Of a stretch of DNA of 64,000 nucleotides, positions 1 to 64,000 are shown one piece after another (the stretch's first letter is position 1; every line of letters begins with the position of its first letter). The DNA lies in the NCBI GenBank assembly GCA_021792135.1, contig JAJYVF010000005.1, forward strand, positions 124,001 through 188,000, read 5' to 3'. The notes under the pieces are model-generated. The model was given only the letters and a program-made list of their open reading frames with translations. It was not told the DNA's origin and did not search any database. A program made the translations under genes and the position numbers. The DNA comes from Acidobacteriota bacterium (lineage in GTDB: Bacteria; Acidobacteriota; Terriglobia; Terriglobales; Acidobacteriaceae).

Positions 1-35
1 CCCCTCTCCATCGACCCGATACACTAAGGTTCGGC

Positions 36-917
36 ATGATCGAGCGAATCGCCATCCTCGGCACCGGACTCATCGGCGCCTCCGCCGGCCTCGCGCTGCG
101 CGCGCACGGGTTCACCGGCACCATCGCCGGTTGGGACCCGGACGAAGAGCAGCTCCACACCGCGCTGAGCCGCGGCGCCATCACCGTCTCCACCGACGCC
201 CCCCTCACCGCCGCCGCGCAGAGCAATCTCATCCTCCTCGCCGGTCCCGTTTTCACCATCCTCGAATGGCTCGACCGCCTCGCGCCCGTGCTCCGCGAAG
301 ACCAGCTGCTCACCGATGTCGGCAGCGTCAAGGGCGCCCTCTGCAATCACGCCCGCGGCCGCTACAACGGCCCCGGCCAGGCTGGCTTCCTCCCCGGTCA
401 CCCCATGGCGGGCAAGGAAGTGGGGGGCGCCGAAAACGCCGACGCAGATCTCTTCCGCGGCTCCGTCTGGATCTTCACCCCGAGCGAGGGTGCCAGCGCG
501 CCCGAGTCGAATGAGGGGGCCGCGCCTCTTGCCGAAGCCTGGCGCGCATGGGTGGCGAAGTTCGGCTCTCGCATCGTCGAACTCGACCCCGATCGCCACG
601 ATGTTCTCTGCGCCTGGATCAGCCATCTGCCTCAGTTCGTCTCGACTGCCATGAGTGCGCTTCTCGGTGACGAATTCGCGGCGAATGCCGATCTGCTCCC
701 CATCGGCGGCCGCGCTCTTCGCGAAATGACGCGCCTCGGGGCCAGTCCTTACTCCATGTGGCGCGACATCGCCCATACCAACTCCGAGGCGATCGCCCGC
801 TCGCTGCACGCTCTCGAGCAGCGGCTCGCCCACATCCGCGAAAATCTCCGCACCCCCGAACTGCGCGGCGAATTCGAGCGCGCCAGAGCCTTCTCGCTCC
901 TGCTGCCCCGCAAATAA
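36..917 (+). CDS. tyrA: Prephenate dehydrogenase
   Basis: Predicted NAD(P)-dependent prephenate dehydrogenase of tyrosine biosynthesis, converting prephenate to 4-hydroxyphenylpyruvate in the cytoplasm. The 293-residue protein opens with a Rossmann dinucleotide-binding loop (GTGLIGAS, about residues 9-16) and carries the family signature GHPMAG near residue 121, followed by the helical dimerisation domain with HxLPQF. Length fits a stand-alone dehydrogenase without chorismate mutase or ACT domain, so feedback control by tyrosine through an ACT domain is not expected. The ATG at 36 leaves no room for extra N-terminal sequence because the Rossmann strand begins at residue 4. The gene upstream lies outside the window, so operon membership cannot be judged. 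Family assignment is firm; NAD versus NADP preference and prephenate versus arogenate use cannot be read from sequence. Confidence 0.93.
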   Translation: MIERIAILGTGLIGASAGLALRAHGFTGTIAGWDPDEEQLHTALSRGAITVSTDAPLTAAAQSNLILLAGPVFTILEWLDRLAPVLREDQLLTDVGSVKGALCNHARGRYNGPGQAGFLPGHPMAGKEVGGAENADADLFRGSVWIFTPSEGASAPESNEGAAPLAEAWRAWVAKFGSRIVELDPDRHDVLCAWISHLPQFVSTAMSALLGDEFAANADLLPIGGRALREMTRLGASPYSMWRDIAHTNSEAIARSLHALEQRLAHIRENLRTPELRGEFERARAFSLLLPRK

Positions 918-1111
918 CAAATCCCACTCGACCCAGGCAGGCCAGCCCACGATCTTCCGCGGCCAGGCGGCCACAGGGTACCCCCTGATTTGTCCAGCAC
1001 CAGGGCTGCCCGATCCCGGTTCCATCGTGTGCAATTTTGGAACTCTTCCATAGCGCAGGCCGTACTGCGCGGGTAGACTTGTGCATCATTCCTGTCTTTT
1101 CGGAGGTCCCG

Positions 1112-4100
1112 GTGCTTCGCTCGCCGCGCGCTGTACTCTTCGCCTGTCTCATCCTGCCTCTTTCCGTCTACGCCGCTCCGCTCCTTCTGCTTCATCCCTC
1201 CCTCAGCAAAGACCAGATCGCCTTCCGCCATGCCGACGATATCTGGACTGTCTCCCGCTCCGGGGGCGATGCCGAACGCCTCACCTCCACCGCCTCCGTC
1301 GTCGAGGGCCCGTATTTCTCTCCAGACGGCCAGACCATCGCCTACTCCGCGCGCATCCGCGGCAACGTCGACGTCTACACCGTGCCCACCAATGGCGGTG
1401 TTCCCCGCCGCCTCACGTGGCATCCCGGCGACGACGTCGTCGTCGGCTGGACCCCCGACGGCAGAGATGTCCTCTTCCTTAGCAGCCGCACCAGCTGGAA
1501 CGACTTCGCCAAGCTCTTCCGCATCCACGCCGATGGCTCCGGCCTGCCGGTTGAATTCCCGCTTCCTTCCGCCGACAGCGCCTCTCTCTCGCCAGACGGC
1601 AAGCAGATCGCCTACACGCCCTTCAACCAGTGGCAGCGCGCCTGGAAGCGTTATCGCGGCGGCCAGACCGAGCCCGTCTGGATCGTTGCTCTCGCCACCC
1701 TCGACCTCACCAAAGTTCCCCGCGATAACTCCAACGACTCCAATCCTCTCTGGGTCGGCGACAAGGTCTACTTCCTCTCCGACCGCAACGGCCCGGTGAC
1801 CTTGTTTGTTTACGACACCAAATCAAAACAGGTCCAGCAGGTCGTCGAAAACAAGAGCTTCGATTTCAAATCCGCCAGCGCCGGACCCGGTGGCATCGTC
1901 TACGAACAGTTCGGCAGCATTCATCTCTACGATTTCGCCTCGCACAGCGAGCACCCTGTCGACATCACCCTCCACGGCGACCTGCCCGCGCTCGAACCCA
2001 GCCTGGCCGTCATCGATCCGCATACGATCCTGAACGCCGAGATCTCTCCCACCGGCCAGCGCGCCGTCTTTGAGGCCCACGGCGACATCTTCACCGTCCC
2101 CGCCGAGAAAGGCGACGCCCGCAACCTCACCAACACCTCCAATGCCGCGGAGCGCGACCCCGCCTGGTCCCCCGATGGCAAATCCATCGCGTATTTCAGC
2201 GACGCCTCCGGCGAATATCAGCTCTTCATCCGCGATCAGGACGGCATCGCTGCACCCAAAGCCATCGACCTGGGCCCCTCACCCTCGTTCTTCTATTCCC
2301 CGCAGTGGTCGCCGGACTCCAAACGCATCCTCTACGGCGACAAGAAGCTCAACCTCTGGTACCTCGACGTCAGCAATCCCCATCCCGTCAAAGTCGACAC
2401 CGATAACTACGAAGGCTTCGAGTTCGCCGGCAAGGCCGCCTGGTCTCCCGACGGCCAGTGGATCGCCTATCTCAAGACCCTCCACAACTACCTCCACGCG
2501 ATTTACATCTACTCCGTCGAAACCGGTAAGACCACCCAGATCACCGATGGCATGAGCGACGTCGGCAGCCTCGCCTTCGACCGCAACGGCAAATACCTCT
2601 ACTTCACCGCCAGCACCGACGAGGGCCAGTCCATCGCCGGCTTCGATCTCTCCAGCCTCGATCACGCCGTCTCCTCCAGCGTCTACGTCGCCGTCCTCTC
2701 CAAAGACCTGCCCTCGCCCCTGCCGCCGCAGAGCGACGACGAAAAGGTGAAGGAAGAGAACAAGCCCGCAGGCGATGAAGCAGGGAAAACCCCCGACCAG
2801 AAGGAGGGCGAGAAGAAAGACGAGACCGCCTCGAAGGAAAAGAAGGAAGAGAGCAAGCCACCTGTCGTGAAAATCGACTTCGAAGGAATTGACCAGCGCA
2901 TCCTCGCCCTGCCCATCCCCGCCCGTAACTATGTCGACCTCAAAACCGGCAAGGAAGGCGTCCTTTATGTTGCCGAAGGCGGTCCCGTCGGCAACCCCTC
3001 TCACGAAGACGGCCCGCCCATCCACGCCCTGTGGCGCTTTACTCTTGAAAAGCGCGAGGCCACCGAAGTCCTCTCCGGCATCGACCGATACACCGTCTCC
3101 GCCAACGGCGAAAAGATGCTCTACAGGAAAGGCGACTCCTGGTTCATCGCCACCGCCGACGAGGTCAAGACCAGCCCCGGCAAGGCCCTCAACCTCACCG
3201 ACCTCCAGGCCAACATCGATCCCCGCGCCGAATACCGCCAGATGTTCAATGAAACCTGGCGCATCGAGCGCGACTTCTTCTACGACCCCAATCACCACGG
3301 CCTCGACCTCAAAAAGGCCAAAGCCCGCTATGAGCCGTATCTGGCAGGCATCGGCTCACGCGACGAGCTGAATTATCTCTTCGAGGAGATGCTCGGCGAA
3401 ATCACCGTCGGCCACATGTTCATCCGCGGCCCGCGCGAGCCCGACCACTCCCCCAAATCCGGCCTTCTCGGCGCCGATTACTCCATCGACCGCGACCGCT
3501 ACCGCTTCGCCCACATCTACACCGGCGAAAACTGGAACCCCGCGCTGCATGCCCCGCTCACCCAGCCGGGCGTTAACGTGAAGGAGGGCGAATACCTCCT
3601 CGCCGTCAACGGCCGCGAACTGCACTCGACCGACAACATCTACAGCTTCTTCCAGGGCACCGCGGGCAAGCAGGTCGTCCTCCACGTCGGCCCCAACCCC
3701 GACGGCACCGCAGCCCGCGACGTTACCGTCATCGCTATCGAATCCGAGCACGCCCTCCGCAACCTCGCCCTGATCGAAGCCAACCGCCGCAAGGTCGACC
3801 AGATGACCGATCACAGGGTCGCCTACGTCTACATGCCCAACACCGCCGGCGCAGGCTTCACCAACTTCAACCGCTACTTCTTCTCCCAGGTCGATAAGCA
3901 GGGCGTCATCATCGACGAGCGCTATAACGAAGGTGGCGACATTGCCGACCTCGTCATCAACGTGCTCCGCCGCGTTCCCATGTCCCGTTACGAAACCCGC
4001 GAGGGTGAGGACGTCACCGATCCCGCCGGAGCCATCTTCGGGCCCAGGGCGATGATCATCAACCAGTCCGCCGGATCCGGCGGCGATCTGCTGCCCTGGT

Positions 4101-4438
4101 ACTTCCGCAAAGCCGGTCTCGGCCCCCTCATCGGCGAGCGCACCTGGGGCGGCCTTGTCGGCATCGGCGGCTATCCCGTCCTGCTCGACGGCGGCACGGT
4201 CACCGCGCCCCGCACCGCGATCTACGGCCTCCACGGCCAGTTCGAAGTCGAGAATCACGGCGTCGCCCCCGACATCGAGGTCCAGTACGACCCGAAATCC
4301 GTCGCCGCCGGCCACGACCCCCAACTCGAGCGTGCCGTGCTGTACGTCATGGAGCAGCTCAGGGAACACCCCCTGCCCACCTACGCCAAACCGCCCTACC
4401 CCAACTACCACCAGCACGACGGCCTCGGCATCCGCTAA
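1112..4438 (+). CDS. Exported tricorn-protease-like S41 peptidase
   Basis: Large peptidase of the tricorn family, predicted periplasmic. I chose the GTG at 1112 because GGAGGT lies at 1102-1107 and the resulting N-terminus (VLRSPRAVLFACLILPL) is a good signal peptide; an in-frame start at 1037 would bury it. Order of domains over about 1108 residues: WD40-like/PD40 beta-propeller repeats (SPDGQTIAYS, SPDGKQIAY, SPDGKSIAYF, SPDGQWIAYL), a Lys/Glu-rich insertion at about 545-590, helical core with GHMF (His candidate of the catalytic set), a PDZ-like segment, and the S41 core with INQSAGSGGD; the Ser encoded at 4067-4069 is the likely nucleophile. C-terminal HGVAPDIEV is typical of the family. 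It probably degrades peptides produced outside the cytoplasm. No peptide-processing partner is adjacent. Family call is firm, substrate unknown. Confidence 0.92.
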   Translation: MLRSPRAVLFACLILPLSVYAAPLLLLHPSLSKDQIAFRHADDIWTVSRSGGDAERLTSTASVVEGPYFSPDGQTIAYSARIRGNVDVYTVPTNGGVPRRLTWHPGDDVVVGWTPDGRDVLFLSSRTSWNDFAKLFRIHADGSGLPVEFPLPSADSASLSPDGKQIAYTPFNQWQRAWKRYRGGQTEPVWIVALATLDLTKVPRDNSNDSNPLWVGDKVYFLSDRNGPVTLFVYDTKSKQVQQVVENKSFDFKSASAGPGGIVYEQFGSIHLYDFASHSEHPVDITLHGDLPALEPSLAVIDPHTILNAEISPTGQRAVFEAHGDIFTVPAEKGDARNLTNTSNAAERDPAWSPDGKSIAYFSDASGEYQLFIRDQDGIAAPKAIDLGPSPSFFYSPQWSPDSKRILYGDKKLNLWYLDVSNPHPVKVDTDNYEGFEFAGKAAWSPDGQWIAYLKTLHNYLHAIYIYSVETGKTTQITDGMSDVGSLAFDRNGKYLYFTASTDEGQSIAGFDLSSLDHAVSSSVYVAVLSKDLPSPLPPQSDDEKVKEENKPAGDEAGKTPDQKEGEKKDETASKEKKEESKPPVVKIDFEGIDQRILALPIPARNYVDLKTGKEGVLYVAEGGPVGNPSHEDGPPIHALWRFTLEKREATEVLSGIDRYTVSANGEKMLYRKGDSWFIATADEVKTSPGKALNLTDLQANIDPRAEYRQMFNETWRIERDFFYDPNHHGLDLKKAKARYEPYLAGIGSRDELNYLFEEMLGEITVGHMFIRGPREPDHSPKSGLLGADYSIDRDRYRFAHIYTGENWNPALHAPLTQPGVNVKEGEYLLAVNGRELHSTDNIYSFFQGTAGKQVVLHVGPNPDGTAARDVTVIAIESEHALRNLALIEANRRKVDQMTDHRVAYVYMPNTAGAGFTNFNRYFFSQVDKQGVIIDERYNEGGDIADLVINVLRRVPMSRYETREGEDVTDPAGAIFGPRAMIINQSAGSGGDLLPWYFRKAGLGPLIGERTWGGLVGIGGYPVLLDGGTVTAPRTAIYGLHGQFEVENHGVAPDIEVQYDPKSVAAGHDPQLERAVLYVMEQLREHPLPTYAKPPYPNYHQHDGLGIR

Positions 4439-4995
4439 CTTGAAAACCCCCTAACAGCACCGGCCGGGGTCTCACTCTCCGGCCATCCTGACTGAAGAGC
4501 AGCGGCTGACCAGGTGAGGATGAATCGCCTTCGTCGATCTGTACCACCGATCCCAGGCCCTTGCTGTCGTTTCCTGCCGCTCCGGTTGGCTCCATCTTCC
4601 GTCCCCTGAAGGTCTTGCTCCTCCTGCTTGTACAGCCTTCCAGAGCCCAGGCTCAAATCCAAATGTGCGAAATTTAGCCTGCGTTATCATCGTCGTTCTG
4701 ACGCTGAGCGCCGGCGGAGGTGAAGAACCCCTGCGATCCATCCTCCTCGCCCACCCATCGGGTTTTCGACCTCGAACTGCTGTGTCAGGGCACGATTTCG
4801 CAATTGGGGAACGATTGTCTGCCTTCGCAGGGGCACGGCTTCAGCCGTGCTATAGAGTTTGTCCCATAAGCGCGGTTTCAGCCGCTGAGGGATGTCTTTG
4901 CCGGCCTTTGCCGCATGGCCGCATCAAGAGCAGAGCCTCTTCACGCGCGCGCGCGCAGGTCCAGGGCTCCCCCTCCCCAGTCCGTCGCGATTACC
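4439..4995. other. Intergenic stretch with hairpin and repeat
   Basis: No gene is supported here. A short GGCCGG/CCGGCC hairpin at 4462-4484, 23 bases after the tricorn gene stop, could act as a weak terminator but has no T-run. The middle holds the palindromic repeat described separately. An alternating CG run is visible around 4937-4947, just upstream of the glycosidase start. Confidence 0.5.
4829..4893 (+). repeat. Dispersed double-palindrome repeat, copy A
   Basis: Two adjacent palindromes form this element: GCACGGCT-TC-AGCCGTGC at 4833-4850 (perfect 8-base arms) and GCGGTT-TC-AGCCGC at 4872-4885 (one G-T mispair), ending in CTGAGGGA. The reverse complement of 45179-45245 has the same plan, beginning GGGGCACGGCTTCA and ending CTGAGAGA. 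Size, intergenic position and paired hairpins resemble REP/BIME-type elements. Function is unknown; transcription would give two stable stem-loops. Confidence 0.7.
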
Positions 4996-6813
4996 ATGTT
5001 CTCCATGTTCCGCCTGCCGCTCCTCGCCGCTGTTGTGTTCCTCACCCTCGCCGCCTCCGCCCAGCAGACAACGCTCCTTGTCGACGTTGACCATCGTCCC
5101 CAGATCAGCCTCGATGGCCCCTGGCACTACATCGTCGATCCCTACCGCAACGGCTGGGGTTCCAACCCCGAGCATGCCAGTCCCAACGGCTATGCAAAGA
5201 ACGCCCACTACGTCCCCGGCGGCCCGCTCCTCCAGTACGACTTCTCCCGATCACCCACCCTGAACGTTCCCGGTGACTGGAACACCCAGGAAAAGGCCCT
5301 TCTCTATTACGAGGGTCTCCTCTGGTACCAGCGCAATTTCACCTACCATCCCAGACCTCACACGCATCTCTTCCTGCACTTCGGCGCGGCCAATTACGCC
5401 GCCCACATCTTCGTCAACGACCAGCACGTCTGCGATCACGAAGGCGGCTTCACGCCCTTCGACTGCGAAATCACAAACGTGGTCAAAGACGGGGACAACT
5501 TCATCGTCGCCGCCATCGACAACACCCGCACCGTCGAAGGCGTCCCCACTCTCCGCACCGACTGGTGGAACTACGGCGGCCTCACCCGCCCCGTCTCCCT
5601 CGTCGAACTCCCCGATACCTACATCGACGACTACAGCCTCCAGCTGCGCCGCGACACATCGGACCGGATCGACGGCTACGTCCACCTCATCGGGGCCGCG
5701 CCCGGAACCCGCGTCACCGTCAGCATCCCCGCTCTGCATCTTGAAAAAGAATCATCGACGGATACGAATGGCCGCGCTGAATTTTCCTTCGCGGCTCCCG
5801 GCCTCGAACTCTGGTCCCCGGAGCACCCGCGCCTCTACGACATCAGCATGACGGCCGGCCCTGACCACCTCACCGACACCATCGGCTTCCGCACCATTGA
5901 GGTCCGCGGCGACCAGATCCTCCTCAACGGCAAGTCCATTTTCCTGCGTGGCGTCACCTATCACGAAGAAGCGCCCAACGGTGGCCGCGCCTGGTCCGAG
6001 CAGGAGGCCGAGACCCTCCTCGGCTGGGCTCACGAGCTGCACTGCAACTTCGTGCGCATGGCCCACTATCCGCACGCTGAAAACGAAACCCGCCTCGCCG
6101 ACAAGCTCGGCATCCTCGTCTGGTCCGAGATCCCCGTCTACTGGGACATCGACTGGACCAGCCCCCACACCCTCGACGTCGCCAAACACCAGCTCTGGGA
6201 GATGATTCGCCGCGACCGCAACAAGCCCTCCGTGATCCTCTGGTCCCTCTCCAACGAAACTCCGCAGAGTCCCGCGCGCGACGCCTTCCTCCATCAGCTC
6301 GCCGTCGCCGCCCGCAGCCAGGACCCGACCCGCCTCATCACCTCCGCCATCGTCACGCATTTCAAAGGGACCACCGCCACCCTCGACGATCCGCTCGGCA
6401 AGGACCTCGACGTGCTCGGCTACAACGAATACCTCGGCTGGTATCAGGGCACGCCGGCGGAGATCCCGAACTACACCTGGCAGGATCCCATGGGCAAGCC
6501 CGTCATCATGAGCGAATTCGGAGCCGGCGCCAAAGCCGGTCTTCATGGCCCTGTCACCGAAATGTACACCGAGGAGTACCAGGTGAATGTGTATCAGCAG
6601 CAGTTCCGTATGTTCGCGAAGATGCCGTTTCTCCGCGGCCTGACGCCCTGGTGTCTCATGGACTTCCGCTCGCCCCTGCGCCAGCTCCCCGGCATCCAGG
6701 ACGGCTACAACCGCAAGGGCCTCGTCAGCAATACCGGGGAAAAGAAACAGGCCTTCTTCGCACTCCAGGACTACTATGCCCGCAGGCAGCAGGAAACAGG
6801 CAACAGGCAATAG
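4996..6813 (+). CDS. Exported glycoside hydrolase family 2 (beta-glucuronidase/galactosidase-like)
   Basis: Predicted exo-acting beta-glycosidase of family GH2, secreted to the periplasm or outside. The ATG at 4996 gives a clean signal peptide (MFSMFRLPLLAAVVFLTLAA, cleavage after ASA); a longer in-frame start at 4915 would place 27 Arg/Pro-rich residues before it. About 605 residues: jelly-roll sugar-binding domain (about 30-190), immunoglobulin-like domain (about 190-290) and a TIM barrel. The barrel shows NFVRMAHYPH, the acid/base in WSLSNETPQ (Glu about 421) and the nucleophile in PVIMSEFGAG (Glu about 507). Size and layout are closer to beta-glucuronidase than to long beta-galactosidases, but the substrate cannot be set from sequence. 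It reads toward mbfA and the pair is separated by a strong hairpin. Confidence 0.9.
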   Translation: MFSMFRLPLLAAVVFLTLAASAQQTTLLVDVDHRPQISLDGPWHYIVDPYRNGWGSNPEHASPNGYAKNAHYVPGGPLLQYDFSRSPTLNVPGDWNTQEKALLYYEGLLWYQRNFTYHPRPHTHLFLHFGAANYAAHIFVNDQHVCDHEGGFTPFDCEITNVVKDGDNFIVAAIDNTRTVEGVPTLRTDWWNYGGLTRPVSLVELPDTYIDDYSLQLRRDTSDRIDGYVHLIGAAPGTRVTVSIPALHLEKESSTDTNGRAEFSFAAPGLELWSPEHPRLYDISMTAGPDHLTDTIGFRTIEVRGDQILLNGKSIFLRGVTYHEEAPNGGRAWSEQEAETLLGWAHELHCNFVRMAHYPHAENETRLADKLGILVWSEIPVYWDIDWTSPHTLDVAKHQLWEMIRRDRNKPSVILWSLSNETPQSPARDAFLHQLAVAARSQDPTRLITSAIVTHFKGTTATLDDPLGKDLDVLGYNEYLGWYQGTPAEIPNYTWQDPMGKPVIMSEFGAGAKAGLHGPVTEMYTEEYQVNVYQQQFRMFAKMPFLRGLTPWCLMDFRSPLRQLPGIQDGYNRKGLVSNTGEKKQAFFALQDYYARRQQETGNRQ

Positions 6814-6901
6814 AGGACATAGACCATAGAGAAGCTGCAAAAGGAGACGGGCCTGCGCCGGAACTGTTCCCTGCTCCCTGGCGGTGCGCGGGTGCGGGTG
6901 C

Positions 6902-6932
6902 CCCACATCTGCCCGCTTTTGGCAGATGTGGG
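6902..6932. terminator. Perfect 12-bp hairpin between convergent genes
   Basis: Arms CCCACATCTGCC (6902-6913) and GGCAGATGTGGG (6921-6932) pair perfectly around a 7-base loop containing TTTT. It sits between the 3' ends of the GH2 gene and mbfA, so it could end transcription from both sides, although neither strand has a long T-tail. The flanks (GGGTGCC on the left, GGATCCCACC on the right) suggest it may also belong to a repeated intergenic family. Confidence 0.5.
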
Positions 6933-6941
6933 ATCCCACCG

Positions 6942-8138
6942 TCACGCTCCCATATGCCCCAGCCCAATCCCGATGACATACGTCGCCACGCCTTCCACCG
7001 CCCCCACCAGCGTCATCTCCATCCCGCTCGCCCACCACGACCGCACCGTGATCAGCGACTTGGCCGCACCCACCGCAAAATGCGCCGCCAGCGACACAAT
7101 CGCTGAAGCAATCACCGCCGGGTACCCCGTCACGAAGAAGAACGGAATGATCGGAATAAACGCCCCCACCGCTGTTGAGAGCGCCCCCGACCATGCCGAG
7201 ACCAGCGGCTGGCTCAGCCCATCCTCCGTCATATTCAGCCGCTCCGCGGCCAGCGCCCGCAGGAACTGCTCCGGCGACTCCGCCAGATGCTCCACCACGT
7301 GATCGGCATCGTCGCGCGGAATCCCCTTCACCTGGTAATACAGCGAAAGCAGCTCGCGCGCCTCCGGCCCGTTCATCTCGATCGCTTCCCGCTCGCGCGT
7401 TACCTCCGCCTCGTAAATCTCGCGCTCGCTCTTGGCCGCCAGATACGCGCCCGACCCCATCGACAGCGCGCTCGCGATCATCCCCGCCATGCCCGACAGC
7501 AGCACCCAGTGGCTGTTGCCCAGCGTGGCGCCCGAAACGCCCGAGACGATCCCGAAGATCGCCCCAAGCCCGTCGTTCACGCCGTAAATCGCATCCCCGA
7601 TCCAGCCTGCCGCCTGCCGCCCCGACCGATTCCGCCGCGTCAGCAGTTCATCCAGCTCCTGGCGCGCCGCCTCGGAACTGACGGGCGTCTTCGGATACCG
7701 GTGCCGGATCAGCTCGGTCAGTTCGCGGTAGTGCTCCTGCTCGTCCGCGATCACCTGGTGCAGAATTTCGACGCTCGGCTCATCCCCCAGTTCCTTCAGC
7801 TGCATGCCGTAGCGTGCGATATCGCGGCTCTCATCGACCTCCAGCCGCCGCAGCGCCATCTGCGGTCCACCCAGCCGGTTCACCAGCGTATCCGCATCGC
7901 CGGTGGGCTTGCCCTCGTAGCGCGGAATATCGGCTCCCAGCTCGCGAATGCGCTTCGCCCACAGCGACGCATGATGTGCCTCCGCCTCGGCCATATGCCG
8001 CAGCGTCTTCTTCCGGATGGGATCGTCGTCGCGTTCTGACAGGGTATTGTAGGTGTGGAAGCCCCGCATCTCCGCCTGCCAGTTTTCGCAGAGCGCCTCC
8101 AGGACCTTCTGCTCTTTCTGCGACACAGTCTGCGCCAT
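6942..8138 (-). CDS. mbfA: Membrane-bound ferritin / VIT1-type iron exporter
   Basis: Fusion of a ferritin-like di-iron domain with a VIT1/CCC1 transporter domain, the architecture of MbfA (an inner-membrane iron exporter known from alphaproteobacteria). Residues 1-145 carry the di-iron ligands: Glu in NWQAEMRGF (about 23), EAEAHH (Glu53, His56), VDESRD (Glu103) and ADEQEHY (Glu133, His136). From about 165 the VIT1 half begins (YGVNDGLGAIFGIVSGV), with five predicted membrane segments and the cytosolic loop AKSEREIYEAEVTRERE. The ATG at 8138 is chosen over a TTG at 8156 because GGAGGG lies 11 bases upstream of it. It begins 7 bases after the preceding hypothetical gene and is the last gene of the minus-strand group with the two-component system. 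Likely role: lowering cytosolic Fe2+ and limiting peroxide damage. Mn export is the main alternative. Confidence 0.88.
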   Translation of the reverse strand: MAQTVSQKEQKVLEALCENWQAEMRGFHTYNTLSERDDDPIRKKTLRHMAEAEAHHASLWAKRIRELGADIPRYEGKPTGDADTLVNRLGGPQMALRRLEVDESRDIARYGMQLKELGDEPSVEILHQVIADEQEHYRELTELIRHRYPKTPVSSEAARQELDELLTRRNRSGRQAAGWIGDAIYGVNDGLGAIFGIVSGVSGATLGNSHWVLLSGMAGMIASALSMGSGAYLAAKSEREIYEAEVTREREAIEMNGPEARELLSLYYQVKGIPRDDADHVVEHLAESPEQFLRALAAERLNMTEDGLSQPLVSAWSGALSTAVGAFIPIIPFFFVTGYPAVIASAIVSLAAHFAVGAAKSLITVRSWWASGMEMTLVGAVEGVATYVIGIGLGHMGA

Positions 8139-8145
8139 GCGCCCG

Positions 8146-8688
8146 CTACCCTCCAATCTGATAGCTGAATCCGAAGCGCCCGATCTGAATCAGGGAGCGA
8201 TCCCCCGGCGGCCAGATGCGAAACGCCTCCACCCGCGTATTCCCCGGGATCGTCTTCGCCAGGACGCTGCCCATCGGCTTGCCTGTCGCCGCCTCATAGA
8301 AGCGGACCAGCAGCCCATCGTCGTGGCGTTCGTACCCCAGCACGTATTCGCCCGGCGTCAGCCGGATATCCGATCCGATCCGCAACGGCACCTGGGTGAG
8401 AAAGAAGTGAGAATACTTTCCCTCGGCCGAATATCCGGCCGTGATCATCACCACTCCGGCAACATATTTCCCGTGGCCGTTGGTGATTCCCGAAGCCGAG
8501 CGCATCTCCGTCTCGATGCGCTCCGTGATCACCGGCGCCCGCGCCGGAATGACCGACCGCAGTTCGGTGTCGGTGGCCTGCCGCCATTCTCCGTTATGCG
8601 CCTCCTGCGCCCAGCCGCACCATGCCACAGCGGCCATCAACGAAAGCACAACCATCCACCGCCACTGCCCCGTCTTCAATGCGCTCAT
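8146..8688 (-). CDS. Exported hypothetical protein
   Basis: I do not recognise a characterised family. From the ATG at 8688 (upstream AAGGGTGGA is a plausible ribosome site) the product is 180 residues with a signal peptide (MSALKTGQWRWMVVLSLMAA, cleavage near WAQ). The mature part has no cysteines and alternates short hydrophobic strands, as in small beta-rich periplasmic proteins; features such as GKYVAGVVMITAGYSAEGKYSHFF and PLRIGSDIRLTPGEYVLGYE suggest a compact beta-sandwich. It is placed 58 bases after the response regulator and 7 bases before mbfA, so it is probably co-transcribed with both. An accessory role at the membrane with the iron exporter is possible but is only inferred from position. 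Confidence 0.7.
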   Translation of the reverse strand: MSALKTGQWRWMVVLSLMAAVAWCGWAQEAHNGEWRQATDTELRSVIPARAPVITERIETEMRSASGITNGHGKYVAGVVMITAGYSAEGKYSHFFLTQVPLRIGSDIRLTPGEYVLGYERHDDGLLVRFYEAATGKPMGSVLAKTIPGNTRVEAFRIWPPGDRSLIQIGRFGFSYQIGG

Positions 8689-8746
8689 TCCACCCTTTCC
8701 GCTCCCGGCACGCCGGCTGCGCCGTCCTGTTCCCTGTCCCCCGCCT

Positions 8747-9373
8747 TTAATCCAGATGCACAATTCCCCGCTGCAGCGCGGTCGTCGCGGCCTGCGTGCG
8801 GTCCTCCACCCCCAGCTTGCTCAGCAGGCTGTTGACGTGCGTTTTCACTGTCGCCTCCGAGATGAACAGCGCATTTCCGATATCCCTGTTGCTCTTCCCC
8901 GCGACAATCAGCTGCAGCACTTCCAGCTCGCGCGCCGTCAGCGTGGCGCTGCCCATCCGCTCGGCCAGCTTCTCGGCCACGCGCGAGGGAATCCGCGACT
9001 TCCCCGCGTGCACCGTGCGCACGGCATCGGTCAGCTCGGCCAGATCCATCCCCTTCAGCAGGTAGCCTTTCGCGCCCGCCTGCATGGCGCGATAGATATC
9101 CTCATCGCCGTCAAACGTCGTTAGTACAATAATGCGCGCGCCCGGATGCGTGTTGCGGATCCGCGTAATTGCCTCCACCCCGTTCATCTTCGGCAGGCGC
9201 AGATCCATCAGCGTCACATCCGGCCTGTGCTTCCGGTACAGTTCCACCGCCTGTTCGCCGTCGGCAGCTTCCGCCACAACTTCAAAGCCCGGCACGGTCT
9301 TCAGCAGCGCCACCAGCCCCTGCCGCACAATATGATGATCGTCCACGATCAGAATTTTTATTGTATCCGCCAT
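8747..9373 (-). CDS. NarL/FixJ-type response regulator
   Basis: Two-component response regulator of 208 residues that should bind DNA when phosphorylated. The receiver domain (1-120) has the acidic pair Asp11/Asp12, phospho-acceptor Asp57 in LMDLRLPKMNG, the conserved Thr of VLTTFDGDE and Lys in AKGYLLKG. The C-terminal LuxR-type helix-turn-helix (about 143-205) shows LTARELEVLQLI, GKSNRDIGNALFISEATVKTHV. The gene starts two bases after the stop of the histidine kinase and is clearly co-transcribed with it. Candidate targets are its own operon and the downstream hypothetical gene and mbfA, which would make this an envelope-signal response controlling metal export; that link is an inference from gene order. 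Confidence 0.94.
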   Translation of the reverse strand: MADTIKILIVDDHHIVRQGLVALLKTVPGFEVVAEAADGEQAVELYRKHRPDVTLMDLRLPKMNGVEAITRIRNTHPGARIIVLTTFDGDEDIYRAMQAGAKGYLLKGMDLAELTDAVRTVHAGKSRIPSRVAEKLAERMGSATLTARELEVLQLIVAGKSNRDIGNALFISEATVKTHVNSLLSKLGVEDRTQAATTALQRGIVHLD

Positions 9374-9375
9374 AG

Positions 9376-12300
9376 TTACACTTTCTTCTCCATTTCCCGT
9401 CCCAGCGCCAGTGCCAGCTTCACCCGCGTACCCTCTCCCGGACTGCTTTCCACCATCAGATTCGCCCCGATCGCCGCTGCCCGCTCCCGCATGCCCGTCA
9501 GGCCAAAGTGGCCGCTCGAGCCGTCCCGCGGCGTTCCCGCGAAGCCTCTGCCGTCGTCGGAAATCTCCATTCCGAACATACTCCCCTCAAACTCCAGCCG
9601 CAGCACAATGTTCTCCGGGTCCCCGTGCCGAACCGCGTTCACCGTCGCCTCCCGCGCAATGCGCAGCAGCTCCCGCTCCACCGCCGCATCCAGCGGCCGG
9701 TAGGTCCCGTTCACCTGCATCTGCAGTTTGGCCTTTGCGCCGGCTCTCGCCGTCACCTCCTCGGCCATCTTCAGCATTCGCACCGCCAGGTCCTCGCGCT
9801 CCGCCGTCTGCGTACGCAGCTCCCAGATCGAGCTGCGCGCGTCCTCAAGGCTGCTGCGCACCATCGCCCGCGCCTGCTCCAGCTGCTCGCGCGCGGCCTC
9901 CGTCGACGAATGCATCAGCTGCGCGATCAGCTCCAGCTGCACCGACACGGCCACGAACCCCTGCGCCAGCGTATCGTGAATCTCCCTTGCAATCCGCGTC
10001 CGCTCGCCCAGGACAGCCTGGAACTCCCGCTCCACGCGCAGCAGCCGCCGCCGCCACGCCGCGTATCCCAGCCCCACGAGCGCCAGCACCAGCAGCAGCC
10101 GGAACCACAGAGTCTGATAGTACTGCGGCTCGATGGTCATCTCCGCCGTCGCCGCCGACCTGCTCCATACCCCATCGTTGTTGCGCGCCATCACGCGGAA
10201 CGTGTAGCGTCCGTGCGGCAGGTTCGTGTAGTACGCCGTGCGCCGCGTGCCCGCATCCACCCATCCCGGATCGAACCCCTCCAGCTCATACCGGTACTCC
10301 ACCTTCTGCGGAGCCACAAAGCTCAGCCCCGCATAATCGAACTCGTAATGGCTGTGTCCTGGCCCAACCTTCAGCGCCGTCACGGTATCCGCCGGCACAT
10401 CGTCCACGCTCACCCGTTCGATCACCACCTGCGGCGCCACGTGGTTCACCGGCATGTGTTCCGGATCCACGCGCGCAATTCCCTTCAAGGTGGCAAACCA
10501 CAGCGTCCCGTCCTTCATCCGCAGAGCCGCCGGATGCCCCCCGCTCGAGCACTCGCTGATCCGCATCCCGTCCGCCACCCCGAATCGCTCCACTTCCGCC
10601 GCGCTGCCGCCCTCCGCCATCCGGTTCAGCCCGCTCAGGCTCACGCGAAACACACCGCTGTTCGAGCTCAGCCACAGGTGACCACTGTCGTCTTCCAGGA
10701 TCCCCAGCACCCGCTCCGGCAACTGCGCCGACACAATCTGGACGATCCCCCCCCCCCGCATCCGGTTCAGGCCGCCGTCATTAGTGCCGATCCATAGAGT
10801 TCCTTCGCGGTCCTGGTACAGCGCTGTCACCACATTGCTCGACAGCCCGTCCCTGGTAGTGAAATTCCTGAATGTCCCATGCCGGAACTCGCTCAGCCCC
10901 CCCAGCGTCCCGATCCACAGATCTCCGGCGCGATCCTGCATCATCGCCCCGATCAGATCGCTGCCCAGGCCATCCAGTGCCGTCCAGGTGGTGAACTGGC
11001 CGTTCTCGTAACGCGACAATCCCCGGCGTGTTCCGATCCACAGTTCGCCGCGGCTACCTACATGCAGCGAGCGCACAAAATCGTCCGCCAGGCCATCGGC
11101 CGTAGTAAAGAGGCGGACCCTCCCATTGTGGATCAGGTTCAGGCCATCCGGTGTGCCCGCCCAGATGTCGCCGTTCGGAGCCGCCGTCACCGCCAGCACC
11201 ACATTGCTGGCCAGCCCCTGGGCGGGCGTCACCGCCCGGAAGTGCCCGTCGTGCCAGACGTCGAGACCGCCGCCCTTGGTCGCCGCCCACACGTCGCCCG
11301 AATGGCTCTGCGCCAGCGCCAGCACATATTCATCCGTCAAGCCGTTCTCGGAGGTCAGCATCGAAAATTTCCGGTCGCGCAGCACCGCCAGCCCGCCGGC
11401 CTCGGTGCCCAGCCACAGATCGCCCTCTCCGTCCTCCGCCGCCGCCAGATAGACATCGCCCCCGCGCAGCAGTTCCGCCTTGCCCTCGCGAATGCGCAGC
11501 AGCCCATGCGCAGTCCCCGCCCAGATCATCCCCTGCCGGTCGCAATAGAGGAACTCCACGCGTCCTGTGTTCGCCTGCCCAAAAGCCTCCACCCGATCGC
11601 CAGCGCTGAAAAACAATCCGGCGTCCGTCCCGATCCACATTCGCCCCGTCGCATCTGCCGCCAGCGCGTTGACCGCGCCGCCTCCAGGCACCGGCACGCT
11701 GTGGCAGCCCGATGCGGAACACGCCTCCAGCCCCGACCGCAGCCCGGCCCACGCCACGCCGCGGCCATCCACCGCGAGCGTCAGCACTTCCCCCGCCACC
11801 CCGGCAGGTTCGAACCCGCCGTGTGCTTTGGGGCGCATCAATCCCCCCGCCGTCCCGAGCCACAGGGAACCGTCGCTGCCCCGGGCCATCATGCTGTTTT
11901 CGGTGAGCTCCTGATCCAGGGCCACCTCCTGGGCACGCTCCCCTGCAATCCGGAACAACCCCGCTGCCGTCAGGACCCACACCGTCCCGTTGCCGCCCTG
12001 CCAGGTTCTCCACACCTGCGTCGCCGGAATGCCCTTTGCCGCGCCAAACGCCTCGAGCTTCCCCTGCCGCATGCGAGCCAGCCCGCCCGAAGTCGCGATC
12101 CATAGTGTCCCCGTCCGGTCCAGCGTCAGATCGTCGATCAGGTCGCTGGGCAGCCCCGGCGTATTCGCCCGCGTCATTACGTCAAAGTCGACGCCATCGA
12201 AGCGAACCAGCCCGCCTTCCGTGGCGATCCAGAGGAATCCGTCCGGCCCCTGCGCGATCGCATGCACCGTGTTCTGCGGCAGACCGCTATCCGTCTGCCA

Positions 12301-12468
12301 CGACTGGTAGCCATACTGGCTGACCGCGGTATCCGGATCGAGAGCCCGCGCCGGAATCCCCGCCAGCACCAGCGATACGCCCCCAATCGCAGCAGCCCGG
12401 AGCCACAACCGCAACCGCGTCCGTCCAGCCTCCCGCGCCTGGAGAGCCGTACACGCACACCGATTCAT
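9376..12468 (-). CDS. Sensor histidine kinase with two-component-regulator propeller
   Basis: Membrane sensor kinase of about 1030 residues. The periplasmic part holds 14-15 Reg_prop motifs (WIATEGGLVRF, WIATSGGLARM, WIGTRRGLSRY, WIGTNDGGLNRM and others), enough for two seven-bladed propellers, followed by a Y_Y_Y domain and one membrane segment (LWFRLLLVLALVGLGYAAW). Inside are a HisKA_3 dimerisation box (RIAREIHDTLAQGF, His acceptor) and an HATPase_c domain (NAVRHG, SDDGRGF, GLTGMRERA). Unlike Bacteroidetes hybrid versions it lacks a fused receiver; the partner regulator follows 2 bases downstream. The start is uncertain: the ATG at 12468 gives a signal-anchor but has no obvious ribosome site, and a GTG at 12534 is in frame. 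In many HTCS proteins the propeller senses oligosaccharides; the ligand here is unknown. An 11-base G run lies inside the gene. Confidence 0.92.
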   Translation of the reverse strand: MNRCACTALQAREAGRTRLRLWLRAAAIGGVSLVLAGIPARALDPDTAVSQYGYQSWQTDSGLPQNTVHAIAQGPDGFLWIATEGGLVRFDGVDFDVMTRANTPGLPSDLIDDLTLDRTGTLWIATSGGLARMRQGKLEAFGAAKGIPATQVWRTWQGGNGTVWVLTAAGLFRIAGERAQEVALDQELTENSMMARGSDGSLWLGTAGGLMRPKAHGGFEPAGVAGEVLTLAVDGRGVAWAGLRSGLEACSASGCHSVPVPGGGAVNALAADATGRMWIGTDAGLFFSAGDRVEAFGQANTGRVEFLYCDRQGMIWAGTAHGLLRIREGKAELLRGGDVYLAAAEDGEGDLWLGTEAGGLAVLRDRKFSMLTSENGLTDEYVLALAQSHSGDVWAATKGGGLDVWHDGHFRAVTPAQGLASNVVLAVTAAPNGDIWAGTPDGLNLIHNGRVRLFTTADGLADDFVRSLHVGSRGELWIGTRRGLSRYENGQFTTWTALDGLGSDLIGAMMQDRAGDLWIGTLGGLSEFRHGTFRNFTTRDGLSSNVVTALYQDREGTLWIGTNDGGLNRMRGGGIVQIVSAQLPERVLGILEDDSGHLWLSSNSGVFRVSLSGLNRMAEGGSAAEVERFGVADGMRISECSSGGHPAALRMKDGTLWFATLKGIARVDPEHMPVNHVAPQVVIERVSVDDVPADTVTALKVGPGHSHYEFDYAGLSFVAPQKVEYRYELEGFDPGWVDAGTRRTAYYTNLPHGRYTFRVMARNNDGVWSRSAATAEMTIEPQYYQTLWFRLLLVLALVGLGYAAWRRRLLRVEREFQAVLGERTRIAREIHDTLAQGFVAVSVQLELIAQLMHSSTEAAREQLEQARAMVRSSLEDARSSIWELRTQTAEREDLAVRMLKMAEEVTARAGAKAKLQMQVNGTYRPLDAAVERELLRIAREATVNAVRHGDPENIVLRLEFEGSMFGMEISDDGRGFAGTPRDGSSGHFGLTGMRERAAAIGANLMVESSPGEGTRVKLALALGREMEKKV
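10747..10757 (-). repeat. 11-base G homopolymer inside the sensor kinase gene
   Basis: On the coding strand eleven consecutive G bases encode the end of Arg and three Gly in NRMRGGGIVQ, in a propeller blade. Runs of this length are prone to replication slippage. A one-base change would truncate the kinase upstream of its membrane segment and catalytic domains. Confidence 0.9.
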
Positions 12469-12578
12469 ACACACGGGAGCAGTGCGGCAATTCCGGGCCT
12501 TTGCCCCTGAAATGGCATGATGTCTGTGAAACACGCTGTAGGAATGCTATATCCCCGCACCGCGATCCGCTCAACCCC

Positions 12579-13265
12579 TCAGCCGCGCGCGCCGTCGCCG
12601 CCGCCCGCCCTCTTCACGAGCACCTTTTCCGCCGCCGCCGGCCCGATCGTGAACTGCCCCGCCGCCGTCTCGATCGCCACCGTCTGGTCGTAATTGCGCC
12701 GGATCACTTTCACCGCCCCGCCCGGCTCGATCCCCGTCTGATGCAGAAACCGCAGCAGCTCCGGATCTCGCTCGTAGAGGCTCGTCACCGTGCACTGCGC
12801 GCCCTCGGTCACATCCGCCAGCGCCCGCACGCCGCGCTTCAGCCGTTTCTCCTCACTCTCCGGCAGAACAGCGTTGCCGTGCGGACACGTCCCCTTCTCG
12901 CCCAGCTTCTTCATCAGCAACGCTTCGAAGGCCGGCGAAACCGCATGCTCCAGCCGCTCCGCCTCGTCGTGAACCTCATACCACGGCATGCCGAACATCT
13001 CGGAAAGCATCCGCTCGATCAGATGATGTCGCAGCGCCGTCCTGTATGCCGCCTCGCGTCCCTCCGCCGTCAGCCGCACTACCCCGTCGGCCTCTACCCC
13101 CACAAACCCGTCCCGCTTCAGCCGCCGCAGCGCCATCGAAACCGCTGGAGCCGACACCTCCAGCCAGTGCGCCAGCGTCGCCGAGATCACTGTGCGCCCC
13201 TCGCTCTCGGCCTCCAAGATCGCCTTGAGATAATCTTCCTTCGAAACGCTGATGGCCGTCTTCAC
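12579..13265 (-). CDS. DtxR/MntR-family metal-dependent repressor
   Basis: Metal-responsive transcription repressor of 228 residues. Residues 1-65 form the winged helix (SKEDYLKAILEAE, then VSAPAVSMALRRLKRDGFV as recognition helix and wing). The dimerisation/metal domain (about 66-140) has HHLIERMLSEMFGM, VHDEAERLEHAVS, matching the ligand-bearing helices of DtxR and MntR; a CPHGN element follows. The C-terminal 150-220 is a FeoA/SH3-like domain, so the layout is DtxR/IdeR-like rather than the short MntR. Fe2+ versus Mn2+ specificity cannot be decided. It lies upstream of the sensor kinase on the same strand but 110 bases away, and close to a metal exporter gene, which makes control of that exporter a reasonable inference. 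Its start ATG at 13265 directly precedes the first helix. Confidence 0.92.
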   Translation of the reverse strand: MKTAISVSKEDYLKAILEAESEGRTVISATLAHWLEVSAPAVSMALRRLKRDGFVGVEADGVVRLTAEGREAAYRTALRHHLIERMLSEMFGMPWYEVHDEAERLEHAVSPAFEALLMKKLGEKGTCPHGNAVLPESEEKRLKRGVRALADVTEGAQCTVTSLYERDPELLRFLHQTGIEPGGAVKVIRRNYDQTVAIETAAGQFTIGPAAAEKVLVKRAGGGDGARG

Positions 13266-13520
13266 TGCGGGATTCCTGCCCTTAGCTTACAGCCCGATGA
13301 GCAGCAGCCACTACGCTTCCGTCAGTGGGAATCACCGGGCACACCAGGCCCGCCCCGGCTCGTCGTCTTCCTGCACCGGCATCGCGAGATTGGAGCGAGT
13401 CTCTTTCCGAAAAGGTCTTCCTTCGTCCGGCCCGGCAAGCCTCCGGAATGAGGGGTGCCGGAATTGCGTCCGGCGCCCCTGTGCTGCTCTTTCGTTGTGC
13501 GCTCCGCCTGGGGTTCGTCT

Positions 13521-14870
13521 CTACCTCGGGCCACCCACCGGCGATCTCAGCCATGGAACCACGCTCACCGAAGGTCCCGTGGTTGTGCTGCATCCCGGCG
13601 TGTTCGGACCCGTCCTGCATCCCCAGTAGTTCAGCGCGGCATCCGCCGACCCGGTGCACGGAGCACTGTCGAAGGAGCAGATGTTGCCTACGCCCACCCC
13701 CATGCCGCTGGGATAAAGGCTGTTCAACTCCACTGTCACCGCGCCCGGCGTGTTCACCGCTACGTCGTAATCCTCGTTCCAGATCACGTTCGCGGCCACC
13801 ACCGTGCCCTGAATCGGCGTGCCACCCAAGCCGCTGCTGATCTGAATACCGACCGTGCCCGGAGTCGCCGTGTCTCCTACATCCGCCCCATTCCCGGCAA
13901 CCAGATTGCCCACGATGATGTTGTTGTTCAGGTCATCGGACGGCAATCCGAATTGTGGCCCCACATGGCTGTGCATCGCCACGCCGCCGATCCCGTTGCC
14001 CATAAGAAAGTTCCCGATGATCACATTTCCGGAGACCTTCCCCATTCCCGCGCCGTCGGAGAACATTCCCACTCCAGCTCCCTCGACCTGCACTCCATTG
14101 TTGGTCACCCTGTTCTCCGAGATCGTGTTGCGGTCGATCCCGTAATGAGCTGCAAACGGCGGTGCCGCCGCCCCCACCGGCGGATGCGAAGCCATCACCA
14201 GACCGCAGTCCAGAGGATTGTTGTTGATTGTGTTGCGGGTGATCAGATTGTCGTGGCTCTCCCCGGTTTCGTCGCTGATCAGAATGCCGTCGGCATTGTT
14301 CTCCATCACATTCCCGTCAAGCACCGAGTTTGACGTCCCGATCAGGTGAACCGCGCCTCCGCAGTCGCCCGTCTCATCCGTTTCGAAGGCCGGCTGACCC
14401 GGGCAGCCCGCGTTGACTCCCGGCTGGAACACCGGACCCGCTTTATCGTCGTTGCTCACATTATTGTTCCGGATCGTGACATGACTCGCGCTGACGATCA
14501 GGATGCCTTCCCACAGCGCGTTCTCCACCGTAAACCCGGCCACCGTCACATGCGCCAGGCCCGGATGCGAATTTCCGTCGATGAAGATGCCGTTCGCGAG
14601 TCCGGTCGCGTCGATCACGGACGCGCCGGGACCAGCCCCGAGCAGCAGGAGAGGCTTGCCGATCACCACATCTTCTTTGTAGGTGCCGGCGCCCACACGG
14701 ATCGCATCATTGGCGCTGGCGTGATTCACTGCTGTTGTAATGCTGGAAAAGCAGCCTCCGGAACCACCAGGGTTCACACAGAGGGTGGCAGCCGCACCGT
14801 TCTGAGACCCGATTGCCCACAGAACGGCACTGGTAATGAAAAGGGCCCTTGCAAATCGTGCAAGGTGCAT
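13521..14870 (-). CDS. Exported right-handed parallel beta-helix protein
   Basis: Secreted beta-helix protein of 449 residues. The ATG at 14870 is preceded by AGGAGGT and gives a signal peptide (MHLARFARALFITSAVLWAI). The mature protein opens with a segment typical of pectate-lyase-like folds (SSITTAVNHASANDAIRVGA, GTYKEDVVIGKPLLLLGAG) and continues with many PbH1 coils rich in Asn (ASHVTIRNNNVS, SNSVLDGNVMENNADGILIS, HDNLITRNTINNN). Paired Cys residues (LCVNPGGSGGC, CGGAVH, CSFDSAPC, WGCRTGPNTPGC) suggest disulfides in an oxidising compartment. No catalytic triad of known polysaccharide lyases or GH28 enzymes could be identified, so it may bind or cleave a polysaccharide or be a surface protein. 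It is transcribed alone; the next gene upstream is divergent trpS. Confidence 0.8.
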   Translation of the reverse strand: MHLARFARALFITSAVLWAIGSQNGAAATLCVNPGGSGGCFSSITTAVNHASANDAIRVGAGTYKEDVVIGKPLLLLGAGPGASVIDATGLANGIFIDGNSHPGLAHVTVAGFTVENALWEGILIVSASHVTIRNNNVSNDDKAGPVFQPGVNAGCPGQPAFETDETGDCGGAVHLIGTSNSVLDGNVMENNADGILISDETGESHDNLITRNTINNNPLDCGLVMASHPPVGAAAPPFAAHYGIDRNTISENRVTNNGVQVEGAGVGMFSDGAGMGKVSGNVIIGNFLMGNGIGGVAMHSHVGPQFGLPSDDLNNNIIVGNLVAGNGADVGDTATPGTVGIQISSGLGGTPIQGTVVAANVIWNEDYDVAVNTPGAVTVELNSLYPSGMGVGVGNICSFDSAPCTGSADAALNYWGCRTGPNTPGCSTTTGPSVSVVPWLRSPVGGPR

Positions 14871-15390
14871 GGGACCTCCTCTTTTTTGGGGGGGCGCCAA
14901 TTATGGCAGGTCAAACCGTCCAGGAACAAGAACAATCAGCGGCCGTGATCTGCTTCATCTCCTGTCTTTCTCCGGGTCACTTCGCAACCACTTCAGAAAC
15001 GCCTCACCTCCGCCATATTGCGCCAGTTCATCGCGCAGCAGACCGGTCAGCCGATCCAGGGGATCTCTGGAGCTTCAGCGACCGGTCCCTCTGTGCCCGC
15101 TTCGGGACTCAAACGCGGTTCTGGATTCTCGCGGTCATATGAGGAGGGTGTTGAGATCCAGCCGCAACTCTCAATCGGTTGGCGCCCTCCGCACGCTGGC
15201 ATTGCGGCAGTTGGCGGCTGGTCCCCGCCCAGCAGATACCCGCTCCCAGCGTTCTGCGCGCACGGCATCCCCGCCGGCATCAGCCTCTTTGATGCGGTCC
15301 TCGCCAACCGCCACCGTGAATCGGACCGGTCAGGCCGCTGGCATTCATCTCGTACAATACTTCCAGACATTTCCCATCCGAAGGATCTTC
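14871..15390. other. Divergent intergenic region, possible gene remnant
   Basis: This 520-base region separates the beta-helix gene from divergent trpS and must hold both promoters, but no convincing -35/-10 pair was found. On the minus strand 14955-15130 reads like the tail of a protein in two adjoining frames: a Pro/Glu-rich part ending EAPEIPWI, then DRLTGLLRDELAQYGGGEAF up to a stop at 14955. That looks like a frameshifted remnant, with weak support. Confidence 0.35.
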
Positions 15391-16470
15391 GTGTCGAACT
15401 CCTCTTCCCTCCAGCGCAGACGTGTTCTCAGCGGCATGCGCCCCACCGGAAAACTCCACCTCGGCAACTACATGGGCGCCCTCCACAACTGGGTCCGCCT
15501 CCAGGACCAGTACGAGTGCTACTTCTTCATCGCCGACTGGCACGCCCTCACCACCGACTACGCCGATCCCTCCGCCATCGCCGCCAACACGCGTGAGGTC
15601 GCCCTTGACTACCTCGCTGCCGGCCTCGATCCGGAAAAGTCGGTCCTCTTCATCCAGAGCCACGTCCCCCAGCACGCTGAGTTTCACCTGCTCCTCTCGA
15701 TGATCACGCCCCTCGGCTGGCTCGAGCGCGTTCCCTCCTATAAGGAGCAGCAGGAAAATCTCACCGGCAAGGACCTCTCCACCTACGGATTTTTGGGATA
15801 CCCGCTGCTTCAGGCGGCCGACATCCTCATCTACCAGCCCGACTTCGTCCCCGTCGGCCAGGATCAGGCGGCCCACGTCGAACTCACCCGCGAAGTGGCC
15901 CGCCGCTTCAACCAGTTCTATAAAAAACAGGACACAGCATACACATTTCATGGCTCTAACAACAACCCAGCGGCGCCCATCCTCCCCGAGCCGCAGGTCC
16001 TGCTCACGCCCAGCCCCAAGCTTCCCGGCACCGACGGTCGCAAGATGTCCAAGAGCTACGGCAACACCATCCTGCTCAGCGATCCCGAGCCGGAGATCCG
16101 CTCCAAGCTGAAGCCGATGGTCACCGATCCGGCCCGCGTCCGCCGCAAAGACCCCGGCAATCCCGACAAATGCCCCGTCGGCGACCTCCACAAGATCTTC
16201 TCCACCCAGGAAACGCTGCAAGAGGTCTACGAAGGCTGCACCACCGCCGGCATTGGCTGCATCGAGTGCAAAACATGGGCCGCCGACGCCATCGTTTCCA
16301 CCCTCCTCCCCATCCAGGAGCGCCGCGCCCATCTCGAACAGAACCCCGGCCTGGTGAAAGAAATCCTCTGCGAAGGCTCCCGCCGGGCCCAGGCCCGCGC
16401 CGAGCAGACCATGCAGCAAGTCCGCACAGCCATGGGTCTCGGCCCCGAAGCCACCGGAACCGCCCAATGA
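15391..16470 (+). CDS. trpS: Tryptophanyl-tRNA synthetase
   Basis: Class Ic aminoacyl-tRNA synthetase charging tRNA-Trp in the cytoplasm. The 359-residue product contains the HIGH-type motif as GKLHLGNYMGAL (about residues 19-30), the DWHALTTDY segment, and the KMSKS loop as GRKMSKSYGN. I chose the GTG at 15391 because AAGGAT lies at 15381-15386 and the conserved RVLSGMRPTG strand begins ten residues later; upstream in-frame sequence to 14836 has no family similarity. The stop TGA overlaps the scpA start (ATGA at 16467-16470), so the two are translationally coupled, an arrangement also seen in other acidobacteria as far as I recall. A 24-residue insertion-like segment with Cys pairs (GCTTAGIGCIECKTWA) is present in the C-terminal half, as in some bacterial TrpRS. 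Confidence 0.96.
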   Translation: MSNSSSLQRRRVLSGMRPTGKLHLGNYMGALHNWVRLQDQYECYFFIADWHALTTDYADPSAIAANTREVALDYLAAGLDPEKSVLFIQSHVPQHAEFHLLLSMITPLGWLERVPSYKEQQENLTGKDLSTYGFLGYPLLQAADILIYQPDFVPVGQDQAAHVELTREVARRFNQFYKKQDTAYTFHGSNNNPAAPILPEPQVLLTPSPKLPGTDGRKMSKSYGNTILLSDPEPEIRSKLKPMVTDPARVRRKDPGNPDKCPVGDLHKIFSTQETLQEVYEGCTTAGIGCIECKTWAADAIVSTLLPIQERRAHLEQNPGLVKEILCEGSRRAQARAEQTMQQVRTAMGLGPEATGTAQ

Positions 16471-17447
16471 CCGATACCCCACCCAGCCCGGACACAAACC
16501 CGACCACCGCAGGATCGCCCACGGCCCCGGAAACCGCCGCCCCGTCCCAGGCTGACGTCCCCGTCCAGGCAGCGGCCGCTGAAGAAGCAAAGCGCGAAGC
16601 GCTGTCATCGGGACGCGAGGTCCCCGCCCCTGCTCCAGGCCCCAAATCCACCCCAAAGCAAGATGACGACTCGGCTTTCCCCTTCTCCGTCACCGTAGGT
16701 CAGGTCTACGACGGCCCCCTCGATCTCCTGCTCGACCTCATCCGTCGGCAGGACATCGACATCTACGACATCCCAATCGCCCGCATCACGGCACAGTTCC
16801 TCGCTTACGTCGAACACCTCAAGGCCTCCGACGTCGATACCGCCGGCGAATTCATCTACATGTCCGCGCTCCTCATCCACATCAAGAGCAAAATGCTCCT
16901 TCCCCGCTCCCCCGCCGAAACTGGAGATGCCGAAGCCGAGGATCCCCGCCGCGAGCTGGTCGAGCGCCTCCTTGAACACGAGCGCTTCCGCAACGCCGCC
17001 CAGATGCTCCAGCAGAAGCGACAGCTTGAAGAAGCCACCTGGACCAACCCCGGCATCCGCGAGTTCCGCCAGGCCGCCGAAGACAGCCAGGACATCGCCG
17101 CCGACACCCTCGACCTCGTCCGCGTCTTCCGCCAGGTCCTCGAACGCGCCAGGAACCGCCCCATCCTCGACGTCGAAGAGGACGCGGTCACCGTCCGCCA
17201 GATGATCGAGTTCGTCCGCCGCCGTCTCATGATGGAAGACCGCCCCGTCGCCCTCTCCCGCCTGTTGGCGAACACCCGATCCACCGGCGCCATCGTGGCC
17301 ATGTTCCTGGCCCTCCTTGAGCTCGTCCGCCTGCAGGCCATCCTTCTCCGCCAGGACCGCAGCTTCAGCGAGATCTACGTCAAGAGAAGCGAGCAGTTCG
17401 AGCAGGTCATGACCGAGCACCAGACCATGCGCGACGACTGGACCTAG
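16467..17447 (+). CDS. scpA: Segregation and condensation protein A
   Basis: Kleisin subunit of the bacterial SMC-ScpAB condensin. The 326-residue protein starts at the ATG that overlaps the trpS stop. Residues 1-65 are a low-complexity Ala/Pro/Thr tail absent from shorter homologues; the ScpA domain begins about 68 with VGQVYDGPLDLLLDLIRRQ, then DIYDIPIARITAQFL and FIYMSALLIHIKSKMLLPR, which bind the SMC neck. The C-terminal winged helix (FLALLELVRLQAI, FSEIYV) binds the SMC cap. Its partner scpB is 1 kb downstream, separated by a small membrane gene and a broken gene on the opposite strand; in most genomes the two are adjacent. Confidence 0.95.
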   Translation: MTDTPPSPDTNPTTAGSPTAPETAAPSQADVPVQAAAAEEAKREALSSGREVPAPAPGPKSTPKQDDDSAFPFSVTVGQVYDGPLDLLLDLIRRQDIDIYDIPIARITAQFLAYVEHLKASDVDTAGEFIYMSALLIHIKSKMLLPRSPAETGDAEAEDPRRELVERLLEHERFRNAAQMLQQKRQLEEATWTNPGIREFRQAAEDSQDIAADTLDLVRVFRQVLERARNRPILDVEEDAVTVRQMIEFVRRRLMMEDRPVALSRLLANTRSTGAIVAMFLALLELVRLQAILLRQDRSFSEIYVKRSEQFEQVMTEHQTMRDDWT

Positions 17448-17746
17448 CCCGGCGCAGAGTCCCGGAACTGGCGACCAGGCCGTTCGCAGCCGGATCCTGG
17501 CACCGTTCACCTTTCTGAGCGTTGCCGAGAACCCCGAAGATCTGAACTTGCCCCCGTCCTGCGCCTTTACGCCTGGTCCCGTCGGCGTTGTCCTCCAACG
17601 TGGAAGGGGATTCAGTCAGGGTGCCTTCAGGGCGGGACGGGGTCCATCCATGGTGCGGTTTCGGGGTCATGAATACGGATCTGTCTGCCCACTCCGAGGC
17701 GAGCGTTAGAATTCCTGCGTACCTGCCTCGGAAAGAGAGGCTTCCG
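17448..17746. other. Intergenic, no feature recognised
   Basis: Between scpA and the small membrane gene. No open frame with coding character, no clear terminator hairpin and no consensus promoter were found; only the ribosome site region before 17747 is visible. Confidence 0.5.
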
Positions 17747-18097
17747 ATGAAACGCGTCCTGTTCTGGTCGCCGCGGATTTTCGCTGTCCTGTTCGCCCTC
17801 TTCATCAGCGTCTTTGCTCTCGACGTATTCAGCGAATCCCGCGGATTTTGGTGGGCAGTCCTCGCTCTGCAGGTCCATCTGATCCCTGTCGGCATCCTCC
17901 TCATCGTCCTGCTCCTGGCATGGCGCTGGGAATGGATAGGAGCCGTCCTGTTCCCCGCCCTTGCGCTTCTTTATCTCGTGCTGGCCGCGGGTCGTTTCCC
18001 CTGGGTCACGTACGCGGTCGTCTCGGGCCCGCTGCTTGCGATCGGCGCGCTGTTCCTGGCGGACTGGCTGTACCGGCGACGGCTGGCCCATCTCTGA
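17747..18097 (+). CDS. Small four-helix membrane protein (DUF7670-like)
   Basis: A 116-residue integral membrane protein. The ATG at 17747 is chosen because it follows a purine-rich AAAGAGAGG and starts directly with KRVLFWSPRIFAVLFALFIS, a conserved-looking opening. Four hydrophobic segments can be placed: about 7-25, 33-55, 58-78 and 84-103, with a cytoplasmic tail LYRRRLAHL. The pattern SPRI-LFALFIS-FALDVF, ALQVHLIPVGILLIVLLLAWRWEWIGA and SGPLLAIGALFLADWLY matches, from memory, a widespread small uncharacterised family (DUF7670). Function is unknown. It lies between scpA and scpB with about 300-base gaps on both sides and is probably its own transcription unit. Confidence 0.75.
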   Translation: MKRVLFWSPRIFAVLFALFISVFALDVFSESRGFWWAVLALQVHLIPVGILLIVLLLAWRWEWIGAVLFPALALLYLVLAAGRFPWVTYAVVSGPLLAIGALFLADWLYRRRLAHL

Positions 18098-18146
18098 TAA
18101 CGGCTCACGGGGTCCGCTGTGTTCGCCTGACTGTGGTGTCCCGGCG

Positions 18147-18322
18147 CTCCGGCGACTCATCGCCCACCCAGAACTCGGCATTCCCGATGGCCAGTCGCGC
18201 CACCACGACGCCGCCATCCTCCATCCGGTACACTTCCCGCCACCGAAGCCCGACCGGTAGAACTCCACCGCCATGCGGCTGTTGCTCACCAATAACCACG
18301 GCGCAATCGAAGGCTGTGCGAT
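18147..18322 (-). pseudogene. Broken PhnB-like VOC/glyoxalase gene
   Basis: On the minus strand the sequence reads AQPSIAPWLLVSNS and RMAVEFYRSGFG in one frame, then, after a one-base slip near 18240, EVYRMEDGGVVVARLAIGNA and EFWVGDESPE in the next. This is the N-terminal half of a PhnB-like vicinal-oxygen-chelate domain. No start codon is in place (ATC stands where the Met would be) and the C-terminal half is missing. I read it as a decayed, probably once-transferred gene between scpA and scpB. An assembly error could explain the frameshift but not the truncation. Confidence 0.72.
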
Positions 18323-18460
18323 GCGGTCTTCCGCCACGCGGGGATTGTATCCCCGCCGCCTCAGCCGCAACCCCAGCAAAATAACCACGACAGGAACCAG
18401 TTTCTGTACTATCAGGAAAGCGCCGCTCGTCATTTTCCGTGCGCCGCGTCTCCCCTTTCC

Positions 18461-19609
18461 ATGAGCCTCAAAGCAAGAATCGAAGCCGTCATCTACGCCG
18501 CCGAAGAGCCCGTCGCACTCGCGCAGCTTGCCTCCCTTTTCCGCGAAGAAGCCCTCGCCAGCCGCGCCGCCCGCAACGCCTCCGCCCATGGAACCGCCAC
18601 CGAGGCCCCCCAGGCGGCCGTCGCCTCCGGGCCGGGCCGGGCCGAAGTCATTTCCACGCACTCCGAAGAGCCTTCCGTCGAAGGCGCAGAGCTTCGGCCC
18701 GCTTTCGAGGCGGCCGACTCGCCATCAGCTCCCACCGAAGTACCTTCCGCTCAAGCCGAAATTCCGCAGGAAGCGGCGTACATCCCTGCTTCCGAACCGA
18801 CCGCCCAGGATTCCGCTGACGCCGAGGTGACCACGCCCGATTTCGCCGGAGAACTGCAGCCCGTCTCTGAAAGCACCGCCTGGGAACCCCGCGAAGGGGC
18901 AGCCGCTGAGATGTCAGATCTGACCGCCGAGCCGGCCCCGCTCTCCCCGGAAGAGGAGAAACGTATCGCTCGCCAGCGCGACCGGGAAGTACGCGAAGAA
19001 ATTCGCCGCATCGTCGATGAGCTGATCGCCGAATACTCCGCCTCCGACCGAGGCCTCGAGATCCGCGAAGTGGCCGGCGGCTTTCGCTTCGGCACCCGCC
19101 CCGAATACCATGATGCCGTCCGCGCTTTCGTGAAAAGCCTCAAGCCACTCATGAAACTGTCGCTTCAGGCCCTTGAAACACTGGCAGTTATCGCCTATAA
19201 ACAGCCCATCACCGCACCCGAAATCGCCGAGATCCGCGGCGTCGACTCCGGCGGCGTTCTCGGCTCGCTGGTTGCCCGCAAGCTCATCACAACCGCAGGG
19301 CGGAAGCAGGTCATTGGCCGGCCCATCCTTTACAAGACCACCCGGGAGTTCCTCCTGCGCTTCGGCCTGAGGGACCTCAACGAGCTGCCGTCCATCGAGG
19401 AGTTCGAAAAGATGGCCGGCGAGCTCACCGAGCCCGAAGAAGAAAACGCGGCGGCGGCAGAAGAGCTTCCCTTCGCCCGGAACGAGATTGCCGCTCTCGA
19501 AGCATCCGCCGGGACAGCACCGGAAGCGACCGAGCCGCAGTCCGATCCGTCGGTGGCTCCCACCTCGGAGCACGATGCCCCTGCACCTGTCGAGGAACCG
19601 CAGTCATGA
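18461..19609 (+). CDS. scpB: Segregation and condensation protein B with large insertion
   Basis: ScpB subunit of the SMC-ScpAB chromosome-segregation complex. At 382 residues it is about twice the usual length. The first helix-turn-helix starts normally (MSLKARIEAVIYAAEEPVAL, LAQLASLFREEA, 1-31). Then comes an Ala/Glu/Pro/Thr-rich segment of about 140 residues without predicted structure. The ScpB fold resumes at about 174 with VREEIRRIVDELIAEYS, GLEIREVAGGFRFGTRPEYHD, LSLQALETLAVIAYKQPIT, EIRGVDSGGVLGSLVARKLI and KTTREFLLRFGLRDLNELP. A further acidic tail of about 65 residues follows. Reading frame is intact throughout. The stop overlaps the rluB start (ATGA). The domain call is firm; the role of the insertion is unknown. 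Confidence 0.93.
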   Translation: MSLKARIEAVIYAAEEPVALAQLASLFREEALASRAARNASAHGTATEAPQAAVASGPGRAEVISTHSEEPSVEGAELRPAFEAADSPSAPTEVPSAQAEIPQEAAYIPASEPTAQDSADAEVTTPDFAGELQPVSESTAWEPREGAAAEMSDLTAEPAPLSPEEEKRIARQRDREVREEIRRIVDELIAEYSASDRGLEIREVAGGFRFGTRPEYHDAVRAFVKSLKPLMKLSLQALETLAVIAYKQPITAPEIAEIRGVDSGGVLGSLVARKLITTAGRKQVIGRPILYKTTREFLLRFGLRDLNELPSIEEFEKMAGELTEPEEENAAAAEELPFARNEIAALEASAGTAPEATEPQSDPSVAPTSEHDAPAPVEEPQS

Positions 19610-20517
19610 CGGACTCCGCCTCCGAATCCGGCACGCAGCAGCGCCTGCAGAAGATCATCGCCGCGGCCGGCATCGCTTCCCGCCGCAAAGCCGAAGAACT
19701 GATTGCCGCTGGCCGCGTCCAGGTCAACGGCCAGGTGGTGACGGAGCTCGGCACCAAAGCCGATCCCGCCCACGATCACATCCGCGTCGATGGCAAGCTC
19801 CTGCAGGGCCCCGAACACCATCGCTATCTGGTGCTCAACAAGCCCAAAGGCTACGTCACGACGGCCAGTGATCCCGAGGGACGCCCCACCGTCATGGACC
19901 TGATCCGAACCGGGGAGCGCGTATTCCCCGTTGGCCGGCTTGACTACCCGAGTGAAGGTCTCCTGCTGATGACCAACGACGGCGAGTTGGCCAATGCCCT
20001 CACGCGTGCCGCCGCCCGCGTCGAAAAGACCTACCTGGTCAAGGTCAGCGGCCACCCCAGCGAGTCCGCCCTGAACCAGCTCCGCAACGGCATCATGATC
20101 GACCGGGGATCGCAGATTCGCGCGCCCCAGAAGGCCGCGCCGCGACCCGGACGCACACAGTTCGTTGGCGAACGAGGCCGCGTGATGACCGCGCCCGCCC
20201 GCATCCGCCTCCTTCGCGAAGGCGAAAACCCCTGGTACGAGATGGTCCTCACCGAAGGCCACAATCGCGAAATCCGCAAGATGTTCGAGGAGATCGGCCA
20301 CCACGTTGAAAAGATCCGCCGCGTCGGCTTCGGCCCGCTGGTCCTCGACGTCGAGCCGGGCCGCCACCGCGAACTCACCCTCGAAGAAGTGGCCCAGCTC
20401 CGCCGCGCCGCCGCCGGCCAGGCAGGCAAAGCTCATGAACCTCGCCGGCAACCCGGCACCCGCCGTCCCGCCAGCCGTTCCCGTACGAGGGCTCCGCTGA
20501 AGAGAACCCGCTCCTGA
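19606..20517 (+). CDS. rluB: 23S rRNA pseudouridine synthase, RluB/RsuA type
   Basis: Pseudouridine synthase acting on large-subunit (or small-subunit) rRNA. The 303-residue protein starts at the ATG overlapping scpB. It has an N-terminal S4 RNA-binding domain (LQKIIAAAGIASRRKAEELI, about 10-60), then the catalytic domain with the RsuA-family active-site motif GRLDYPSEGLLLMTNDGELA (Asp in RLDY as catalytic residue), LNKPKGYVTT and EGHNREIRKMFE. A basic tail ends the protein (PGTRRPASRSRTRAPLKRTR). The scpA/scpB/rluB neighbourhood is common in many bacteria, and this context favours RluB (U2605) over RsuA. The exact target base is inferred. Confidence 0.93.
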   Translation: MTDSASESGTQQRLQKIIAAAGIASRRKAEELIAAGRVQVNGQVVTELGTKADPAHDHIRVDGKLLQGPEHHRYLVLNKPKGYVTTASDPEGRPTVMDLIRTGERVFPVGRLDYPSEGLLLMTNDGELANALTRAAARVEKTYLVKVSGHPSESALNQLRNGIMIDRGSQIRAPQKAAPRPGRTQFVGERGRVMTAPARIRLLREGENPWYEMVLTEGHNREIRKMFEEIGHHVEKIRRVGFGPLVLDVEPGRHRELTLEEVAQLRRAAAGQAGKAHEPRRQPGTRRPASRSRTRAPLKRTRS

Positions 20518-20635
20518 ACACCCGCTTCGCCAGTGACGGGGCGATCGCCTCCGCTGGTTACTTCCGGCTGTGCATCCGGTCAAAATGCCCCATCCGCCCT
20601 TCATCCCCGGCGCAGAATCATGACGGAGGAGCGTA

Positions 20636-20772
20636 TGGAAAGCACGCCCTACACCGTCATTGCCATGTTGTCATTTCTGGCGATCTTTACCGCCTGCATT
20701 CTCTGGGCGACGAGCGGTCATCCGGCCGACGAGAACAACGAGGACCTCGGCGTCGTGGCGAAAGACCACTAA
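20636..20772 (+). CDS. 45-residue single-pass membrane peptide
   Basis: Short open frame with one strong membrane segment (YTVIAMLSFLAIFTACILWA) and a hydrophilic acidic tail (SGHPADENNEDLGVVAKDH). The ATG at 20636 is preceded by GGAGGA at 20626-20631, an excellent ribosome site; an in-frame ATG at 20621 would overlap that site. It lies between rluB and convergent thrS. No family is recognised. The ribosome site plus the Lys/Arg-poor hydrophobic helix make translation likely. Confidence 0.6.
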
Positions 20773-20908
20773 CAGACCGCGAAGGGCCGCCCACCCGGCT
20801 GCTCGCAATGGACTGACAGACCATCGTCGACATGATGTGCCGCAGCGCATTAAAGATCCGGTTCTTCCCGATGTCCAGCGTCCCGGCAATCAGGCCGATC
20901 CGGCTGGG

Positions 20909-22933
20909 TCACAGCTCGGTGGATTTGCCGGCGATCAGTTCCTGGGCTCGCGCCAGAAACTCCGTCAGCGGCCTTGAGCCCTGATCGCCCTTCCCGCGCA
21001 CCCGCACGCTCACCGCCTCCGCAGCCTCCTCCTTGTCGCCCATCACCAGAACATAGGGGACCTTCTGCAGCGTGAAGTCGCGGATCTTGGCGTTCATCTT
21101 TTCATTGCGGGCATCGACTTCCACGCGCAGACCGGCATTTTGTAACCGCTCGCGCACCCTTTCCGCATAGGCCTGATGCCGCTCGCTGATGGGCACCAGG
21201 CCCACCTGCACCGGCGCCAGCCACAGCGGAAAGGCTCCGGCATAGTGTTCGATGAGCACGCCGAAGAAGCGCTCGACGCTGCCAAAGAGTGCCCGGTGGA
21301 CCATCACCGGCTGATGCCGCTCTCCATCCTCGCCGACGTACTCGAGATCGAAACGGGCCGGCAGGTTGAAGTCGAACTGCACCGTGGAGAGTTGCCACAG
21401 GCGGCCCAGCACGTCGACCAGCTTGATGTCGATTTTGGGGCCGTAGAACGCCGCCTCGCCAGGGATGGTCTTGTGCGGGATGCCCTTGCGCTGGAGCGCG
21501 TGTTCCAGCGAGCGGATGGCGAGGTCCCACTTATCGTCGGACCCGGCGTAGCTCTGCCGGTCGGCGGGATTCCAGGTGGACAGCTCGACCTGAAATTCGC
21601 TGAAGCCGAAGGTGGTCATCACCGCCTGGGCGAAGTCAATGCAGGCTACGACCTCGTCCTCGATCTGCTCCGGCGTGCAGAAGATGTGGGCGTCATCCTG
21701 GGTGAAGCCGCGCACGCGCAGCAGGCCGTGCATGGTGCCGGAGCGTTCGTAGCGATAGACATTGCCGAATTCCGCCAGGCGGACGGGCAGGTCGCGATAA
21801 CTCTTCGGCGCGTTCTTGTAGATCAGGATGTGGCCGGGACAGTTCATCGGCTTGAGCTGGTATTCGGCGTCGTCCAGTTCAATGGGCGTAAACATGTTCT
21901 GGGCGTAGAAACCGGCGTGTCCGCTTACCTCCCACAGATGGCGGCGCATGACATGGGGGGTGTAGACGAGATCGTAACCACGGCGGATACACTCCTCACG
22001 CATCCAGTCTTCCATGAGCCTGCGGATCATGGCGCCCTTCGGGTGCCAGAAGATGAGGCCCGGACCCGCGACCTCCTGGATGGAGAACAGATCGAGCTGC
22101 TTGCCGAGCACGCGGTGATCGCGTCGCGCCGCTTCCTCAAGGCGGGCGAAATGATCGTCGAGTTCCTTCTTCGAGAAGAAGGCCGTTCCATAGATCCGCT
22201 GGAGCTGGGGATTCTTCTCGTCGCCCAGCCAGTAGGCGCCGGCGAGGTTTGTCACGCGAAAGGCCTTGACCCGCCCCGTCGAGGGGAGATGCGGCCCGCG
22301 GCAGAAGTCGACGAATCTGCCGTTGCGGTACAGGGAGATTGATTCGCCGGGCTGAGTAAATTTCTCGACGAAGTGGACCTTCATGAAATCACTGGCGGCC
22401 CTGAACTTTTCGAGACCCTCGTCGCGCGGCTCCCACTCGCGAACGAATTTCTCATCGCGTGCCACGACCTCTGCCATCCGGCCTTCGATGAGTTTGAGGT
22501 CTTCGGGGGTGAAGGGGGTCGGGCGCCAGAAGTCGTAAAAGAATCCGGAATCCGTGGCCGGCCCGTGACCCAGTTTCGATTCGGGAAACAGCTCCAGCAC
22601 GGCGGTCGCCAGCACATGCGCGGCGGAGTGCCGAAGGACCTTCAGGGCATCGGAATCCTTCTCCGTCAGCAACTGCAGGGCAACGTCTTCGTTGAGGGGC
22701 GTCGACAGATCGACCACCCGCTCGGCGTGGGGATCTTCCGCACCATACATCGAGGCTTCGCTGCCATCGCCCGAGGAGGCGGCCACGGCTGCGTTGCGAA
22801 GCGGCCGGATGCGGGCCACCAGGGCGGCGTGCGCCAGGCGCGGCGAAATGCTTTCGGCAATCTGAAGGGGCGTCGTGCCCGCAGGGACCTGCCGAACCGA
22901 CCCGTCGGGAAGCTGAACCTGGATGGAACTCAT
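20909..22933 (-). CDS. thrS: Threonyl-tRNA synthetase
   Basis: Class IIa synthetase of 674 residues, full-length for the family. Order: TGS domain (1-62, VQLPDGSVRQVPAG), the editing/SAD domain with HSAAHVLA (Zn-type HxxxH and later C/H), the catalytic core with motif 1 (GAMIRRLMEDWMREE), motif 2 including LKPMNCPGHILIYKN and YRYERSGTMHGLLRVRGFTQDD, motif 3 (VMVHRALFGSVERFFGVLIEH), and the anticodon-binding domain (about 575-674). The catalytic zinc ligands Cys (NCPGH), His and His are in place. The N-terminus at 22933 starts immediately before the TGS strand. It is a single transcription unit; no T-box or other leader is visible upstream. Confidence 0.97.
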   Translation of the reverse strand: MSSIQVQLPDGSVRQVPAGTTPLQIAESISPRLAHAALVARIRPLRNAAVAASSGDGSEASMYGAEDPHAERVVDLSTPLNEDVALQLLTEKDSDALKVLRHSAAHVLATAVLELFPESKLGHGPATDSGFFYDFWRPTPFTPEDLKLIEGRMAEVVARDEKFVREWEPRDEGLEKFRAASDFMKVHFVEKFTQPGESISLYRNGRFVDFCRGPHLPSTGRVKAFRVTNLAGAYWLGDEKNPQLQRIYGTAFFSKKELDDHFARLEEAARRDHRVLGKQLDLFSIQEVAGPGLIFWHPKGAMIRRLMEDWMREECIRRGYDLVYTPHVMRRHLWEVSGHAGFYAQNMFTPIELDDAEYQLKPMNCPGHILIYKNAPKSYRDLPVRLAEFGNVYRYERSGTMHGLLRVRGFTQDDAHIFCTPEQIEDEVVACIDFAQAVMTTFGFSEFQVELSTWNPADRQSYAGSDDKWDLAIRSLEHALQRKGIPHKTIPGEAAFYGPKIDIKLVDVLGRLWQLSTVQFDFNLPARFDLEYVGEDGERHQPVMVHRALFGSVERFFGVLIEHYAGAFPLWLAPVQVGLVPISERHQAYAERVRERLQNAGLRVEVDARNEKMNAKIRDFTLQKVPYVLVMGDKEEAAEAVSVRVRGKGDQGSRPLTEFLARAQELIAGKSTEL

Positions 22934-23121
22934 ATCAGCAGGGTAAAGGGTTTGGCGCCTGGGGTGTAGGGGAGATGAGCAAATCCCTCAACCTGCGGTG
23001 GTTCGCACCCGAAGATGCTGCCGGCGGCCTCGCGTTTTCCGGAAGCCCGGCGGCCTTGTCCCCCGTTCGTGTCATGAGATTCCGCGGATTTTGGGACCCC
23101 GTGCGCGGATGCCTGGGTAAC

Positions 23122-23874
23122 ATGAAGACGAATCACGACAAAGAGATGACAGGCTCGATACAAACGATCGGGAACAGGGCCCGGGGATGGGCGATTGCGA
23201 CGGCCGGACTCGTCACGCTGTCGCTTGCGGCGCTGACCGGATGCCAGTCGGTGCAGGGCAACTCGCCGGTCACCATGGTTCGGGTGATCGATGCCTCCTA
23301 TAACGCCCCAACGGTGAACGTCGACGTCGGTACCACGACGATTGCCGCTGATATCGGGGAGGCCACCATCACGAACTATGGGTTCCTGGCGCCAGAGCCT
23401 TCCACCGCATACATCTACCCCGCGACCAGCAGGACGCCGACGGCTTCGGCCATCGGGCAGTTCCAGGCTTCGCAGCAGTACTCGGTTTATCTGACCGATT
23501 CCGGCGCGGGATATGCAGCGACGATCCTGACCGACCAGGCGACGGCGCCACCGGCTGGGGACATCGCCGTCCGCTTTCTGCAGCAGGCGCTTGCCACCGG
23601 CTCGGTGGACATTTACTTCGTTCCGAGCGGCGATACTCTGGCCGACGCGAGACCGGTTGTCAGCAACCTGGCCGCGAAAAGCATCAAAGGCTACATCAAC
23701 TTCCCTGCCGGAACCTACTCTGTCGTTGTAACTCCCGCGGGAGCGACCAAGGCGAGCTACACCGGGACCAGCATCCAGTTCAGTGCGGGGCAGGTGCGGA
23801 CCATGCTCATCATGGATGCGCAACTGACGACCAACCCGCCGGTCAATGTGGTGATTGGGGACGATCTGAACTAA
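23122..23874 (+). CDS. DUF4397 lipoprotein
   Basis: Predicted lipoprotein of 250 residues with a DUF4397 domain, anchored in the outer or inner membrane. The N-terminus carries a signal sequence (GWAIATAGLVTLSLAALTGC) whose lipobox ends at Cys41. The body begins with the DUF4397 hallmark VTMVRVIDASYNAPTVNVDV and continues through repeated beta segments (VRFLQQALATGSVDIYF, GYINFPAGTYSVVVTPAG), including a GSVDIYFVPSGDTL unit that looks like a second half-repeat. DUF4397 proteins are common surface proteins of unknown function, possibly binding or assembling in the envelope. Start at ATG 23122 is uncertain; ATG 23146 would still give a complete signal sequence. It is monocistronic, divergent from thrS. 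Confidence 0.8.
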   Translation: MKTNHDKEMTGSIQTIGNRARGWAIATAGLVTLSLAALTGCQSVQGNSPVTMVRVIDASYNAPTVNVDVGTTTIAADIGEATITNYGFLAPEPSTAYIYPATSRTPTASAIGQFQASQQYSVYLTDSGAGYAATILTDQATAPPAGDIAVRFLQQALATGSVDIYFVPSGDTLADARPVVSNLAAKSIKGYINFPAGTYSVVVTPAGATKASYTGTSIQFSAGQVRTMLIMDAQLTTNPPVNVVIGDDLN

Positions 23875-23918
23875 AGCCCGAATTGTGCCCCGGAGACAGG
23901 CGTTTCCGAGCCGGAGCT

Positions 23919-25337
23919 TCAGGCCTGGCCCTGCGATATGGCGGCGAAGAGCGCGTCGCAGCAGTAGGGATCAAGGCGGTCGGGCACCTCGCGGGCAAGG
24001 ATCTCCATGGCCTCTTCGGGGGCCATGGCCGGGCGGTAGGGACGGTCTTCCGTCAGAGCGCCGTAGACATCGGCCACGGCGATGATGCGCGCCTCGATGG
24101 GAATCCGCTCGGCACTCAGGCGGTCGGGATAGCCGGTGCCGTCGAGGCGCTCGTGGTGCGCGCCAGCAATAGCGGCCAGTTCGCCGAATGCTCCAATGTG
24201 CGAGAGAATCCGGCGGGTCAGCCGGGGATGCTCGTGGACGACACTCCATTCGCCGGATGCGAGGCCGCTCGGCTTGTCCAGAATGGAGTTAGGAACGCGC
24301 AGCTTGCCCAGATCGTGGAGCAGCGCCGCGCGGTTGACGAGGCGCACACGGTCGTCGCTGAGCCCCATTTCCCGGGCAATGGAAACGGCGGTGGCGGTGA
24401 CGCCGAGCGAATGACGGAAAGTGAAGGAGGATTTGGCATCGACGACTTCGGCAAAGGCCTCGCAGATCAGGTCGATGTCAGAGGCCTCCAGCCGGTTGAT
24501 ATCTTCCGGAGCGAGATCGAGAACCCTGGCACGCGTCTCCCTCTGTGGTGTATCGCTCAGGGCTCCAGTCCAGAGCATTCCCTTGCAGTGGAGCCACTCG
24601 GCCACCCAAACCAGTTTGGGGTCGAACCAGCGGCCGCTGCGCTCGTGCAGAACCTGCATGGCCCGAAGCGTGCCGTGCTCCGTAGCATAGGCATCGAGGT
24701 GCTGAGCGATAGCCAGGATGCGGGCTTCCAGGGGGATTTCGATCCCGGTACGGTGCTCCGGATAACCGCTGCCGTCCCAGTGCTCGTCGAGGCAGCGGAC
24801 CGCCTCAGCCGCCTCGTTGCTTAGTCCCAGCTTGCGCAGGATCTGTGAGCCGTGGCCCGAGCGCAGGGCGATGATCTCTGCCTGATTGCGCTGCTGCGCC
24901 AGGCCGATGCGCACGATGCCGGCGGCGCGTTTGGCAGGACCGGCGTCGGGATGCACGGTATTCCAGAGCACCCGCAGGATCGAAGGGCTGGCGGAAGCGC
25001 GGCGCGTCCAGTCCTCCAGGCGCACACCGGCTTTCATGCGGCGCTCATCACCGCCGCCGATGATCTCGCAGAGGCGGGCGGCGTTGCTGCTGCAGCCCAC
25101 ATCCTTGAGGAGCAATGAATAATACAGGGTCACCATGCGCTCGGTGGGGAGACCGAACTCTTTGGCGATGCGCATCCCAAGCAGGCAGCTGCGCAGAGCA
25201 TGGCCGGGAACAGCGTCTTCGGCCAGATCGAGTGCAAAGGAAAGGGCGGAGAGAATCTCCGCCAGAGAGATGTGCACCTCGCTTTCGCGCGCTACCCTCG
25301 GAAACTCCAGAACCTGTCCCGCAATCGCGCTTGCCAC
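23919..25337 (-). CDS. Tandem HD / HD-GYP domain phosphohydrolase
   Basis: Protein of 472 residues with two HD-GYP-like halves. The C-terminal half (about 290-460) is intact: FRHSLGVT, ALLHDLGKLRVP (HD), HPRLTRRILS, AGAHHERLDGTGYPD (HHExxDGxGYP) and ADVYGALTEDRPYRP, the signature of c-di-GMP phosphodiesterases. The N-terminal half (about 25-220) has the same plan but is degenerate: KDVG instead of HD at its first site and DEHWDGSGYPEH instead of the HHE triplet, so it is probably not catalytic. GTG at 25337 is chosen because a GGGGGGA ribosome site lies a few bases upstream. No membrane segment is visible, so it should be cytoplasmic. Breakdown of c-di-GMP is the likely role; the degenerate half may regulate it. 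Confidence 0.88.
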   Translation of the reverse strand: MASAIAGQVLEFPRVARESEVHISLAEILSALSFALDLAEDAVPGHALRSCLLGMRIAKEFGLPTERMVTLYYSLLLKDVGCSSNAARLCEIIGGGDERRMKAGVRLEDWTRRASASPSILRVLWNTVHPDAGPAKRAAGIVRIGLAQQRNQAEIIALRSGHGSQILRKLGLSNEAAEAVRCLDEHWDGSGYPEHRTGIEIPLEARILAIAQHLDAYATEHGTLRAMQVLHERSGRWFDPKLVWVAEWLHCKGMLWTGALSDTPQRETRARVLDLAPEDINRLEASDIDLICEAFAEVVDAKSSFTFRHSLGVTATAVSIAREMGLSDDRVRLVNRAALLHDLGKLRVPNSILDKPSGLASGEWSVVHEHPRLTRRILSHIGAFGELAAIAGAHHERLDGTGYPDRLSAERIPIEARIIAVADVYGALTEDRPYRPAMAPEEAMEILAREVPDRLDPYCCDALFAAISQGQA

Positions 25338-25565
25338 TGGTCCCCCCTGCAGTGCTCGTGAAGTGGAACTTAACAAACAGACGGGGCAGGAGAACTCCCA
25401 CAAAGGTGGACCGGCGTGGAACCAACGTGGAGGAGCGGGGCTGCCGGATAATCGCAAGTGCCGTTACCGGAGATGACCCTGCCGACCAGCGGTAACCTGA
25501 CCAGCTGTCGTTGCCGGCGGCTCCGAGTACGGGAAAGCCAATAACGAGACAAAAAACGGAGTTGC

Positions 25566-26654
25566 CTACGAAGCTGATGAATCCTTTGTTGCCCCCTCCA
25601 GCTCGAGGAGTCTCTTCTTCCGCTCCACGCCCCAGCGGTACCCGGTCAGATTGCCGTCGCTGCCAATGACGCGATGGCATGGCACCACCACAGCAACAGA
25701 GTTCGTTGCGCAGGCGCGTGCCACGGCGCGGACGGCACGGGGCTGGCCGATTTCCCGGGCAAGCTGTGCATACGTCCTGGTTTCGCCGCGGGGGACGCGG
25801 CGGAGGGCCTCCCAGACGCGCATCTGGAAGGCAGTGGCACGCAGGTCGAGAGGAAGATCGAGGGCGGCCGGATGCTCGGTGAATTGCGAGAGCACCTGTT
25901 CCAGCATGGAGTTGAGGCTCGGATCGGGCGCGAGCTTCGCCGCAGGAAAACGGGACCGAAGCTGCGCCAGAAGATCTTCCTGGCTGTCTCCCAGAAGCAC
26001 GGCGCAAAGGCCGCGGGGCGTGGCGGCAACAAGGAGCCGACCCAGCGGAGCATCCTGGCTCGCGCCGGTTCCCCATCGCGGAGTTCCGATTGCGTAACCA
26101 ATGCTGAGATTGCGGCCTCCGGCACGATATAGGCCCGGCGCCATGCCGAGCTGCGCATTTTCATAAGCGCGGCCCGAACCGGAGTAGCCTGCGTCGTAAA
26201 CAGCGTCGGTAACACGGAGTGAGCCGCCGGCAAGCTCCTCCCGAAAGGCCGAAGCCCGACGCTGGCGCTGATACTGTGCGGGCGTAATTCCCAGCACGCG
26301 CCTGAAAACGCGCTCCAGGGTGAAGGGGCTGCGGCCGGTCCGCCGGGCCAGTTCGCCCAGGGTGACCTGGCGGTCGCTGCGAAGGCTCGCCAGCGTTTTC
26401 TCGACGAGATCGGTATCGGCGTGGCGCAGCTGCGGCAGGCACCGAAGGCAGGGGCGAAAGCCAGCCTGGACTGCGGAAGCGGGGTCGGTGAAAAAGCGCA
26501 CATGGGCACGCGCCGGGCGACGGCTCGGGCAGGTGGGCCGGCAGAAGATGCCAGTGGTGGTAACGGCATAGACCAGCTCTGCATCGGCGGCGGGATTGCG
26601 GGCCAGAACAGCGGCCCAGGCCTGGTCGTCGGTCAGCATCGCGGATGTGCTCAT
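25566..26654 (-). CDS. ada: Ada-type methylphosphotriester/O6-methylguanine-DNA methyltransferase and regulator
   Basis: Bifunctional alkylation-repair protein of 362 residues. The N-terminal Ada zinc domain has four Cys (38 and 42 in FCRPTCPSRRP, 69 and 72 in PCLRCLP); Cys38 is the expected acceptor of methyl groups from phosphotriesters. An AraC helix-turn-helix follows (about 90-180: LGELARRTGRSPFTLERVF, ITPAQYQRQRR). The C-terminal half is the O6-methylguanine methyltransferase with active-site Cys326 in VVVPCHRVIGSDG and the Asn hinge/Arg finger RAVARACATN. When Cys38 is methylated the protein should activate its own gene and other repair genes. The start at 26654 follows GAGAG; a longer frame to 26816 has no similarity to the family. 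Transcribed alone. Confidence 0.95.
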   Translation of the reverse strand: MSTSAMLTDDQAWAAVLARNPAADAELVYAVTTTGIFCRPTCPSRRPARAHVRFFTDPASAVQAGFRPCLRCLPQLRHADTDLVEKTLASLRSDRQVTLGELARRTGRSPFTLERVFRRVLGITPAQYQRQRRASAFREELAGGSLRVTDAVYDAGYSGSGRAYENAQLGMAPGLYRAGGRNLSIGYAIGTPRWGTGASQDAPLGRLLVAATPRGLCAVLLGDSQEDLLAQLRSRFPAAKLAPDPSLNSMLEQVLSQFTEHPAALDLPLDLRATAFQMRVWEALRRVPRGETRTYAQLAREIGQPRAVRAVARACATNSVAVVVPCHRVIGSDGNLTGYRWGVERKKRLLELEGATKDSSAS

Positions 26655-26963
26655 GGTACTCTCGGGAACCTCCGCGGATGAGAATGACAGGGCTGGCGCG
26701 GTTGGCGCACTCCGATTCTTGCGGGCAAATTCCCGTGATGGCCTGGCATCGAGGCGAAGAGGAGTAACGACACCATGGGTCAGGAAAATGATCAGTTGCA
26801 GGTGAAGAGGCAGCACCGGAAGAGCGTCGGCGGCCGCTAGTCCGGCAATGTCATCGAGCCAATGCAGGCGCAGACAGGCCAGCGGGCCCAGGGGCCTGGC
26901 GGCGGATTTTGGGGCGAATCAAAGACGATGAAGCCGAATCGGAAGAAGAAGGCGGCTTAAACC
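26655..26963. other. Intergenic upstream of ada, no feature recognised
   Basis: About 310 bases between the ada start and the small membrane peptide gene on the same strand. It must carry the ada promoter. No A/B-box-like Ada operator or clear -35/-10 pair could be assigned by eye, and no open frame here has coding character. Confidence 0.4.
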
Positions 26964-27077
26964 TCACCAGCGCCACCAGCCGGGGGGAAAGATATTTCGC
27001 AGGTTGGCGCGCCAGAGGGTACAGAGGAGGATCACGGCGGCGACCAGCAGGATTCCCATCACCTGCCGGCGCCGCAT
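26964..27077 (-). CDS. 37-residue membrane peptide coupled to tonB
   Basis: Too short for normal gene calling. The ATG at 27077 lies three bases after the tonB stop, with GGGAGACGAG just upstream inside the tonB end, so translation is likely coupled. The product starts MRRRQVMGILLVAAVILLCT, continues with LWRANLRNIF and ends PPGWWRW: a basic N-terminus, one membrane helix and an aromatic tail, the plan of a small inner-membrane subunit. No family is recognised. A role with the TonB protein is inferred only from the coupling. Confidence 0.55.
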   Translation of the reverse strand: MRRRQVMGILLVAAVILLCTLWRANLRNIFPPGWWRW

Positions 27078-27080
27078 GGT

Positions 27081-28229
27081 TCACTCGTCTCCCGGTTGGA
27101 TGTTGTAGAGGAAGTAGAAGCGCAGCTCCAGATATGGTCCCTTAAATGTCGAAGGCAGCGGAGGATAGGGTGAGGCCCCGGTAATGCCGGCCCAGGCGGC
27201 GCGATCCAGCGCCACGTCGCCGGAAGGGCCTTCCAGGATCATGTCGTGGACGCTGCCGTCGGGCATGATCTTGAAGCGGATCAGGACCTTGCCCTGCTTG
27301 TCGAGCGGGGGACGGGCCGACTCGGGAATAATCGGATACCAGGAGCGTTTCGTATCCCATATAACGCGCTGGATATAGGGGCCAAAATCGACCCCCATGG
27401 TGTCGCTGAGAATGTCGACGGCACCCTGTATGCCCTCGTGCTGAGAAGGCGCATTCAGGCCATCGTCGCCGCCGCCGTACTGGCCGGCACCGCCGCGCAT
27501 GGCCTGGCGCATGGCCTGCTGGAGCTGCTCATTGGGATTGGCTGCGCCGGCACTGAAGTTGGGTTCAGGAGCCATAGGCGGCGCTTCCAGTTTCGCCTGA
27601 TTGTTCTGCGGCAGCGGCTGAGCAGGGGGCCTCGGCTGCTGTTGCGGAGGCGCCTGCCGGGCAACCTGCGGCTGGGCGGGGGCAGAAATACTGGGAGCCT
27701 GCTGCGGAGCGGGGGGCATCTCGGCCGGCTTCGGTGGCGCGGCCCGGCGCATGGCCTCCAGCTCCTGAAGCGTCTTGCGATCGAGGGTCGGGTGCGGCGT
27801 TTCCGCGACACGGTCCTTGTCGGAAATAATGTTGGTGGGCTTCGGCTTGACCTTCTTCAGCGCGTCAGGGGGAAGATCGAGATAAGTCAGCTCCTTCTGG
27901 CGCTGCTTCAGGATCACCGAGGGGTCGACAACCCGGACATGGTAGATGTATTTGGGCCCATAGAGGAGATACCAGGCCACCAGCAGGTGAATGAGGAGCG
28001 CAATCCACAGCTTCTCGCGGAGGCTGGCCCAGTTTCGGCTGCCCTCCAGCTCATCGATGATGTGCAGCAGGTCGGTGTGGTCGTAGTCCTCGTAACGGCT
28101 GAGGCGGAACCTGGCCACCGGGTTGGAACCGTTGGTCTCGGCCGGCGAATCCTGGGCCAGAGCCGGCCCGAACTCCTCGGCTTTGGGCTGATCGAGCGGG
28201 GTCTCGGTTGGGGTAACGCGAATCGGCAT
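27081..28229 (-). CDS. TonB-family energy transducer
   Basis: TonB-like protein of 382 residues linking the proton-motive force to outer-membrane receptors. It has a cytoplasmic N-terminal part of about 70 residues (unusually long), one membrane segment (about 72-92, LWIALLIHLLVAWYLLYGP), a Pro/Gln-rich periplasmic spacer (about 165-240) and a C-terminal TonB domain (about 285-375: YIQRVIWDTKRSWYPIIPES, GKVLIRFKIMPDGSVHDMIL, LDRAAWAGI). No exbB or exbD is adjacent, so it must use energisers encoded elsewhere. A 37-residue membrane peptide follows immediately. The large TonB-dependent receptor at 50844 is a possible client but there is no direct link. Confidence 0.88.
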   Translation of the reverse strand: MPIRVTPTETPLDQPKAEEFGPALAQDSPAETNGSNPVARFRLSRYEDYDHTDLLHIIDELEGSRNWASLREKLWIALLIHLLVAWYLLYGPKYIYHVRVVDPSVILKQRQKELTYLDLPPDALKKVKPKPTNIISDKDRVAETPHPTLDRKTLQELEAMRRAAPPKPAEMPPAPQQAPSISAPAQPQVARQAPPQQQPRPPAQPLPQNNQAKLEAPPMAPEPNFSAGAANPNEQLQQAMRQAMRGGAGQYGGGDDGLNAPSQHEGIQGAVDILSDTMGVDFGPYIQRVIWDTKRSWYPIIPESARPPLDKQGKVLIRFKIMPDGSVHDMILEGPSGDVALDRAAWAGITGASPYPPLPSTFKGPYLELRFYFLYNIQPGDE

Positions 28230-28333
28230 TCCTGAAATGACTTAGGCTGCGCGGCTTAAGGGAACGCCACGGATGCTGGTGTCTATTTTCTCATCAAAAC
28301 GACGAATGTACCGCAGTTTGTACAATCGAAAAC

Positions 28334-28921
28334 GTGACCAGTAACCACAGCGGCCAACGGCCGGGCTACCTGAAGAGCCAGCTCCATCCAGAAACCCGCC
28401 TCACGGCGGCCGTAATCACGGTAAGTGATGCTGGAGCAAGGGGATTGCGGGAGGACGTCTCGGGGCCTGCGGTGGTTCAGGAACTGGAAGCGAACGGCTT
28501 CGATACGGTATTTCGGTGCGTGATTCCGGACGAGGCGGACGTGATCGAGGACGCATTACGGCGGGCAGGGACAGCCGCACGGCTGGTGATCACGACCGGC
28601 GGAACCGGGATCGCGCGCCGAGACGTGACGCCGGAGGCGACCCGTAAAGTCTGCGACCGGCTGCTGGAAGGCGTGGCGGAGCTGATGCGCGCCGAAGGCC
28701 GCCGCGAGACTCCGCTGGCGGTTCTGAGTCGCGGGCTCTGCGGCACTATGGGCAGCAGCCTCGTCCTAAATCTGCCAGGAAGTCCGGCGGGCGCTGTCAG
28801 TTCGCTGCGCGCGGCGCTGCCGGTGCTGCCTCATGCTCTTGACCTGCTGAGCGGAAAGACCGAGCACACCACAGCCAGCGAGAGCGGAACCCGGCTCCCA
28901 TCGAAACCCACGAAAGGTTGA
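28334..28921 (+). CDS. mog: MogA/MoaB-family molybdopterin adenylyltransferase-like protein
   Basis: Molybdenum-cofactor protein of 195 residues. The MoCF domain runs from about 22 (RLTAAVITVSDAGARGLRED) to 175, with the signature TTGGTGIARRDVTPEATRKV that binds molybdopterin, GTMGSSLVLNLPGSPAGA as the second conserved loop, and a Ser/Thr-rich tail. It should adenylate molybdopterin or otherwise act just before metal insertion. The start is uncertain: GTG at 28334 lacks a good ribosome site, but the next in-frame starts would remove conserved residues. No other moa/moe gene is in the window. It is divergent from tonB with a 104-base gap and followed by a DedA-like gene on the same strand. Confidence 0.9.
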   Translation: MTSNHSGQRPGYLKSQLHPETRLTAAVITVSDAGARGLREDVSGPAVVQELEANGFDTVFRCVIPDEADVIEDALRRAGTAARLVITTGGTGIARRDVTPEATRKVCDRLLEGVAELMRAEGRRETPLAVLSRGLCGTMGSSLVLNLPGSPAGAVSSLRAALPVLPHALDLLSGKTEHTTASESGTRLPSKPTKG

Positions 28922-28972
28922 ACCCGCCTGAAATCCCTCATCCTGAAATACGAGCAGATCTTTCTGCACCTG

Positions 28973-29554
28973 ATGAAACCACTGGGGCCCTGGGGGCTGC
29001 TGGTGGCCTCGTTTGTCGATTCGGGCACGATTCCGATCCCGATCGACATCATGGTCGCCGGGTATGCCTGGGCGGATCGGCCGCATTTCTTTGTCTTTGC
29101 ACTGCTGGCGGCTGCGGGGTCGGCACTGGGCGGCCTCATTCCCTTCTATCTGGGACGCGCCGGAGGCGAACTGTTCCTGCTGCGGCGCGTTAACCGGGAA
29201 CGGTTTGAGGCGCTGCGCGACCGGTTCGAGCGTCAGGAATTCCTCGCGGTCATGATTCCCTCGCTGCTGCCTCCGCCCACGACCTGGAAGCTGTTTGTCT
29301 TCGGCGCGGGTGTGTTTGAGATGCGTACACCGGCCTTCATGCTCGCGGTCTTTCTGGGAAGGACCATCCGTTTCGGCGCAGAGGCCGCCCTGACCGTGAA
29401 GTACGGACCGGAGATCGTGACAGTGGTCGGGAAACTGGCAAAACGGCATCTGGCCCTGACTCTGCTGTTACTGGTCGTGATCTTCGGCGGAATGGGATGG
29501 TATGTGTGGCGCAAACTGCGGGGAAAAGCGGTCAACGGCTCGGCGGCGGGATAA
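28973..29554 (+). CDS. DedA/VTT-domain membrane protein (YqaA-like)
   Basis: Polytopic membrane protein of 193 residues of the DedA/SNARE-associated (VTT) superfamily. Visible features are GPWGLLVASFVDSGTIPIPI (re-entrant loop with the conserved acidic residue), GSALGGLIPFYLGRAGGELF (Gly-rich loop), PSLLPPPTTWKLFVFGAGVF (second re-entrant loop) and a C-terminal helix (LALTLLLLVVIFGGMGWYVW). Members recycle or flip lipid carriers such as undecaprenyl phosphate in related families; for this branch the substrate is unproven. The ATG at 28973 lacks a clear ribosome site; the open frame continues upstream (KSLILKYEQIFLHL) without a standard start, so the true start may be up to 15 codons earlier. 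It ends six bases from a convergent gene. Confidence 0.85.
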   Translation: MKPLGPWGLLVASFVDSGTIPIPIDIMVAGYAWADRPHFFVFALLAAAGSALGGLIPFYLGRAGGELFLLRRVNRERFEALRDRFERQEFLAVMIPSLLPPPTTWKLFVFGAGVFEMRTPAFMLAVFLGRTIRFGAEAALTVKYGPEIVTVVGKLAKRHLALTLLLLVVIFGGMGWYVWRKLRGKAVNGSAAG

Positions 29555-29560
29555 GGCCTC

Positions 29561-29899
29561 TCAGTAAGGCTGGTTTTTCCAGATCAGCGGCACGAAGTAG
29601 TTGGCCAGGAACCACGAAGCAACAAAGAGTACGGCCATCAGACCGACAGCCCAGAAGAAGAGGCGAACGGGCAGGGTTTGAGTGAGCCGAGTCGAGGGCT
29701 CGGGGTCGAACTTGCGATCCGGGATCTCGAAAATCAGCCCGCTGGCGAAACAAACGCTGGCTGCCAGTCCCAGCATTCCGATACCGTCGCGCAGGCGGTC
29801 GCCCCAGCCGCTGCCGGGGACGAAGAACGCATGTCCCATCAGCGCACACAACACGAGGATACTCAGCGCCAGCGACAGGAACTTCGCAATCTGGATCAT
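29561..29899 (-). CDS. Small three-helix membrane protein
   Basis: A 112-residue hydrophobic protein with three predicted membrane helices: FLSLALSILVLCALMGHAFF (near the N-terminus), GMLGLAASVCFASGLIFEI (middle) and FFWAVGLMAVLFVASWFLAN (C-terminal). Between the second and third is a soluble loop with PDRKFDPEPSTRLTQTLPVR. I recognise no family. It starts 25 bases after the xylulokinase gene on the same strand and is probably its downstream co-transcribed neighbour, and it meets the DedA-like gene tail to tail. Function unknown. Confidence 0.7.
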   Translation of the reverse strand: MIQIAKFLSLALSILVLCALMGHAFFVPGSGWGDRLRDGIGMLGLAASVCFASGLIFEIPDRKFDPEPSTRLTQTLPVRLFFWAVGLMAVLFVASWFLANYFVPLIWKNQPY

Positions 29900-29924
29900 G
29901 GTGACGGTCCGGGGCTGGGCCGCC

Positions 29925-31409
29925 TTATCCGCGGATGCCCTTCAGCGCAGGATAGACGCGCCGGTAGCCCGCATATCCTTCAGCATAACGCCGAACCGCA
30001 GCCGCATCGGGGTGGATGGTTTCGGCTACGGTAATTGCGGCGGCACAGGCGGCTTCGAGATCCGGCCATCCTCCCGCTCCCACGCCCGCCATCAGGGCTG
30101 CTCCGAAAGCTCCCCCTTCTTCGGCGGTGAGCCGTTCGCAGGGATAGCCGTACACGGCGGCCTGAATCTCGCGCCACAGCGGACCGCGGGCCCCGCCCCC
30201 ACCAAGGCGGATGTCCCTGACCGGGATGCCGAGCTCCGCAAATAACGTGAAGGTGTCCTTCAGCGAGTATGCGACACCCTCCAGCACAGCGCGGGTGAAA
30301 TGCGCGCGGGTCGTGGTGGCCGTGATACCGACGAAAGCCGCGGTCGCAGATGAGTCCAGATGCGGAGTACGCTCACCCAGGAGATAGGGCGTCCAGAGCA
30401 AGCCGTCGCTGCCGGCGGCGATCTTCGCCGCGTCGGCGGTGAGGGCGTCGTAGCTCTGGTCCGGGGCGAGCGTCTCGCGCAGCCAGCTTAGCGAGAGTCC
30501 TGCTGCCTGGGTCACGCCCATCACGTGCCAGCGGCCGGGCACCGCGTGGCAGAAGGTGTGCAGGCGTCCATGCGGATCGCGAGTAGGCGCAGCGGTCGCC
30601 GCGAAGACCACCCCGGAGGTCCCAATCGTGGCGGAGACCGAGCCTGGTTCCAGGATTCCCATGCCGACGGCGCCCGCTCCCTGATCGCCGGCTCCGGCCG
30701 CGACCGGTGTTCCAGCTGTCAGTGCAGTGAGGCCGGCCGCCTCTGCGCTGATCCTGGCGCAGATTTCGGGAGACTCGAACAGCTCCGGCAGCCAACTCTC
30801 GGGGATGCCTGCAACCCGGGCCACTTCCTTCGACCAGCGGCGGTGGGCGACGTCGAGGAGCAGCGTTCCGGATGCTTCCTGGACGTCCATCGCAAATGCA
30901 CCGGTGAGGCGGTAACGGACGTAATCCTTGGGACAGAGGATGTGAGCGATGCGGGCAAAAATTTCTGGTTCATGCTCTTTTACCCAGAGCAGTTTGGTCA
31001 GCGTGAAGTTGGGAAGCGCAGGATTGGCAGTCAGCTCAATCAGCCTGGTGCGTCCGGCTTCGCCTTCGCCGAACTGGGCGTGCAGCCAGTCACACTGCGG
31101 GCCGGTGCGCTGATCGCACCAGATGAGCGAGGGGCGCAGGACCTCTCCATCCTTGTCGAGCATGACGGCGCCATGCATCTGGCCGGTGAGGCCGACAGCC
31201 TCCACATGAACGCCGGGCACCGAAGCGAGTGCCGCGTGAATGGCTTCCTGCGCGGCTCGCCACCAGTCTTCCGGATCCTGCTCAGCCCATCCCGGATGGG
31301 GAGTGCGAAACGGTGCATGTTCGCTCGATGCGGAAGCGACCAGATACCCCTGCTGATTGACGAGAACGGCGCGCGTACCGCCCGTCCCAACATCCATGCC
31401 CAGAAACAC
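29925..31409 (-). CDS. xylB: Xylulokinase (FGGY family)
   Basis: FGGY carbohydrate kinase of 494 residues, the usual xylulokinase length; it phosphorylates D-xylulose to xylulose 5-phosphate in the cytoplasm. The first phosphate-binding loop is FLGMDVGTGGTRAVLV; GLTGQMHGAVML, IWCDQRTGPQCDWL, LLWVKEHEPEIF (sugar-site region) and GGGARGPLWREIQAAVYG (second FGGY signature region) all match. The GTG at 31409 is chosen because GGAGAA stands 7 bases upstream and the next residues are the first strand of the kinase fold; longer in-frame sequence has no similarity. No xylose isomerase is adjacent. It fits use of plant pentoses together with the nearby GH28 and GH2 enzymes. Another ketopentose or polyol substrate is possible for this family. 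Confidence 0.92.
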   Translation of the reverse strand: MFLGMDVGTGGTRAVLVNQQGYLVASASSEHAPFRTPHPGWAEQDPEDWWRAAQEAIHAALASVPGVHVEAVGLTGQMHGAVMLDKDGEVLRPSLIWCDQRTGPQCDWLHAQFGEGEAGRTRLIELTANPALPNFTLTKLLWVKEHEPEIFARIAHILCPKDYVRYRLTGAFAMDVQEASGTLLLDVAHRRWSKEVARVAGIPESWLPELFESPEICARISAEAAGLTALTAGTPVAAGAGDQGAGAVGMGILEPGSVSATIGTSGVVFAATAAPTRDPHGRLHTFCHAVPGRWHVMGVTQAAGLSLSWLRETLAPDQSYDALTADAAKIAAGSDGLLWTPYLLGERTPHLDSSATAAFVGITATTTRAHFTRAVLEGVAYSLKDTFTLFAELGIPVRDIRLGGGGARGPLWREIQAAVYGYPCERLTAEEGGAFGAALMAGVGAGGWPDLEAACAAAITVAETIHPDAAAVRRYAEGYAGYRRVYPALKGIRG

Positions 31410-31557
31410 GAGATCTTCTCCAGGAGGCGAAACCCTCCACACTGTAACAAATTCCCGCGCTTCGTTCTCCTGTGCGGGGCGGCTCACTTCTGTAACATGG
31501 CACTTGCGCCCGGTTTCATGAGCCGGGCAGGCATTTTCTCCGATGGAGCTGTCCCGC

Positions 31558-33339
31558 ATGTTTTCTCTCCGACGCACGGCGCCCCTCGCATTCTCTGTGG
31601 CTGTTCTCTTCGCCTTCCACGCCGGGGCGCAGCAGGCGAGCCTTGCTGCGCGGAGAGCGCAGCTGCGAGCAGCCATCGACCAGGAGTGGCAATACGAGCT
31701 GAAGACCAATCCTGAATTCGCCACGGAGATTGGCGACAACCGGTACAACGATCAGCTCAGCGACTATTCGCCGGCGGCGGAACAGCGAAAGGTCGAACAT
31801 GCCCAGTCGGAGATTTCCGTCTTCGAAGCCATCGACACCACCGGCTTTCCCGAGCAGGAAAAGCTGAACAGCATCCTGATGCTGCGCCAGTTGCGGCAAA
31901 CCGTGGAGGACGCGCGCTTTCGCGACTGGGAAATGCCGGTGAATCAGTACGACGGCGTGCATCTGGATCTGGCGGAAATGCCCTCCGACACACCGTTTAA
32001 CACGACAAGGGATTACGAGGACTACCTCGCCCGGCTGCGGGCGATTCCGCGCGTGCTGGAGCAGGTAACGGCCGATATGCGGCTGGGGCTGAAAGACCAT
32101 CTGATGCCGCCGAAGTTCCTGCTGGCGAAGGTGGCCACCCAGGTGCAGGATATTGCGACGAAGCCATTGTCTTCGAGCCCGTTTGCCGAACCGCTCCATC
32201 GTTTTCCGAGCGGCATCTCGGCGGCCGACCGGGCGCGGCTGAGCCTTGCGATCCAGTCAGCCATTCACAGTTCGGTTGATCCTGCCTATTCGATCTTCGC
32301 CACCTTTGTGAGGAAAGACTACGCCCCCTACGGCCGCACCGAGGACGGCGTCTGGGCTTTGCCGGACGGAGCGGCCCGCTACCGCTTCGCTGTTCGCACC
32401 ATGACGACGACGAACCTGACGCCGGAGCAGATTCACGCCATGGGCCTGAAACAGGTGGCGGAGATCACGCAGCAGATGCTCAGGTTGGCGCAGTCGCTCG
32501 GATATCACGATCTGGCCAGCTTCAATGATCATATCCGGCACGATCCGGCGCTCTACGGCAAGTCCGGTCAGCAGATCTTCAATCTCTATAAGCACTACAC
32601 AGACCAGATGTATCCGAAGCTGCCCCTGCTCTTCGATCATCTGCCGAAGACGCGGCTGGAGGTCGTTCCCATGGAGGCTTTCCGCGAGCCTTCCTCTCCG
32701 CCGGCCGACTACTCGCCGGGTTCGGGGAATGGCAGCCGGCCGGGGCGCATCAACGTGAACGAGTATGACCCCACGCACCGTCTGCTGCTGAATGTGGAGG
32801 CAATTGCGTATCACGAAGGAATCCCGGGCCACCACATGCAGTTTTCCATCGCGCAGGAATTGCCGGACCTGCCGCCTTTCCGGCGCTTCGCCGAATACAA
32901 CGCGTATTCGGAGGGCTGGGCCTTCTATGCGGAACGGCTGGGCAGGGAGGTCGGGTTCTATAAGGACCCCTACAGCGAATATGGGCGCCTCGAAAACGAG
33001 ATGTGGCGCTCGGTACGGCTGGTCGTCGATACCGGCGTGCACAGCCAGCACTGGACGCGCCAGCAGATGATCGACTATTTTCACCGGCACACGGCGATGG
33101 ATGACACAAACATCGAAACCGAGGTGGATCGCTACATCGCATGGCCAGGTCAGGCTCTGGCCTACAAGCTGGGTCAGATGGAAATCCTGGAACTGCGCGC
33201 GCGGGCACGGCGGGAACTGGGGACAAAATTCGATATCCGCAAATTCCACGACGCCATCCTGGATGAGGGACCGCTGCCGCTGGATATCCTCGACCAGCGG
33301 ATCAATGCCTGGATTGCCGAGCAGAAGCGGGGACGCTGA
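31558..33339 (+). CDS. Exported DUF885-family metallopeptidase-like protein
   Basis: Exported DUF885 protein of about 593 residues. The ATG at 31558 gives the signal peptide MFSLRRTAPLAFSVAVLFAF (cleavage near GAQQ) and has GGAG nine bases upstream; an in-frame ATG at 31543 is the alternative. The conserved core has YHEGIPGHHMQ (HExxxHH-type zinc ligands, about residue 425), YNAYSEGWAFYAERL, RLENEMWRSVRLVVDTGVH and FDIRKFHDAIL, as in other DUF885 members, which are thought to be gluzincin-like peptidases. Proteins of this family are abundant and expanded in acidobacteria. It is divergent from xylB and convergent with the GH28 gene. Activity on peptides is inferred from the family. Confidence 0.87.
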   Translation: MFSLRRTAPLAFSVAVLFAFHAGAQQASLAARRAQLRAAIDQEWQYELKTNPEFATEIGDNRYNDQLSDYSPAAEQRKVEHAQSEISVFEAIDTTGFPEQEKLNSILMLRQLRQTVEDARFRDWEMPVNQYDGVHLDLAEMPSDTPFNTTRDYEDYLARLRAIPRVLEQVTADMRLGLKDHLMPPKFLLAKVATQVQDIATKPLSSSPFAEPLHRFPSGISAADRARLSLAIQSAIHSSVDPAYSIFATFVRKDYAPYGRTEDGVWALPDGAARYRFAVRTMTTTNLTPEQIHAMGLKQVAEITQQMLRLAQSLGYHDLASFNDHIRHDPALYGKSGQQIFNLYKHYTDQMYPKLPLLFDHLPKTRLEVVPMEAFREPSSPPADYSPGSGNGSRPGRINVNEYDPTHRLLLNVEAIAYHEGIPGHHMQFSIAQELPDLPPFRRFAEYNAYSEGWAFYAERLGREVGFYKDPYSEYGRLENEMWRSVRLVVDTGVHSQHWTRQQMIDYFHRHTAMDDTNIETEVDRYIAWPGQALAYKLGQMEILELRARARRELGTKFDIRKFHDAILDEGPLPLDILDQRINAWIAEQKRGR

Positions 33340-33370
33340 AGACCCTCCGCTTCTGCTGGAAAAAGCGCGG

Positions 33371-34987
33371 CTATGAGTTCGCCTTCGGCAGCGTGACATT
33401 GTCCGCCTGGGGCAGATGCGTATCGGCCACCGGCTCGCTGTAGCGGACCGCGAAGTTCTTCACCTGGTGCAGCGAGAAGGCCGGCGTATTTCCGGCATTC
33501 TGCGTCCGGATGCGGAAGAATTCCGCGCCATCGACATCCTCGAGATAAATGGCCGGGCGGGCATCGGCGGCTTCGGTCTGGAGCCGGACGTTGCTCATGG
33601 AGAGTCCCTTCATGTGGCGCACGTAAAAACCAAAGGCGGGCATCGGACCGAACATCCTCGGCTCGGGGTATTTGTCTTCGTATTCCGGGGGATGAATGGC
33701 GGCCTGCTCGGCCGTGCCGCCGCCCTGGGCAACGATCAGGAGGTCGTGGATGCTGACGTCCTCGATCTGGTAGCCGGGAATACCGCTCAGGATGGAGGAG
33801 ATGGTGGAGGCGGTATTCCAGCAGACGATGTTGCCGATGTCGATGCGGCGCAGCGTCCCGACTTTGGTCGTCTCTTTGGGCCCGCGCAGGCGCGATCCGA
33901 GACGCAGAAAGAGCGGCGCGCTGCTGATATTGCGCATGGTGATGTTGTTGATGGCGACGTCTTCCAGCAGGGCGCCGTCCTCGGACTCGAGCGCGAATCC
34001 CTGACAACCCTCGAAGACGCAGTTGGAGATGGTGATGTTGATGAAGCCGCCGTTGGATTCCGTGCCGAACTTGATGCGGCCGGTATGAGGAATGTGTTCC
34101 TCGGGCGTGTATTTCTTCCACGTGCCGTCGATCACCGAGCCCAGCCGCCAGTATCCGGAAACGTAGCAGTTGGTGATGGTGACATTCTCGGTGGCGCGCG
34201 CGTAGCCCAGGCCGTAGGAGCTCTTGAGACAGATTCCGTCGTCCCAGGGCGAATTGACGGTGCAGTTGGAGACGCGGACGTTGCGGCAGCAGTCGATGTC
34301 CATGCCGTCGCGATTGGTGTCGATGATGAGGTTGTCGATGGTGAAGTTATCGACGCCGGTGGCCAGGATGCCGAACCATCCGCCCTGCAGGATGGAGAAA
34401 TCGCGCAGGATGACGTTGTGGCAGTTCTTCAACGAGATGGATTTGTTGCCGACGCCGGGATCCTCGGTCTTGGGACCCGGTCCGTAACCTTTACTGAGCC
34501 CTTTGCCGTAGATCAGGCCGGGACCCGTAATGGAGACATCCTGCAGACCCTCTCCCCAGATCAGGCTGTTGTGCCAGTGATTGTGGCCGTAATCCTGGTA
34601 GGCGTTCCACGGCGTATTCGGTTCGGCCGCATCGTACTGCGCGCCTTCGGCCGCGAGAATGGTCGCGCCGCGTTCGAGATGGAGTTCCACTTTGCTCTTC
34701 AGGCGGATGGAGAAGCAGGCGTAGGTACCCGCCGGGAAGAGGACCGAGCCGCCCCCGGCTGCGGCTGCGGCCTCAATCGCCTTATTGATCGCGGGGGTGT
34801 CAATCGTGGTGCCATCCCCTTTTGCGCCGTATTCCATCACGGAAAATGCCGGGAAGTGCCCGGATGACGTTTGCGCCGATGCCGGAGCCGCTGCGCAAAC
34901 GGCTCCCAGGGCCGCGCCGGTTACGCCGACTCCTGCCCGGCGGAAAAAATCTCTGCGTGAATCCGATCTCAGGTTCTCAGGGTCCAT
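33371..34987 (-). CDS. Tat-exported glycoside hydrolase family 28 enzyme
   Basis: Pectin-type glycosidase of 538 residues with a Tat signal (SRRDFFRRAGVGVTGAALGA). ATG 34987 is preceded by GAGGAG. After a short linker the fold starts with FSVMEYGAKGDGTTIDTPAI, the usual GH28 opening, and proceeds as a right-handed beta-helix: NRDGMDIDCCRNVRVSNC (NxD motif), WDDGICLKS (DD motif) and GRIKFGTESNGGF (RIK motif). The GHG motif that normally carries the catalytic His is not visible; GSVIDG occupies that region. It is therefore GH28 by fold, with a possibly altered mechanism or substrate such as a branched pectin backbone. Monocistronic; divergent from lutA. Confidence 0.88.
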   Translation of the reverse strand: MDPENLRSDSRRDFFRRAGVGVTGAALGAVCAAAPASAQTSSGHFPAFSVMEYGAKGDGTTIDTPAINKAIEAAAAAGGGSVLFPAGTYACFSIRLKSKVELHLERGATILAAEGAQYDAAEPNTPWNAYQDYGHNHWHNSLIWGEGLQDVSITGPGLIYGKGLSKGYGPGPKTEDPGVGNKSISLKNCHNVILRDFSILQGGWFGILATGVDNFTIDNLIIDTNRDGMDIDCCRNVRVSNCTVNSPWDDGICLKSSYGLGYARATENVTITNCYVSGYWRLGSVIDGTWKKYTPEEHIPHTGRIKFGTESNGGFINITISNCVFEGCQGFALESEDGALLEDVAINNITMRNISSAPLFLRLGSRLRGPKETTKVGTLRRIDIGNIVCWNTASTISSILSGIPGYQIEDVSIHDLLIVAQGGGTAEQAAIHPPEYEDKYPEPRMFGPMPAFGFYVRHMKGLSMSNVRLQTEAADARPAIYLEDVDGAEFFRIRTQNAGNTPAFSLHQVKNFAVRYSEPVADTHLPQADNVTLPKANS

Positions 34988-35115
34988 TCTTCTCCTCTGG
35001 CTGCGGCTTTTCGGCTCTGCCGTGCCGCACCAACACATTACGCGAGACGGATTTCCATTGGGAAATTTGTTTCGTTCGACCAGTTGTGATGGGATGATGG
35101 AAAGGTTCGGCAGCC

Positions 35116-35871
35116 GTGCGCATTTCGCTCTTCATTACGTGCTACAACGACACGCTCTTCCCTGCGACGGGCCAGGCCGTGGTGCGCCTGCTGGAACGGC
35201 TGGGCCATTCGATCGACTTTCCACTGGAACAGACCTGCTGCGGCCAGATGCATTACAACACCGGCTATCAGCAGGAGGCGATGCCGCTGATGCGCCGCTT
35301 CGTCCGCATCTTCCGGGAGGCGGAAGCGGTCTGCATTCCTTCCTCCTCCTGCATGGCCATGATCCGCGACCACTATCCGAAAATGGCCGCCGAGCAGAGT
35401 GACCCTGGGTTGCGAAGCGAGGTGGAGGAACTGCTGCCCCGCGTCTATGAGCTGAGCGAACTGCTGGTGAACCGCCTGGGCGTGGAAGACGTGGGCGCGT
35501 GGTTTCCGCACCGCGTGACCTACCACGCCAGCTGCCACTCGCAGCGCAGTCTGCATCTGGGCGATCTGCCGCTGCGGCTGCTGCGCAAAGTCCGGGGCAT
35601 CGATCTGGTGGATCTGCCAAACATCGACCGCTGTTGCGGCTTCGGCGGAACCTTTGCCGTGAAAATGGGCGATGTTTCGGCGGCGATGCTCGCCGAGAAG
35701 ATGCGCGACGTCGAAAATACTGCCGCGGAGGTGGTCACGGCTGTCGACAATTCCTGCCTGATGCATATCTTTGGCGGGCTGCATCGCGCGCGAGCCGGCG
35801 TGCGTGTGGCTCACCTTGCCGAGGTGCTGGCCTCAACGCAGGACGACGGCGCGCAGGAGGCCGGAGCGTGA
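35116..35871 (+). CDS. lutA: Lactate utilization protein A (Fe-S oxidoreductase subunit)
   Basis: LutA/LldE subunit of the LutABC L-lactate oxidising complex, 251 residues. It is a CCG-domain protein with both Cys-rich halves: FITCYNDTLFP, LEQTCCGQMHYNTGY, CIPSSSCMAMI, then TYHASCHSQR, DRCCGFGGTFAVK and DNSCLMHIFG. These ligands hold iron-sulfur centres and pass electrons from lactate oxidation. The start is a GTG at 35116; it is the only start that keeps the N-terminal strand MRISLFITCYND. First gene of a tight operon: its stop overlaps lutB (GTGA). No lctP-type permease or regulator gene is adjacent. Confidence 0.95.
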   Translation: MRISLFITCYNDTLFPATGQAVVRLLERLGHSIDFPLEQTCCGQMHYNTGYQQEAMPLMRRFVRIFREAEAVCIPSSSCMAMIRDHYPKMAAEQSDPGLRSEVEELLPRVYELSELLVNRLGVEDVGAWFPHRVTYHASCHSQRSLHLGDLPLRLLRKVRGIDLVDLPNIDRCCGFGGTFAVKMGDVSAAMLAEKMRDVENTAAEVVTAVDNSCLMHIFGGLHRARAGVRVAHLAEVLASTQDDGAQEAGA

Positions 35872-37313
35872 CCATCCGCGTGGGCGAGTCCGCCGAAGCG
35901 CCTCCGTTCCAGAAGGCAGCCTTGCCGCTGCTCGAAGACCCGCAGCTCCGGAAAAACGTCCGCCACGCGACAGACGTCATCCAGCGCAAACGAGGGCTGG
36001 TTGTGGCGGAGCAGACCGACTGGCAGGAGTTGCGCAACGCGGCCAGCGCGATCAAGGCCCATACGCTGCGGCATCTGGATCATTACCTGGTGCAATTTGA
36101 AAGGGCCTGCACCGCGGGGGGCGGTCAGGTTCACTGGGCTGCGGACGCCGATGAGGCCAATCGGATCATCGCCGGGCTGGTGAAGCAGTACGGCGGCAAT
36201 GAGGTCATCAAGATCAAGACGATGACTTCGGATGAAACCGGCTTGAACGAAGCGCTCGAGCGCGACGGCATCCGCGCCCATGAGACCGACCTCGCGGAGC
36301 TGATTATCCAGCTGGGGCGCGACCGTCCTTCCCACATCGTCGTCCCCGCCCTGCATAAGAACCGGAGTCAGGTCCGGGAGATTTTCCGCGAGCGCATGCA
36401 TCTGCCGGAACTTGGCGACCAGCCGGAAGACCTGACCGCCGCCGCGCGGCATTATCTGCGCGAGAAGTTCCTGAACGTAAAGATCGGCGTCTGTGGGGCA
36501 AATTTTCTGGTCGCCGAAACCGGCTCAGTCTGCATTGTGGAGTCCGAAGGCAACGGGCGTATGTGCCTCACGCTGCCCGATGTGCTGATCTCGCTGGCCG
36601 GCATCGAGAAGGTCATCCCGTTGTTCCAGGATCTGGAAGTCTTTCTGCAGCTGCTGCCCCGTTCGGCTACCGGCGAGCGCATGAACCCCTACAACTCGCT
36701 GTGGACCGGGGTCCACCCCGGCGACGGCCCAAAGCACTTTCATGTGGTGCTGCTCGATAATGGCCGGACCGGTATCCTGGCCGATGCTGAGGCCCGCCAG
36801 ACGCTGCAGTGCATCCGCTGCGCGGCCTGCCTGAACGCCTGCCCCGTCTACCGGCAGACGGGCGGCCATGCCTATGGATCGAGCTACTCGGGACCAATCG
36901 GCGCCATCGTTACTCCCCAGTTGCTCAACATGCGCCAGGGGCAGACGCTTCCCTATGCGTCGTCGCTGTGCGGGGCCTGCTACGAGGTCTGCCCCGTCAG
37001 GATCAATATCCCCGAGGTGCTGATCCACCTGCGGGGCCGTGTGGTGCGGGAGCAGAAGAGCACGCTCGATCCTGAAGCCCTGGCCATGAAGGCGGCGGCT
37101 GCCATCTTCACCAGCCGGACGCGTTTTGAGGCGGCGCAGCGCCTCGGCAGGCTGGGGCAGGCTCCCATGGTGTCGAAGGGATGGATGCGGAACCTTCCCG
37201 GCATGCTCGGGAACTGGACCCGCGTCCGAGATCTGCGCGCGCTGCCGCCGCAGACCTTCCGGGAATGGTGGAAGGCGCGGGAGAAAGCCGCAGGGAAAGG
37301 CAGCCATGCCTGA
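35868..37313 (+). CDS. lutB: Lactate utilization protein B (Fe-S protein)
   Basis: LutB/LldF subunit, 481 residues, normal length. The N-terminal LUD domain (about 50-290) includes KTMTSDETGLNEALE, FLVAETGSVCIVESEGNGR and FQDLEVFLQLLPRSATGE. The C-terminal ferredoxin-like part carries two 4Fe-4S motifs, CIRCAACLNACPVY and CGACYEVCPVRINIP. It should accept electrons in the lactate-to-pyruvate reaction. The GTG at 35868 overlaps the lutA stop by three bases, and the C-terminus overlaps lutC by eight bases, so all three are translated in a fixed ratio. Confidence 0.96.
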   Translation: MTIRVGESAEAPPFQKAALPLLEDPQLRKNVRHATDVIQRKRGLVVAEQTDWQELRNAASAIKAHTLRHLDHYLVQFERACTAGGGQVHWAADADEANRIIAGLVKQYGGNEVIKIKTMTSDETGLNEALERDGIRAHETDLAELIIQLGRDRPSHIVVPALHKNRSQVREIFRERMHLPELGDQPEDLTAAARHYLREKFLNVKIGVCGANFLVAETGSVCIVESEGNGRMCLTLPDVLISLAGIEKVIPLFQDLEVFLQLLPRSATGERMNPYNSLWTGVHPGDGPKHFHVVLLDNGRTGILADAEARQTLQCIRCAACLNACPVYRQTGGHAYGSSYSGPIGAIVTPQLLNMRQGQTLPYASSLCGACYEVCPVRINIPEVLIHLRGRVVREQKSTLDPEALAMKAAAAIFTSRTRFEAAQRLGRLGQAPMVSKGWMRNLPGMLGNWTRVRDLRALPPQTFREWWKAREKAAGKGSHA

Positions 37314-37947
37314 GACCCGCGAAGAGATCCTGGCGCGGATCCGCTCCGCACTGCGCGACGCAGGGGATCGAGAGGTTGCTGCGGAGCGCGCCGCGATTGC
37401 CCGGGGCTATATCCGGAGCGGGCATCTGGGCCCTGAAGCACGGCTGCATCTTTTCATGGACCGGCTGCGCGACTACGACGCGCATGTGGTCGAGACCAGC
37501 GCCGATTCCCTTCCCCGGACCATTGCCGCGCTGCTCGCCGAACACAACCAGAAGAAGGTGATTGCCGCCGCCGGGTTGCCGGAGGGGCTGCTTCCCGGGG
37601 AGCTTTCCTTCATCCCCGAGAAGCAGGCTGACATCCAGGACCTGAATGACTGCGACGGCATTGTCACGATTTGCACATCAGCGATTGCCGCTACCGGCAC
37701 CATCGTCCTGACCCACGGACCCGGCGAAGGCAGGCGCCGTCTGACCCTGCTGCCCGACCGGCACCTGTGCGTGGTCCGCGCCGAACAGGTGGTCGAAACG
37801 GTTCCCGAGGCCATCGAACGCCTGGGCGGGCTTGCTACCCATCCCCTCACCTTCATTTCCGGCCCCTCGGCGACGGCGGACATCGAGATGACACGCATTC
37901 GCGGCGTGCATGGCCCGCGCTTTCTTGAGGTGGTGCTGGTGCGCTGA
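37306..37947 (+). CDS. lutC: Lactate utilization protein C (LUD domain)
   Basis: LutC/LldG subunit, 213 residues, a single LUD domain. Diagnostic segments are NDCDGIVTICTSAIAATGTI, LTHGPGEGRRRLTLLPDRHL and SATADIEMTRIRGVHGPRFL, the latter close to the family consensus SATADIE-IRVxGVHGPR. The start ATG at 37306 lies inside the end of lutB. It completes the LutABC system for growth on L-lactate. A 272-base gap without recognised features follows before the pyrophosphatase gene. Confidence 0.95.
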   Translation: MPETREEILARIRSALRDAGDREVAAERAAIARGYIRSGHLGPEARLHLFMDRLRDYDAHVVETSADSLPRTIAALLAEHNQKKVIAAAGLPEGLLPGELSFIPEKQADIQDLNDCDGIVTICTSAIAATGTIVLTHGPGEGRRRLTLLPDRHLCVVRAEQVVETVPEAIERLGGLATHPLTFISGPSATADIEMTRIRGVHGPRFLEVVLVR

Positions 37948-38219
37948 AGGGGGCCGGCCGGGCTCTGAACGCCGAATTCCCGCCTCCCCGGAAAATATTT
38001 CCAACTATCCCCTTCCCAAACCCATAGCGAGAGAGGCAGAATACCTGGCTGGCAGTCAGAACCCCGCTGGCCCGTTACGGGAAGCAGTGGGGAATCCCTG
38101 TGTTTATCGTCACAGCCCCACGGTTTAACCCGCTGCTATCGTCGTGGGTCCTGTGGAAAAGGCTCTGGATGGCCCGGAACTGGACGCGGAGAGCGAATCA
38201 AGTTTGAAAGGGAGGGTTT

Positions 38220-40877
38220 GTGTCGGTCACAGCCTGGGTATGGTTTTTTCTTGCCGGGAGCGCTCTGTCGCTCGTCGTGGCGTGGTGGTTCACAGGAGAT
38301 GTGTCGGGTTCCGATGCCGGCACGTCGGCCATGCAGCAGATGGCCGCCCAGAGCCGACAAGCGGGCTCCGGAGGGCGTGCGAAGAGCAACCTGTTCTCCT
38401 GGCACTGGGGGAGATTCGCAAGCGTCATTGCCACACTGATGCTGCTCGGCGAAGGCGCAGCGTTTGCACAACCGGCGGAAAAGACTGGAGGCGAAGCGAA
38501 TCTGCAGCTCCCGGATTTGACGCAGGTCCACTTTCTGGGCATGGACGGCCACAGCCTCCTGCTGTACGGGCCTCTCTTCTGCATCCTGGGGATGATCTTC
38601 GGCCTCTTTATGTACGTTCACCTGAAGGGCCTGCCGGTGCACCGATCGATGCAGGAGGTGTCCCAACTGATCTGGGAGACCTGCAAAACCTATCTGATCA
38701 ACCAGGGGAAATTCCTGCTCCTCCTCTGGTCCTTCATCGCGGTCGTCATCCTCGTGTACTTTGCAGTGTTGCTTCACTTCAGTGCCGTGCGCGTGATCAT
38801 CATTCTTGCCTTCAGCGTGCTGGGCATGGCCGGCAGCTACTTTGTGGCGTGGTTCGGCATCCGGGTCAATACCCTGGCGAATTCGCGCGCCGCTTACGCT
38901 TCGCTGGGCGGCAATGCGTATCGCGCCTTCAGCATTCCGCTGAAGTCGGGCATGAGTATCGGCATGATGCTGATCTCGATCGAGCTGCTGATGATGTTCA
39001 GCATTATTCTCTTCGTCCCCGGAGATTATGCCGGACCGTGTTTCATCGGCTTCGCCATCGGCGAATCCCTCGGTGCGGCCACCCTCCGTCTGGCCGGCGG
39101 CATCTTCACCAAAATTGCCGACATCGGCGCCGACCTGATGAAGATTGTGTTCCATGTCAAAGAGGACGATGCCCGCAACCCGGGCGTGATTGCCGACTGC
39201 ACCGGTGACAATGCCGGCGATTCGGTCGGTCCCACCGCCGACGGTTTTGAGACTTATGGCGTGGTCCAGGTCGCCCTCATCGCATTCATCATTCTGGGCG
39301 CGAAGAATGCTGTCTCGGGTGTGCAATTGCTTGTATGGCTCTTTGCGGTTCGCGTGGCCATGCTGGTGGCCGCAGTTGCCGGCTATTACATCAACGGGAT
39401 CATTGCCAAAGCGCGATACGGCAAAGCGGAGCACTTCAACTTCGAATCGCCGCTCACCTCTCTCGTCTGGATCACTTCCATCGTAACCATTGCCGCCACC
39501 TACCCGGTCACCTACATCCTGCTTTCTGAGCTGGGCGGAGACCCCAGCCTCTGGTGGAAACTCGCGACCATCACTTCCTGCGGAACCGTGGCGGGTGCTC
39601 TCATTCCCGAGCTGGTGAAGGTGTTTACTTCAACCACTGCCCGCCACGTGAAAGAAGTGGTAGCGTCGGCAAGGGAAGGCGGAGCGGCCCTTGGACTCCT
39701 GTCCGGGTTCGTCTCCGGAAACTATTCCGCCTATTACCTGGGCCTGGCGGTAATCGTCCTGATGGCCCTGGGATACGGGGTGAGCACCCTGGGCTTCGAT
39801 CAGGTGGTTCTGGCCGCGCCGATGTTCGCCTTTGGCCTGGTTGCTTTCGGCTTCCTCGGCATGGGACCGGTGACCATTGCGGTCGATTCTTTCGGACCGG
39901 TGACGGATAACGCGCAGTCCATTTACGAACTGTCGCTCATCGAGAATGAGCCGGGCGTCGCTGAGGAAGTGAAAAGACAGTATGGCGTGGACGTGGATTT
40001 CGTGCGCGCCAAGAGAATGCTGGAGGCGGCGGATGGCGCGGGCAATACCTTCAAGGCCAGCGCCAAGCCCGTCCTGATTGGCACGGCCGTCGTCGGCGCC
40101 ACAACCCTGATCTTCGCCACCATCATGGCGCTGACCAACTCGCTTACCCAGAACGTTGACAAGCTCTCGCTGCTCCACGCTCCCTTCCTGCTCGGCCTGG
40201 TGACGGGAGGCGCGGTGATTTACTGGTTCAGCGGCGCTGCCACCCAGGCAGTGACCACAGGCGCTTACCGCGCCGTGGAATTCATCAAGAGAAACATGAA
40301 GATTGAAGGAGCTGAGAAAGCTTCCACCGAGGACAGCAAGAAGGTGGTGGCCATCTGCACCCGGTACGCGCAAAGCGGGATGCTGACCATCTTCATCTCG
40401 CTGTTTTTTGCGGCGCTGGCTTTTGCCTTTCTGGATCCTTTCTTCTTCATCGGCTATCTGATCTCCATTGCTGTGTTCGGACTCTACCAGGCCATCTTCA
40501 TGGCGAACGCCGGAGGAGCCTGGGACAACGCAAAAAAGATCGTCGAAGTCGAATTGCACGAAAAGGGAACGCCTCTGCACGAGGCGACGGTGGTGGGCGA
40601 CCTGGTGGGCGATCCGTTCAAGGACACGGCCTCCGTGGCGCTCAATCCGGTCATCAAGTTCACGACACTCTTTGGCCTGCTCGCAGTCGAGTTAGCGGTC
40701 CAACTGTCGACCACCAGCGCGACGCTGACGCACGTGCTGGCGGCGATCTTCTTCCTTGTATCCTTCTTCTTCGTTCACCGCTCGTTTTACGGCATGCGCA
40801 TCCGGAGCGACGAGTCCACCGGTATGTCTCATTCCGAACCAGAGCGTGATTTCAGCGCTGCTGGTGACTCCAGGTAA
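38220..40877 (+). CDS. hppA: Membrane-bound proton-translocating pyrophosphatase, divergent
   Basis: Integral membrane pyrophosphatase of 885 residues that couples PPi hydrolysis to ion pumping. GTG at 38220 has GGGAGGG upstream. About 16 membrane segments are visible. Family motifs: GGIFTKIADIGADLMK (about 293-308), EDDARNPGVIADCTGDNAG (the usual motif has IADNVGDNVGD), EVVASAREGGAALGLLSGF, FGPVTDNAQSIYELS (usual YGPIxDNAGGIAEMS), and C-terminal MANAGGAWDNAKKIVE with GDPFKDTASVALNPVIKF. Lys in GNTFKA (about residue 612) at the position that separates the two subfamilies suggests K+ independence, hence H+ pumping. An N-terminal insertion of about 70 residues contains a second signal-like hydrophobic stretch ending FAQPAEK. 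Several substitutions place it apart from the mainstream; ion specificity is therefore not certain. A strong terminator follows. Confidence 0.92.
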   Translation: MSVTAWVWFFLAGSALSLVVAWWFTGDVSGSDAGTSAMQQMAAQSRQAGSGGRAKSNLFSWHWGRFASVIATLMLLGEGAAFAQPAEKTGGEANLQLPDLTQVHFLGMDGHSLLLYGPLFCILGMIFGLFMYVHLKGLPVHRSMQEVSQLIWETCKTYLINQGKFLLLLWSFIAVVILVYFAVLLHFSAVRVIIILAFSVLGMAGSYFVAWFGIRVNTLANSRAAYASLGGNAYRAFSIPLKSGMSIGMMLISIELLMMFSIILFVPGDYAGPCFIGFAIGESLGAATLRLAGGIFTKIADIGADLMKIVFHVKEDDARNPGVIADCTGDNAGDSVGPTADGFETYGVVQVALIAFIILGAKNAVSGVQLLVWLFAVRVAMLVAAVAGYYINGIIAKARYGKAEHFNFESPLTSLVWITSIVTIAATYPVTYILLSELGGDPSLWWKLATITSCGTVAGALIPELVKVFTSTTARHVKEVVASAREGGAALGLLSGFVSGNYSAYYLGLAVIVLMALGYGVSTLGFDQVVLAAPMFAFGLVAFGFLGMGPVTIAVDSFGPVTDNAQSIYELSLIENEPGVAEEVKRQYGVDVDFVRAKRMLEAADGAGNTFKASAKPVLIGTAVVGATTLIFATIMALTNSLTQNVDKLSLLHAPFLLGLVTGGAVIYWFSGAATQAVTTGAYRAVEFIKRNMKIEGAEKASTEDSKKVVAICTRYAQSGMLTIFISLFFAALAFAFLDPFFFIGYLISIAVFGLYQAIFMANAGGAWDNAKKIVEVELHEKGTPLHEATVVGDLVGDPFKDTASVALNPVIKFTTLFGLLAVELAVQLSTTSATLTHVLAAIFFLVSFFFVHRSFYGMRIRSDESTGMSHSEPERDFSAAGDSR

Positions 40878-40895
40878 ACCCACCGAGAAAAGGAG

Positions 40896-40921
40896 GCCGC
40901 GGACAGGATTCCGTCCGCGGC
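40896..40921 (+). terminator. Hairpin downstream of hppA
   Basis: Perfect 9-base stem GCCGCGGAC / GTCCGCGGC around an 8-base loop, 18 bases after the hppA stop. It is followed by TTCCCC rather than a T-run, so it is a GC-rich terminator of the kind expected in this genome. It isolates hppA from the downstream ribH-nusB unit. Confidence 0.65.
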
Positions 40922-41009
40922 TTCCCCACCTTTCCGAAGTTCGCGCCCCATGGAGCTGCCTGGACCGCCAGGCCCCGCCAGGACAGCGAGTCCCTGATAC
41001 CCTCAAGAC

Positions 41010-41942
41010 ATGATTAAAGGCATTACCTGGATTCGTCCGGTGCCCTCTCCGGCTGACTTCGACCAGCTGGTGAGCTTCTTTTCGGCGCTGGGATTTCAGC
41101 CCGGCCGAAACTGGGACCAGCCCGCTGAGCGGCCGGGCGCCGCCAGCCGCGGGCGCCCGTTTCTGGCTCCCATCGGCAATCTGGAACTGATTGACGGCGA
41201 GCCGCCAACCCTGCAGACGCAGCTTCTGGTGGAGACAACTGAGCTGGACGCGGTGCATCAGGTGGCGGCACAATGGCTGGCGCAGCACAGCGCGGAAAAA
41301 CGGATCGGCTCGATAGAGGACACGCACTGGAAATCGCGCCTCTTCACCGTGGAACCCGCGCCGGGCTTCGTTGTCGCCTTCTGGGAATGGAGTGATCCGC
41401 TGCGCGGCAAGCCCATCGCACTGGAAGGCGATCTGAGCGCCGACCGCATGCGTTTTGCCATCGTGGTCTCCCGCTGGAACGCTGTCATTACCGATCGGCT
41501 GCTGCAGGGAGCGCTCGATGCCCTGCTGCGCAGTGGCGCCCGTCGGGATGATCTTCGGGTCATCCGCGTTCCAGGATCCTGGGAGATTCCGGCCGCGGCA
41601 CGGCAGAGTGCTGAGACCGGCGCTTTCGACGCCGTCATTACGCTGGGCTGTCTGCTGCGCGGCGAGACGGCCCACTACGAGGCCATCTACAACGAGGTCG
41701 CCCGCGGCATCGGCCAGTCGCAGCAGGAAACCGGCGTGCCGCATTCCTTCGGTGTGCTGACCTGCGACACGCTGGAGCAGGCGCTGGACCGGGCCGGCCT
41801 CAAGAGCGGCAACAAGGGTTTTGAAGCCGCCGCGGCCGCCATCGAAATGGCTTCCCTGCGGCGCAGGATCCGGGAGAAGTCTCAGGCAGCGCCCGCAGCA
41901 GCAGCGGCGGTACACGCGGACCCGGCAGGGCAACGCCGATGA
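41010..41942 (+). CDS. ribH: VOC domain fused to 6,7-dimethyl-8-ribityllumazine synthase
   Basis: Two-domain protein of 310 residues. Residues 1-140 look like a VOC/glyoxalase-type domain (IKGITWIRPVPSPADFDQLV, FSALGFQPGRNW, LFTVEPAPGFVVAFWEW). From Met147 a complete lumazine synthase follows: MRFAIVVSRWNAVITDRLLQ, IRVPGSWEIPAAARQSA, FDAVITLGCLLRGETAHYEA (catalytic His), VPHSFGVLTCDTLEQALDRA and GNKGFEAAAAAIEM. It makes the riboflavin precursor from a pyrimidine and 3,4-dihydroxybutanone phosphate. The ATG at 41010 lies in an open frame that continues into the enzyme without a break; an internal ATG at 41448 has no good ribosome site. The stop overlaps nusB, a common pairing in bacteria. The VOC part may be an inactive structural add-on or a second enzyme. 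Confidence 0.9.
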   Translation: MIKGITWIRPVPSPADFDQLVSFFSALGFQPGRNWDQPAERPGAASRGRPFLAPIGNLELIDGEPPTLQTQLLVETTELDAVHQVAAQWLAQHSAEKRIGSIEDTHWKSRLFTVEPAPGFVVAFWEWSDPLRGKPIALEGDLSADRMRFAIVVSRWNAVITDRLLQGALDALLRSGARRDDLRVIRVPGSWEIPAAARQSAETGAFDAVITLGCLLRGETAHYEAIYNEVARGIGQSQQETGVPHSFGVLTCDTLEQALDRAGLKSGNKGFEAAAAAIEMASLRRRIREKSQAAPAAAAAVHADPAGQRR

Positions 41943-42352
41943 CGCTCGTCGGCAAACGGCGCAAATCCCGCGAACTCGCCATGCAGATGCTTTTCCAGGC
42001 CGATCTGGGCAGGCAGAATCCCGACGAGGTTCGCAGGACCTTCTGGCAAGCTCGCGAAGAGGTGGACGCCTCTACCCGCGGTTTTGCCGAAGACCTGTTC
42101 CGCGTGGCCACCGCGCGTGAGGCGGAAATTGATGCGCTCCTGGTACAGCACTCGAAAAACTGGCGCCTCAGCCGTATGGCTGCCGTAGATCGGAACCTGC
42201 TGCGCATGGCCGTCGCCGAACTGCTCGCTTTTCCCGGCACACCGGCGCCCATCGTCATTGACGAAGCGCTGGAAATTGCCCGCCGCTACTCCGCGCCTGA
42301 GTCGATCGACTTTCTGAACGGCGTGCTCGATGCCATTGCAAGAAGCCGGTAA
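41939..42352 (+). CDS. nusB: Transcription antitermination factor NusB
   Basis: NusB of 137 residues, a small all-helical RNA-binding protein acting with NusE (S10) in antitermination of rRNA operons. Conserved elements are the Arg-rich start KRRKSRELAMQMLFQADL, LLVQHSKNWRLSRMAAVDRN, LLRMAVAELLAF and APIVIDEALEIARRYSAPES with FLNGVLDAIA. Start ATG 41939 overlaps the ribH stop (ATGA). The ribH-nusB order is widespread and likely reflects co-transcription. Confidence 0.96.
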   Translation: MTLVGKRRKSRELAMQMLFQADLGRQNPDEVRRTFWQAREEVDASTRGFAEDLFRVATAREAEIDALLVQHSKNWRLSRMAAVDRNLLRMAVAELLAFPGTPAPIVIDEALEIARRYSAPESIDFLNGVLDAIARSR

Positions 42353-42410
42353 CGGGCAGTCTCGGTGGACGCTCTCGCACCCCCGCCGCGATTATTCTGA
42401 TCGGGAACTC

Positions 42411-42593
42411 ATGAAACTGCTCGCCTGGCTCACGGAAACGTTCATCACGACCTTCGGCATTACACGCCCGCGCCCGGAACAGGAACGCACCGTGCGAATG
42501 CTGATTGGGGGATTCCTGCTCGCCTTCATCCTGTTTGTTGTGGGCCTGGCGGCCCTCTTCCTCTTTGAACTGCACGCAGGACGACCGCAGTGA
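42411..42593 (+). CDS. 60-residue single-pass membrane protein
   Basis: Small protein with an amphipathic N-terminal part (MKLLAWLTETFITTFGITRP), a charged linker (RPEQERTVRM) and one membrane helix (LIGGFLLAFILFVVGLAALF). The ATG at 42411 follows GGGAAC and lies 58 bases after nusB, so co-transcription with ribH-nusB is likely. Such short membrane proteins after nusB are seen in related genomes as far as I recall, without known function. A longer in-frame start at 42330 would overlap nusB and is less likely. Confidence 0.65.
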   Translation: MKLLAWLTETFITTFGITRPRPEQERTVRMLIGGFLLAFILFVVGLAALFLFELHAGRPQ

Positions 42594-42665
42594 CCCTCCG
42601 ACGGTGGTTGGAGCGCCGAAGCCGGCCCGTCCCTCCAGCCGCCAGGGTAACAGGCCGTGTCTGCC

Positions 42666-43589
42666 TCAAACCGGCTGTGTTTCCGCGATGATCTCCCCCA
42701 TATACTCGCGGCGGCAGTGCATCACGGAACTGGTAATGCTGTTCAGAACGAGTTCGTCTGCCAGTTCAAAGGGATAGATGATTTCGAGGAATGCGGGAAC
42801 GTCGTCAAGGTCCGCCTCTTTCACCTCTCGGGCGAAGCGTGCCACGTCAAAGATGCCCCGCGGGTCGGGCCATCCCCAGTGCGAATCGCTCTGAAAATCC
42901 GTATTTTGCAGGTGGAATGCGCCGATAGCGCGGCCGAGTCTGTTCAGCCACTCAGGCATTCGTGCCTCGGGACCATAAAGCGGCTGGTAGAGCGCATGGC
43001 CAATATCGACCAGCAGCTTTACGGGAATGGCGCAGCGCCCCTCCAGGTCTTTCAGGAATTGATGGGACTGCTCGACGGTGTGCGGAATCTCGCGAGCCAG
43101 CGGCGTGCACTCCACCTGCAGGCGCTCCAGACCCGCAGCCTTTGCCGCCGGCGTCAGCTCGGCCACGGCATCCAGCAGATCCCTGTAGCGCTGCTCGCAG
43201 CGCCGGGGATCGGAGGCGTCCTTCAGGCTCATGCCTCCCAGCGGACCTCCTGAGGCTTTTGCCCCTACCTCTGCGGCAACATCGAAGGCGCGCTTCCACC
43301 ACTCAAGCGATGCCCGCCGCCCTTCCACCTCGGGGTGCAGCAGCCCATCGAAGCAATAGTTCGCCAGACCGCTGAATGCGCTCTCGATCTCGATTCCCCA
43401 TTCCCTGGCAGCAGCTCGCACCCGCGCCGCCATGGGTCTCCGCAGAGTCTCGGGCCACCGCGGGTCGAGCAGGTCGTAGGTGAACTGCACCAGGTTCAGC
43501 CCGAGTTTCTCCCGAACCAGCTCTGCCCAGACTTCTGGTTCCACCCAGCGTTTGATCGTGAAACTGAGATTGACTCCAAACTTCATCAT
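42666..43589 (-). CDS. Sugar phosphate isomerase/epimerase (AP-endonuclease-2-type TIM barrel)
   Basis: Xylose-isomerase-like TIM barrel of 307 residues. Metal-site residues typical of the fold can be placed in ESAFSGLANYCFD, QVECTP, LLVDIGHALY (Asp and His), GAFHLQNTD (His/Asp) and FLEIIYP (Glu). The opening MKFGVNLSFTIKRWVEPEVW and the LVQFTYDLLDPRWPE segment remind me of tetrulose/erythrulose-phosphate epimerases of the erythritol and threitol pathways, but that is a recollection, not a search. It is the last gene of a minus-strand group with a hexuloisomerase-like SIS protein 14 bases upstream and an SDR beyond. It should interconvert keto-sugars or their phosphates. Confidence 0.82.
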   Translation of the reverse strand: MMKFGVNLSFTIKRWVEPEVWAELVREKLGLNLVQFTYDLLDPRWPETLRRPMAARVRAAAREWGIEIESAFSGLANYCFDGLLHPEVEGRRASLEWWKRAFDVAAEVGAKASGGPLGGMSLKDASDPRRCEQRYRDLLDAVAELTPAAKAAGLERLQVECTPLAREIPHTVEQSHQFLKDLEGRCAIPVKLLVDIGHALYQPLYGPEARMPEWLNRLGRAIGAFHLQNTDFQSDSHWGWPDPRGIFDVARFAREVKEADLDDVPAFLEIIYPFELADELVLNSITSSVMHCRREYMGEIIAETQPV

Positions 43590-43603
43590 CCGCCTCCGCT
43601 TCG

Positions 43604-44182
43604 CTACTCCAGATTCGTATGTCGCGCGCGCATCTGCTCCGGTGTTTGTCCGGTCCTCTCTCGCAGCGCGATCGTCACCAGATCGAAGAAAATCAGTTCT
43701 GCCGCCTCAAACAGACTTCCCATGGGCAAAACCCCTGCGCCCGGGCTGCGATCGTCGGCCATCGTCTGGGCCGGAAGGTGAATCACTGCATCCGCTTTGC
43801 TCGCTGCAGCCCCCCCCGGCTGGGCCGTCACAACCATGGTGCGCGCACCGGCCTCCTGCGCCACCCCCATCAGGGCCAGTACGGTGGAGAAGGAGCCCGG
43901 ACCGGCGCTCGCGATCAGCAGATCCCCCTGGCCCACCGCAGGTGTCGTCATATCACCGGCGATGTGCGCGTCCAGACCCAGATGCATCAGGCGCATGCAC
44001 AGCGCCTTTATCATCAGCCCTTCGCGGCCTACGCCATAACAGGCGATCCGGTGCGCGCGCAGAATCTCGGCGCACATCCGACCCACTGCATCGGCCTGCA
44101 CCCGGGCAAAGACCGCGCCAACTTCGGCGAGCGCCTTCTCGGCTGACTCATGAAACAGCAGCGTCGCGTTGTCCGTGGCCAT
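43604..44182 (-). CDS. hxlB: 6-phospho-3-hexuloisomerase-like SIS protein
   Basis: SIS-domain sugar-phosphate isomerase of 192 residues, the usual HxlB/PHI length. Features: [38 protein letters not shown] (phosphate-binding region), [32 protein letters not shown], and a C-terminal [17 protein letters not shown] plus MRARHTNLE, which closely match the family end (ARHANLE-like). It isomerises 3-keto to 2-keto hexose 6-phosphates. The ATG at 44182 has GGAGGAG upstream; a longer frame to 44407 is unsupported. The usual partner, 3-hexulose-6-phosphate synthase, is not in this window, so formaldehyde fixation is not implied. Context suggests a sugar or polyol route instead. Confidence 0.85.
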
Positions 44183-44291
44183 TACGGGCTCCTCCGAGAG
44201 GGCAGATGCACCAGCGCACGCTACTCCCGGAGGAGAGAGCCAGTCTGTAAGAAAATCCCATAGTTTTGTTGTCTCCAGCGGGCAGCCCGGC

Positions 44292-45083
44292 TCAGCGTTT
44301 TTGTAAACGGAGCGATTGCCAGCTTCCGTCCGACGACCAGCCTCCATCCACCGAAAGCGTATGACCATTGACGAAGCCGCTTTCGGTGCCGTCTGCCAGA
44401 AAGGCAATGGCCCGGGCTACGTCATCGGGTGTGGCAAAGCGGCCCATCGGTATGCGTTCTGTGATGTCGCTGTCGTTGTAGGTTCCGGATGCCTGATCGG
44501 CGGCGTCCATCTCGGTCTTCACCCATCCCGGGCAAACCGCATTGACACGCACGCCTCTCCCGCCCCACTCGGCGGCAAGCGTGCGCGTCAGTCCGATCAT
44601 TCCATGTTTCGATGCGTTATAGGCTGCGCGATCGGCTACCGCAACCAGACCCGCAACCGAGGCTACATTGATGATGGAGCCGCTGCGAACCGCGAGCATC
44701 CTCTGGCCAAATGATCGGGCCAGCAGGAACGGCGCCACCAGATTCACTTCCAGCACCCGCCGGTAATCGCTGGCGGTGGTCCGCTCGGCAGGACAGATGA
44801 GGCTGATGCCGGCGTTGTTCACCAGCGCATCGGCACGCTCGTAGCGCTCGAACACCCTTTGCGTGAACTCCTCCACCACGGATTCTGAGGCCGCATCGCC
44901 GGTGAACCCCAGCACGTTTCCGCCGCGCGCCTCAATGGCCAGCACCGTGGAGCTCGGCTCCCGCAGGTCAATGATCGCAACCCGCCAGCCTCGTTCGGAG
45001 AACAACTCGGCGGTTCGCCGCCCAATTCCCTGGGCTCCTCCGCTGATGACCGCCACTCGCTCGCTTCCATGCATGCCTGACAC
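44292..45083 (-). CDS. Short-chain dehydrogenase/reductase
   Basis: Classical SDR of 263 residues using NAD(P). The cofactor loop is SGGAQGIGR (TGxxxGIG type) near residue 14, the Asp in IIDLRE after strand 2 favours NAD, NNAG stands near residue 89, and the catalytic Ser-Tyr-Lys is in NVASVAGL and [22 protein letters not shown] and the C-terminal [14 protein letters not shown] are also typical. GTG 45083 has AGGAGG at proper spacing and is preferred over ATG 45074. It is first in a minus-strand set with the SIS isomerase and TIM-barrel protein; a 109-base gap separates it from hxlB. It likely oxidises a polyol or sugar to a keto-sugar. Confidence 0.9.
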
Positions 45084-45178
45084 CTGCTCCCTCCTTCAGC
45101 GCACCTTGTTATTGAACACGATTCCCTTCCCCGGGGTTTGGCAGCCTGTGGCAGAGGTCGAAAGCTCGCAAAATGCGT

Positions 45179-45245
45179 CTCTCAGGGCTAAAGCCCCACT
45201 GGTTATTGGGCGTTTACGGCGCGGTTGAAGCCGTGCCCCTTCAGG
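45179..45245 (-). repeat. Dispersed double-palindrome repeat, copy B
   Basis: Inverted relative to the copy at 4829-4893. On the minus strand it reads GGGGCACGGCTTCAACCGCG, then a spacer, then GGGGCTTTAGCCCTGAGAGA. The GGGCT-AA-AGCCC palindrome lies at 45185-45196 and the imperfect CGCGGTT/AGCCGTG one at 45220-45235. Outer ends and spacing match copy A while the arms have diverged. Confidence 0.68.
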
Positions 45246-45350
45246 ACACGACGCCACAGGCTGTCAGGCCATCCCGTCAGATCCGGTCTGGACGACAATT
45301 CCTGCGCGCCGTAAGCTGCGGTGTCGCCCCTGAGAAGTGCCGAACAGCAT

Positions 45351-45366
45351 TGTGACCCCAATCACA
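45351..45366. promoter_or_regulatory. Perfect CRP/FNR-type palindrome
   Basis: TGTGA-CCCCAA-TCACA, the exact TGTGA-N6-TCACA consensus of cAMP-receptor-protein sites. It is centred 178 bases before the 2OG-oxygenase start and 275 bases before the SDR start on the other strand. It could serve either divergent unit. No regulator of this family is in the window. Confidence 0.55.
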
Positions 45367-45535
45367 GACGGCACTGCCGCTCAGGCCCTATCCGTAGGAG
45401 CGGAGCGGTCGAGCAAGGACGGCCATATCCACCCCAGCGAACTACCGGCTTCCGATCGAGTTCCTGCTGTTGGAGTCATGCAGGCGAATGAGCCAAACCA
45501 GGGGAGATTTTCCTTAACCGAAGAGTGAGGCATCA

Positions 45536-46264
45536 GTGGAGTATCTGAATCGCAAATGTATGGACGCGGTATCACGGCAGGATTTCGAAGGCCGTCAGCC
45601 TTATCCCTGGGTTGGTATCGAAGGTTCCCTGACCGCGGAGGGCTTTGAGCGATTGCGGGAAACCCTTCCCGATGTGGCTCGTTTCGATCGTCAGGTCGGC
45701 GTCAGGCGCGCTTACGGTCAGGGTCCCCACGACCGCTATCTGCTGCATTACCGCCCCGATCTGGAGTTGGCGGCTCCATGGAAGGAGTTCATTGCCGAGC
45801 TGCAGAGCGACGTCTATCAATCGTTCCTGCGCCGCCTGCTCGGCCCCCGGAAATTCATTCCCACCTTTGAGTGGTATTACGCCTGGGAAGGATGCGCCGT
45901 CTCTCCGCACTGCGATGCGGCTCGCAAACTCGCGACCCACATCTTCTATTTCAATATCGAGAAGGACTGGAATCCGGCATGGGGCGGCGAGATTCTGATT
46001 CTCGACAGCTTGCGGCGTTTCCGCACCCACTCAGCTCCGAGCTTTGATGATCTGCGCGTAGCCGCCTCCCTGGAACCGTGGGGAAATGAGAGCCTGCTTT
46101 TCAAGCGGACGCCCCATTCCTGGCACGGCGTTCGTCCGCTGCAGTGTCCACCCGGCAAGCTGCGCAAGCTGTTTATCGTAACAGTGAACGTGCCCAGTTT
46201 TCAGGTCTGGTGGCGGCAGGTTCGCGGCAAAGACCCGGACGGATTCCGGCTGCATCCCGCGTGA
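45536..46264 (+). CDS. 2-oxoglutarate/Fe(II)-dependent oxygenase
   Basis: Predicted 2OG-Fe(II) dioxygenase of the prolyl-4-hydroxylase-like superfamily, 242 residues, cytoplasmic (no signal peptide). The double-stranded beta-helix core shows the metal ligands His and Asp in SPHCDA (about residues 126-128), the distal His in TPHSWHGVRPL and the 2OG-binding basic residue in the following strand (GKLRKLFIV). GTG 45536 follows GTGAGG at good spacing. The substrate is unknown; candidates include proteins, sugars or small metabolites. It lies between two sugar-metabolism units, 200 bases before the PfkB kinase gene and on the same strand, so a functional tie is possible but unproven. Confidence 0.85.
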   Translation: MEYLNRKCMDAVSRQDFEGRQPYPWVGIEGSLTAEGFERLRETLPDVARFDRQVGVRRAYGQGPHDRYLLHYRPDLELAAPWKEFIAELQSDVYQSFLRRLLGPRKFIPTFEWYYAWEGCAVSPHCDAARKLATHIFYFNIEKDWNPAWGGEILILDSLRRFRTHSAPSFDDLRVAASLEPWGNESLLFKRTPHSWHGVRPLQCPPGKLRKLFIVTVNVPSFQVWWRQVRGKDPDGFRLHPA

Positions 46265-46415
46265 CCTCCGGCCGGCGCAGGAACAGCGCTGAAATGACGG
46301 AAGCGGGTGCGCGCAGGGATCGCGCCATTCCTGCGCTCTTTGCCAGGCGTGCCTCTGTTGCTCTCATGTGCGGTAGCGGGATCTTATCCTGCGGGATGCC
46401 CCAGACTTTCTCGGG

Positions 46416-46443
46416 CTGAACAATTCATTTAGAGTTGCAATAT
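46416..46443 (+). promoter_or_regulatory. Possible sigma70-type promoter of the PfkB gene
   Basis: CTGAAC (46416-46421) and CAATAT (46438-46443) with a 16-base spacer lie in a locally AT-richer stretch just before the pfkB-family start at 46465. Both hexamers deviate from consensus (TTGACA/TATAAT), so support is modest. Confidence 0.3.
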
Positions 46444-46464
46444 TGGAGAGACAAGGGATTTCGG

Positions 46465-47502
46465 ATGGACATTGTCGGTGTCGGACTCAATGCCACGGAT
46501 ACTTTGATTCCCGTTCCCCGATATCCGGTGTCCGGTTCCAAGGTCGAGTTTCGCTCCGCATCGGTCCTGCCGGGCGGACAGGTCGCGAGCGCCATGGTGG
46601 CCTGCCGGCAGTGGGGGTTGCAGGCGCGCTACGTGGGAAAGCTGGGTGACGACAGCGCGGCCGAACTCCATCGGGCGGAGTTCATCAGGACCGGCGTTGA
46701 GACACGGCTCATTACCGCCCCGGACTGCGCCAGCCAGCAGGCCTTCATTCTGGTGGAAGACTCCGGCGAGAGGACCGTGCTTTGGAAGCGGGATGATCGC
46801 CTGACCCTGCGCCCTGAGGATCTCAGGCAGGAGTGGATCGTGGATGCCCGCGCGCTGCATGTGGACGGGCATGATACGGCGGCGGCCATTACGGCTGCGA
46901 CCTGGGCCCATGAAGCGGGCATTCCCGTAATCGCCGATCTGGACAAGCTCTATCCCGGGGTGGAGCAACTGCTCGACAAGATCGATTACCTGATCGTGAG
47001 CAGAAACATCCCGGAAGACATCACGGGACAGGCGGATCTGGAGAAGTCGCTGGTCGAAGTCCGTCAGCGCTTCGGGTGTGTGCTGGCGGCAGCGACCCTC
47101 GGCCAGGACGGCGTTCTGGCCTGGGACGGTCAGCATTTCTCCTATGCACCTGCTTATCATGTGGAAGTCGCGGATACGACGGGCGCGGGGGATATCTTCC
47201 ACGCCGGGTTCATCTATGGCCTCCTGCAGGGTTGGCATCTGCGGAGAATCCTCGACTTTGCCTGCGCCGCGGCAGCGCTGAACTGCACTGCCATGGGAGC
47301 GCGAGGCGGTATCCAGCCGGTCAGCTCGATTGAAAAACTGATTGCAACAGGCACTCGCTATGCCCCACTCTACGACGGACTGACTCACAAGGGGAAGGTT
47401 CGAGCTGGCGACCGTCCATTGCTGGTGAGCCGCCGAGCACAGCAGAAGCAAGACCTGGCAGAGGCTCCCTCACGGGGTGTGTGGCCGCAGGAGGCCAGCT
47501 GA
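46465..47502 (+). CDS. PfkB-family carbohydrate kinase
   Basis: Ribokinase/PfkB-type sugar kinase of 346 residues. Signatures: N-terminal VGVGLNATDTLIPV, GGQVASAMVACRQWGL (GGxxxN-type region with Ala for Asn), YVGKLGDDSAAE, and the C-terminal DTTGAGDIFHAGFIYGLL with the catalytic Asp in TGAGD. It phosphorylates a sugar or sugar derivative. Start ATG 46465 is preceded by AAGGGA. With the SDR, SIS isomerase and TIM-barrel protein nearby on the opposite strand it completes the set needed to oxidise, phosphorylate and isomerise a polyol or ketose. The C-terminal 40 residues (from about 305) are a charged extension outside the fold. Confidence 0.9.
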   Translation: MDIVGVGLNATDTLIPVPRYPVSGSKVEFRSASVLPGGQVASAMVACRQWGLQARYVGKLGDDSAAELHRAEFIRTGVETRLITAPDCASQQAFILVEDSGERTVLWKRDDRLTLRPEDLRQEWIVDARALHVDGHDTAAAITAATWAHEAGIPVIADLDKLYPGVEQLLDKIDYLIVSRNIPEDITGQADLEKSLVEVRQRFGCVLAAATLGQDGVLAWDGQHFSYAPAYHVEVADTTGAGDIFHAGFIYGLLQGWHLRRILDFACAAAALNCTAMGARGGIQPVSSIEKLIATGTRYAPLYDGLTHKGKVRAGDRPLLVSRRAQQKQDLAEAPSRGVWPQEAS

Positions 47503-47594
47503 GGTTTCATGCCGCGCCGCCCTCTCTGACTTCTCTAACTTCTCCGTCGCACTCCACTGGCCCTTCAGCAGATTTCAACGATCGCCTCGAAGAC

Positions 47595-49811
47595 TCAGGC
47601 CGGCGGAAGATGAGCCAGATTGGCGCGCGCCTGCGCATGATCGGGCGCCAGCCGCAACGCATGTTCGAAGTCGCTGCGGGCAGCGGCGGTTTTTCCTGTC
47701 CGCGCCTCAAGAACGCCAAGATTATTCCAGCCATCCGGGTCGTTCGGCTGCAGATGAAGCGCCTGATTCTGCTCCTCAATCGCCTGCTGAAGCTCTCCGC
47801 TCCCGGCGAGAACCTGAGAGAGGAGCGCGTGCAGACTGGCATCGGCCGGAGACAAACGGATGGCATCGCGCAGCTGGGACAAAGCATCGGCGGCCCGGCC
47901 CGACTGCGCAAACGCCATGGCGAGATGCTCCCTGGTATCCAGGTCATCGGGGCGGTCCTTCGCTGCTGCCTGAAGCAGATCGACTGCCTGTTCGGGCTGG
48001 CCTGACTCGATTGCCAGTTCACCGAGGTGATAGAGGGCGGTGAAGTTCTCCGGATCGAGATCGAGCGCGCGCTGGAACTCCTCCCGGGCCGCCGCTGCGT
48101 TGCCTTCTCCTTGCAGCGCGACGCCTAACCCGCTGCGTATACCGGCATCAGCGGCGCAGTGGAGCAGCAGATCGCGAAACTGATGCTCCGCATCGGCAAA
48201 GCGAGAGCTCTTCACTTCCAGCGCTGCGAGATTGTACCCGGCATCGCAGGTATCCGGGCTGAGCGCGATCGCCTGGGTAAATGCCTGCTCAGCCCCCTGA
48301 TTGTCCCCGGCTCTCTCCAGGGCCGCGCCCAGACTGTTCATGGCGCGGGCGTCGTTCGGGTGTGCGCTCAGAAGGCGGCGATAGAGCGTGGCGGCTTCGG
48401 CATACCGCCCGAGGGCGGCGCTGGCCGAGGCAAGGTTATAGAGGGCGATGTAATCGCCAGGCCGCCTCTCCAGACGATGCTGCATCCAGGCCTGTTCCAG
48501 CAGCAGACGCGGATCCGGTCCATCCCTCGGCACGTGGACCGGCAGGACCTGAAGCCAGAGGTGGGCCATTTCATCCGTGGACTGGTTTCCTGCCCGCACG
48601 CGAACCGGCGGATCATGCGGGTTGTGGATGTTATCGTCCGAGTTGTCGTAGACGTACCGCATGTGAAGCACCGTGCCCCTCGGCAGAAGGACCGGAGCGC
48701 GATACCGGTAAACGGATTGCCGGTCGATGTCCCAGTTGGGAATACGAATCAGCCATTTCTTCTCGCCATTCGGCAGCATCGCCCAGCCTTCGAGTACTCT
48801 GCCGAGGTAATGGGCGTGCGGATAGACACCCAGGACCTCAACGTCAACCGGGAGTTTCAGTTCGTCCTGCACGACGAAGTTACGGTCGCCGGGAGGGATA
48901 TCGAGTTCGCTGTCGGCGTCCAGTTGCAGCAGCATCGGGTGCTTCGTAGCCGGTTCCTCGGCAAAATACAGGCCGATCTTCGCGCTGATGATCTCCGGCT
49001 TTCCGCTGGGCTTCAGATGCATGTTGAGGATCAGATCATTCCCGGGATCGAGCCGCCACGGCATGCCGGGAGCTTCCACCAGCACCGGTGTGTCTGGTTT
49101 CCAGAAAAGGAAATGGCTGTCGGGGGCAAAGGTATTCCCGGAGTCCACTTCCAGTTCCATGCCCGGAACCCCGTCCCTCCAGTTCGTCCGGTGCTGATGC
49201 CGGAACGAAGCCGTGCGGTCGATGAGGACATTCGCGTGGTGCACGATCTGGGGTGTGCTCGGAAGGACCTCCATGGCGCGAATGAAGTGCGTCTGTGCAA
49301 GCGGGTACGGCAGAACAAAGTTGCGGAAGACGTCGGTACCGGAGGCCCGCAGCGTAAAGGGCCGTTCAACGGAGAGGATCAGGTCGGGCTTGCCCATCTG
49401 CCATGTCGCATCGTAGTGCGGCGGCGCGGGAGCCTCGGCGGGGTTGCCCTCGGGAGCCCCTGATTCGACCCACCGTTTGATGAGGTCCACGTCTTCATCG
49501 CTCAGCCGGCGCGAATCGGCGAAGTCCCCATAACCCGGCGCAGGAAGCCAGGGCGGCATGAAGCGCGACTGCGTAACATCGAGCATCTGCGGTGCGCGGC
49601 GGCGAGCGTCCTGGTACCTGAGCAGACTAAACGGGCCGGCGCCGCCGGGATGGTGGCAGGCGGCGCAGTGGCGGTAGACGATGGGCGCAATCTGTCTGCT
49701 CCACGTGACGCGGCTCTCGGCGGCATGAACCCGAGGTCGCGGGTGCAGCAGACCCGGAAGGGCACACGCCCCGAGCCCGATCAAAATCCAGATCCAGTGC
49801 AGGATCTTCAT
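47595..49811 (-). CDS. Exported cytochrome c / copper-monooxygenase-like / TPR fusion
   Basis: Multidomain exported protein of 738 residues. Signal peptide MKILHWIWILIGLGACALPG; then a haem motif CAACH (about residues 49-53) in a cytochrome c-like domain (to about 125); then a long beta-rich region resembling type II copper, ascorbate-dependent monooxygenases, with QIVHHANVLI (His-His pair) and GVYPHAHYLGR (HxH), which could ligate two coppers (to about 420); then about nine TPR units (from about 440: ALYNLASASAALGRYAEAAT, ARAMNSLGAALERAGDNQGA, GWNNLGVLEARTGKTAAA). The ATG at 49811 overlaps the stop of the redoxin-like gene, giving a two-gene operon. Probably periplasmic. Copper hydroxylation activity is inferred from the fold resemblance; substrate unknown. 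Confidence 0.78.
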   Translation of the reverse strand: MKILHWIWILIGLGACALPGLLHPRPRVHAAESRVTWSRQIAPIVYRHCAACHHPGGAGPFSLLRYQDARRRAPQMLDVTQSRFMPPWLPAPGYGDFADSRRLSDEDVDLIKRWVESGAPEGNPAEAPAPPHYDATWQMGKPDLILSVERPFTLRASGTDVFRNFVLPYPLAQTHFIRAMEVLPSTPQIVHHANVLIDRTASFRHQHRTNWRDGVPGMELEVDSGNTFAPDSHFLFWKPDTPVLVEAPGMPWRLDPGNDLILNMHLKPSGKPEIISAKIGLYFAEEPATKHPMLLQLDADSELDIPPGDRNFVVQDELKLPVDVEVLGVYPHAHYLGRVLEGWAMLPNGEKKWLIRIPNWDIDRQSVYRYRAPVLLPRGTVLHMRYVYDNSDDNIHNPHDPPVRVRAGNQSTDEMAHLWLQVLPVHVPRDGPDPRLLLEQAWMQHRLERRPGDYIALYNLASASAALGRYAEAATLYRRLLSAHPNDARAMNSLGAALERAGDNQGAEQAFTQAIALSPDTCDAGYNLAALEVKSSRFADAEHQFRDLLLHCAADAGIRSGLGVALQGEGNAAAAREEFQRALDLDPENFTALYHLGELAIESGQPEQAVDLLQAAAKDRPDDLDTREHLAMAFAQSGRAADALSQLRDAIRLSPADASLHALLSQVLAGSGELQQAIEEQNQALHLQPNDPDGWNNLGVLEARTGKTAAARSDFEHALRLAPDHAQARANLAHLPPA

Positions 49812-50383
49812 GGCAGATTGCGGGGCACGATGGAACATCCCACGGCTGGACCGCCTGGCTTTGCAACGGGCCGGTTCGCCAGCACAGCGCGAATCGCATC
49901 CTCCAGATCGTGGCGAGTCGCCGACGGTCGCTCCTGGCCCAGGGAAACGTATCGATTGTCGATGCGGCCCCGGTACATCTCACGCAGGCCATCCGACGAG
50001 GGCACGAAGACGGCAACCTCGGGAGTGATGGTTGCGTGAGCCATCCGGGTCAGAAGCTGGTCCGTATCGAGCACATCCTCCGCGTGAATATCGAACTGGG
50101 CGTCGTGGCTGCGAACGACCTGCGATGTATCTTCCGGATTCGGATAGACCCACCAGAAGCGCACGCCCTCCGGCGAGAATTCACGCGCCAGCCTCTCGAT
50201 CTCCGGTATGTAGCGGTTGGAGATGGGACAGTCCGACGCAGCAAAGAAGAGCACCACCGCACGCGAACCGGACGGAGCGAGGTTATCCACGGGACGACCC
50301 TTCAGGTCCGTTCCGAAGGGCTGTGCAGCCCACGCAGCCGGCACAAGCCAGCAAAGCAGAAGCAACATGGAGCGGCAAACCAT
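49808..50383 (-). CDS. Exported redoxin-like protein
   Basis: Thioredoxin-fold protein of about 191 residues with a signal peptide (MVCRSMLLLLCWLVPAAWAA). The AhpC/TSA-redoxin-type core has GSRAVVLFFAASDCPISNRY, where one Cys stands at the usual active-site position (CPIS, no CxxC), EIERLAREFSPEGVRFWWVY, ATITPEVAVFVPSSDGL (cis-Pro segment) and YRGRIDNRYVSLGQERPSAT. The single active-site Cys argues for a metal-binding or peroxidase-like role rather than disulfide exchange. It is upstream of, and overlaps by four bases, the cytochrome/copper-monooxygenase-like gene and could deliver copper or electrons to it. The start could also be GTG 50401. Confidence 0.8.
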   Translation of the reverse strand: MVCRSMLLLLCWLVPAAWAAQPFGTDLKGRPVDNLAPSGSRAVVLFFAASDCPISNRYIPEIERLAREFSPEGVRFWWVYPNPEDTSQVVRSHDAQFDIHAEDVLDTDQLLTRMAHATITPEVAVFVPSSDGLREMYRGRIDNRYVSLGQERPSATRHDLEDAIRAVLANRPVAKPGGPAVGCSIVPRNLP

Positions 50384-50843
50384 AGCCTGGAAAGGTACCA
50401 CGCTCCCATAGCATCATGGAACCCCATGACGATAAGACGATGGAGCCCGCACCCATACCTGAGTTAGAGACCGTGGAAAGCATAATGCCGGCAGGAGTTA
50501 GCAGCCGGGCGGATTTCTGACCGTTTTTTCACTTGACAAGCCAGGATCGCCTTGCCTACAGTTGCTGCCTCAGTAGCGAAGTATCCTCAGCCAGAGCGGC
50601 CTTCCCCGGTAAAAAGGTGGTTCTTATGACGACCACCGGTCGCAATCATGAGTAACGGCGTATCCGCGGTAGCTGTGTGCGTAAAGGGAGTTCCCTGGGA
50701 CGCGGCCAATCTGCAGGAGATGGGCCGCGCTCTGCATCTGTCCGCCGAAGTCCAGCAGCAGCATTAAAGCGCGATTGGCGCATAAGTCCCTGCTTGTCAG
50801 GGAAACGCTCGGGCTGTTCCCATACGGCTTTTCTGGAGGCAAC
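50384..50843. other. Divergent upstream region of redoxin and TonB receptor genes
   Basis: 460 bases with no convincing gene. It contains a good promoter for the receptor gene (listed separately), leaving a long untranslated leader of roughly 270 bases before the receptor ATG. The leader has room for a structured regulatory RNA, but I could not match it to a known riboswitch class. Confidence 0.5.
50533..50562 (+). promoter_or_regulatory. Sigma70-type promoter of the TonB-receptor gene
   Basis: A perfect -35 hexamer TTGACA (50533-50538), an 18-base spacer and TACAGT (50557-50562) as -10, preceded by an AT-rich CCGTTTTTTC. It points toward the receptor gene at 50844 and is the best promoter seen in the window. 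Confidence 0.55.
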
Positions 50844-53800
50844 ATGAGACCATCGAGGCTGATTGCAGCCTGCGGCGTCGCGCTGAGCCTGTGCTTCTCG
50901 CCGGCATTGATGGCACAGGCGGTTTTCGGCTCCATCTACGGGACCGTAACCGACGCCACGGGCGCTGTGGTTCCGAATGCCAAGATCACGATTACGGATG
51001 TGGGCAAGGGTACGTCGATCACGGTCACATCGAACGAGTCAGGCAGTTATGTGGCGCAGCACCTGATCCCGGACGTTTATAACGTCAAGGTGGAGGCCTC
51101 CGGATTTCAGACCTTCGAGGCAGACGGCATTCAGGTCGCTGCCGATACGTCCCCCAGAATCGATGCCCAGCTGAAGGCCGGCAGCACGACCCAGACTGTG
51201 ACGGTCAGCGCCAGCACGATTCCGGAACTGAAAACCGACCGCGCCGATGTGGCGACGGAGTTCAACTCCAGCGACATGCAGACCCTGCCGCTTCCGGACC
51301 GCAACTTCACAAACATTCAGCTCCTGCTGCCCGGAGCGCAGCAGCTGAACTGGGCTCATGCAGCCGATGAGGATCCGCAGGGCAGTAAGCAGATCCAGGT
51401 GGACGGCCAGGCCTTCGGCGGCGTGGCCTACATGCTCGATGGCACGGACAACCAGGACCCCATCCTGGGCATTATCGTCATCAACCCCGCGCTGGATGCC
51501 ATCTCGAACGCCAAGATCATTCTGCAGAACTACGACGCGGAATTCGGCAAGGCCGTCTCTTCCTTCATCTCCGTACAAACCAAATCCGGATCCAACCAGA
51601 TCCACGGGAGCGCATTCGACTATCGCGAAAGCAATGCGAACCTCGCCACCGATCCCTATTCCCAGTTCCGGGGCTCCGGAGCATTCCCTCCGGGTGTGCG
51701 GAATCAGTTTGGCGGATCCATCGGCGGACCCGTCATCAAAGACAGGACCTTCTACTTCGGCGATTATCAGGGCTGGCGGCAGAAGGTAGGCATCGCAAAC
51801 ACCCAGACTGTTCCCTCCAGTTATCTGGTTTCCACCTGCCTGGGCCAGACCATGCCCACCAGCGGTATACCCGGATGCGACTTCAGCCAGTATGTGGCTA
51901 ACGTGCCCAATACTCAGATCATCGACAACATTCCCGGCGATCCCAACAACGGCAAGCCATTCCCCGGTAACGTCATACCGGCAGCCGACCTCTCGCCACA
52001 GGCGCTGGGCCTCCTCAAGCTGCTCCAGCCCTATGCTCCCAATACGACGGGACAGTATAACGGCCTCAAGAACAACTTCGCGAAAAGCGGCACAGGCGGC
52101 TTCAATTCGGATCAGTGGGACGTACGCATTGACGATCAGGTCATCTCCGACAAGGCCCATGCTTTCGCGCGTTTCAGCCGGTTTACCGATACCATGACCG
52201 GCACCACGATGTTTGGCCCGGCAGGCGGCGCCGGGTTCGGACCCAACGGGTACGGCGGAAACTCCAAAGGGGCGAACGACAGCCTGGCGGCAGGCATGGA
52301 CTTTGCCCTTTCGCCCAAGTGGCTGATGGACTTCCGGCTCGGTTACTTCCGCTATAACATCATCGACGCTAAATTCGATCAAGGCATCCCGTTCGCCGCT
52401 AACCTCGGGATCCCGGGGATGAACACCGGTAACTATTTCACCGATGGCGCGCCGTACTTCCAGGTCGCCGAGGTGGATGTAAAGGGCAGCAGCGGAGCCA
52501 GCAACCCTACGGACGGCGGACCGAGTTATGGCAGCGGACTCAACCTCAACCGCTGCAACTGCCCGCTGACCGAACGCGAAGATGAATTCCAGGTGGTGAA
52601 TAACTGGACTCGAATCGTAGGCAATCACTCCATCAAATTTGGTGCAGATCTCCGCTATGGACGGAACCTGCGCGTTCCCAGCGATGTGGACCGGGCCGGT
52701 ATCATCAACTTCAATCCCGGTCCGACATCCAACAGCAGTACCTATGGGCTGGGATTCGCCACGCTCATGCTGGGGCAGGTAAGCACCTACAACCGGTTTG
52801 TGAGCGTCTCCACAAATGCCAAGGAGTTCCAGAAGCGCCTCTTCTTCTACGCTCAGGACACCTGGCATATGACGCCCAACCTGTCGGTGAATTATGGGAT
52901 GCGCTACGAGTACTACAGCCCCGAAGTTGTCAACGCACCCGGCAACGGGGCCCTGATGAAACTGACCGACGGCTATCTTCACGTCGCGGGTGTAGGCGGC
53001 ATCGGTACCAATATGGGCTGGAGTCCGTCGGAATTTCCGCTGGCGCCCCGTGTGGGTGTCGCCTACTCCGTCAATCCGACGACCGTCATCCGCGCCGGCT
53101 ATGGACGCAGTTTCGACATCGGAGTCTTCGGCTCCATCTTCGGCCACGTCGTCACCCAGAACCTGCCCGTTCTGGCCCAGCAGTCCATCAACAATCCAAC
53201 AACGACAGCCTATGCGTTCTGTCTCGGACCGAATACCCCGGGATGCACCCAGCCGGCCAGCCAGCCAGCCGGAGGCGGCCCTGCACCGTACGTTTTCCCC
53301 CTGGTTCCCTCTACCGGGCTGCTGCCCAATCCGGGCTATGGGGTCAGCTCCAAGGTGCGGCCTGATCCGCTGCGGCTCCCGACCCTGGATGCCTGGAACC
53401 TGAGCATGCAGCACGCGCTGACTCCCACGCTTTCCGCGACCCTGGCCTATGTCGGCAACAAGGGTACGCACACGCTCAGTGCCGGTGACGGCAACACAAC
53501 CAACCCCAACGAGACGGCGATCTTCCTGCCATCGAACTACAGCATTACTGGAGCGCCCCTGCACTACGATCCGAGCGTTCCCTCCAGCGTGGTCGTCAAT
53601 GGAGGGCCGCCTGGAATTGCGGCGAACGGTGGCACCGCGGTTACAAATTATCTGCAGCGCTACTACGGCGGCACTCTCCCGGCCTGTCAGAGCGCTGCGT
53701 ATGAGGCACAGATCGGAAAACTTGGCGAACCTGGGGTAACACCCGGCATGTGCGGCTGGATTCCCGGCGTCAACTACTACGGCGATAACCAGGACTCTCA

Positions 53801-54578
53801 CTACAATGCCCTCGACGCCACGCTCGCCAAGCAGTTCAGCCACGGTCTCAGCTTCAGTGCTCAGTACTCCTGGCAGCGCGCCTATGCCTGGAACTCCTCC
53901 TTCTCAACATGGAATCGCCACGCAGTCAAGGAGCGCGATCCCAATGTCCGCGAGCAGCAGTTCGTCCTCTACGGCACCTGGAACCTGCCCTTCGGACGCA
54001 ACCAGATGGTGGGCGCCAATGTACCGCGCGCAGTCGATGAAATTATCGGTGGCTGGATCTTCAGCCCGGTGCTGAACTGGTCCAGCGGCCTGCCCTACAC
54101 CCTCGCGTTTGCAGAGTGCAGCGCCTTCATCCCCGGCGATGCGCCCTGCAGTGTAAATGGCGTGCCGAAGAACCTGCCGCACGGTCTGACCAAATACGAC
54201 CCGATTACTCACAGCCGAAGGTTCTTTACCGGAACTTCAACCCCGCTCTACAACACCAGTACGGGCGTTTACACCTCCTACCTTGGTTTCAGCGCCACCG
54301 GACTGGATCAGCTGGGGAGCAGTGGACTGAACAACATGTATGGACCGGGATTCTTCAACGGCGATCTTTCGCTCATGAAGAACTTTCCCGTCCACGAAAG
54401 CATCGTGGCTCAGTTCCGCCTCGACGCCTATAACGGCTTCAACTACATGGCTCAGGGCAATCCCGGAAACACCAACCTTGATGGCGGCTCCTCGGCCGGC
54501 GTCATCAGTGCTTGCGCGGGAATCAACAACTCGTGCAATCCACGCCAGCTGCAATTCTCGCTGCGCGTGGATTTCTGA
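50844..54578 (+). CDS. Oar-like TonB-dependent receptor with carboxypeptidase-regulatory domain
   Basis: Outer-membrane receptor of 1244 residues. ATG 50844 follows GGAGG and starts a signal peptide (MRPSRLIAACGVALSLCFSP). Residues 32-115 are a CarboxypepD_reg-like Ig domain (GSIYGTVTDATGAVVPNAKI, SNESGSYVAQHLIPDVYNVK). A plug domain follows (LPLPDRNFTNIQLLLPGAQQ, QIQVDGQAFGGVAYMLDGTD, QNYDAEFGKAVSSFISVQTK), then the large barrel with alternating aromatic strands, ending QLQFSLRVDF, a typical C-terminal beta signal with terminal Phe. This Oar-like type is strongly expanded in acidobacteria. It should import or bind a large substrate, powered by TonB; the substrate is unknown. First gene of the plus-strand group reaching 62196. 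Confidence 0.95.
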   Translation: MRPSRLIAACGVALSLCFSPALMAQAVFGSIYGTVTDATGAVVPNAKITITDVGKGTSITVTSNESGSYVAQHLIPDVYNVKVEASGFQTFEADGIQVAADTSPRIDAQLKAGSTTQTVTVSASTIPELKTDRADVATEFNSSDMQTLPLPDRNFTNIQLLLPGAQQLNWAHAADEDPQGSKQIQVDGQAFGGVAYMLDGTDNQDPILGIIVINPALDAISNAKIILQNYDAEFGKAVSSFISVQTKSGSNQIHGSAFDYRESNANLATDPYSQFRGSGAFPPGVRNQFGGSIGGPVIKDRTFYFGDYQGWRQKVGIANTQTVPSSYLVSTCLGQTMPTSGIPGCDFSQYVANVPNTQIIDNIPGDPNNGKPFPGNVIPAADLSPQALGLLKLLQPYAPNTTGQYNGLKNNFAKSGTGGFNSDQWDVRIDDQVISDKAHAFARFSRFTDTMTGTTMFGPAGGAGFGPNGYGGNSKGANDSLAAGMDFALSPKWLMDFRLGYFRYNIIDAKFDQGIPFAANLGIPGMNTGNYFTDGAPYFQVAEVDVKGSSGASNPTDGGPSYGSGLNLNRCNCPLTEREDEFQVVNNWTRIVGNHSIKFGADLRYGRNLRVPSDVDRAGIINFNPGPTSNSSTYGLGFATLMLGQVSTYNRFVSVSTNAKEFQKRLFFYAQDTWHMTPNLSVNYGMRYEYYSPEVVNAPGNGALMKLTDGYLHVAGVGGIGTNMGWSPSEFPLAPRVGVAYSVNPTTVIRAGYGRSFDIGVFGSIFGHVVTQNLPVLAQQSINNPTTTAYAFCLGPNTPGCTQPASQPAGGGPAPYVFPLVPSTGLLPNPGYGVSSKVRPDPLRLPTLDAWNLSMQHALTPTLSATLAYVGNKGTHTLSAGDGNTTNPNETAIFLPSNYSITGAPLHYDPSVPSSVVVNGGPPGIAANGGTAVTNYLQRYYGGTLPACQSAAYEAQIGKLGEPGVTPGMCGWIPGVNYYGDNQDSHYNALDATLAKQFSHGLSFSAQYSWQRAYAWNSSFSTWNRHAVKERDPNVREQQFVLYGTWNLPFGRNQMVGANVPRAVDEIIGGWIFSPVLNWSSGLPYTLAFAECSAFIPGDAPCSVNGVPKNLPHGLTKYDPITHSRRFFTGTSTPLYNTSTGVYTSYLGFSATGLDQLGSSGLNNMYGPGFFNGDLSLMKNFPVHESIVAQFRLDAYNGFNYMAQGNPGNTNLDGGSSAGVISACAGINNSCNPRQLQFSLRVDF

Positions 54579-54598
54579 CCCACTACCATCCCCAGTCC

Positions 54599-54625
54599 CG
54601 GAGGGGAGCTTTCTGCTCCCCTCCG
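54599..54625 (+). terminator. Hairpin after the receptor gene
   Basis: CGGAGGGGAGC (54599-54609) and GCTCCCCTCCG (54615-54625) form a perfect 11-base stem with loop TTTCT, 20 bases after the receptor stop. It has no T-run. It may be a partial terminator or an mRNA-stabilising loop that lowers expression of the downstream genes relative to the receptor. Confidence 0.55.
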
Positions 54626-54655
54626 CCCGCCTCTCAGGAGTACACTTCCCGCATC

Positions 54656-55681
54656 ATGTTTCGGGGTTCCAGGCTCTCCGTGCTCATCTTCGCTGCTCTG
54701 GCTGCGAATGGCTCCGCCCAGACGTTGTCTGCTCCTGAGGCTCCTTCGGTGGCGGAAGCCCGCGCGCTGATGGCTGGGGGCAAAGCAGCTGAGGCTATGC
54801 GCGAGCTTGATGCACTGGCTGTAGTGCGCCCCGAACCGGCAGGCGTGGAGCGGCTGCGCGGGATTCTCCATTACGAGAATAATCAGCTCCCGGAAGCGGA
54901 AGCTTCGTTTGCCACGGCGGTCCAGCAGGATCCGTCGGACCTTCAGTCGCTGCAGATGCAGGGGATCGTGCTCTTTCGCATGGGCAAACCGGCACAGGCG
55001 ATCCCCATTCTGGAAAAGGCGCACTCCTCCGGACCTATCGCTAATGCCGATCCGAATTATGTACTTGCGCTTTGTTATATCGATACGAAGCGCTATGACG
55101 ATGCGCGGAGGGCGTTTGCCGAGCAATACGATTTCCGGCCGGACTCTGCCGCGGCATGGCTGGTGACCGGACGCATGCTCTTCCGCCAGGAGCTGACGGG
55201 GCCGGCGGCGGCCGCTGCAAAAGAGGCCATTCAACTGGATCCTCGTTTGCCGCTGGCGCACCGGCTGCTCGGCGAAATCGACCTTGCCAATGGCGACGTT
55301 TCCAGCGCTGTCGTGGAACTCGAGAAGGAACAGGCGCTCAATCCGCTGGACGGCGAAACGTATGACCGGCTCGGAGACGCCTGGCTGCGCAGCGGCCAGT
55401 ATGCTCGCGCACAGCAGGTGCTGGACCGGGCCGTTCTTCTGGAACCTAACGCGACCGGCCCCTACATCCTGCTGGGAAAGGCCCTGCTCGAGCAGCAGGA
55501 CCCGGTGATGGCGACGATGTATCTGGAGCACGCCCTCAAGATGGATCCGTCGAATTCGATGACCCACATGCTGCTGGGCCGAGCCTTTGCCGCATCCGGA
55601 CGCAGGGAGGACGCGCAGCGCGAGTTCGAAGCGCTCCGCAGGCTCCAGGACTCGAATGGTATTGCACCTTCGAAGCAGTAA
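54656..55681 (+). CDS. Exported TPR protein
   Basis: TPR protein of 341 residues with a signal peptide (MFRGSRLSVLIFAALAANGS, cleavage near SAQ). About seven TPR-like helical pairs follow, such as GILHYENNQLPEAEASFATA, LQMQGIVLFRMGKPAQAIPI, AHRLLGEIDLANGDVSSAVV, TYDRLGDAWLRSGQYARAQQ and THMLLGRAFAASGRREDAQR. TPRs form protein-binding superhelices, so it is likely a periplasmic scaffold. The ATG at 54656 has AGGAG only at long distance; no better start is seen. It ends 16 bases before the second TPR gene. Confidence 0.85.
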   Translation: MFRGSRLSVLIFAALAANGSAQTLSAPEAPSVAEARALMAGGKAAEAMRELDALAVVRPEPAGVERLRGILHYENNQLPEAEASFATAVQQDPSDLQSLQMQGIVLFRMGKPAQAIPILEKAHSSGPIANADPNYVLALCYIDTKRYDDARRAFAEQYDFRPDSAAAWLVTGRMLFRQELTGPAAAAAKEAIQLDPRLPLAHRLLGEIDLANGDVSSAVVELEKEQALNPLDGETYDRLGDAWLRSGQYARAQQVLDRAVLLEPNATGPYILLGKALLEQQDPVMATMYLEHALKMDPSNSMTHMLLGRAFAASGRREDAQREFEALRRLQDSNGIAPSKQ

Positions 55682-55697
55682 CAGGAGCGGGCCAGAG

Positions 55698-57446
55698 ATG
55701 GATCCCCTTCCAGTTCGATGGAGACTGGCTTTCGCAGTAGGCCTGTTTATGGGATCCGCGGCCTGTCGCGGGCAACAAAACGCGATCCAGCAGGCCGACT
55801 CGGCTTTCCGGGCCGGAACCGCGGCTTACGCGCACGGCGATCTTGAAGAAGCGCGGGTTGAATTCGCGCATGTAGTCCAGCTTGCGCCTCGCATCGAGGA
55901 AGGCCACAGCGCGCTGGGAGTCGTGCTGTACGCTCTGGGGAGATATCCGCAGGCCATCGCGGAGCTGGAGACGGCTTTGAAACTGAAGCCAGGGGATCGC
56001 ACCGCGCAGGAAAACCTGGCTCGGGCATGGAGCCAAACCGGCTCTCCGGAAAAGGCTGCGGCACTCCTGGCGCAGATGGATCACGACTCTCCTCTGGATG
56101 GAAACCTGCTGGCGCTCTGGGCACGCGATCTGGCCGGTACGTCGAATCTCGCAGGCGCCCTTGAGGTGATGCGCCGCGCCGTTGCCGCCGGTCCGCAGAA
56201 TGCCGGCCTGGAAGATCAGCTTGGATCGCTCTACGCTCAGGCCGGCCGCTGGGTCGAGGCCGAGATGGCATTCCAGCAGGCCGTGCAGCTGAATCCGCAG
56301 CTTTCGTCGGCGCACATGCATCTGGGCGTCGTGCTGAGCCACGAGCAGCAGCCGGACCGGGCGGCGGCGGAATTTGCTCTCGCTGCGCAGCTCGATCCCC
56401 ATAACCCTGTGGTGCAGTTTGAGTGGGGGAATGCGCTTGCTGCGGCGGGCAGGGATGACGATGCCGTCGTCCATCTTCAGCAGGCAATCGCTTTGCAGCC
56501 GGAATTCCTCGATGCGGAGTATCAGCTGGCGCTGGCCCTGCAGCGCACCGGGAAAGAGAGTGACGCAATTCCCTTCTTTCAGAAGGTGACAGCCGCTCGG
56601 CCGCGGGACGCCGAGGCGCTTACCAATCTTGCTCTCGCACTGGTGCAGACCGGCCGCGCGAAGGATGCTGTGCCCCTGTACCTGCGCGCTGCAGCGCTCA
56701 CCCCGGACAACCCCACGGTTCACCAGGATCTGGGAGTGGCTTATCTCCAGCAGAGCGATGTGGATGATGCGGTGAAGGAATTCCGGACAGGCCTGAAGCT
56801 CGCCCCGGACGATCCGCACCTGCACTACAATCTCGGGCTTGCGTTCAAGCTGAAAGACGATCTGCCCGATGCCATCGGCGAACTGGAATCGGCGATGAAG
56901 CTCGATCCCTCTTCGCCGGATGCTCCCTACACCCTGGGCATCCTCTATATGCAGGACGGCCGCTTCGATGACGCGGTGCGCAACCTGCGCACGGCGCTGC
57001 AACTTCGGCCGCAGAATGGCGACGGATGGTCGGTCCTCGGCAGCGTCTACCGGCAGCAGGGCAAATATGAGGACGCAGCCGCAGCTCTGCGGAAGGCCAT
57101 CGCGCTGCTGCCGGCTCAGCCCGGCCCGCACATTACTCTGGCCGGCGTTCTGCAGGATCAGGGAAAACAGAATGAAGCCATCGCAGAACGGAAGAAAGCC
57201 GCCGAACTGACCCGGGTGGCAGTCAACCGGCAGCGCGCCATGTTCTCAACGAATGCCGGAAACGCGCTGCTCAGCAAGGGCGAGATTGCAGACGCCATCT
57301 CCCATTACGAGGACGCCATCGGCAGCGATCCTTCCTACGCGGAAGCTCACCGCCAGCTGGCAGCGGCGCTCGCGGAGCAGGGCCGGCTAACCGAAGCCGC
57401 GACGGAAAAGCAAAGAGCTGAGGCTTTATCGGCAGGCAAGCCGTAG
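55698..57446 (+). CDS. Exported TPR protein
   Basis: Second, longer TPR protein of 582 residues. N-terminus MDPLPVRWRLAFAVGLFMGS with AACRGQQ could be a signal peptide or lipobox (SAAC). About fourteen TPR units, many near consensus: HSALGVVLYALGRYPQAIAE, AHMHLGVVLSHEQQPDRAAA, VHQDLGVAYLQQSDVDDAVK, LHYNLGLAFKLKDDLPDAIG and APYTLGILYMQDGRFDDAVR. It probably scaffolds the periplasmic redox proteins encoded on either side. AGGAG lies 10 bases upstream of ATG 55698. It is 25 bases before the CRTAC1 gene; gene order and short spacing indicate one operon. Confidence 0.87.
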   Translation: MDPLPVRWRLAFAVGLFMGSAACRGQQNAIQQADSAFRAGTAAYAHGDLEEARVEFAHVVQLAPRIEEGHSALGVVLYALGRYPQAIAELETALKLKPGDRTAQENLARAWSQTGSPEKAAALLAQMDHDSPLDGNLLALWARDLAGTSNLAGALEVMRRAVAAGPQNAGLEDQLGSLYAQAGRWVEAEMAFQQAVQLNPQLSSAHMHLGVVLSHEQQPDRAAAEFALAAQLDPHNPVVQFEWGNALAAAGRDDDAVVHLQQAIALQPEFLDAEYQLALALQRTGKESDAIPFFQKVTAARPRDAEALTNLALALVQTGRAKDAVPLYLRAAALTPDNPTVHQDLGVAYLQQSDVDDAVKEFRTGLKLAPDDPHLHYNLGLAFKLKDDLPDAIGELESAMKLDPSSPDAPYTLGILYMQDGRFDDAVRNLRTALQLRPQNGDGWSVLGSVYRQQGKYEDAAAALRKAIALLPAQPGPHITLAGVLQDQGKQNEAIAERKKAAELTRVAVNRQRAMFSTNAGNALLSKGEIADAISHYEDAIGSDPSYAEAHRQLAAALAEQGRLTEAATEKQRAEALSAGKP

Positions 57447-57471
57447 CGTTGCTGTGGTACTTTTTCTCCCA

Positions 57472-59349
57472 ATGAATCGGAGGCAATTCCTGGGCTCTCT
57501 CAGCCGTACCGCAGTGGTGCTGCCCTTCGCGGACGTCCTGCGGCTGGCTGTGCCTCCATGGCGGCGTTATCCGCTCCTGGGAGCACAGCAGATGGGTCAG
57601 AACCGGCCCGGCGCGCAGCAGTCCTACGATGCGAAACCGATGCCTCCGCCTTCCGGTCCGCCCTCGCCGATTACGGGTACCCCGCTTGGCGTCCAGTTCG
57701 TCGACGTCGCCAGACAATCCGGTCTGAACACGAAGACGATCTTCGGCGGCGAGGGAACCAACAAATATCTGCTGGAGACTACCGGCTGCGGAGTTGCCTT
57801 CTACGATTACGACCAGGACGGCTGGCTCGACATCTTTCTGGTGAACGGCTGGCGTCTCGATGGTTTCCCGAAAGGTTCTGAGCCGACCTGCCATTTGTTC
57901 AAAAACAATCGCGACGGAACCTTCACCGACGTTACCGCCAAAGCCGGACTTGCCCGCAGCGGATGGGGGCAGGCCTGCTGCGTCGGCGACTACAACAACG
58001 ATGGATGGGACGACCTCTTCGTCACCTGCTATGGCCAGAATGCTCTCTTCCATAACAACGGCGACGGCACCTTCACCGATGTCACTGCGAAGACAGGATT
58101 GCTGCAGCCGAAGACGCGCTGGAACTCAGGCTGCGCGTTCCTCGATTACGACCGCGATGGGCATCTGGATCTCTTCGTCGGCAACTACATTGACTTTGAC
58201 CTGAAAACTGCACCCCTGCCGGAGTCCGGTCCCTGCCTCTACAAAGGCATCCTGGTGGCCTGCGGACCGCCTGGCCTTGCTCCCGGGAAGAATATCCTCT
58301 ACCACAACAACGGCAACGGCACCTTCGCCGATGTTTCAGAAAAAGCCGGCATGTGGAATACCTACGGCAACTACGCGCTCAGCGCGGCAGTCGCCGATTT
58401 CGATAACGATGGATGGCCGGACATTTACGTCGCGAACGACTCCACCGCCGCGACCCTCTATCAGAACCAGAAAGACGGCACCTTCCGCGACGTTGCCATC
58501 GAAGCGGGCGTCGCTTTCTCCCCCGACGGCAAGCCCCAGGCCGGTATGGGCGTGACCATCGGAGACTACAACCGCGATGGCTGGCTCGATATCGCCAAAA
58601 CAAATTTTGCCGGCGATACCGACTCCCTCTATGCGGGACTCGGCGGGTTCAACTTCGAAGACCGCACTTATCAGGCTGGCCTCGGCGTGAATACCCGTTA
58701 TCTGGGATGGGGGATCGGATTTATCGATATAGATAACGACGGCTGGCTCGATCTTCTGGTGGCCAACGGTCACGTATATCCCGAAGTCAACACCGTTAAG
58801 ACGGAGGCTCCTTACGCCGAACACAAGTATCTGTACCGCAATATGCGCAACGGGCGGTTTGAGGATGCCAGCGCTCAGGGTGGCCCCGGAATCACCGCGG
58901 CCGTTGCTGCTCGCGGCTGTGCATTCGGAGACTACGACAACGACGGCGACGTCGATGTCCTGGTGAACTGCATGAATTCCCTGCCCCAGTTGCTCCGCTG
59001 CGATTCCAGCTGGCAGCGGCACTGGGTCAAGGTCAAACTGGTTGGCGTGCGCTCCAACCGCACCGGGATTGGCGGCCGCGTCCGCATCCTGGCCAGAGTG
59101 CGGCCTGACAACGCCAGGCCGATGACACTGATCGATGAAGTGCGCAGCGGCGGCAGCTATTATTCGCAGAGCGACCTGCGGCTCCACTTTGGGCTGGATC
59201 AGGCAAAGACGATTGACTTGCTGGAGGTGCGCTGGCCATCAGGTCAGATCGACACCTTTAAGGATTTGCCTGCCGACCGGCTCTACGCTGTGGAAGAAGG
59301 CGCCAAAGAACCGACAGCGTATCTGCTGCCCGGGATGAGGAAGGTCTGA
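57472..59349 (+). CDS. CRTAC1-type FG-GAP/VCBS protein with ASPIC/UnbV domain
   Basis: Exported protein of 625 residues with a Tat-type signal (MNRRQFLGSLSRTAVVLPFA). Seven calcium-loop repeats of the type DxDxDGxxD form a seven-bladed propeller: DYDQDGWLDIFL, DYNNDGWDDLFV, DYDRDGHLDLFV, DFDNDGWPDIYV, DYNRDGWLDIAK, DIDNDGWLDLLV and DYDNDGDVDVLV. The C-terminus is the ASPIC/UnbV domain (IGGRVRILARV, GGSYYSQSDLRLHFGLDQAK, VRWPSGQIDTF). The Tat signal suggests folding, perhaps with cofactor or metal, before export. The family is associated with surface binding; its role is not established. It ends one base before the next gene, so they are co-translated. Confidence 0.92.
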   Translation: MNRRQFLGSLSRTAVVLPFADVLRLAVPPWRRYPLLGAQQMGQNRPGAQQSYDAKPMPPPSGPPSPITGTPLGVQFVDVARQSGLNTKTIFGGEGTNKYLLETTGCGVAFYDYDQDGWLDIFLVNGWRLDGFPKGSEPTCHLFKNNRDGTFTDVTAKAGLARSGWGQACCVGDYNNDGWDDLFVTCYGQNALFHNNGDGTFTDVTAKTGLLQPKTRWNSGCAFLDYDRDGHLDLFVGNYIDFDLKTAPLPESGPCLYKGILVACGPPGLAPGKNILYHNNGNGTFADVSEKAGMWNTYGNYALSAAVADFDNDGWPDIYVANDSTAATLYQNQKDGTFRDVAIEAGVAFSPDGKPQAGMGVTIGDYNRDGWLDIAKTNFAGDTDSLYAGLGGFNFEDRTYQAGLGVNTRYLGWGIGFIDIDNDGWLDLLVANGHVYPEVNTVKTEAPYAEHKYLYRNMRNGRFEDASAQGGPGITAAVAARGCAFGDYDNDGDVDVLVNCMNSLPQLLRCDSSWQRHWVKVKLVGVRSNRTGIGGRVRILARVRPDNARPMTLIDEVRSGGSYYSQSDLRLHFGLDQAKTIDLLEVRWPSGQIDTFKDLPADRLYAVEEGAKEPTAYLLPGMRKV

Positions 59350-59350
59350 G

Positions 59351-60997
59351 ATGCGGCGGCTCTGGTCGGCCCTGCTGGTTGCCTGCGGCTTCGCCCTCAT
59401 CGCCAGCGTTCCGCACGCGCAAACGAATTCGCCGCCACAGGACCCCGATGCCGTCTGCGCCTCCTGTCATCGGCAAATTTACGACTCGTGGAAGAAGACC
59501 CCGATGGCGCACGCCAGCGGACCCGCTGCCGAAGGATTTGTTCCTGCGGATTTCACCCACGCCGCGTCGGGCGTCCATTACCGGATCTATCTCGACAAGG
59601 GGCAGGTGTGGCTTTCATATGAGCGGCCCAATGCCCCACCTGATCGTGCGCTGAACGGCAGACAATTGCTGCTCTTCTATCTCGGCTCCGGACGGCGCGG
59701 GCGCACCTGGCTGTACGAACGCGAGGGATACTGGTTCGAAATCCCCATCAACTGGTATGCAAAGAAGCACATCTGGGACATGACTCCGCATTTCCTCAAC
59801 ACCCGCGCAATGCCCTTCACTTTGCCCGTCGATCCAGGTTGTCTCCATTGCCATGCAAGCGACGTCGCGGCATCGCTGCCGGATGCGCGGAATCATTATG
59901 CAGGGCTCCCGTTTCCGCACGGCGGCATTTATTGCTCATCCTGCCACGGCGATGCCTCGCAGCATCTGGCGCAACACGGCAGGGGACCGATCCTGAATCC
60001 TGCAAGACTGGACCCGATCCGGCGAGATTCAGTTTGCCTGGAGTGTCACCTCGAAGGTGAGGTTGTTGCGATCAGGCAAGGCCGGCACCTGGGAGCGTTT
60101 AAACCGGGAGACAATCTCTTCGACTATGCGGTGTACTTCGAAGATGGGCGCAAAGCCGGGGCCGCGGGGCGTGCCACCAGCCAGTGGGAGTCGCTGCTGG
60201 AGAGCGCCTGTAAACGGGCAAGCGGGGACCGCCTCACCTGCACGACCTGTCACGATCCGCATTCCGCGCCTTCGCCGGAGGAGCGCGTGAGCTACTATCG
60301 AGCACGCTGTCTCAGCTGCCACGCCGGGTTGGCTTCGGGACATCACTCCAGCAACCCCGACTGCACCTCCTGTCACATGCCCCGCCAGGAGACGCAGGAT
60401 ATCGCGCACGAACAGGTGACGGACCACCGCATTCAGATTCCCTCCAAACCTTATGCCAGTCCGCTTTCTTCTGCTGAACTGGTTCCCGTCGGCGGCATCC
60501 ATCCCAGCCCGCGCGACGAGGGAATCGCCTGGGCGCAGCTGGGGTTTCGCGGCGATCGTGCCGCCGGGGAGCGCGCCATGAAGTTGCTGCTGGAAGCGGA
60601 GGCCTCCGATCCCGCACAGGCTTCGGATGCCGAGTTGCACATGGAGCTCGGATTTCTTGAGCAGGCAAGCGGAAATCGCGAACGCGCCCGCACGGAGTAC
60701 GAGGAGGCCCTGCGCGCAGACCGGTTCAACGAAACTGCGGCGGGCGACCTCGCAGTGCTCGATGCGCAGCAGGGCGACTTTGCCTCCGCGCAGCCCCTTT
60801 GGGCGGCCGTATTCCAGCACGACCCCGGAGCCAGCGCGGCCGGGATTGATCTTGCGGTGGCGCAGTGCCGCCTCGGCCAACCCGGCGCGGCGGCACAAAC
60901 CCTGCACCGGGTTTTGCTCTTCTCTCCCGATAATGAGACCGCCAGGAGGCTGTCCCTCGCGCTCGATCGCGGGGACAGCCAGTGCACAAAGCGGTAA
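59351..60997 (+). CDS. Heptahaem cytochrome c with C-terminal TPRs
   Basis: Exported multihaem cytochrome of 548 residues. Signal peptide MRRLWSALLVACGFALIASV. Seven CxxCH haem sites: CASCH, CLHCH, CSSCH, CLECH, CTTCH, CLSCH and CTSCH, all in the first 345 residues, in the style of cytochrome c554/nitrite-reductase-like proteins. A TPR-type helical region follows (about 400-548: LHMELGFLEQASGNRERART, AAGDLAVLDAQQGDFASAQP). ATG 59351 lies one base after the CRTAC1 stop. Likely periplasmic electron carrier for the operon. Nitrogen, sulfur or metal chemistry cannot be chosen from sequence. Confidence 0.9.
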   Translation: MRRLWSALLVACGFALIASVPHAQTNSPPQDPDAVCASCHRQIYDSWKKTPMAHASGPAAEGFVPADFTHAASGVHYRIYLDKGQVWLSYERPNAPPDRALNGRQLLLFYLGSGRRGRTWLYEREGYWFEIPINWYAKKHIWDMTPHFLNTRAMPFTLPVDPGCLHCHASDVAASLPDARNHYAGLPFPHGGIYCSSCHGDASQHLAQHGRGPILNPARLDPIRRDSVCLECHLEGEVVAIRQGRHLGAFKPGDNLFDYAVYFEDGRKAGAAGRATSQWESLLESACKRASGDRLTCTTCHDPHSAPSPEERVSYYRARCLSCHAGLASGHHSSNPDCTSCHMPRQETQDIAHEQVTDHRIQIPSKPYASPLSSAELVPVGGIHPSPRDEGIAWAQLGFRGDRAAGERAMKLLLEAEASDPAQASDAELHMELGFLEQASGNRERARTEYEEALRADRFNETAAGDLAVLDAQQGDFASAQPLWAAVFQHDPGASAAGIDLAVAQCRLGQPGAAAQTLHRVLLFSPDNETARRLSLALDRGDSQCTKR

Positions 60998-61074
60998 GTT
61001 GCACGCAGGAAGATGATTCGGTGCCGGAGTATCCTAAGGACCCTGGATATTATGGTTGGCGAAGGTACTGACGA

Positions 61075-62196
61075 ATGCGACGAATGATGCTGATCCTGCT
61101 GGTCGCTCTCCTGGGCGGGGCGCAGCAGAAGGCGAGCGACTCCTGGAAGATCGCGCCCTTCACGCGCCCGGCGAGCGGGAATCCCGTGATCACGCCCAAT
61201 CCTTCCTCGACATTTCAGGATCCGGTCCGCAAGGCCCCCGTTCACTGGGAAGCTCTGCATACCTTCAACCCCGCTGCCATTGTGCGGAACGGAAAAATCG
61301 ACGTGCTCTATCGTGCCGAAGACAACACCGGCGCGATGCAGATCGGCATGCATACCTCGCGGCTGGGTCTCGCTGAAAGCTCGGACGGAATCCACTTCGC
61401 CCGCCGCAGCACCCCCGTCTTTTATCCTGCGGACGACAGTCAGAAGGATCGCGAATGGCCAGGCGGCGTGGAAGACCCGCGTATCGTTGAGTCTCCGGAC
61501 GGAACCTATGTCCTGACTTATACACAGTGGAATCGCAAAATCTACTCCGTGGGGATTGCGACTTCACCGGATCTTATCCACTGGACGAAATATGGGCCTG
61601 CGTTTCTGCATGCGGAAGGCGGCAAGTACGCAAACCTGAAGTACAAGTCGGCGGGGATTGTCACGACGCTGCGAAACGGCAGACTGGTTGCGGCACAGAT
61701 CCACGGCACCTACTGGATGTACTGGGGCGAAGGCGCCATTCATCTGGCAACCTCACCGGATCTTATCCACTGGACCCCGGTAGAGGATTCCGCCGGCAAC
61801 CCGGTCGAAGTTCTGCGGCCGCGGCCGGGCCATTTCGACAGCAGCTTCCCGGAGACCGGTCCTCCGCCAGTACTGACGCCACGCGGTATTGTCGTCATCT
61901 ACAACGGGAAGAACGCGGCTTCCGGTGGCGATCCGAAGCTCGCGCCGTACACATATGCGGCAGGGGAAGCCCTGTTCGATGCGCATAATCCCCGGCGCCT
62001 TCTCGCACAGACCGAGAATCCCGTTCTGCAACCCACTCTGCCTTATGAGAGGAGCGGTCAGTATGCAGCCGGAACCACCTTCGCGGAAGGGCTCGTGCAT
62101 TTCCGCGATGAGTGGTTTTTATACTACGGCTGTGCCGACTCCCTGGTTGCGGTCGCCACGACTCCCGCGCCGGTCGACAGGGAACCTGGGCGTTAG
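61075..62196 (+). CDS. Exported GH130-like glycosidase/phosphorylase
   Basis: Five-bladed propeller protein of 373 residues resembling GH130 (beta-mannoside phosphorylases and hydrolases). Short signal sequence MRRMMLILLVALLGGAQQ. Conserved bits are FNPAAIVRNGKIDVLYRAED, GGVEDPRIVES (ED pair), VGIATSPDLIHWTKYGPAF, EGAIHLATSPDLIHW and FAEGLVHFRDEWFLYYGCAD. Two blades share an identical 23-base DNA segment (61564-61586 and 61753-61775). Being exported, it is unlikely to depend on cytosolic phosphate and may be a hydrolase acting on mannosides. It starts 77 bases after the cytochrome gene and may belong to the same transcript. Confidence 0.82.
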   Translation: MRRMMLILLVALLGGAQQKASDSWKIAPFTRPASGNPVITPNPSSTFQDPVRKAPVHWEALHTFNPAAIVRNGKIDVLYRAEDNTGAMQIGMHTSRLGLAESSDGIHFARRSTPVFYPADDSQKDREWPGGVEDPRIVESPDGTYVLTYTQWNRKIYSVGIATSPDLIHWTKYGPAFLHAEGGKYANLKYKSAGIVTTLRNGRLVAAQIHGTYWMYWGEGAIHLATSPDLIHWTPVEDSAGNPVEVLRPRPGHFDSSFPETGPPPVLTPRGIVVIYNGKNAASGGDPKLAPYTYAAGEALFDAHNPRRLLAQTENPVLQPTLPYERSGQYAAGTTFAEGLVHFRDEWFLYYGCADSLVAVATTPAPVDREPGR

Positions 62197-62340
62197 CACA
62201 GACGCGCTACCGCCCAGATTCGTCGTCTTCCTCGCAGGACAGAAGGATTGCGACTGCTCCATCATCTGCGCCGGAGCCCTGCATCGTACTGCCGATCAGA
62301 TGCCTCGAACCTTGATCCAGCCCACTCTGCGCTTCGCTTG

Positions 62341-63225
62341 TCAGCGCAGAGCATCAGCATGAGCCCGAAGGTGCGGCTTTCCCCAGTTGAAGTAGTGACC
62401 CAGTATGCCTTTGACGATCAGGTGATCGGTCGACGCGGTCGCCCCCCATCCTGCACCGAAGTTTATCTCCCATTTCGGGGAAACGAAGAGATTCACCACA
62501 GGAAAGAATTGCTGCTGCTGATTGTGCAGATTCACAAAATGCCCGAATTCTCCCCAGTAGCCGTAATATTCGATGCCGAAGTTGATGACCGGCTTAGGCT
62601 GGTAGGTGATGGTTGCCGCGGGTCCGAAGGTCACGCCGTGCGGAGATACATCGCGATAGTAGTAGTTAACCACTGCCTTCGGCGTTCCTGGCGGCAGCGA
62701 CGTCGGGTGGATTCCCCAGTTCATGGTCGTATTGACGGACCAATACCACTTTCCCAGCGTCTGATCGACGATGGGCATGATCTGCCATGACCAGGTCGGA
62801 TTGGCGTACTGCGAACGGGCATAGCCGAACTCATTCGAAAGACTCACTCCCACGGGCCAGTGCCACGAGGGAGGGATACGCACACGCGGACGAATATGAT
62901 CGCCTACCCACTGCACACCCGTGCCGTTATGCTCCTCAGTGAAGATATAGAAGCCCACTTCCGCCCAGTTCGACAGCCCCTGCGTCAGCTCAATGGTCTC
63001 GTGTTCCTGCCCCTGAGTGGGCAGCATGCCGAACTGCTTCGTTGTGCTTCCCTCGACGGTGTAATTACTGTGTAACTCCGTCAGGAGCGTGCCGGGCGGC
63101 ATAGTTTCCGAAGGATAAACCTGAATTTCGTAGTTATCCTGTGCGTGGAGGCTGGGACAAACAAGGAGCAGGAGCAGAGCTGAGATCCCGATGCACACTC
63201 GCAACGGATCGAAAGACAGATTCAT
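62341..63225 (-). CDS. Outer-membrane beta-barrel-like protein
   Basis: Exported protein of 294 residues with signal peptide (VCIGISALLLLLVCPSLHAQ). ATG 63225 has AGAGGTGA upstream. The mature protein is rich in Trp, Tyr and Phe in alternating strands (WAEVGFYIFTEE, VGVSLSNEFGYARSQY, VINFGIEYYGYWGEFGHFV, WEINFGAGWGATASTDHLIV), the pattern of a beta-barrel of roughly 10-12 strands. It resembles uncharacterised outer-membrane proteins annotated as transporters or MetA-pathway phenol-degradation-like proteins, which is a loose memory only. It converges on the GH130-like gene. Function unknown. Confidence 0.7.
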   Translation of the reverse strand: MNLSFDPLRVCIGISALLLLLVCPSLHAQDNYEIQVYPSETMPPGTLLTELHSNYTVEGSTTKQFGMLPTQGQEHETIELTQGLSNWAEVGFYIFTEEHNGTGVQWVGDHIRPRVRIPPSWHWPVGVSLSNEFGYARSQYANPTWSWQIMPIVDQTLGKWYWSVNTTMNWGIHPTSLPPGTPKAVVNYYYRDVSPHGVTFGPAATITYQPKPVINFGIEYYGYWGEFGHFVNLHNQQQQFFPVVNLFVSPKWEINFGAGWGATASTDHLIVKGILGHYFNWGKPHLRAHADALR

Positions 63226-63490
63226 TTCACCTCTTTTTGGGTTCAGGGGCCAGGTCAGCGCGTCATTACTTTTCCATTACGATTCCAGGCCACGGATTCA
63301 ACGGTCCGGCGTAACGGAAAAGTCAATTTCCCTTCCATTGTAGTAGGAAACCTCGCGCGAGCGATGTCCCCCGCGGCGCAGCATACCTTCGGCCCGGACA
63401 TTTGCCGGACCGCAGAGAATCTGCGCAGGCGCGGTGCGCCGCTGGTGAAGGCGCCCGCCGGGGACAGCGACTTTCGAACGGGAGGCGCTG

Positions 63491-63757
63491 TCAGATTGCG
63501 ACAGCTGCCGGTGAAGATTGCATCTGCCGAATGAGGAAATCCGCAGTCCGGGTGGCAAGCGCCTGAATCGTAAGCCCAGCATTCGCAGAGGACTGCGCAG
63601 GGATCGCCGAACCATCCATCACGAGCGGATTGTGCACTTCCCGGATGCGGCCGAACTTATCGCACACACCTCTCCCGGACGTCTGACTCATGCGGACACC
63701 GCCTGCGAAATCGGCCCGGCGGGATTCCTGCATAAGTCCGTTGCGCCTGCGGCTCAC
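63491..63757 (-). pseudogene. C-terminal remnant of a GMC oxidoreductase
   Basis: The minus strand encodes 88 residues whose last 60 match the conserved end of FAD-dependent GMC oxidoreductases: GGVRMSQTSGRGVCDKFGRI, REVHNPLVMDGSAIPAQSSA and NAGLTIQALATRTADFLIRQ. The FAD-binding N-terminal portion, some 450 residues, is absent: upstream sequence (63758 onward) is AT-rich and unrelated. I read this as the fossil of a deleted gene. The alternative, a frameshifted gene continuing beyond the window, is unlikely because no GMC similarity is seen to 64000. Confidence 0.75.
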
Positions 63758-64000
63758 AGAACCTCTATCCCCTTGTCTTTTCCGGACTAATTAATTTTTC
63801 GTCATTATCGCAAAGGCTATCGGCTAACACTGGCAATCCGCAGGCTGAGCGGTCCCGCGAATACGAACGCATCGCAGGCCCGGGAGGCACCGACAGATCG
63901 ATGAATCAGGCCTCCAGCATCGCTGGAGCCTGCTTCGCCGCCCAGTTCAGAATCAGCGCGGGCGTCCGGAAAGGACAATCAGCGCGGTCGGCTCCCCGAC
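63758..64000. other. Window edge: AT-rich junction and hairpin
   Basis: Contains an AT-rich patch (TAATTAATTTTTCGTCATTA, 63788-63807) at the truncation point of the GMC remnant. A hairpin CAGGCCTCCAGC / GCTGGAGCCTG (63907-63932, one bulge) follows. On the minus strand an open frame enters from the right edge and ends at 63906 (last residues LNWAAKQAPAMLEA); it could be a gene's 3' end, in which case the hairpin lies within its last codons. Too short to classify. Confidence 0.3.

Follow-up and report, generated by a model that had tools for sequence, protein, structure and literature searches.

A TonB-receptor cassette of Acidobacteriota with TPR, CRTAC1, multihaem and PHM-fold proteins, possibly an oligosaccharide-utilisation locus with an oxidative arm

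Polysaccharide utilisation loci of the SusC/SusD type belong to the Bacteroidota. The cassette described here resembles them by a TonB-type receptor with linked glycoside hydrolases (GH130 in the analysed DNA; GH13, GH63-like and trehalase genes in relatives) and, in some relatives, by a sugar regulator or transporter. In contrast to these loci, the cassette has TPR and CRTAC1 proteins in place of a SusD, and a multihaem cytochrome, a redoxin and a PHM-fold enzyme are part of the run. No SusD family match was obtained in the ten proteins scanned (for the second TPR protein, among the best 25 of 31 families). As far as the available parts of PMC5615132 describe them, the TonB carbohydrate-utilisation (CUT) loci of Verrucomicrobia likewise combine a TonB-type receptor with glycoside hydrolases; compared to these the cassette adds TPR, CRTAC1, multihaem cytochrome, redoxin and PHM-fold proteins. 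According to the same parts, saccharide degraders can also carry multihaem or other cytochrome genes, namely the Planctomycete-specific cytochromes and the Verrucomicrobia porin-multihaem clusters. Both differ from the cassette in their domains, and neither CRTAC1, a TPR-CRTAC1 fusion nor a PHM-fold protein is mentioned in these parts. Acidobacteriota are common soil bacteria, and Candidatus Solibacter likewise has a divergent group of CRTAC1-type (ASPIC/UnbV) paralogues, which the accessible part of PMC3174227 gives in selection-test tables without a cassette or function. An earlier note on this DNA knew of no pathway with such a gene set, and none was found among the literature matches listed, nor was the combination of importer, copper enzyme and heptahaem protein described there.

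The window, i.e. the whole stretch of DNA analysed, comprises 64,000 nt of an Acidobacteriaceae genome of 5.1 Mb. All eight ORFs claimed for the cassette were located:

47595..49811, minus strand: cytochrome c with a predicted PHM/DBH-fold copper type II monooxygenase domain and C-terminal TPRs (copper protein; 738 aa from ATG 49811, a 747-aa ORF starts at 49838)
49808..50401, minus strand: exported AhpC/TSA-type redoxin, ATGA overlap with the copper gene
50844..54578, plus strand: TonB-dependent receptor of the OMP_b-brl_4 kind with a CarboxypepD_reg domain (ORF from 50775)
54656..55681, plus strand: exported TPR protein 1 (ORF from 54512)
55698..57446, plus strand: exported TPR protein 2 (ORF from 55587)
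57472..59349, plus strand: Tat-type CRTAC1 protein, FG-GAP beta-propeller with UnbV_ASPIC (ORF from GTG 57454)
59351..60997, plus strand: heptahaem cytochrome c with C-terminal TPRs
61075..62196, plus strand: GH130 protein near beta-1,2-mannosidases (BT3780-type model), accessory member

With the ATG starts that we judge likelier, the gaps in the plus-strand unit (77, 16, 25, 1 and 77 bases) and the ATGA junction of redoxin and copper gene agree with the earlier description. Of 36 aligned homologues, 69% have ATG 49811 (M10 of the longer copper ORF) and 19% the upstream start. Export signals had been proposed for all products, and a hydrophobic stretch is indeed present at the N-terminus of each (best 12-residue mean 1.73 to 2.71, from a hydropathy count only and not from a signal-peptide predictor). 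The CRTAC1 protein has a twin-arginine motif (RRQFLG) at its N-terminus. TPRs were likewise recovered with Pfam in several products, i.e. in the two TPR proteins and at the C-termini of the copper and heptahaem proteins.

The receptor matches PF00593 (43.8 bits, cut-off 27) and PF25183 (565.9 bits) and is classified as a TonB-dependent receptor. It consists of OMP_b-brl_4, CarboxypepD_reg and a TonB barrel, and receptors of this kind are labelled 'Oar-like'. The CRTAC1 protein falls into its family by FG-GAP (186 bits) and UnbV_ASPIC (67.5 bits) matches, both above the cut-offs. The genome also encodes four long CRTAC1 proteins, of which three contain clear TPR arrays themselves and the fourth matches TPR weakly. 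A scaffolding role of the TPRs thus becomes likelier.

The heptahaem protein carries seven CXXCH motifs (CASCH, CLHCH, CSSCH, CLECH, CTTCH, CLSCH, CTSCH), and its predicted structure is poor (pLDDT 54.5). We take PDB 6r2q to be the MtrCAB complex, though the match table names it differently. The heptahaem profile matches 6r2q with E 5.5e-7, and the protein hits the DmsE and GSU2203 decahaem models far under their cut-offs. These matches would fit an extracellular electron-transfer conduit in which the heptahaem protein would sit as a plug in the receptor barrel, like MtrA in MtrB. We consider such a conduit very unlikely, since the barrel fits TonB-type families with CarboxypepD_reg, no MtrB-type porin family is among the matches and the cytochrome bears TPRs. 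Moreover the gene order is variable, and the heptahaem gene may share the strand of the receptor gene or lie opposite to it.

The copper protein contains a cytochrome c (C58-x-x-C61-H62 and M94, numbering of the 747-aa ORF). A copper monooxygenase domain is not matched by Pfam at E 0.001 anywhere in the protein. Cu2_monoox_C (PF03712) is weak in the window protein (17.1 bits, cut-off 23) and, when E values up to 1 are allowed, matches 28 of 29 family members, the best of them with 8.6e-7. PDB sequence searches with the copper domain did not return PHM, which appeared in fold comparison only. The structure of the domain was predicted from six sequences (pLDDT 73.9), and the model shows the two-domain PHM fold. 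Its 31 best Foldseek matches are all PHM or DBH (E 7.3e-13), and VIA-align against PHM/DBH gives Z 20.7 with an rmsd of 3.4 over 260 residues. The ligand order HH, H, HxH, M is found at H200/H201, H274, H341/H343 and M424, putative copper ligands conserved at 97-100% in 36 aligned sequences, whereby their correspondence to PHM is set by order and local motif and not by superposed coordinates. On the PHM side, we assume H242/H244 and the ligand motifs; H107, H108, H172 and M314 are named in PDB titles. The predicted fold and six copper-ligand positions are hence common to the copper protein and PHM/DBH (PDB 3mic, 1phm, 4zel) at 17% identity over the aligned part, but unlike PHM/DBH the chain also includes a cytochrome c and TPRs. 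The earlier wording 'copper-monooxygenase-like' is borne out by the predicted fold and, at the relaxed threshold, by PF03712. The redoxin matches AhpC-TSA (27.8, cut-off 26). Its cysteines C58 and C189 hardly vary, and H164 is conserved.

Co-occurrence in gene neighbourhoods had been named beforehand as a test on which the proposal could fall. In a sample of 297 genomes from the phylum, the heptahaem family occurs in 9 at E ≤ 1e-60; 8 of these, the window's own genome included, belong to the taxonomic family of the window. Sixty loci from 17 genera were taken from the 68 strongest heptahaem matches (down to E 2.2e-82); the eight left out are two matches from the window's genome, two from G030, near-duplicates of G016, and a single match from each of G049, G146, G058 and G053. 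The 40 control loci lie at arbitrary round coordinates on large contigs from this set of genomes and are not a formal random draw. Genes were called by a simple script that scores G+C by codon position rather than by a trained gene finder. For heptahaem, copper and TPR proteins we used label counts because profile counts are inflated by the shared TPRs.

Around the heptahaem genes five families are enriched over the controls: TPR at 47/60 versus 2/40 loci (Fisher 4e-14), receptor at 45/60 versus 6/40 (2e-9), CRTAC1 at 31/60 versus 1/40 (3e-8), copper protein and redoxin each at 11/60 versus 0/40 (2e-3 each), all P values being uncorrected for relatedness. The heptahaem gene itself occurs at 0/40 controls. 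Counted per genus, receptor and TPR genes are found in 16 of the 17 heptahaem genera each, CRTAC1 in 13 and the copper gene in 8, and ten of the 60 loci have neither receptor, TPR nor CRTAC1 genes nearby. Within 150 bases on the same strand, the frequent neighbours over 160 loci are TPR-CRTAC1 (37), receptor-TPR (35), redoxin-copper (30) and TPR-heptahaem (20). Counts over all 160 loci contain repeats, because three contig pairs (L030/L112, L051/L144, L045/L186) are apparently identical and at least three contigs are thus included twice. These families are hence co-conserved around heptahaem genes, and the proposal withstands the test of co-occurrence. An envelope system of co-conserved parts with redox features is supported, and chance neighbours are rejected on the comparison of anchored loci with controls. 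A PfkB sugar kinase gene (46435–47502), convergent with the copper gene, was rejected as a cassette part (0/60 heptahaem loci, 1/40 controls).

The earlier note had treated the cassette as one locus. The system stands but not the single locus, since the genome has many paralogous cassettes. It encodes 28 UnbV_ASPIC domains and about 44 receptor-family genes or fragments, and a receptor gene lies within 10 kb of 14 of the 28 CRTAC1 domains (4.2 expected). Seen from the CRTAC1 side, 80 loci contain the heptahaem gene nine times (P 0.02), the copper gene six times (P 0.08) and the redoxin three times (P 0.29), each versus 0/40 controls. Most CRTAC1 cassettes therefore lack the redox arm.

The copper side was sampled by 20 loci chosen away from heptahaem genes, namely those 18 of the 30 strongest matches that have no heptahaem match nearby plus two weaker ones, L187 (partial) and L188 (without TPRs). 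Here the redoxin is present 17 times and a receptor of this kind only four times, and redoxin and copper gene form a separable module. The low receptor count would fit two unrelated units adjacent by chance. This is hardly credible, because the other 12 of the 30 strongest copper-protein matches each have a heptahaem match no more than about 11 kb away (far less than one expected by chance in a rough estimate) and four genomes of one genus (L121-L124) show the order receptor-heptahaem-redoxin-copper-TPR-CRTAC1 on one strand, a colinearity that largely refutes it.

Over all 37 copper-gene loci, a set with repeated contigs, the redoxin is found at 30, mostly apart from the receptor. Together with the cysteines and the histidine of the redoxin this would suit copper or iron acquisition or redox defence, with the PHM-fold protein binding copper, the redoxin acting as Sco-like thiol chaperone and the receptor importing a chelate. 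We regard such a role as unlikely, as a scan of 37 neighbours and paralogues (a small share of all neighbours) showed no family for copper export, metallochaperones or chelate biosynthesis, and hydrolases recur as neighbours in cassette loci.

The substrate had been left open. It is now probably a carbohydrate, judged from the gene context of relatives, because GH13, GH63/15-like, GH130 and trehalase genes recur at their loci. Any of the four occurs at 25/60 heptahaem and 31/80 CRTAC1 loci versus 2/40 controls, and in 11 of the 17 heptahaem genera. Without the GH63-like family, one representative of which (L120) is unmatched in Pfam and matches NCBIfam only faintly, the counts are 21/60 and 23/80 versus 1/40. 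Individually, GH13 is found at 15/60 and 15/80 loci (0/40 controls) and the GH63-like family at 9/60 and 23/80 (1/40). Trehalase (5/60, 5/80, 0/40) and GH130 (5/60, 6/80, 1/40) are not significantly enriched alone. LacI/GntR-type regulators are present at a fair share of the loci in relatives, LacI at 14/60 heptahaem loci versus 1/40 controls and, with no significant enrichment, at 7/80 CRTAC1 loci. Eight of the 11 loci with both heptahaem and copper gene, from five genera, carry a hydrolase of the four; the other three, including the congeneric L109, carry none. Between window positions 43000 and 64000 neither GH13 nor GH63-like nor LacI genes were detected. Any of the four hydrolases accompanies only 2/20 copper loci away from a heptahaem gene, hence the link of the copper/redoxin pair to sugars is not general.

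The GH130 protein matches PDB 3taw over residues 21-363 (405 bits) and stays under the cut-off of the NCBIfam equivalog NF058598 (473.4 versus 550 bits). Its sequence resembles BT3780-type beta-1,2-mannosidases (NF058598; PDB 3taw and 5a7v), but the cassette context is unlike theirs. PDB 5a7v is presumably BACOVA_03624. The gene is present in the window as the note had listed it, but it is variable in relatives and doubtful as a core part, being absent from the 20-kb stretch L109 and the Silvibacterium stretches L030/L112 and not significantly enriched. The hydrolases thus vary, alpha-glucosidase-like in relatives and beta-mannosidase-like in the window.

It is possible, though rather unlikely, that receptor, TPR and CRTAC1 genes serve uptake or export at the outer membrane in general and are not bound to one class of substrate. 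The neighbouring sugar genes would then only reflect that such receptors often lie near catabolic genes, and redox genes would be occasional passengers. The many CRTAC1 and receptor copies in one genome, the low share of heptahaem and copper genes at CRTAC1 loci, the wide variation in neighbours and the presence of such receptors at 6/40 (strict) to 13/40 (profile) controls fit this explanation. Against it argue the hydrolase enrichment at heptahaem loci, the colinear run redoxin-copper-GH13-GH63-like-receptor in L110 and the near absence of CRTAC1 and heptahaem genes from controls.

We tentatively favour, at close to even chances, a TonB-dependent oligosaccharide-utilisation locus of Acidobacteriota with an oxidative (periplasmic redox) arm. 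In such a locus the receptor would import a sugar chain. TPR proteins together with the CRTAC1 propeller may hold or scaffold this chain in the role of SusD in Bacteroidota, and GH130 in the window or other hydrolases in relatives would trim it. The PHM-fold enzyme, supplied with electrons by its fused cytochrome c and by the heptahaem protein, could hydroxylate this substrate or one of its substituents, and the redoxin might maintain the copper site or thiols of the copper protein. Against this reading weigh the scarcity of heptahaem, copper and redoxin genes at CRTAC1 loci, the differing hydrolases, the copper loci that lack sugar genes, the ten heptahaem loci with none of the receptor, TPR and CRTAC1 genes and the missing SusD match; a gene association also does not demonstrate an activity. 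A physical complex of the cassette proteins is an inference. In a more specific version, sugar chains that are imported or bound at the surface would be attacked by a PHM-fold copper monooxygenase, with wiring by its own cytochrome c and the heptahaem-TPR protein in place of ascorbate and with TPR/CRTAC1 proteins as scaffolds. This version is speculative and in our view improbable.

If true, this version would represent an oxidative glycan machine, a functional counterpart of lytic polysaccharide monooxygenases on a different fold. TonB-linked sugar uptake with no SusD seen would differ from the solution of the Bacteroidota. Receptor, TPR proteins, CRTAC1, heptahaem protein, redoxin and PHM-fold enzyme form a testable set, present as a single colinear run in some relatives, and the little understood bacterial CRTAC1 family would gain a biochemical setting.

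All eight genes described in the earlier note were recovered at 47595-62196 by ORF analysis and domain scan, in two divergent groups:

within 47595-62196, minus strand: redoxin
within 47595-62196, minus strand: copper protein
within 47595-62196, plus strand: receptor
within 47595-62196, plus strand: TPR1
within 47595-62196, plus strand: TPR2
within 47595-62196, plus strand: CRTAC1
within 47595-62196, plus strand: heptahaem-TPR protein
within 47595-62196, plus strand: GH130

The claimed spacings and overlap were likewise borne out, with ATG starts judged likelier: intergenic distances in the plus unit are 77, 16, 25, 1 and 77 bases, and an ATGA lies at the redoxin/copper gene junction. The window corresponds to bases 124001-188000 of contig 58 (genome of 5.1 Mb in 77 contigs). 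Among the closest named relatives, CRTAC1 identity is 85% in an Acidobacterium MAG (L029), 78% in an Acidobacteriaceae MAG (L031) and 76% in Silvibacterium bohemicum (L030). Ahead of the cassette, window:29925-47502 encodes, among others, an FGGY kinase, DUF885, a LutB-like LUD/4Fe-4S protein, a proton pyrophosphatase, lumazine synthase, a xylose-isomerase-like TIM barrel, SIS, SDR, a 2OG-Fe(II) oxygenase and PfkB; two of these products belong to sugar-kinase families.

Co-conservation was evaluated in 200 genomes of the order. The heptahaem domain (370-aa query, E ≤ 1e-30) is present in 80 and the cytochrome-PHM domain in 54 of them. Among the copper-protein matches, the top 30 (E ≤ 1e-140, counting the window) include 12 with a heptahaem match no more than about 11 kb away. 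By one method we then compared 80 CRTAC1 loci, 60 heptahaem loci (about 19 kb each), 20 copper loci that have no heptahaem gene nearby and 40 control loci.

Loci containing each core family (CRTAC1; heptahaem; copper; control loci)
Receptor: 39/80; 45/60; 4/20; 6/40
TPR: 49/80; 47/60; 6/20; 2/40
CRTAC1: 80/80; 31/60; 3/20; 1/40
Heptahaem: 9/80; 60/60; 0/20; 0/40
Copper domain: 6/80; 11/60; 20/20; 0/40
Redoxin: 3/80; 11/60; 17/20; 0/40

According to these counts receptor, TPR and CRTAC1 associate seen from either side, and heptahaem genes usually lie inside such cassettes. The heptahaem loci cover 17 genera; 28 of them, from 13 genera, hold receptor, TPR and CRTAC1 jointly, 10/60 lack all three, and six loci from three genera hold all six families, which are colinear in four genomes of one genus (L121-L124). 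The majority of CRTAC1 loci, however, have neither a heptahaem nor a copper gene, and the redoxin-copper pair (redoxin accompanies the copper gene in 30/37 copper loci) is a separate module, often standing alone. Taken together, co-occurrence and colinearity among relatives mark the gene set of the earlier note as a genuine system of loosely modular build.

Another family of multihaem-TPR proteins, with medians of five CXXCH motifs and 743 aa (own-genome cases include L019), lies ≤130 bases from a CRTAC1 or TPR gene in 12/12 clustered loci (L033, L034, L037, L041, L042, L043, L046, L109, L133, L148, L162, L166). Proteins of about 420 aa, encoded ≤420 bases from a core gene in 12/12 clustered loci (L036, L044, L052, L061, L065, L066, L075, L077, L141, L143, L154, L183), are candidate cassette regulators; PF00486 gives a sub-cut-off match in L154 and none in L077. 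Cassettes were also found on contigs titled Rhodanobacteraceae (L046) and Verrucomicrobia (L096), with CRTAC1 identities of 68 and 70%; these assemblies are perhaps mis-binned or mislabelled.

The gene set is one among several paralogous loci in its own genome. UnbV_ASPIC has 28 matches there and the receptor family 51, merged by eye into 44 genes or fragments; a receptor gene lies ≤10 kb from 14/28 CRTAC1 domains (expected 4.2). One paralogous cassette (L025) reads consecutively receptor-TPR-CRTAC1-heptahaem-TPR, another locus (L019) TPR2-pentahaem-CRTAC1. One receptor gene of the same family (G000:C73:9731-12595) is broken into pieces with internal stops. Four CRTAC1 proteins of this genome are long:

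L010:695-4129, clear TPR array
L011:11839-15417, clear TPR array
L027:2279-5896, clear TPR array
L028:7791-10193, weak TPR match

The clear arrays (3/4) are N-terminal to the propeller in the same chain, and this fusion with FG-GAP/UnbV_ASPIC suggests a joint function of TPR and CRTAC1. When the genome was searched with the copper protein, a single match covered the PHM-type domain; the other 58 begin at residue ≥443, in the TPR part of the query.

For the full copper protein, Pfam at E 0.001 gave TPR-like repeats only, and PHM was absent from the PDB sequence-search results. Structure prediction with six input sequences gave a model of pLDDT 73.9. The top 31 Foldseek hits of this model are all PHM or DBH, and it can be aligned with PHM at Z 20.7 and rmsd 3.4 over 260 residues. 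PDB titles name H107, H108, H172 and M314 of PHM. Among 36 homologues H200/H201, H274, H341/H343 and M424 are 97-100% conserved, and their order and local context match the PHM ligands. H242/H244 are further copper-ligand positions of PHM. C58, C61, H62 and M94 are invariant in the same homologues, marking a cytochrome c with M94 as a possible Met ligand. In the redoxin C58 (100%), C189 (97%) and H164 (93%) are conserved (29 sequences).

Unlabelled neighbour proteins were clustered and cluster representatives domain-scanned. Recurring in the neighbourhood are a GH63/15-like protein of MGH1/GDE_C type (matched by Pfam in one representative, L057, and not in another, L120), a GH13 enzyme (Pfam alpha-amylase; best NCBIfam models beta-galactosidase BglA, phosphotrehalase and maltose glucosyltransferase, all far under cut-off), trehalase, GH130, sugar regulators of LacI/GntR type and MFS transporters for sugars.

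Loci with carbohydrate-related neighbours by profile (CRTAC1; heptahaem; control loci)
GH63-like: 23/80; 9/60; 1/40
GH13: 15/80; 15/60; 0/40
LacI: 7/80; 14/60; 1/40
GH130: 6/80; 5/60; 1/40
Trehalase: 5/80; 5/60; 0/40
Sugar MFS: 5/80; 1/60; 0/40
At least one of four hydrolases: 31/80; 25/60; 2/40
Hydrolases minus GH63-like family: 23/80; 21/60; 1/40

Hydrolase-bearing heptahaem loci are spread over 11/17 genera, and 8/11 heptahaem loci with a copper gene carry a hydrolase (five genera). In L110 redoxin-copper-GH13-GH63-like-receptor follow on one strand, and in L121-L124 a LacI-family gene lies 398-481 bases from the receptor. GH130, the sole linked hydrolase found in the window, is by itself not enriched at CRTAC1 or heptahaem loci versus the 40 controls; 12/14 clustered copies, window copy counted, lie ≤600 bases from a core gene. 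The best solved relatives of the window copy, 3taw (405 bits) and 5a7v, are both named glycosidases, and it falls under the cut-off of the BT3780-type beta-1,2-mannosidase model. The neighbourhood supports carbohydrate as the probable substrate class.

In the open-access papers searched, with most subscription papers and all preprints outside scope, no title or abstract start described this gene set. A Solibacter ASPIC/UnbV paralogue group is listed without function in an excerpt of PMC3174227, and for Verrucomicrobia an excerpt of PMC5615132 reports clusters of cytochromes as well as TonB carbohydrate-utilisation loci.

The gene set is a real, recurrent envelope system. Co-conservation, colinearity, hydrolase linkage, the predicted PHM fold and conserved ligands are the basis for a putative mechanism: the receptor would take up an oligosaccharide, which TPR/CRTAC1 proteins would hold and the linked hydrolase trim, and the PHM-fold enzyme would carry out an oxidation for which cytochrome c and the heptahaem protein would supply the electrons. 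Oxidation of the sugar itself is the least secure step. Hydrolases are rarely near redoxin-copper pairs away from heptahaem genes (2/20), hence the pair may serve another periplasmic oxidation and have been recruited by sugar loci. Overall, we place the acidobacterial cassette among the TonB-dependent loci for carbohydrate utilisation, as a variant set apart by an unusual redox arm of putative chemistry.
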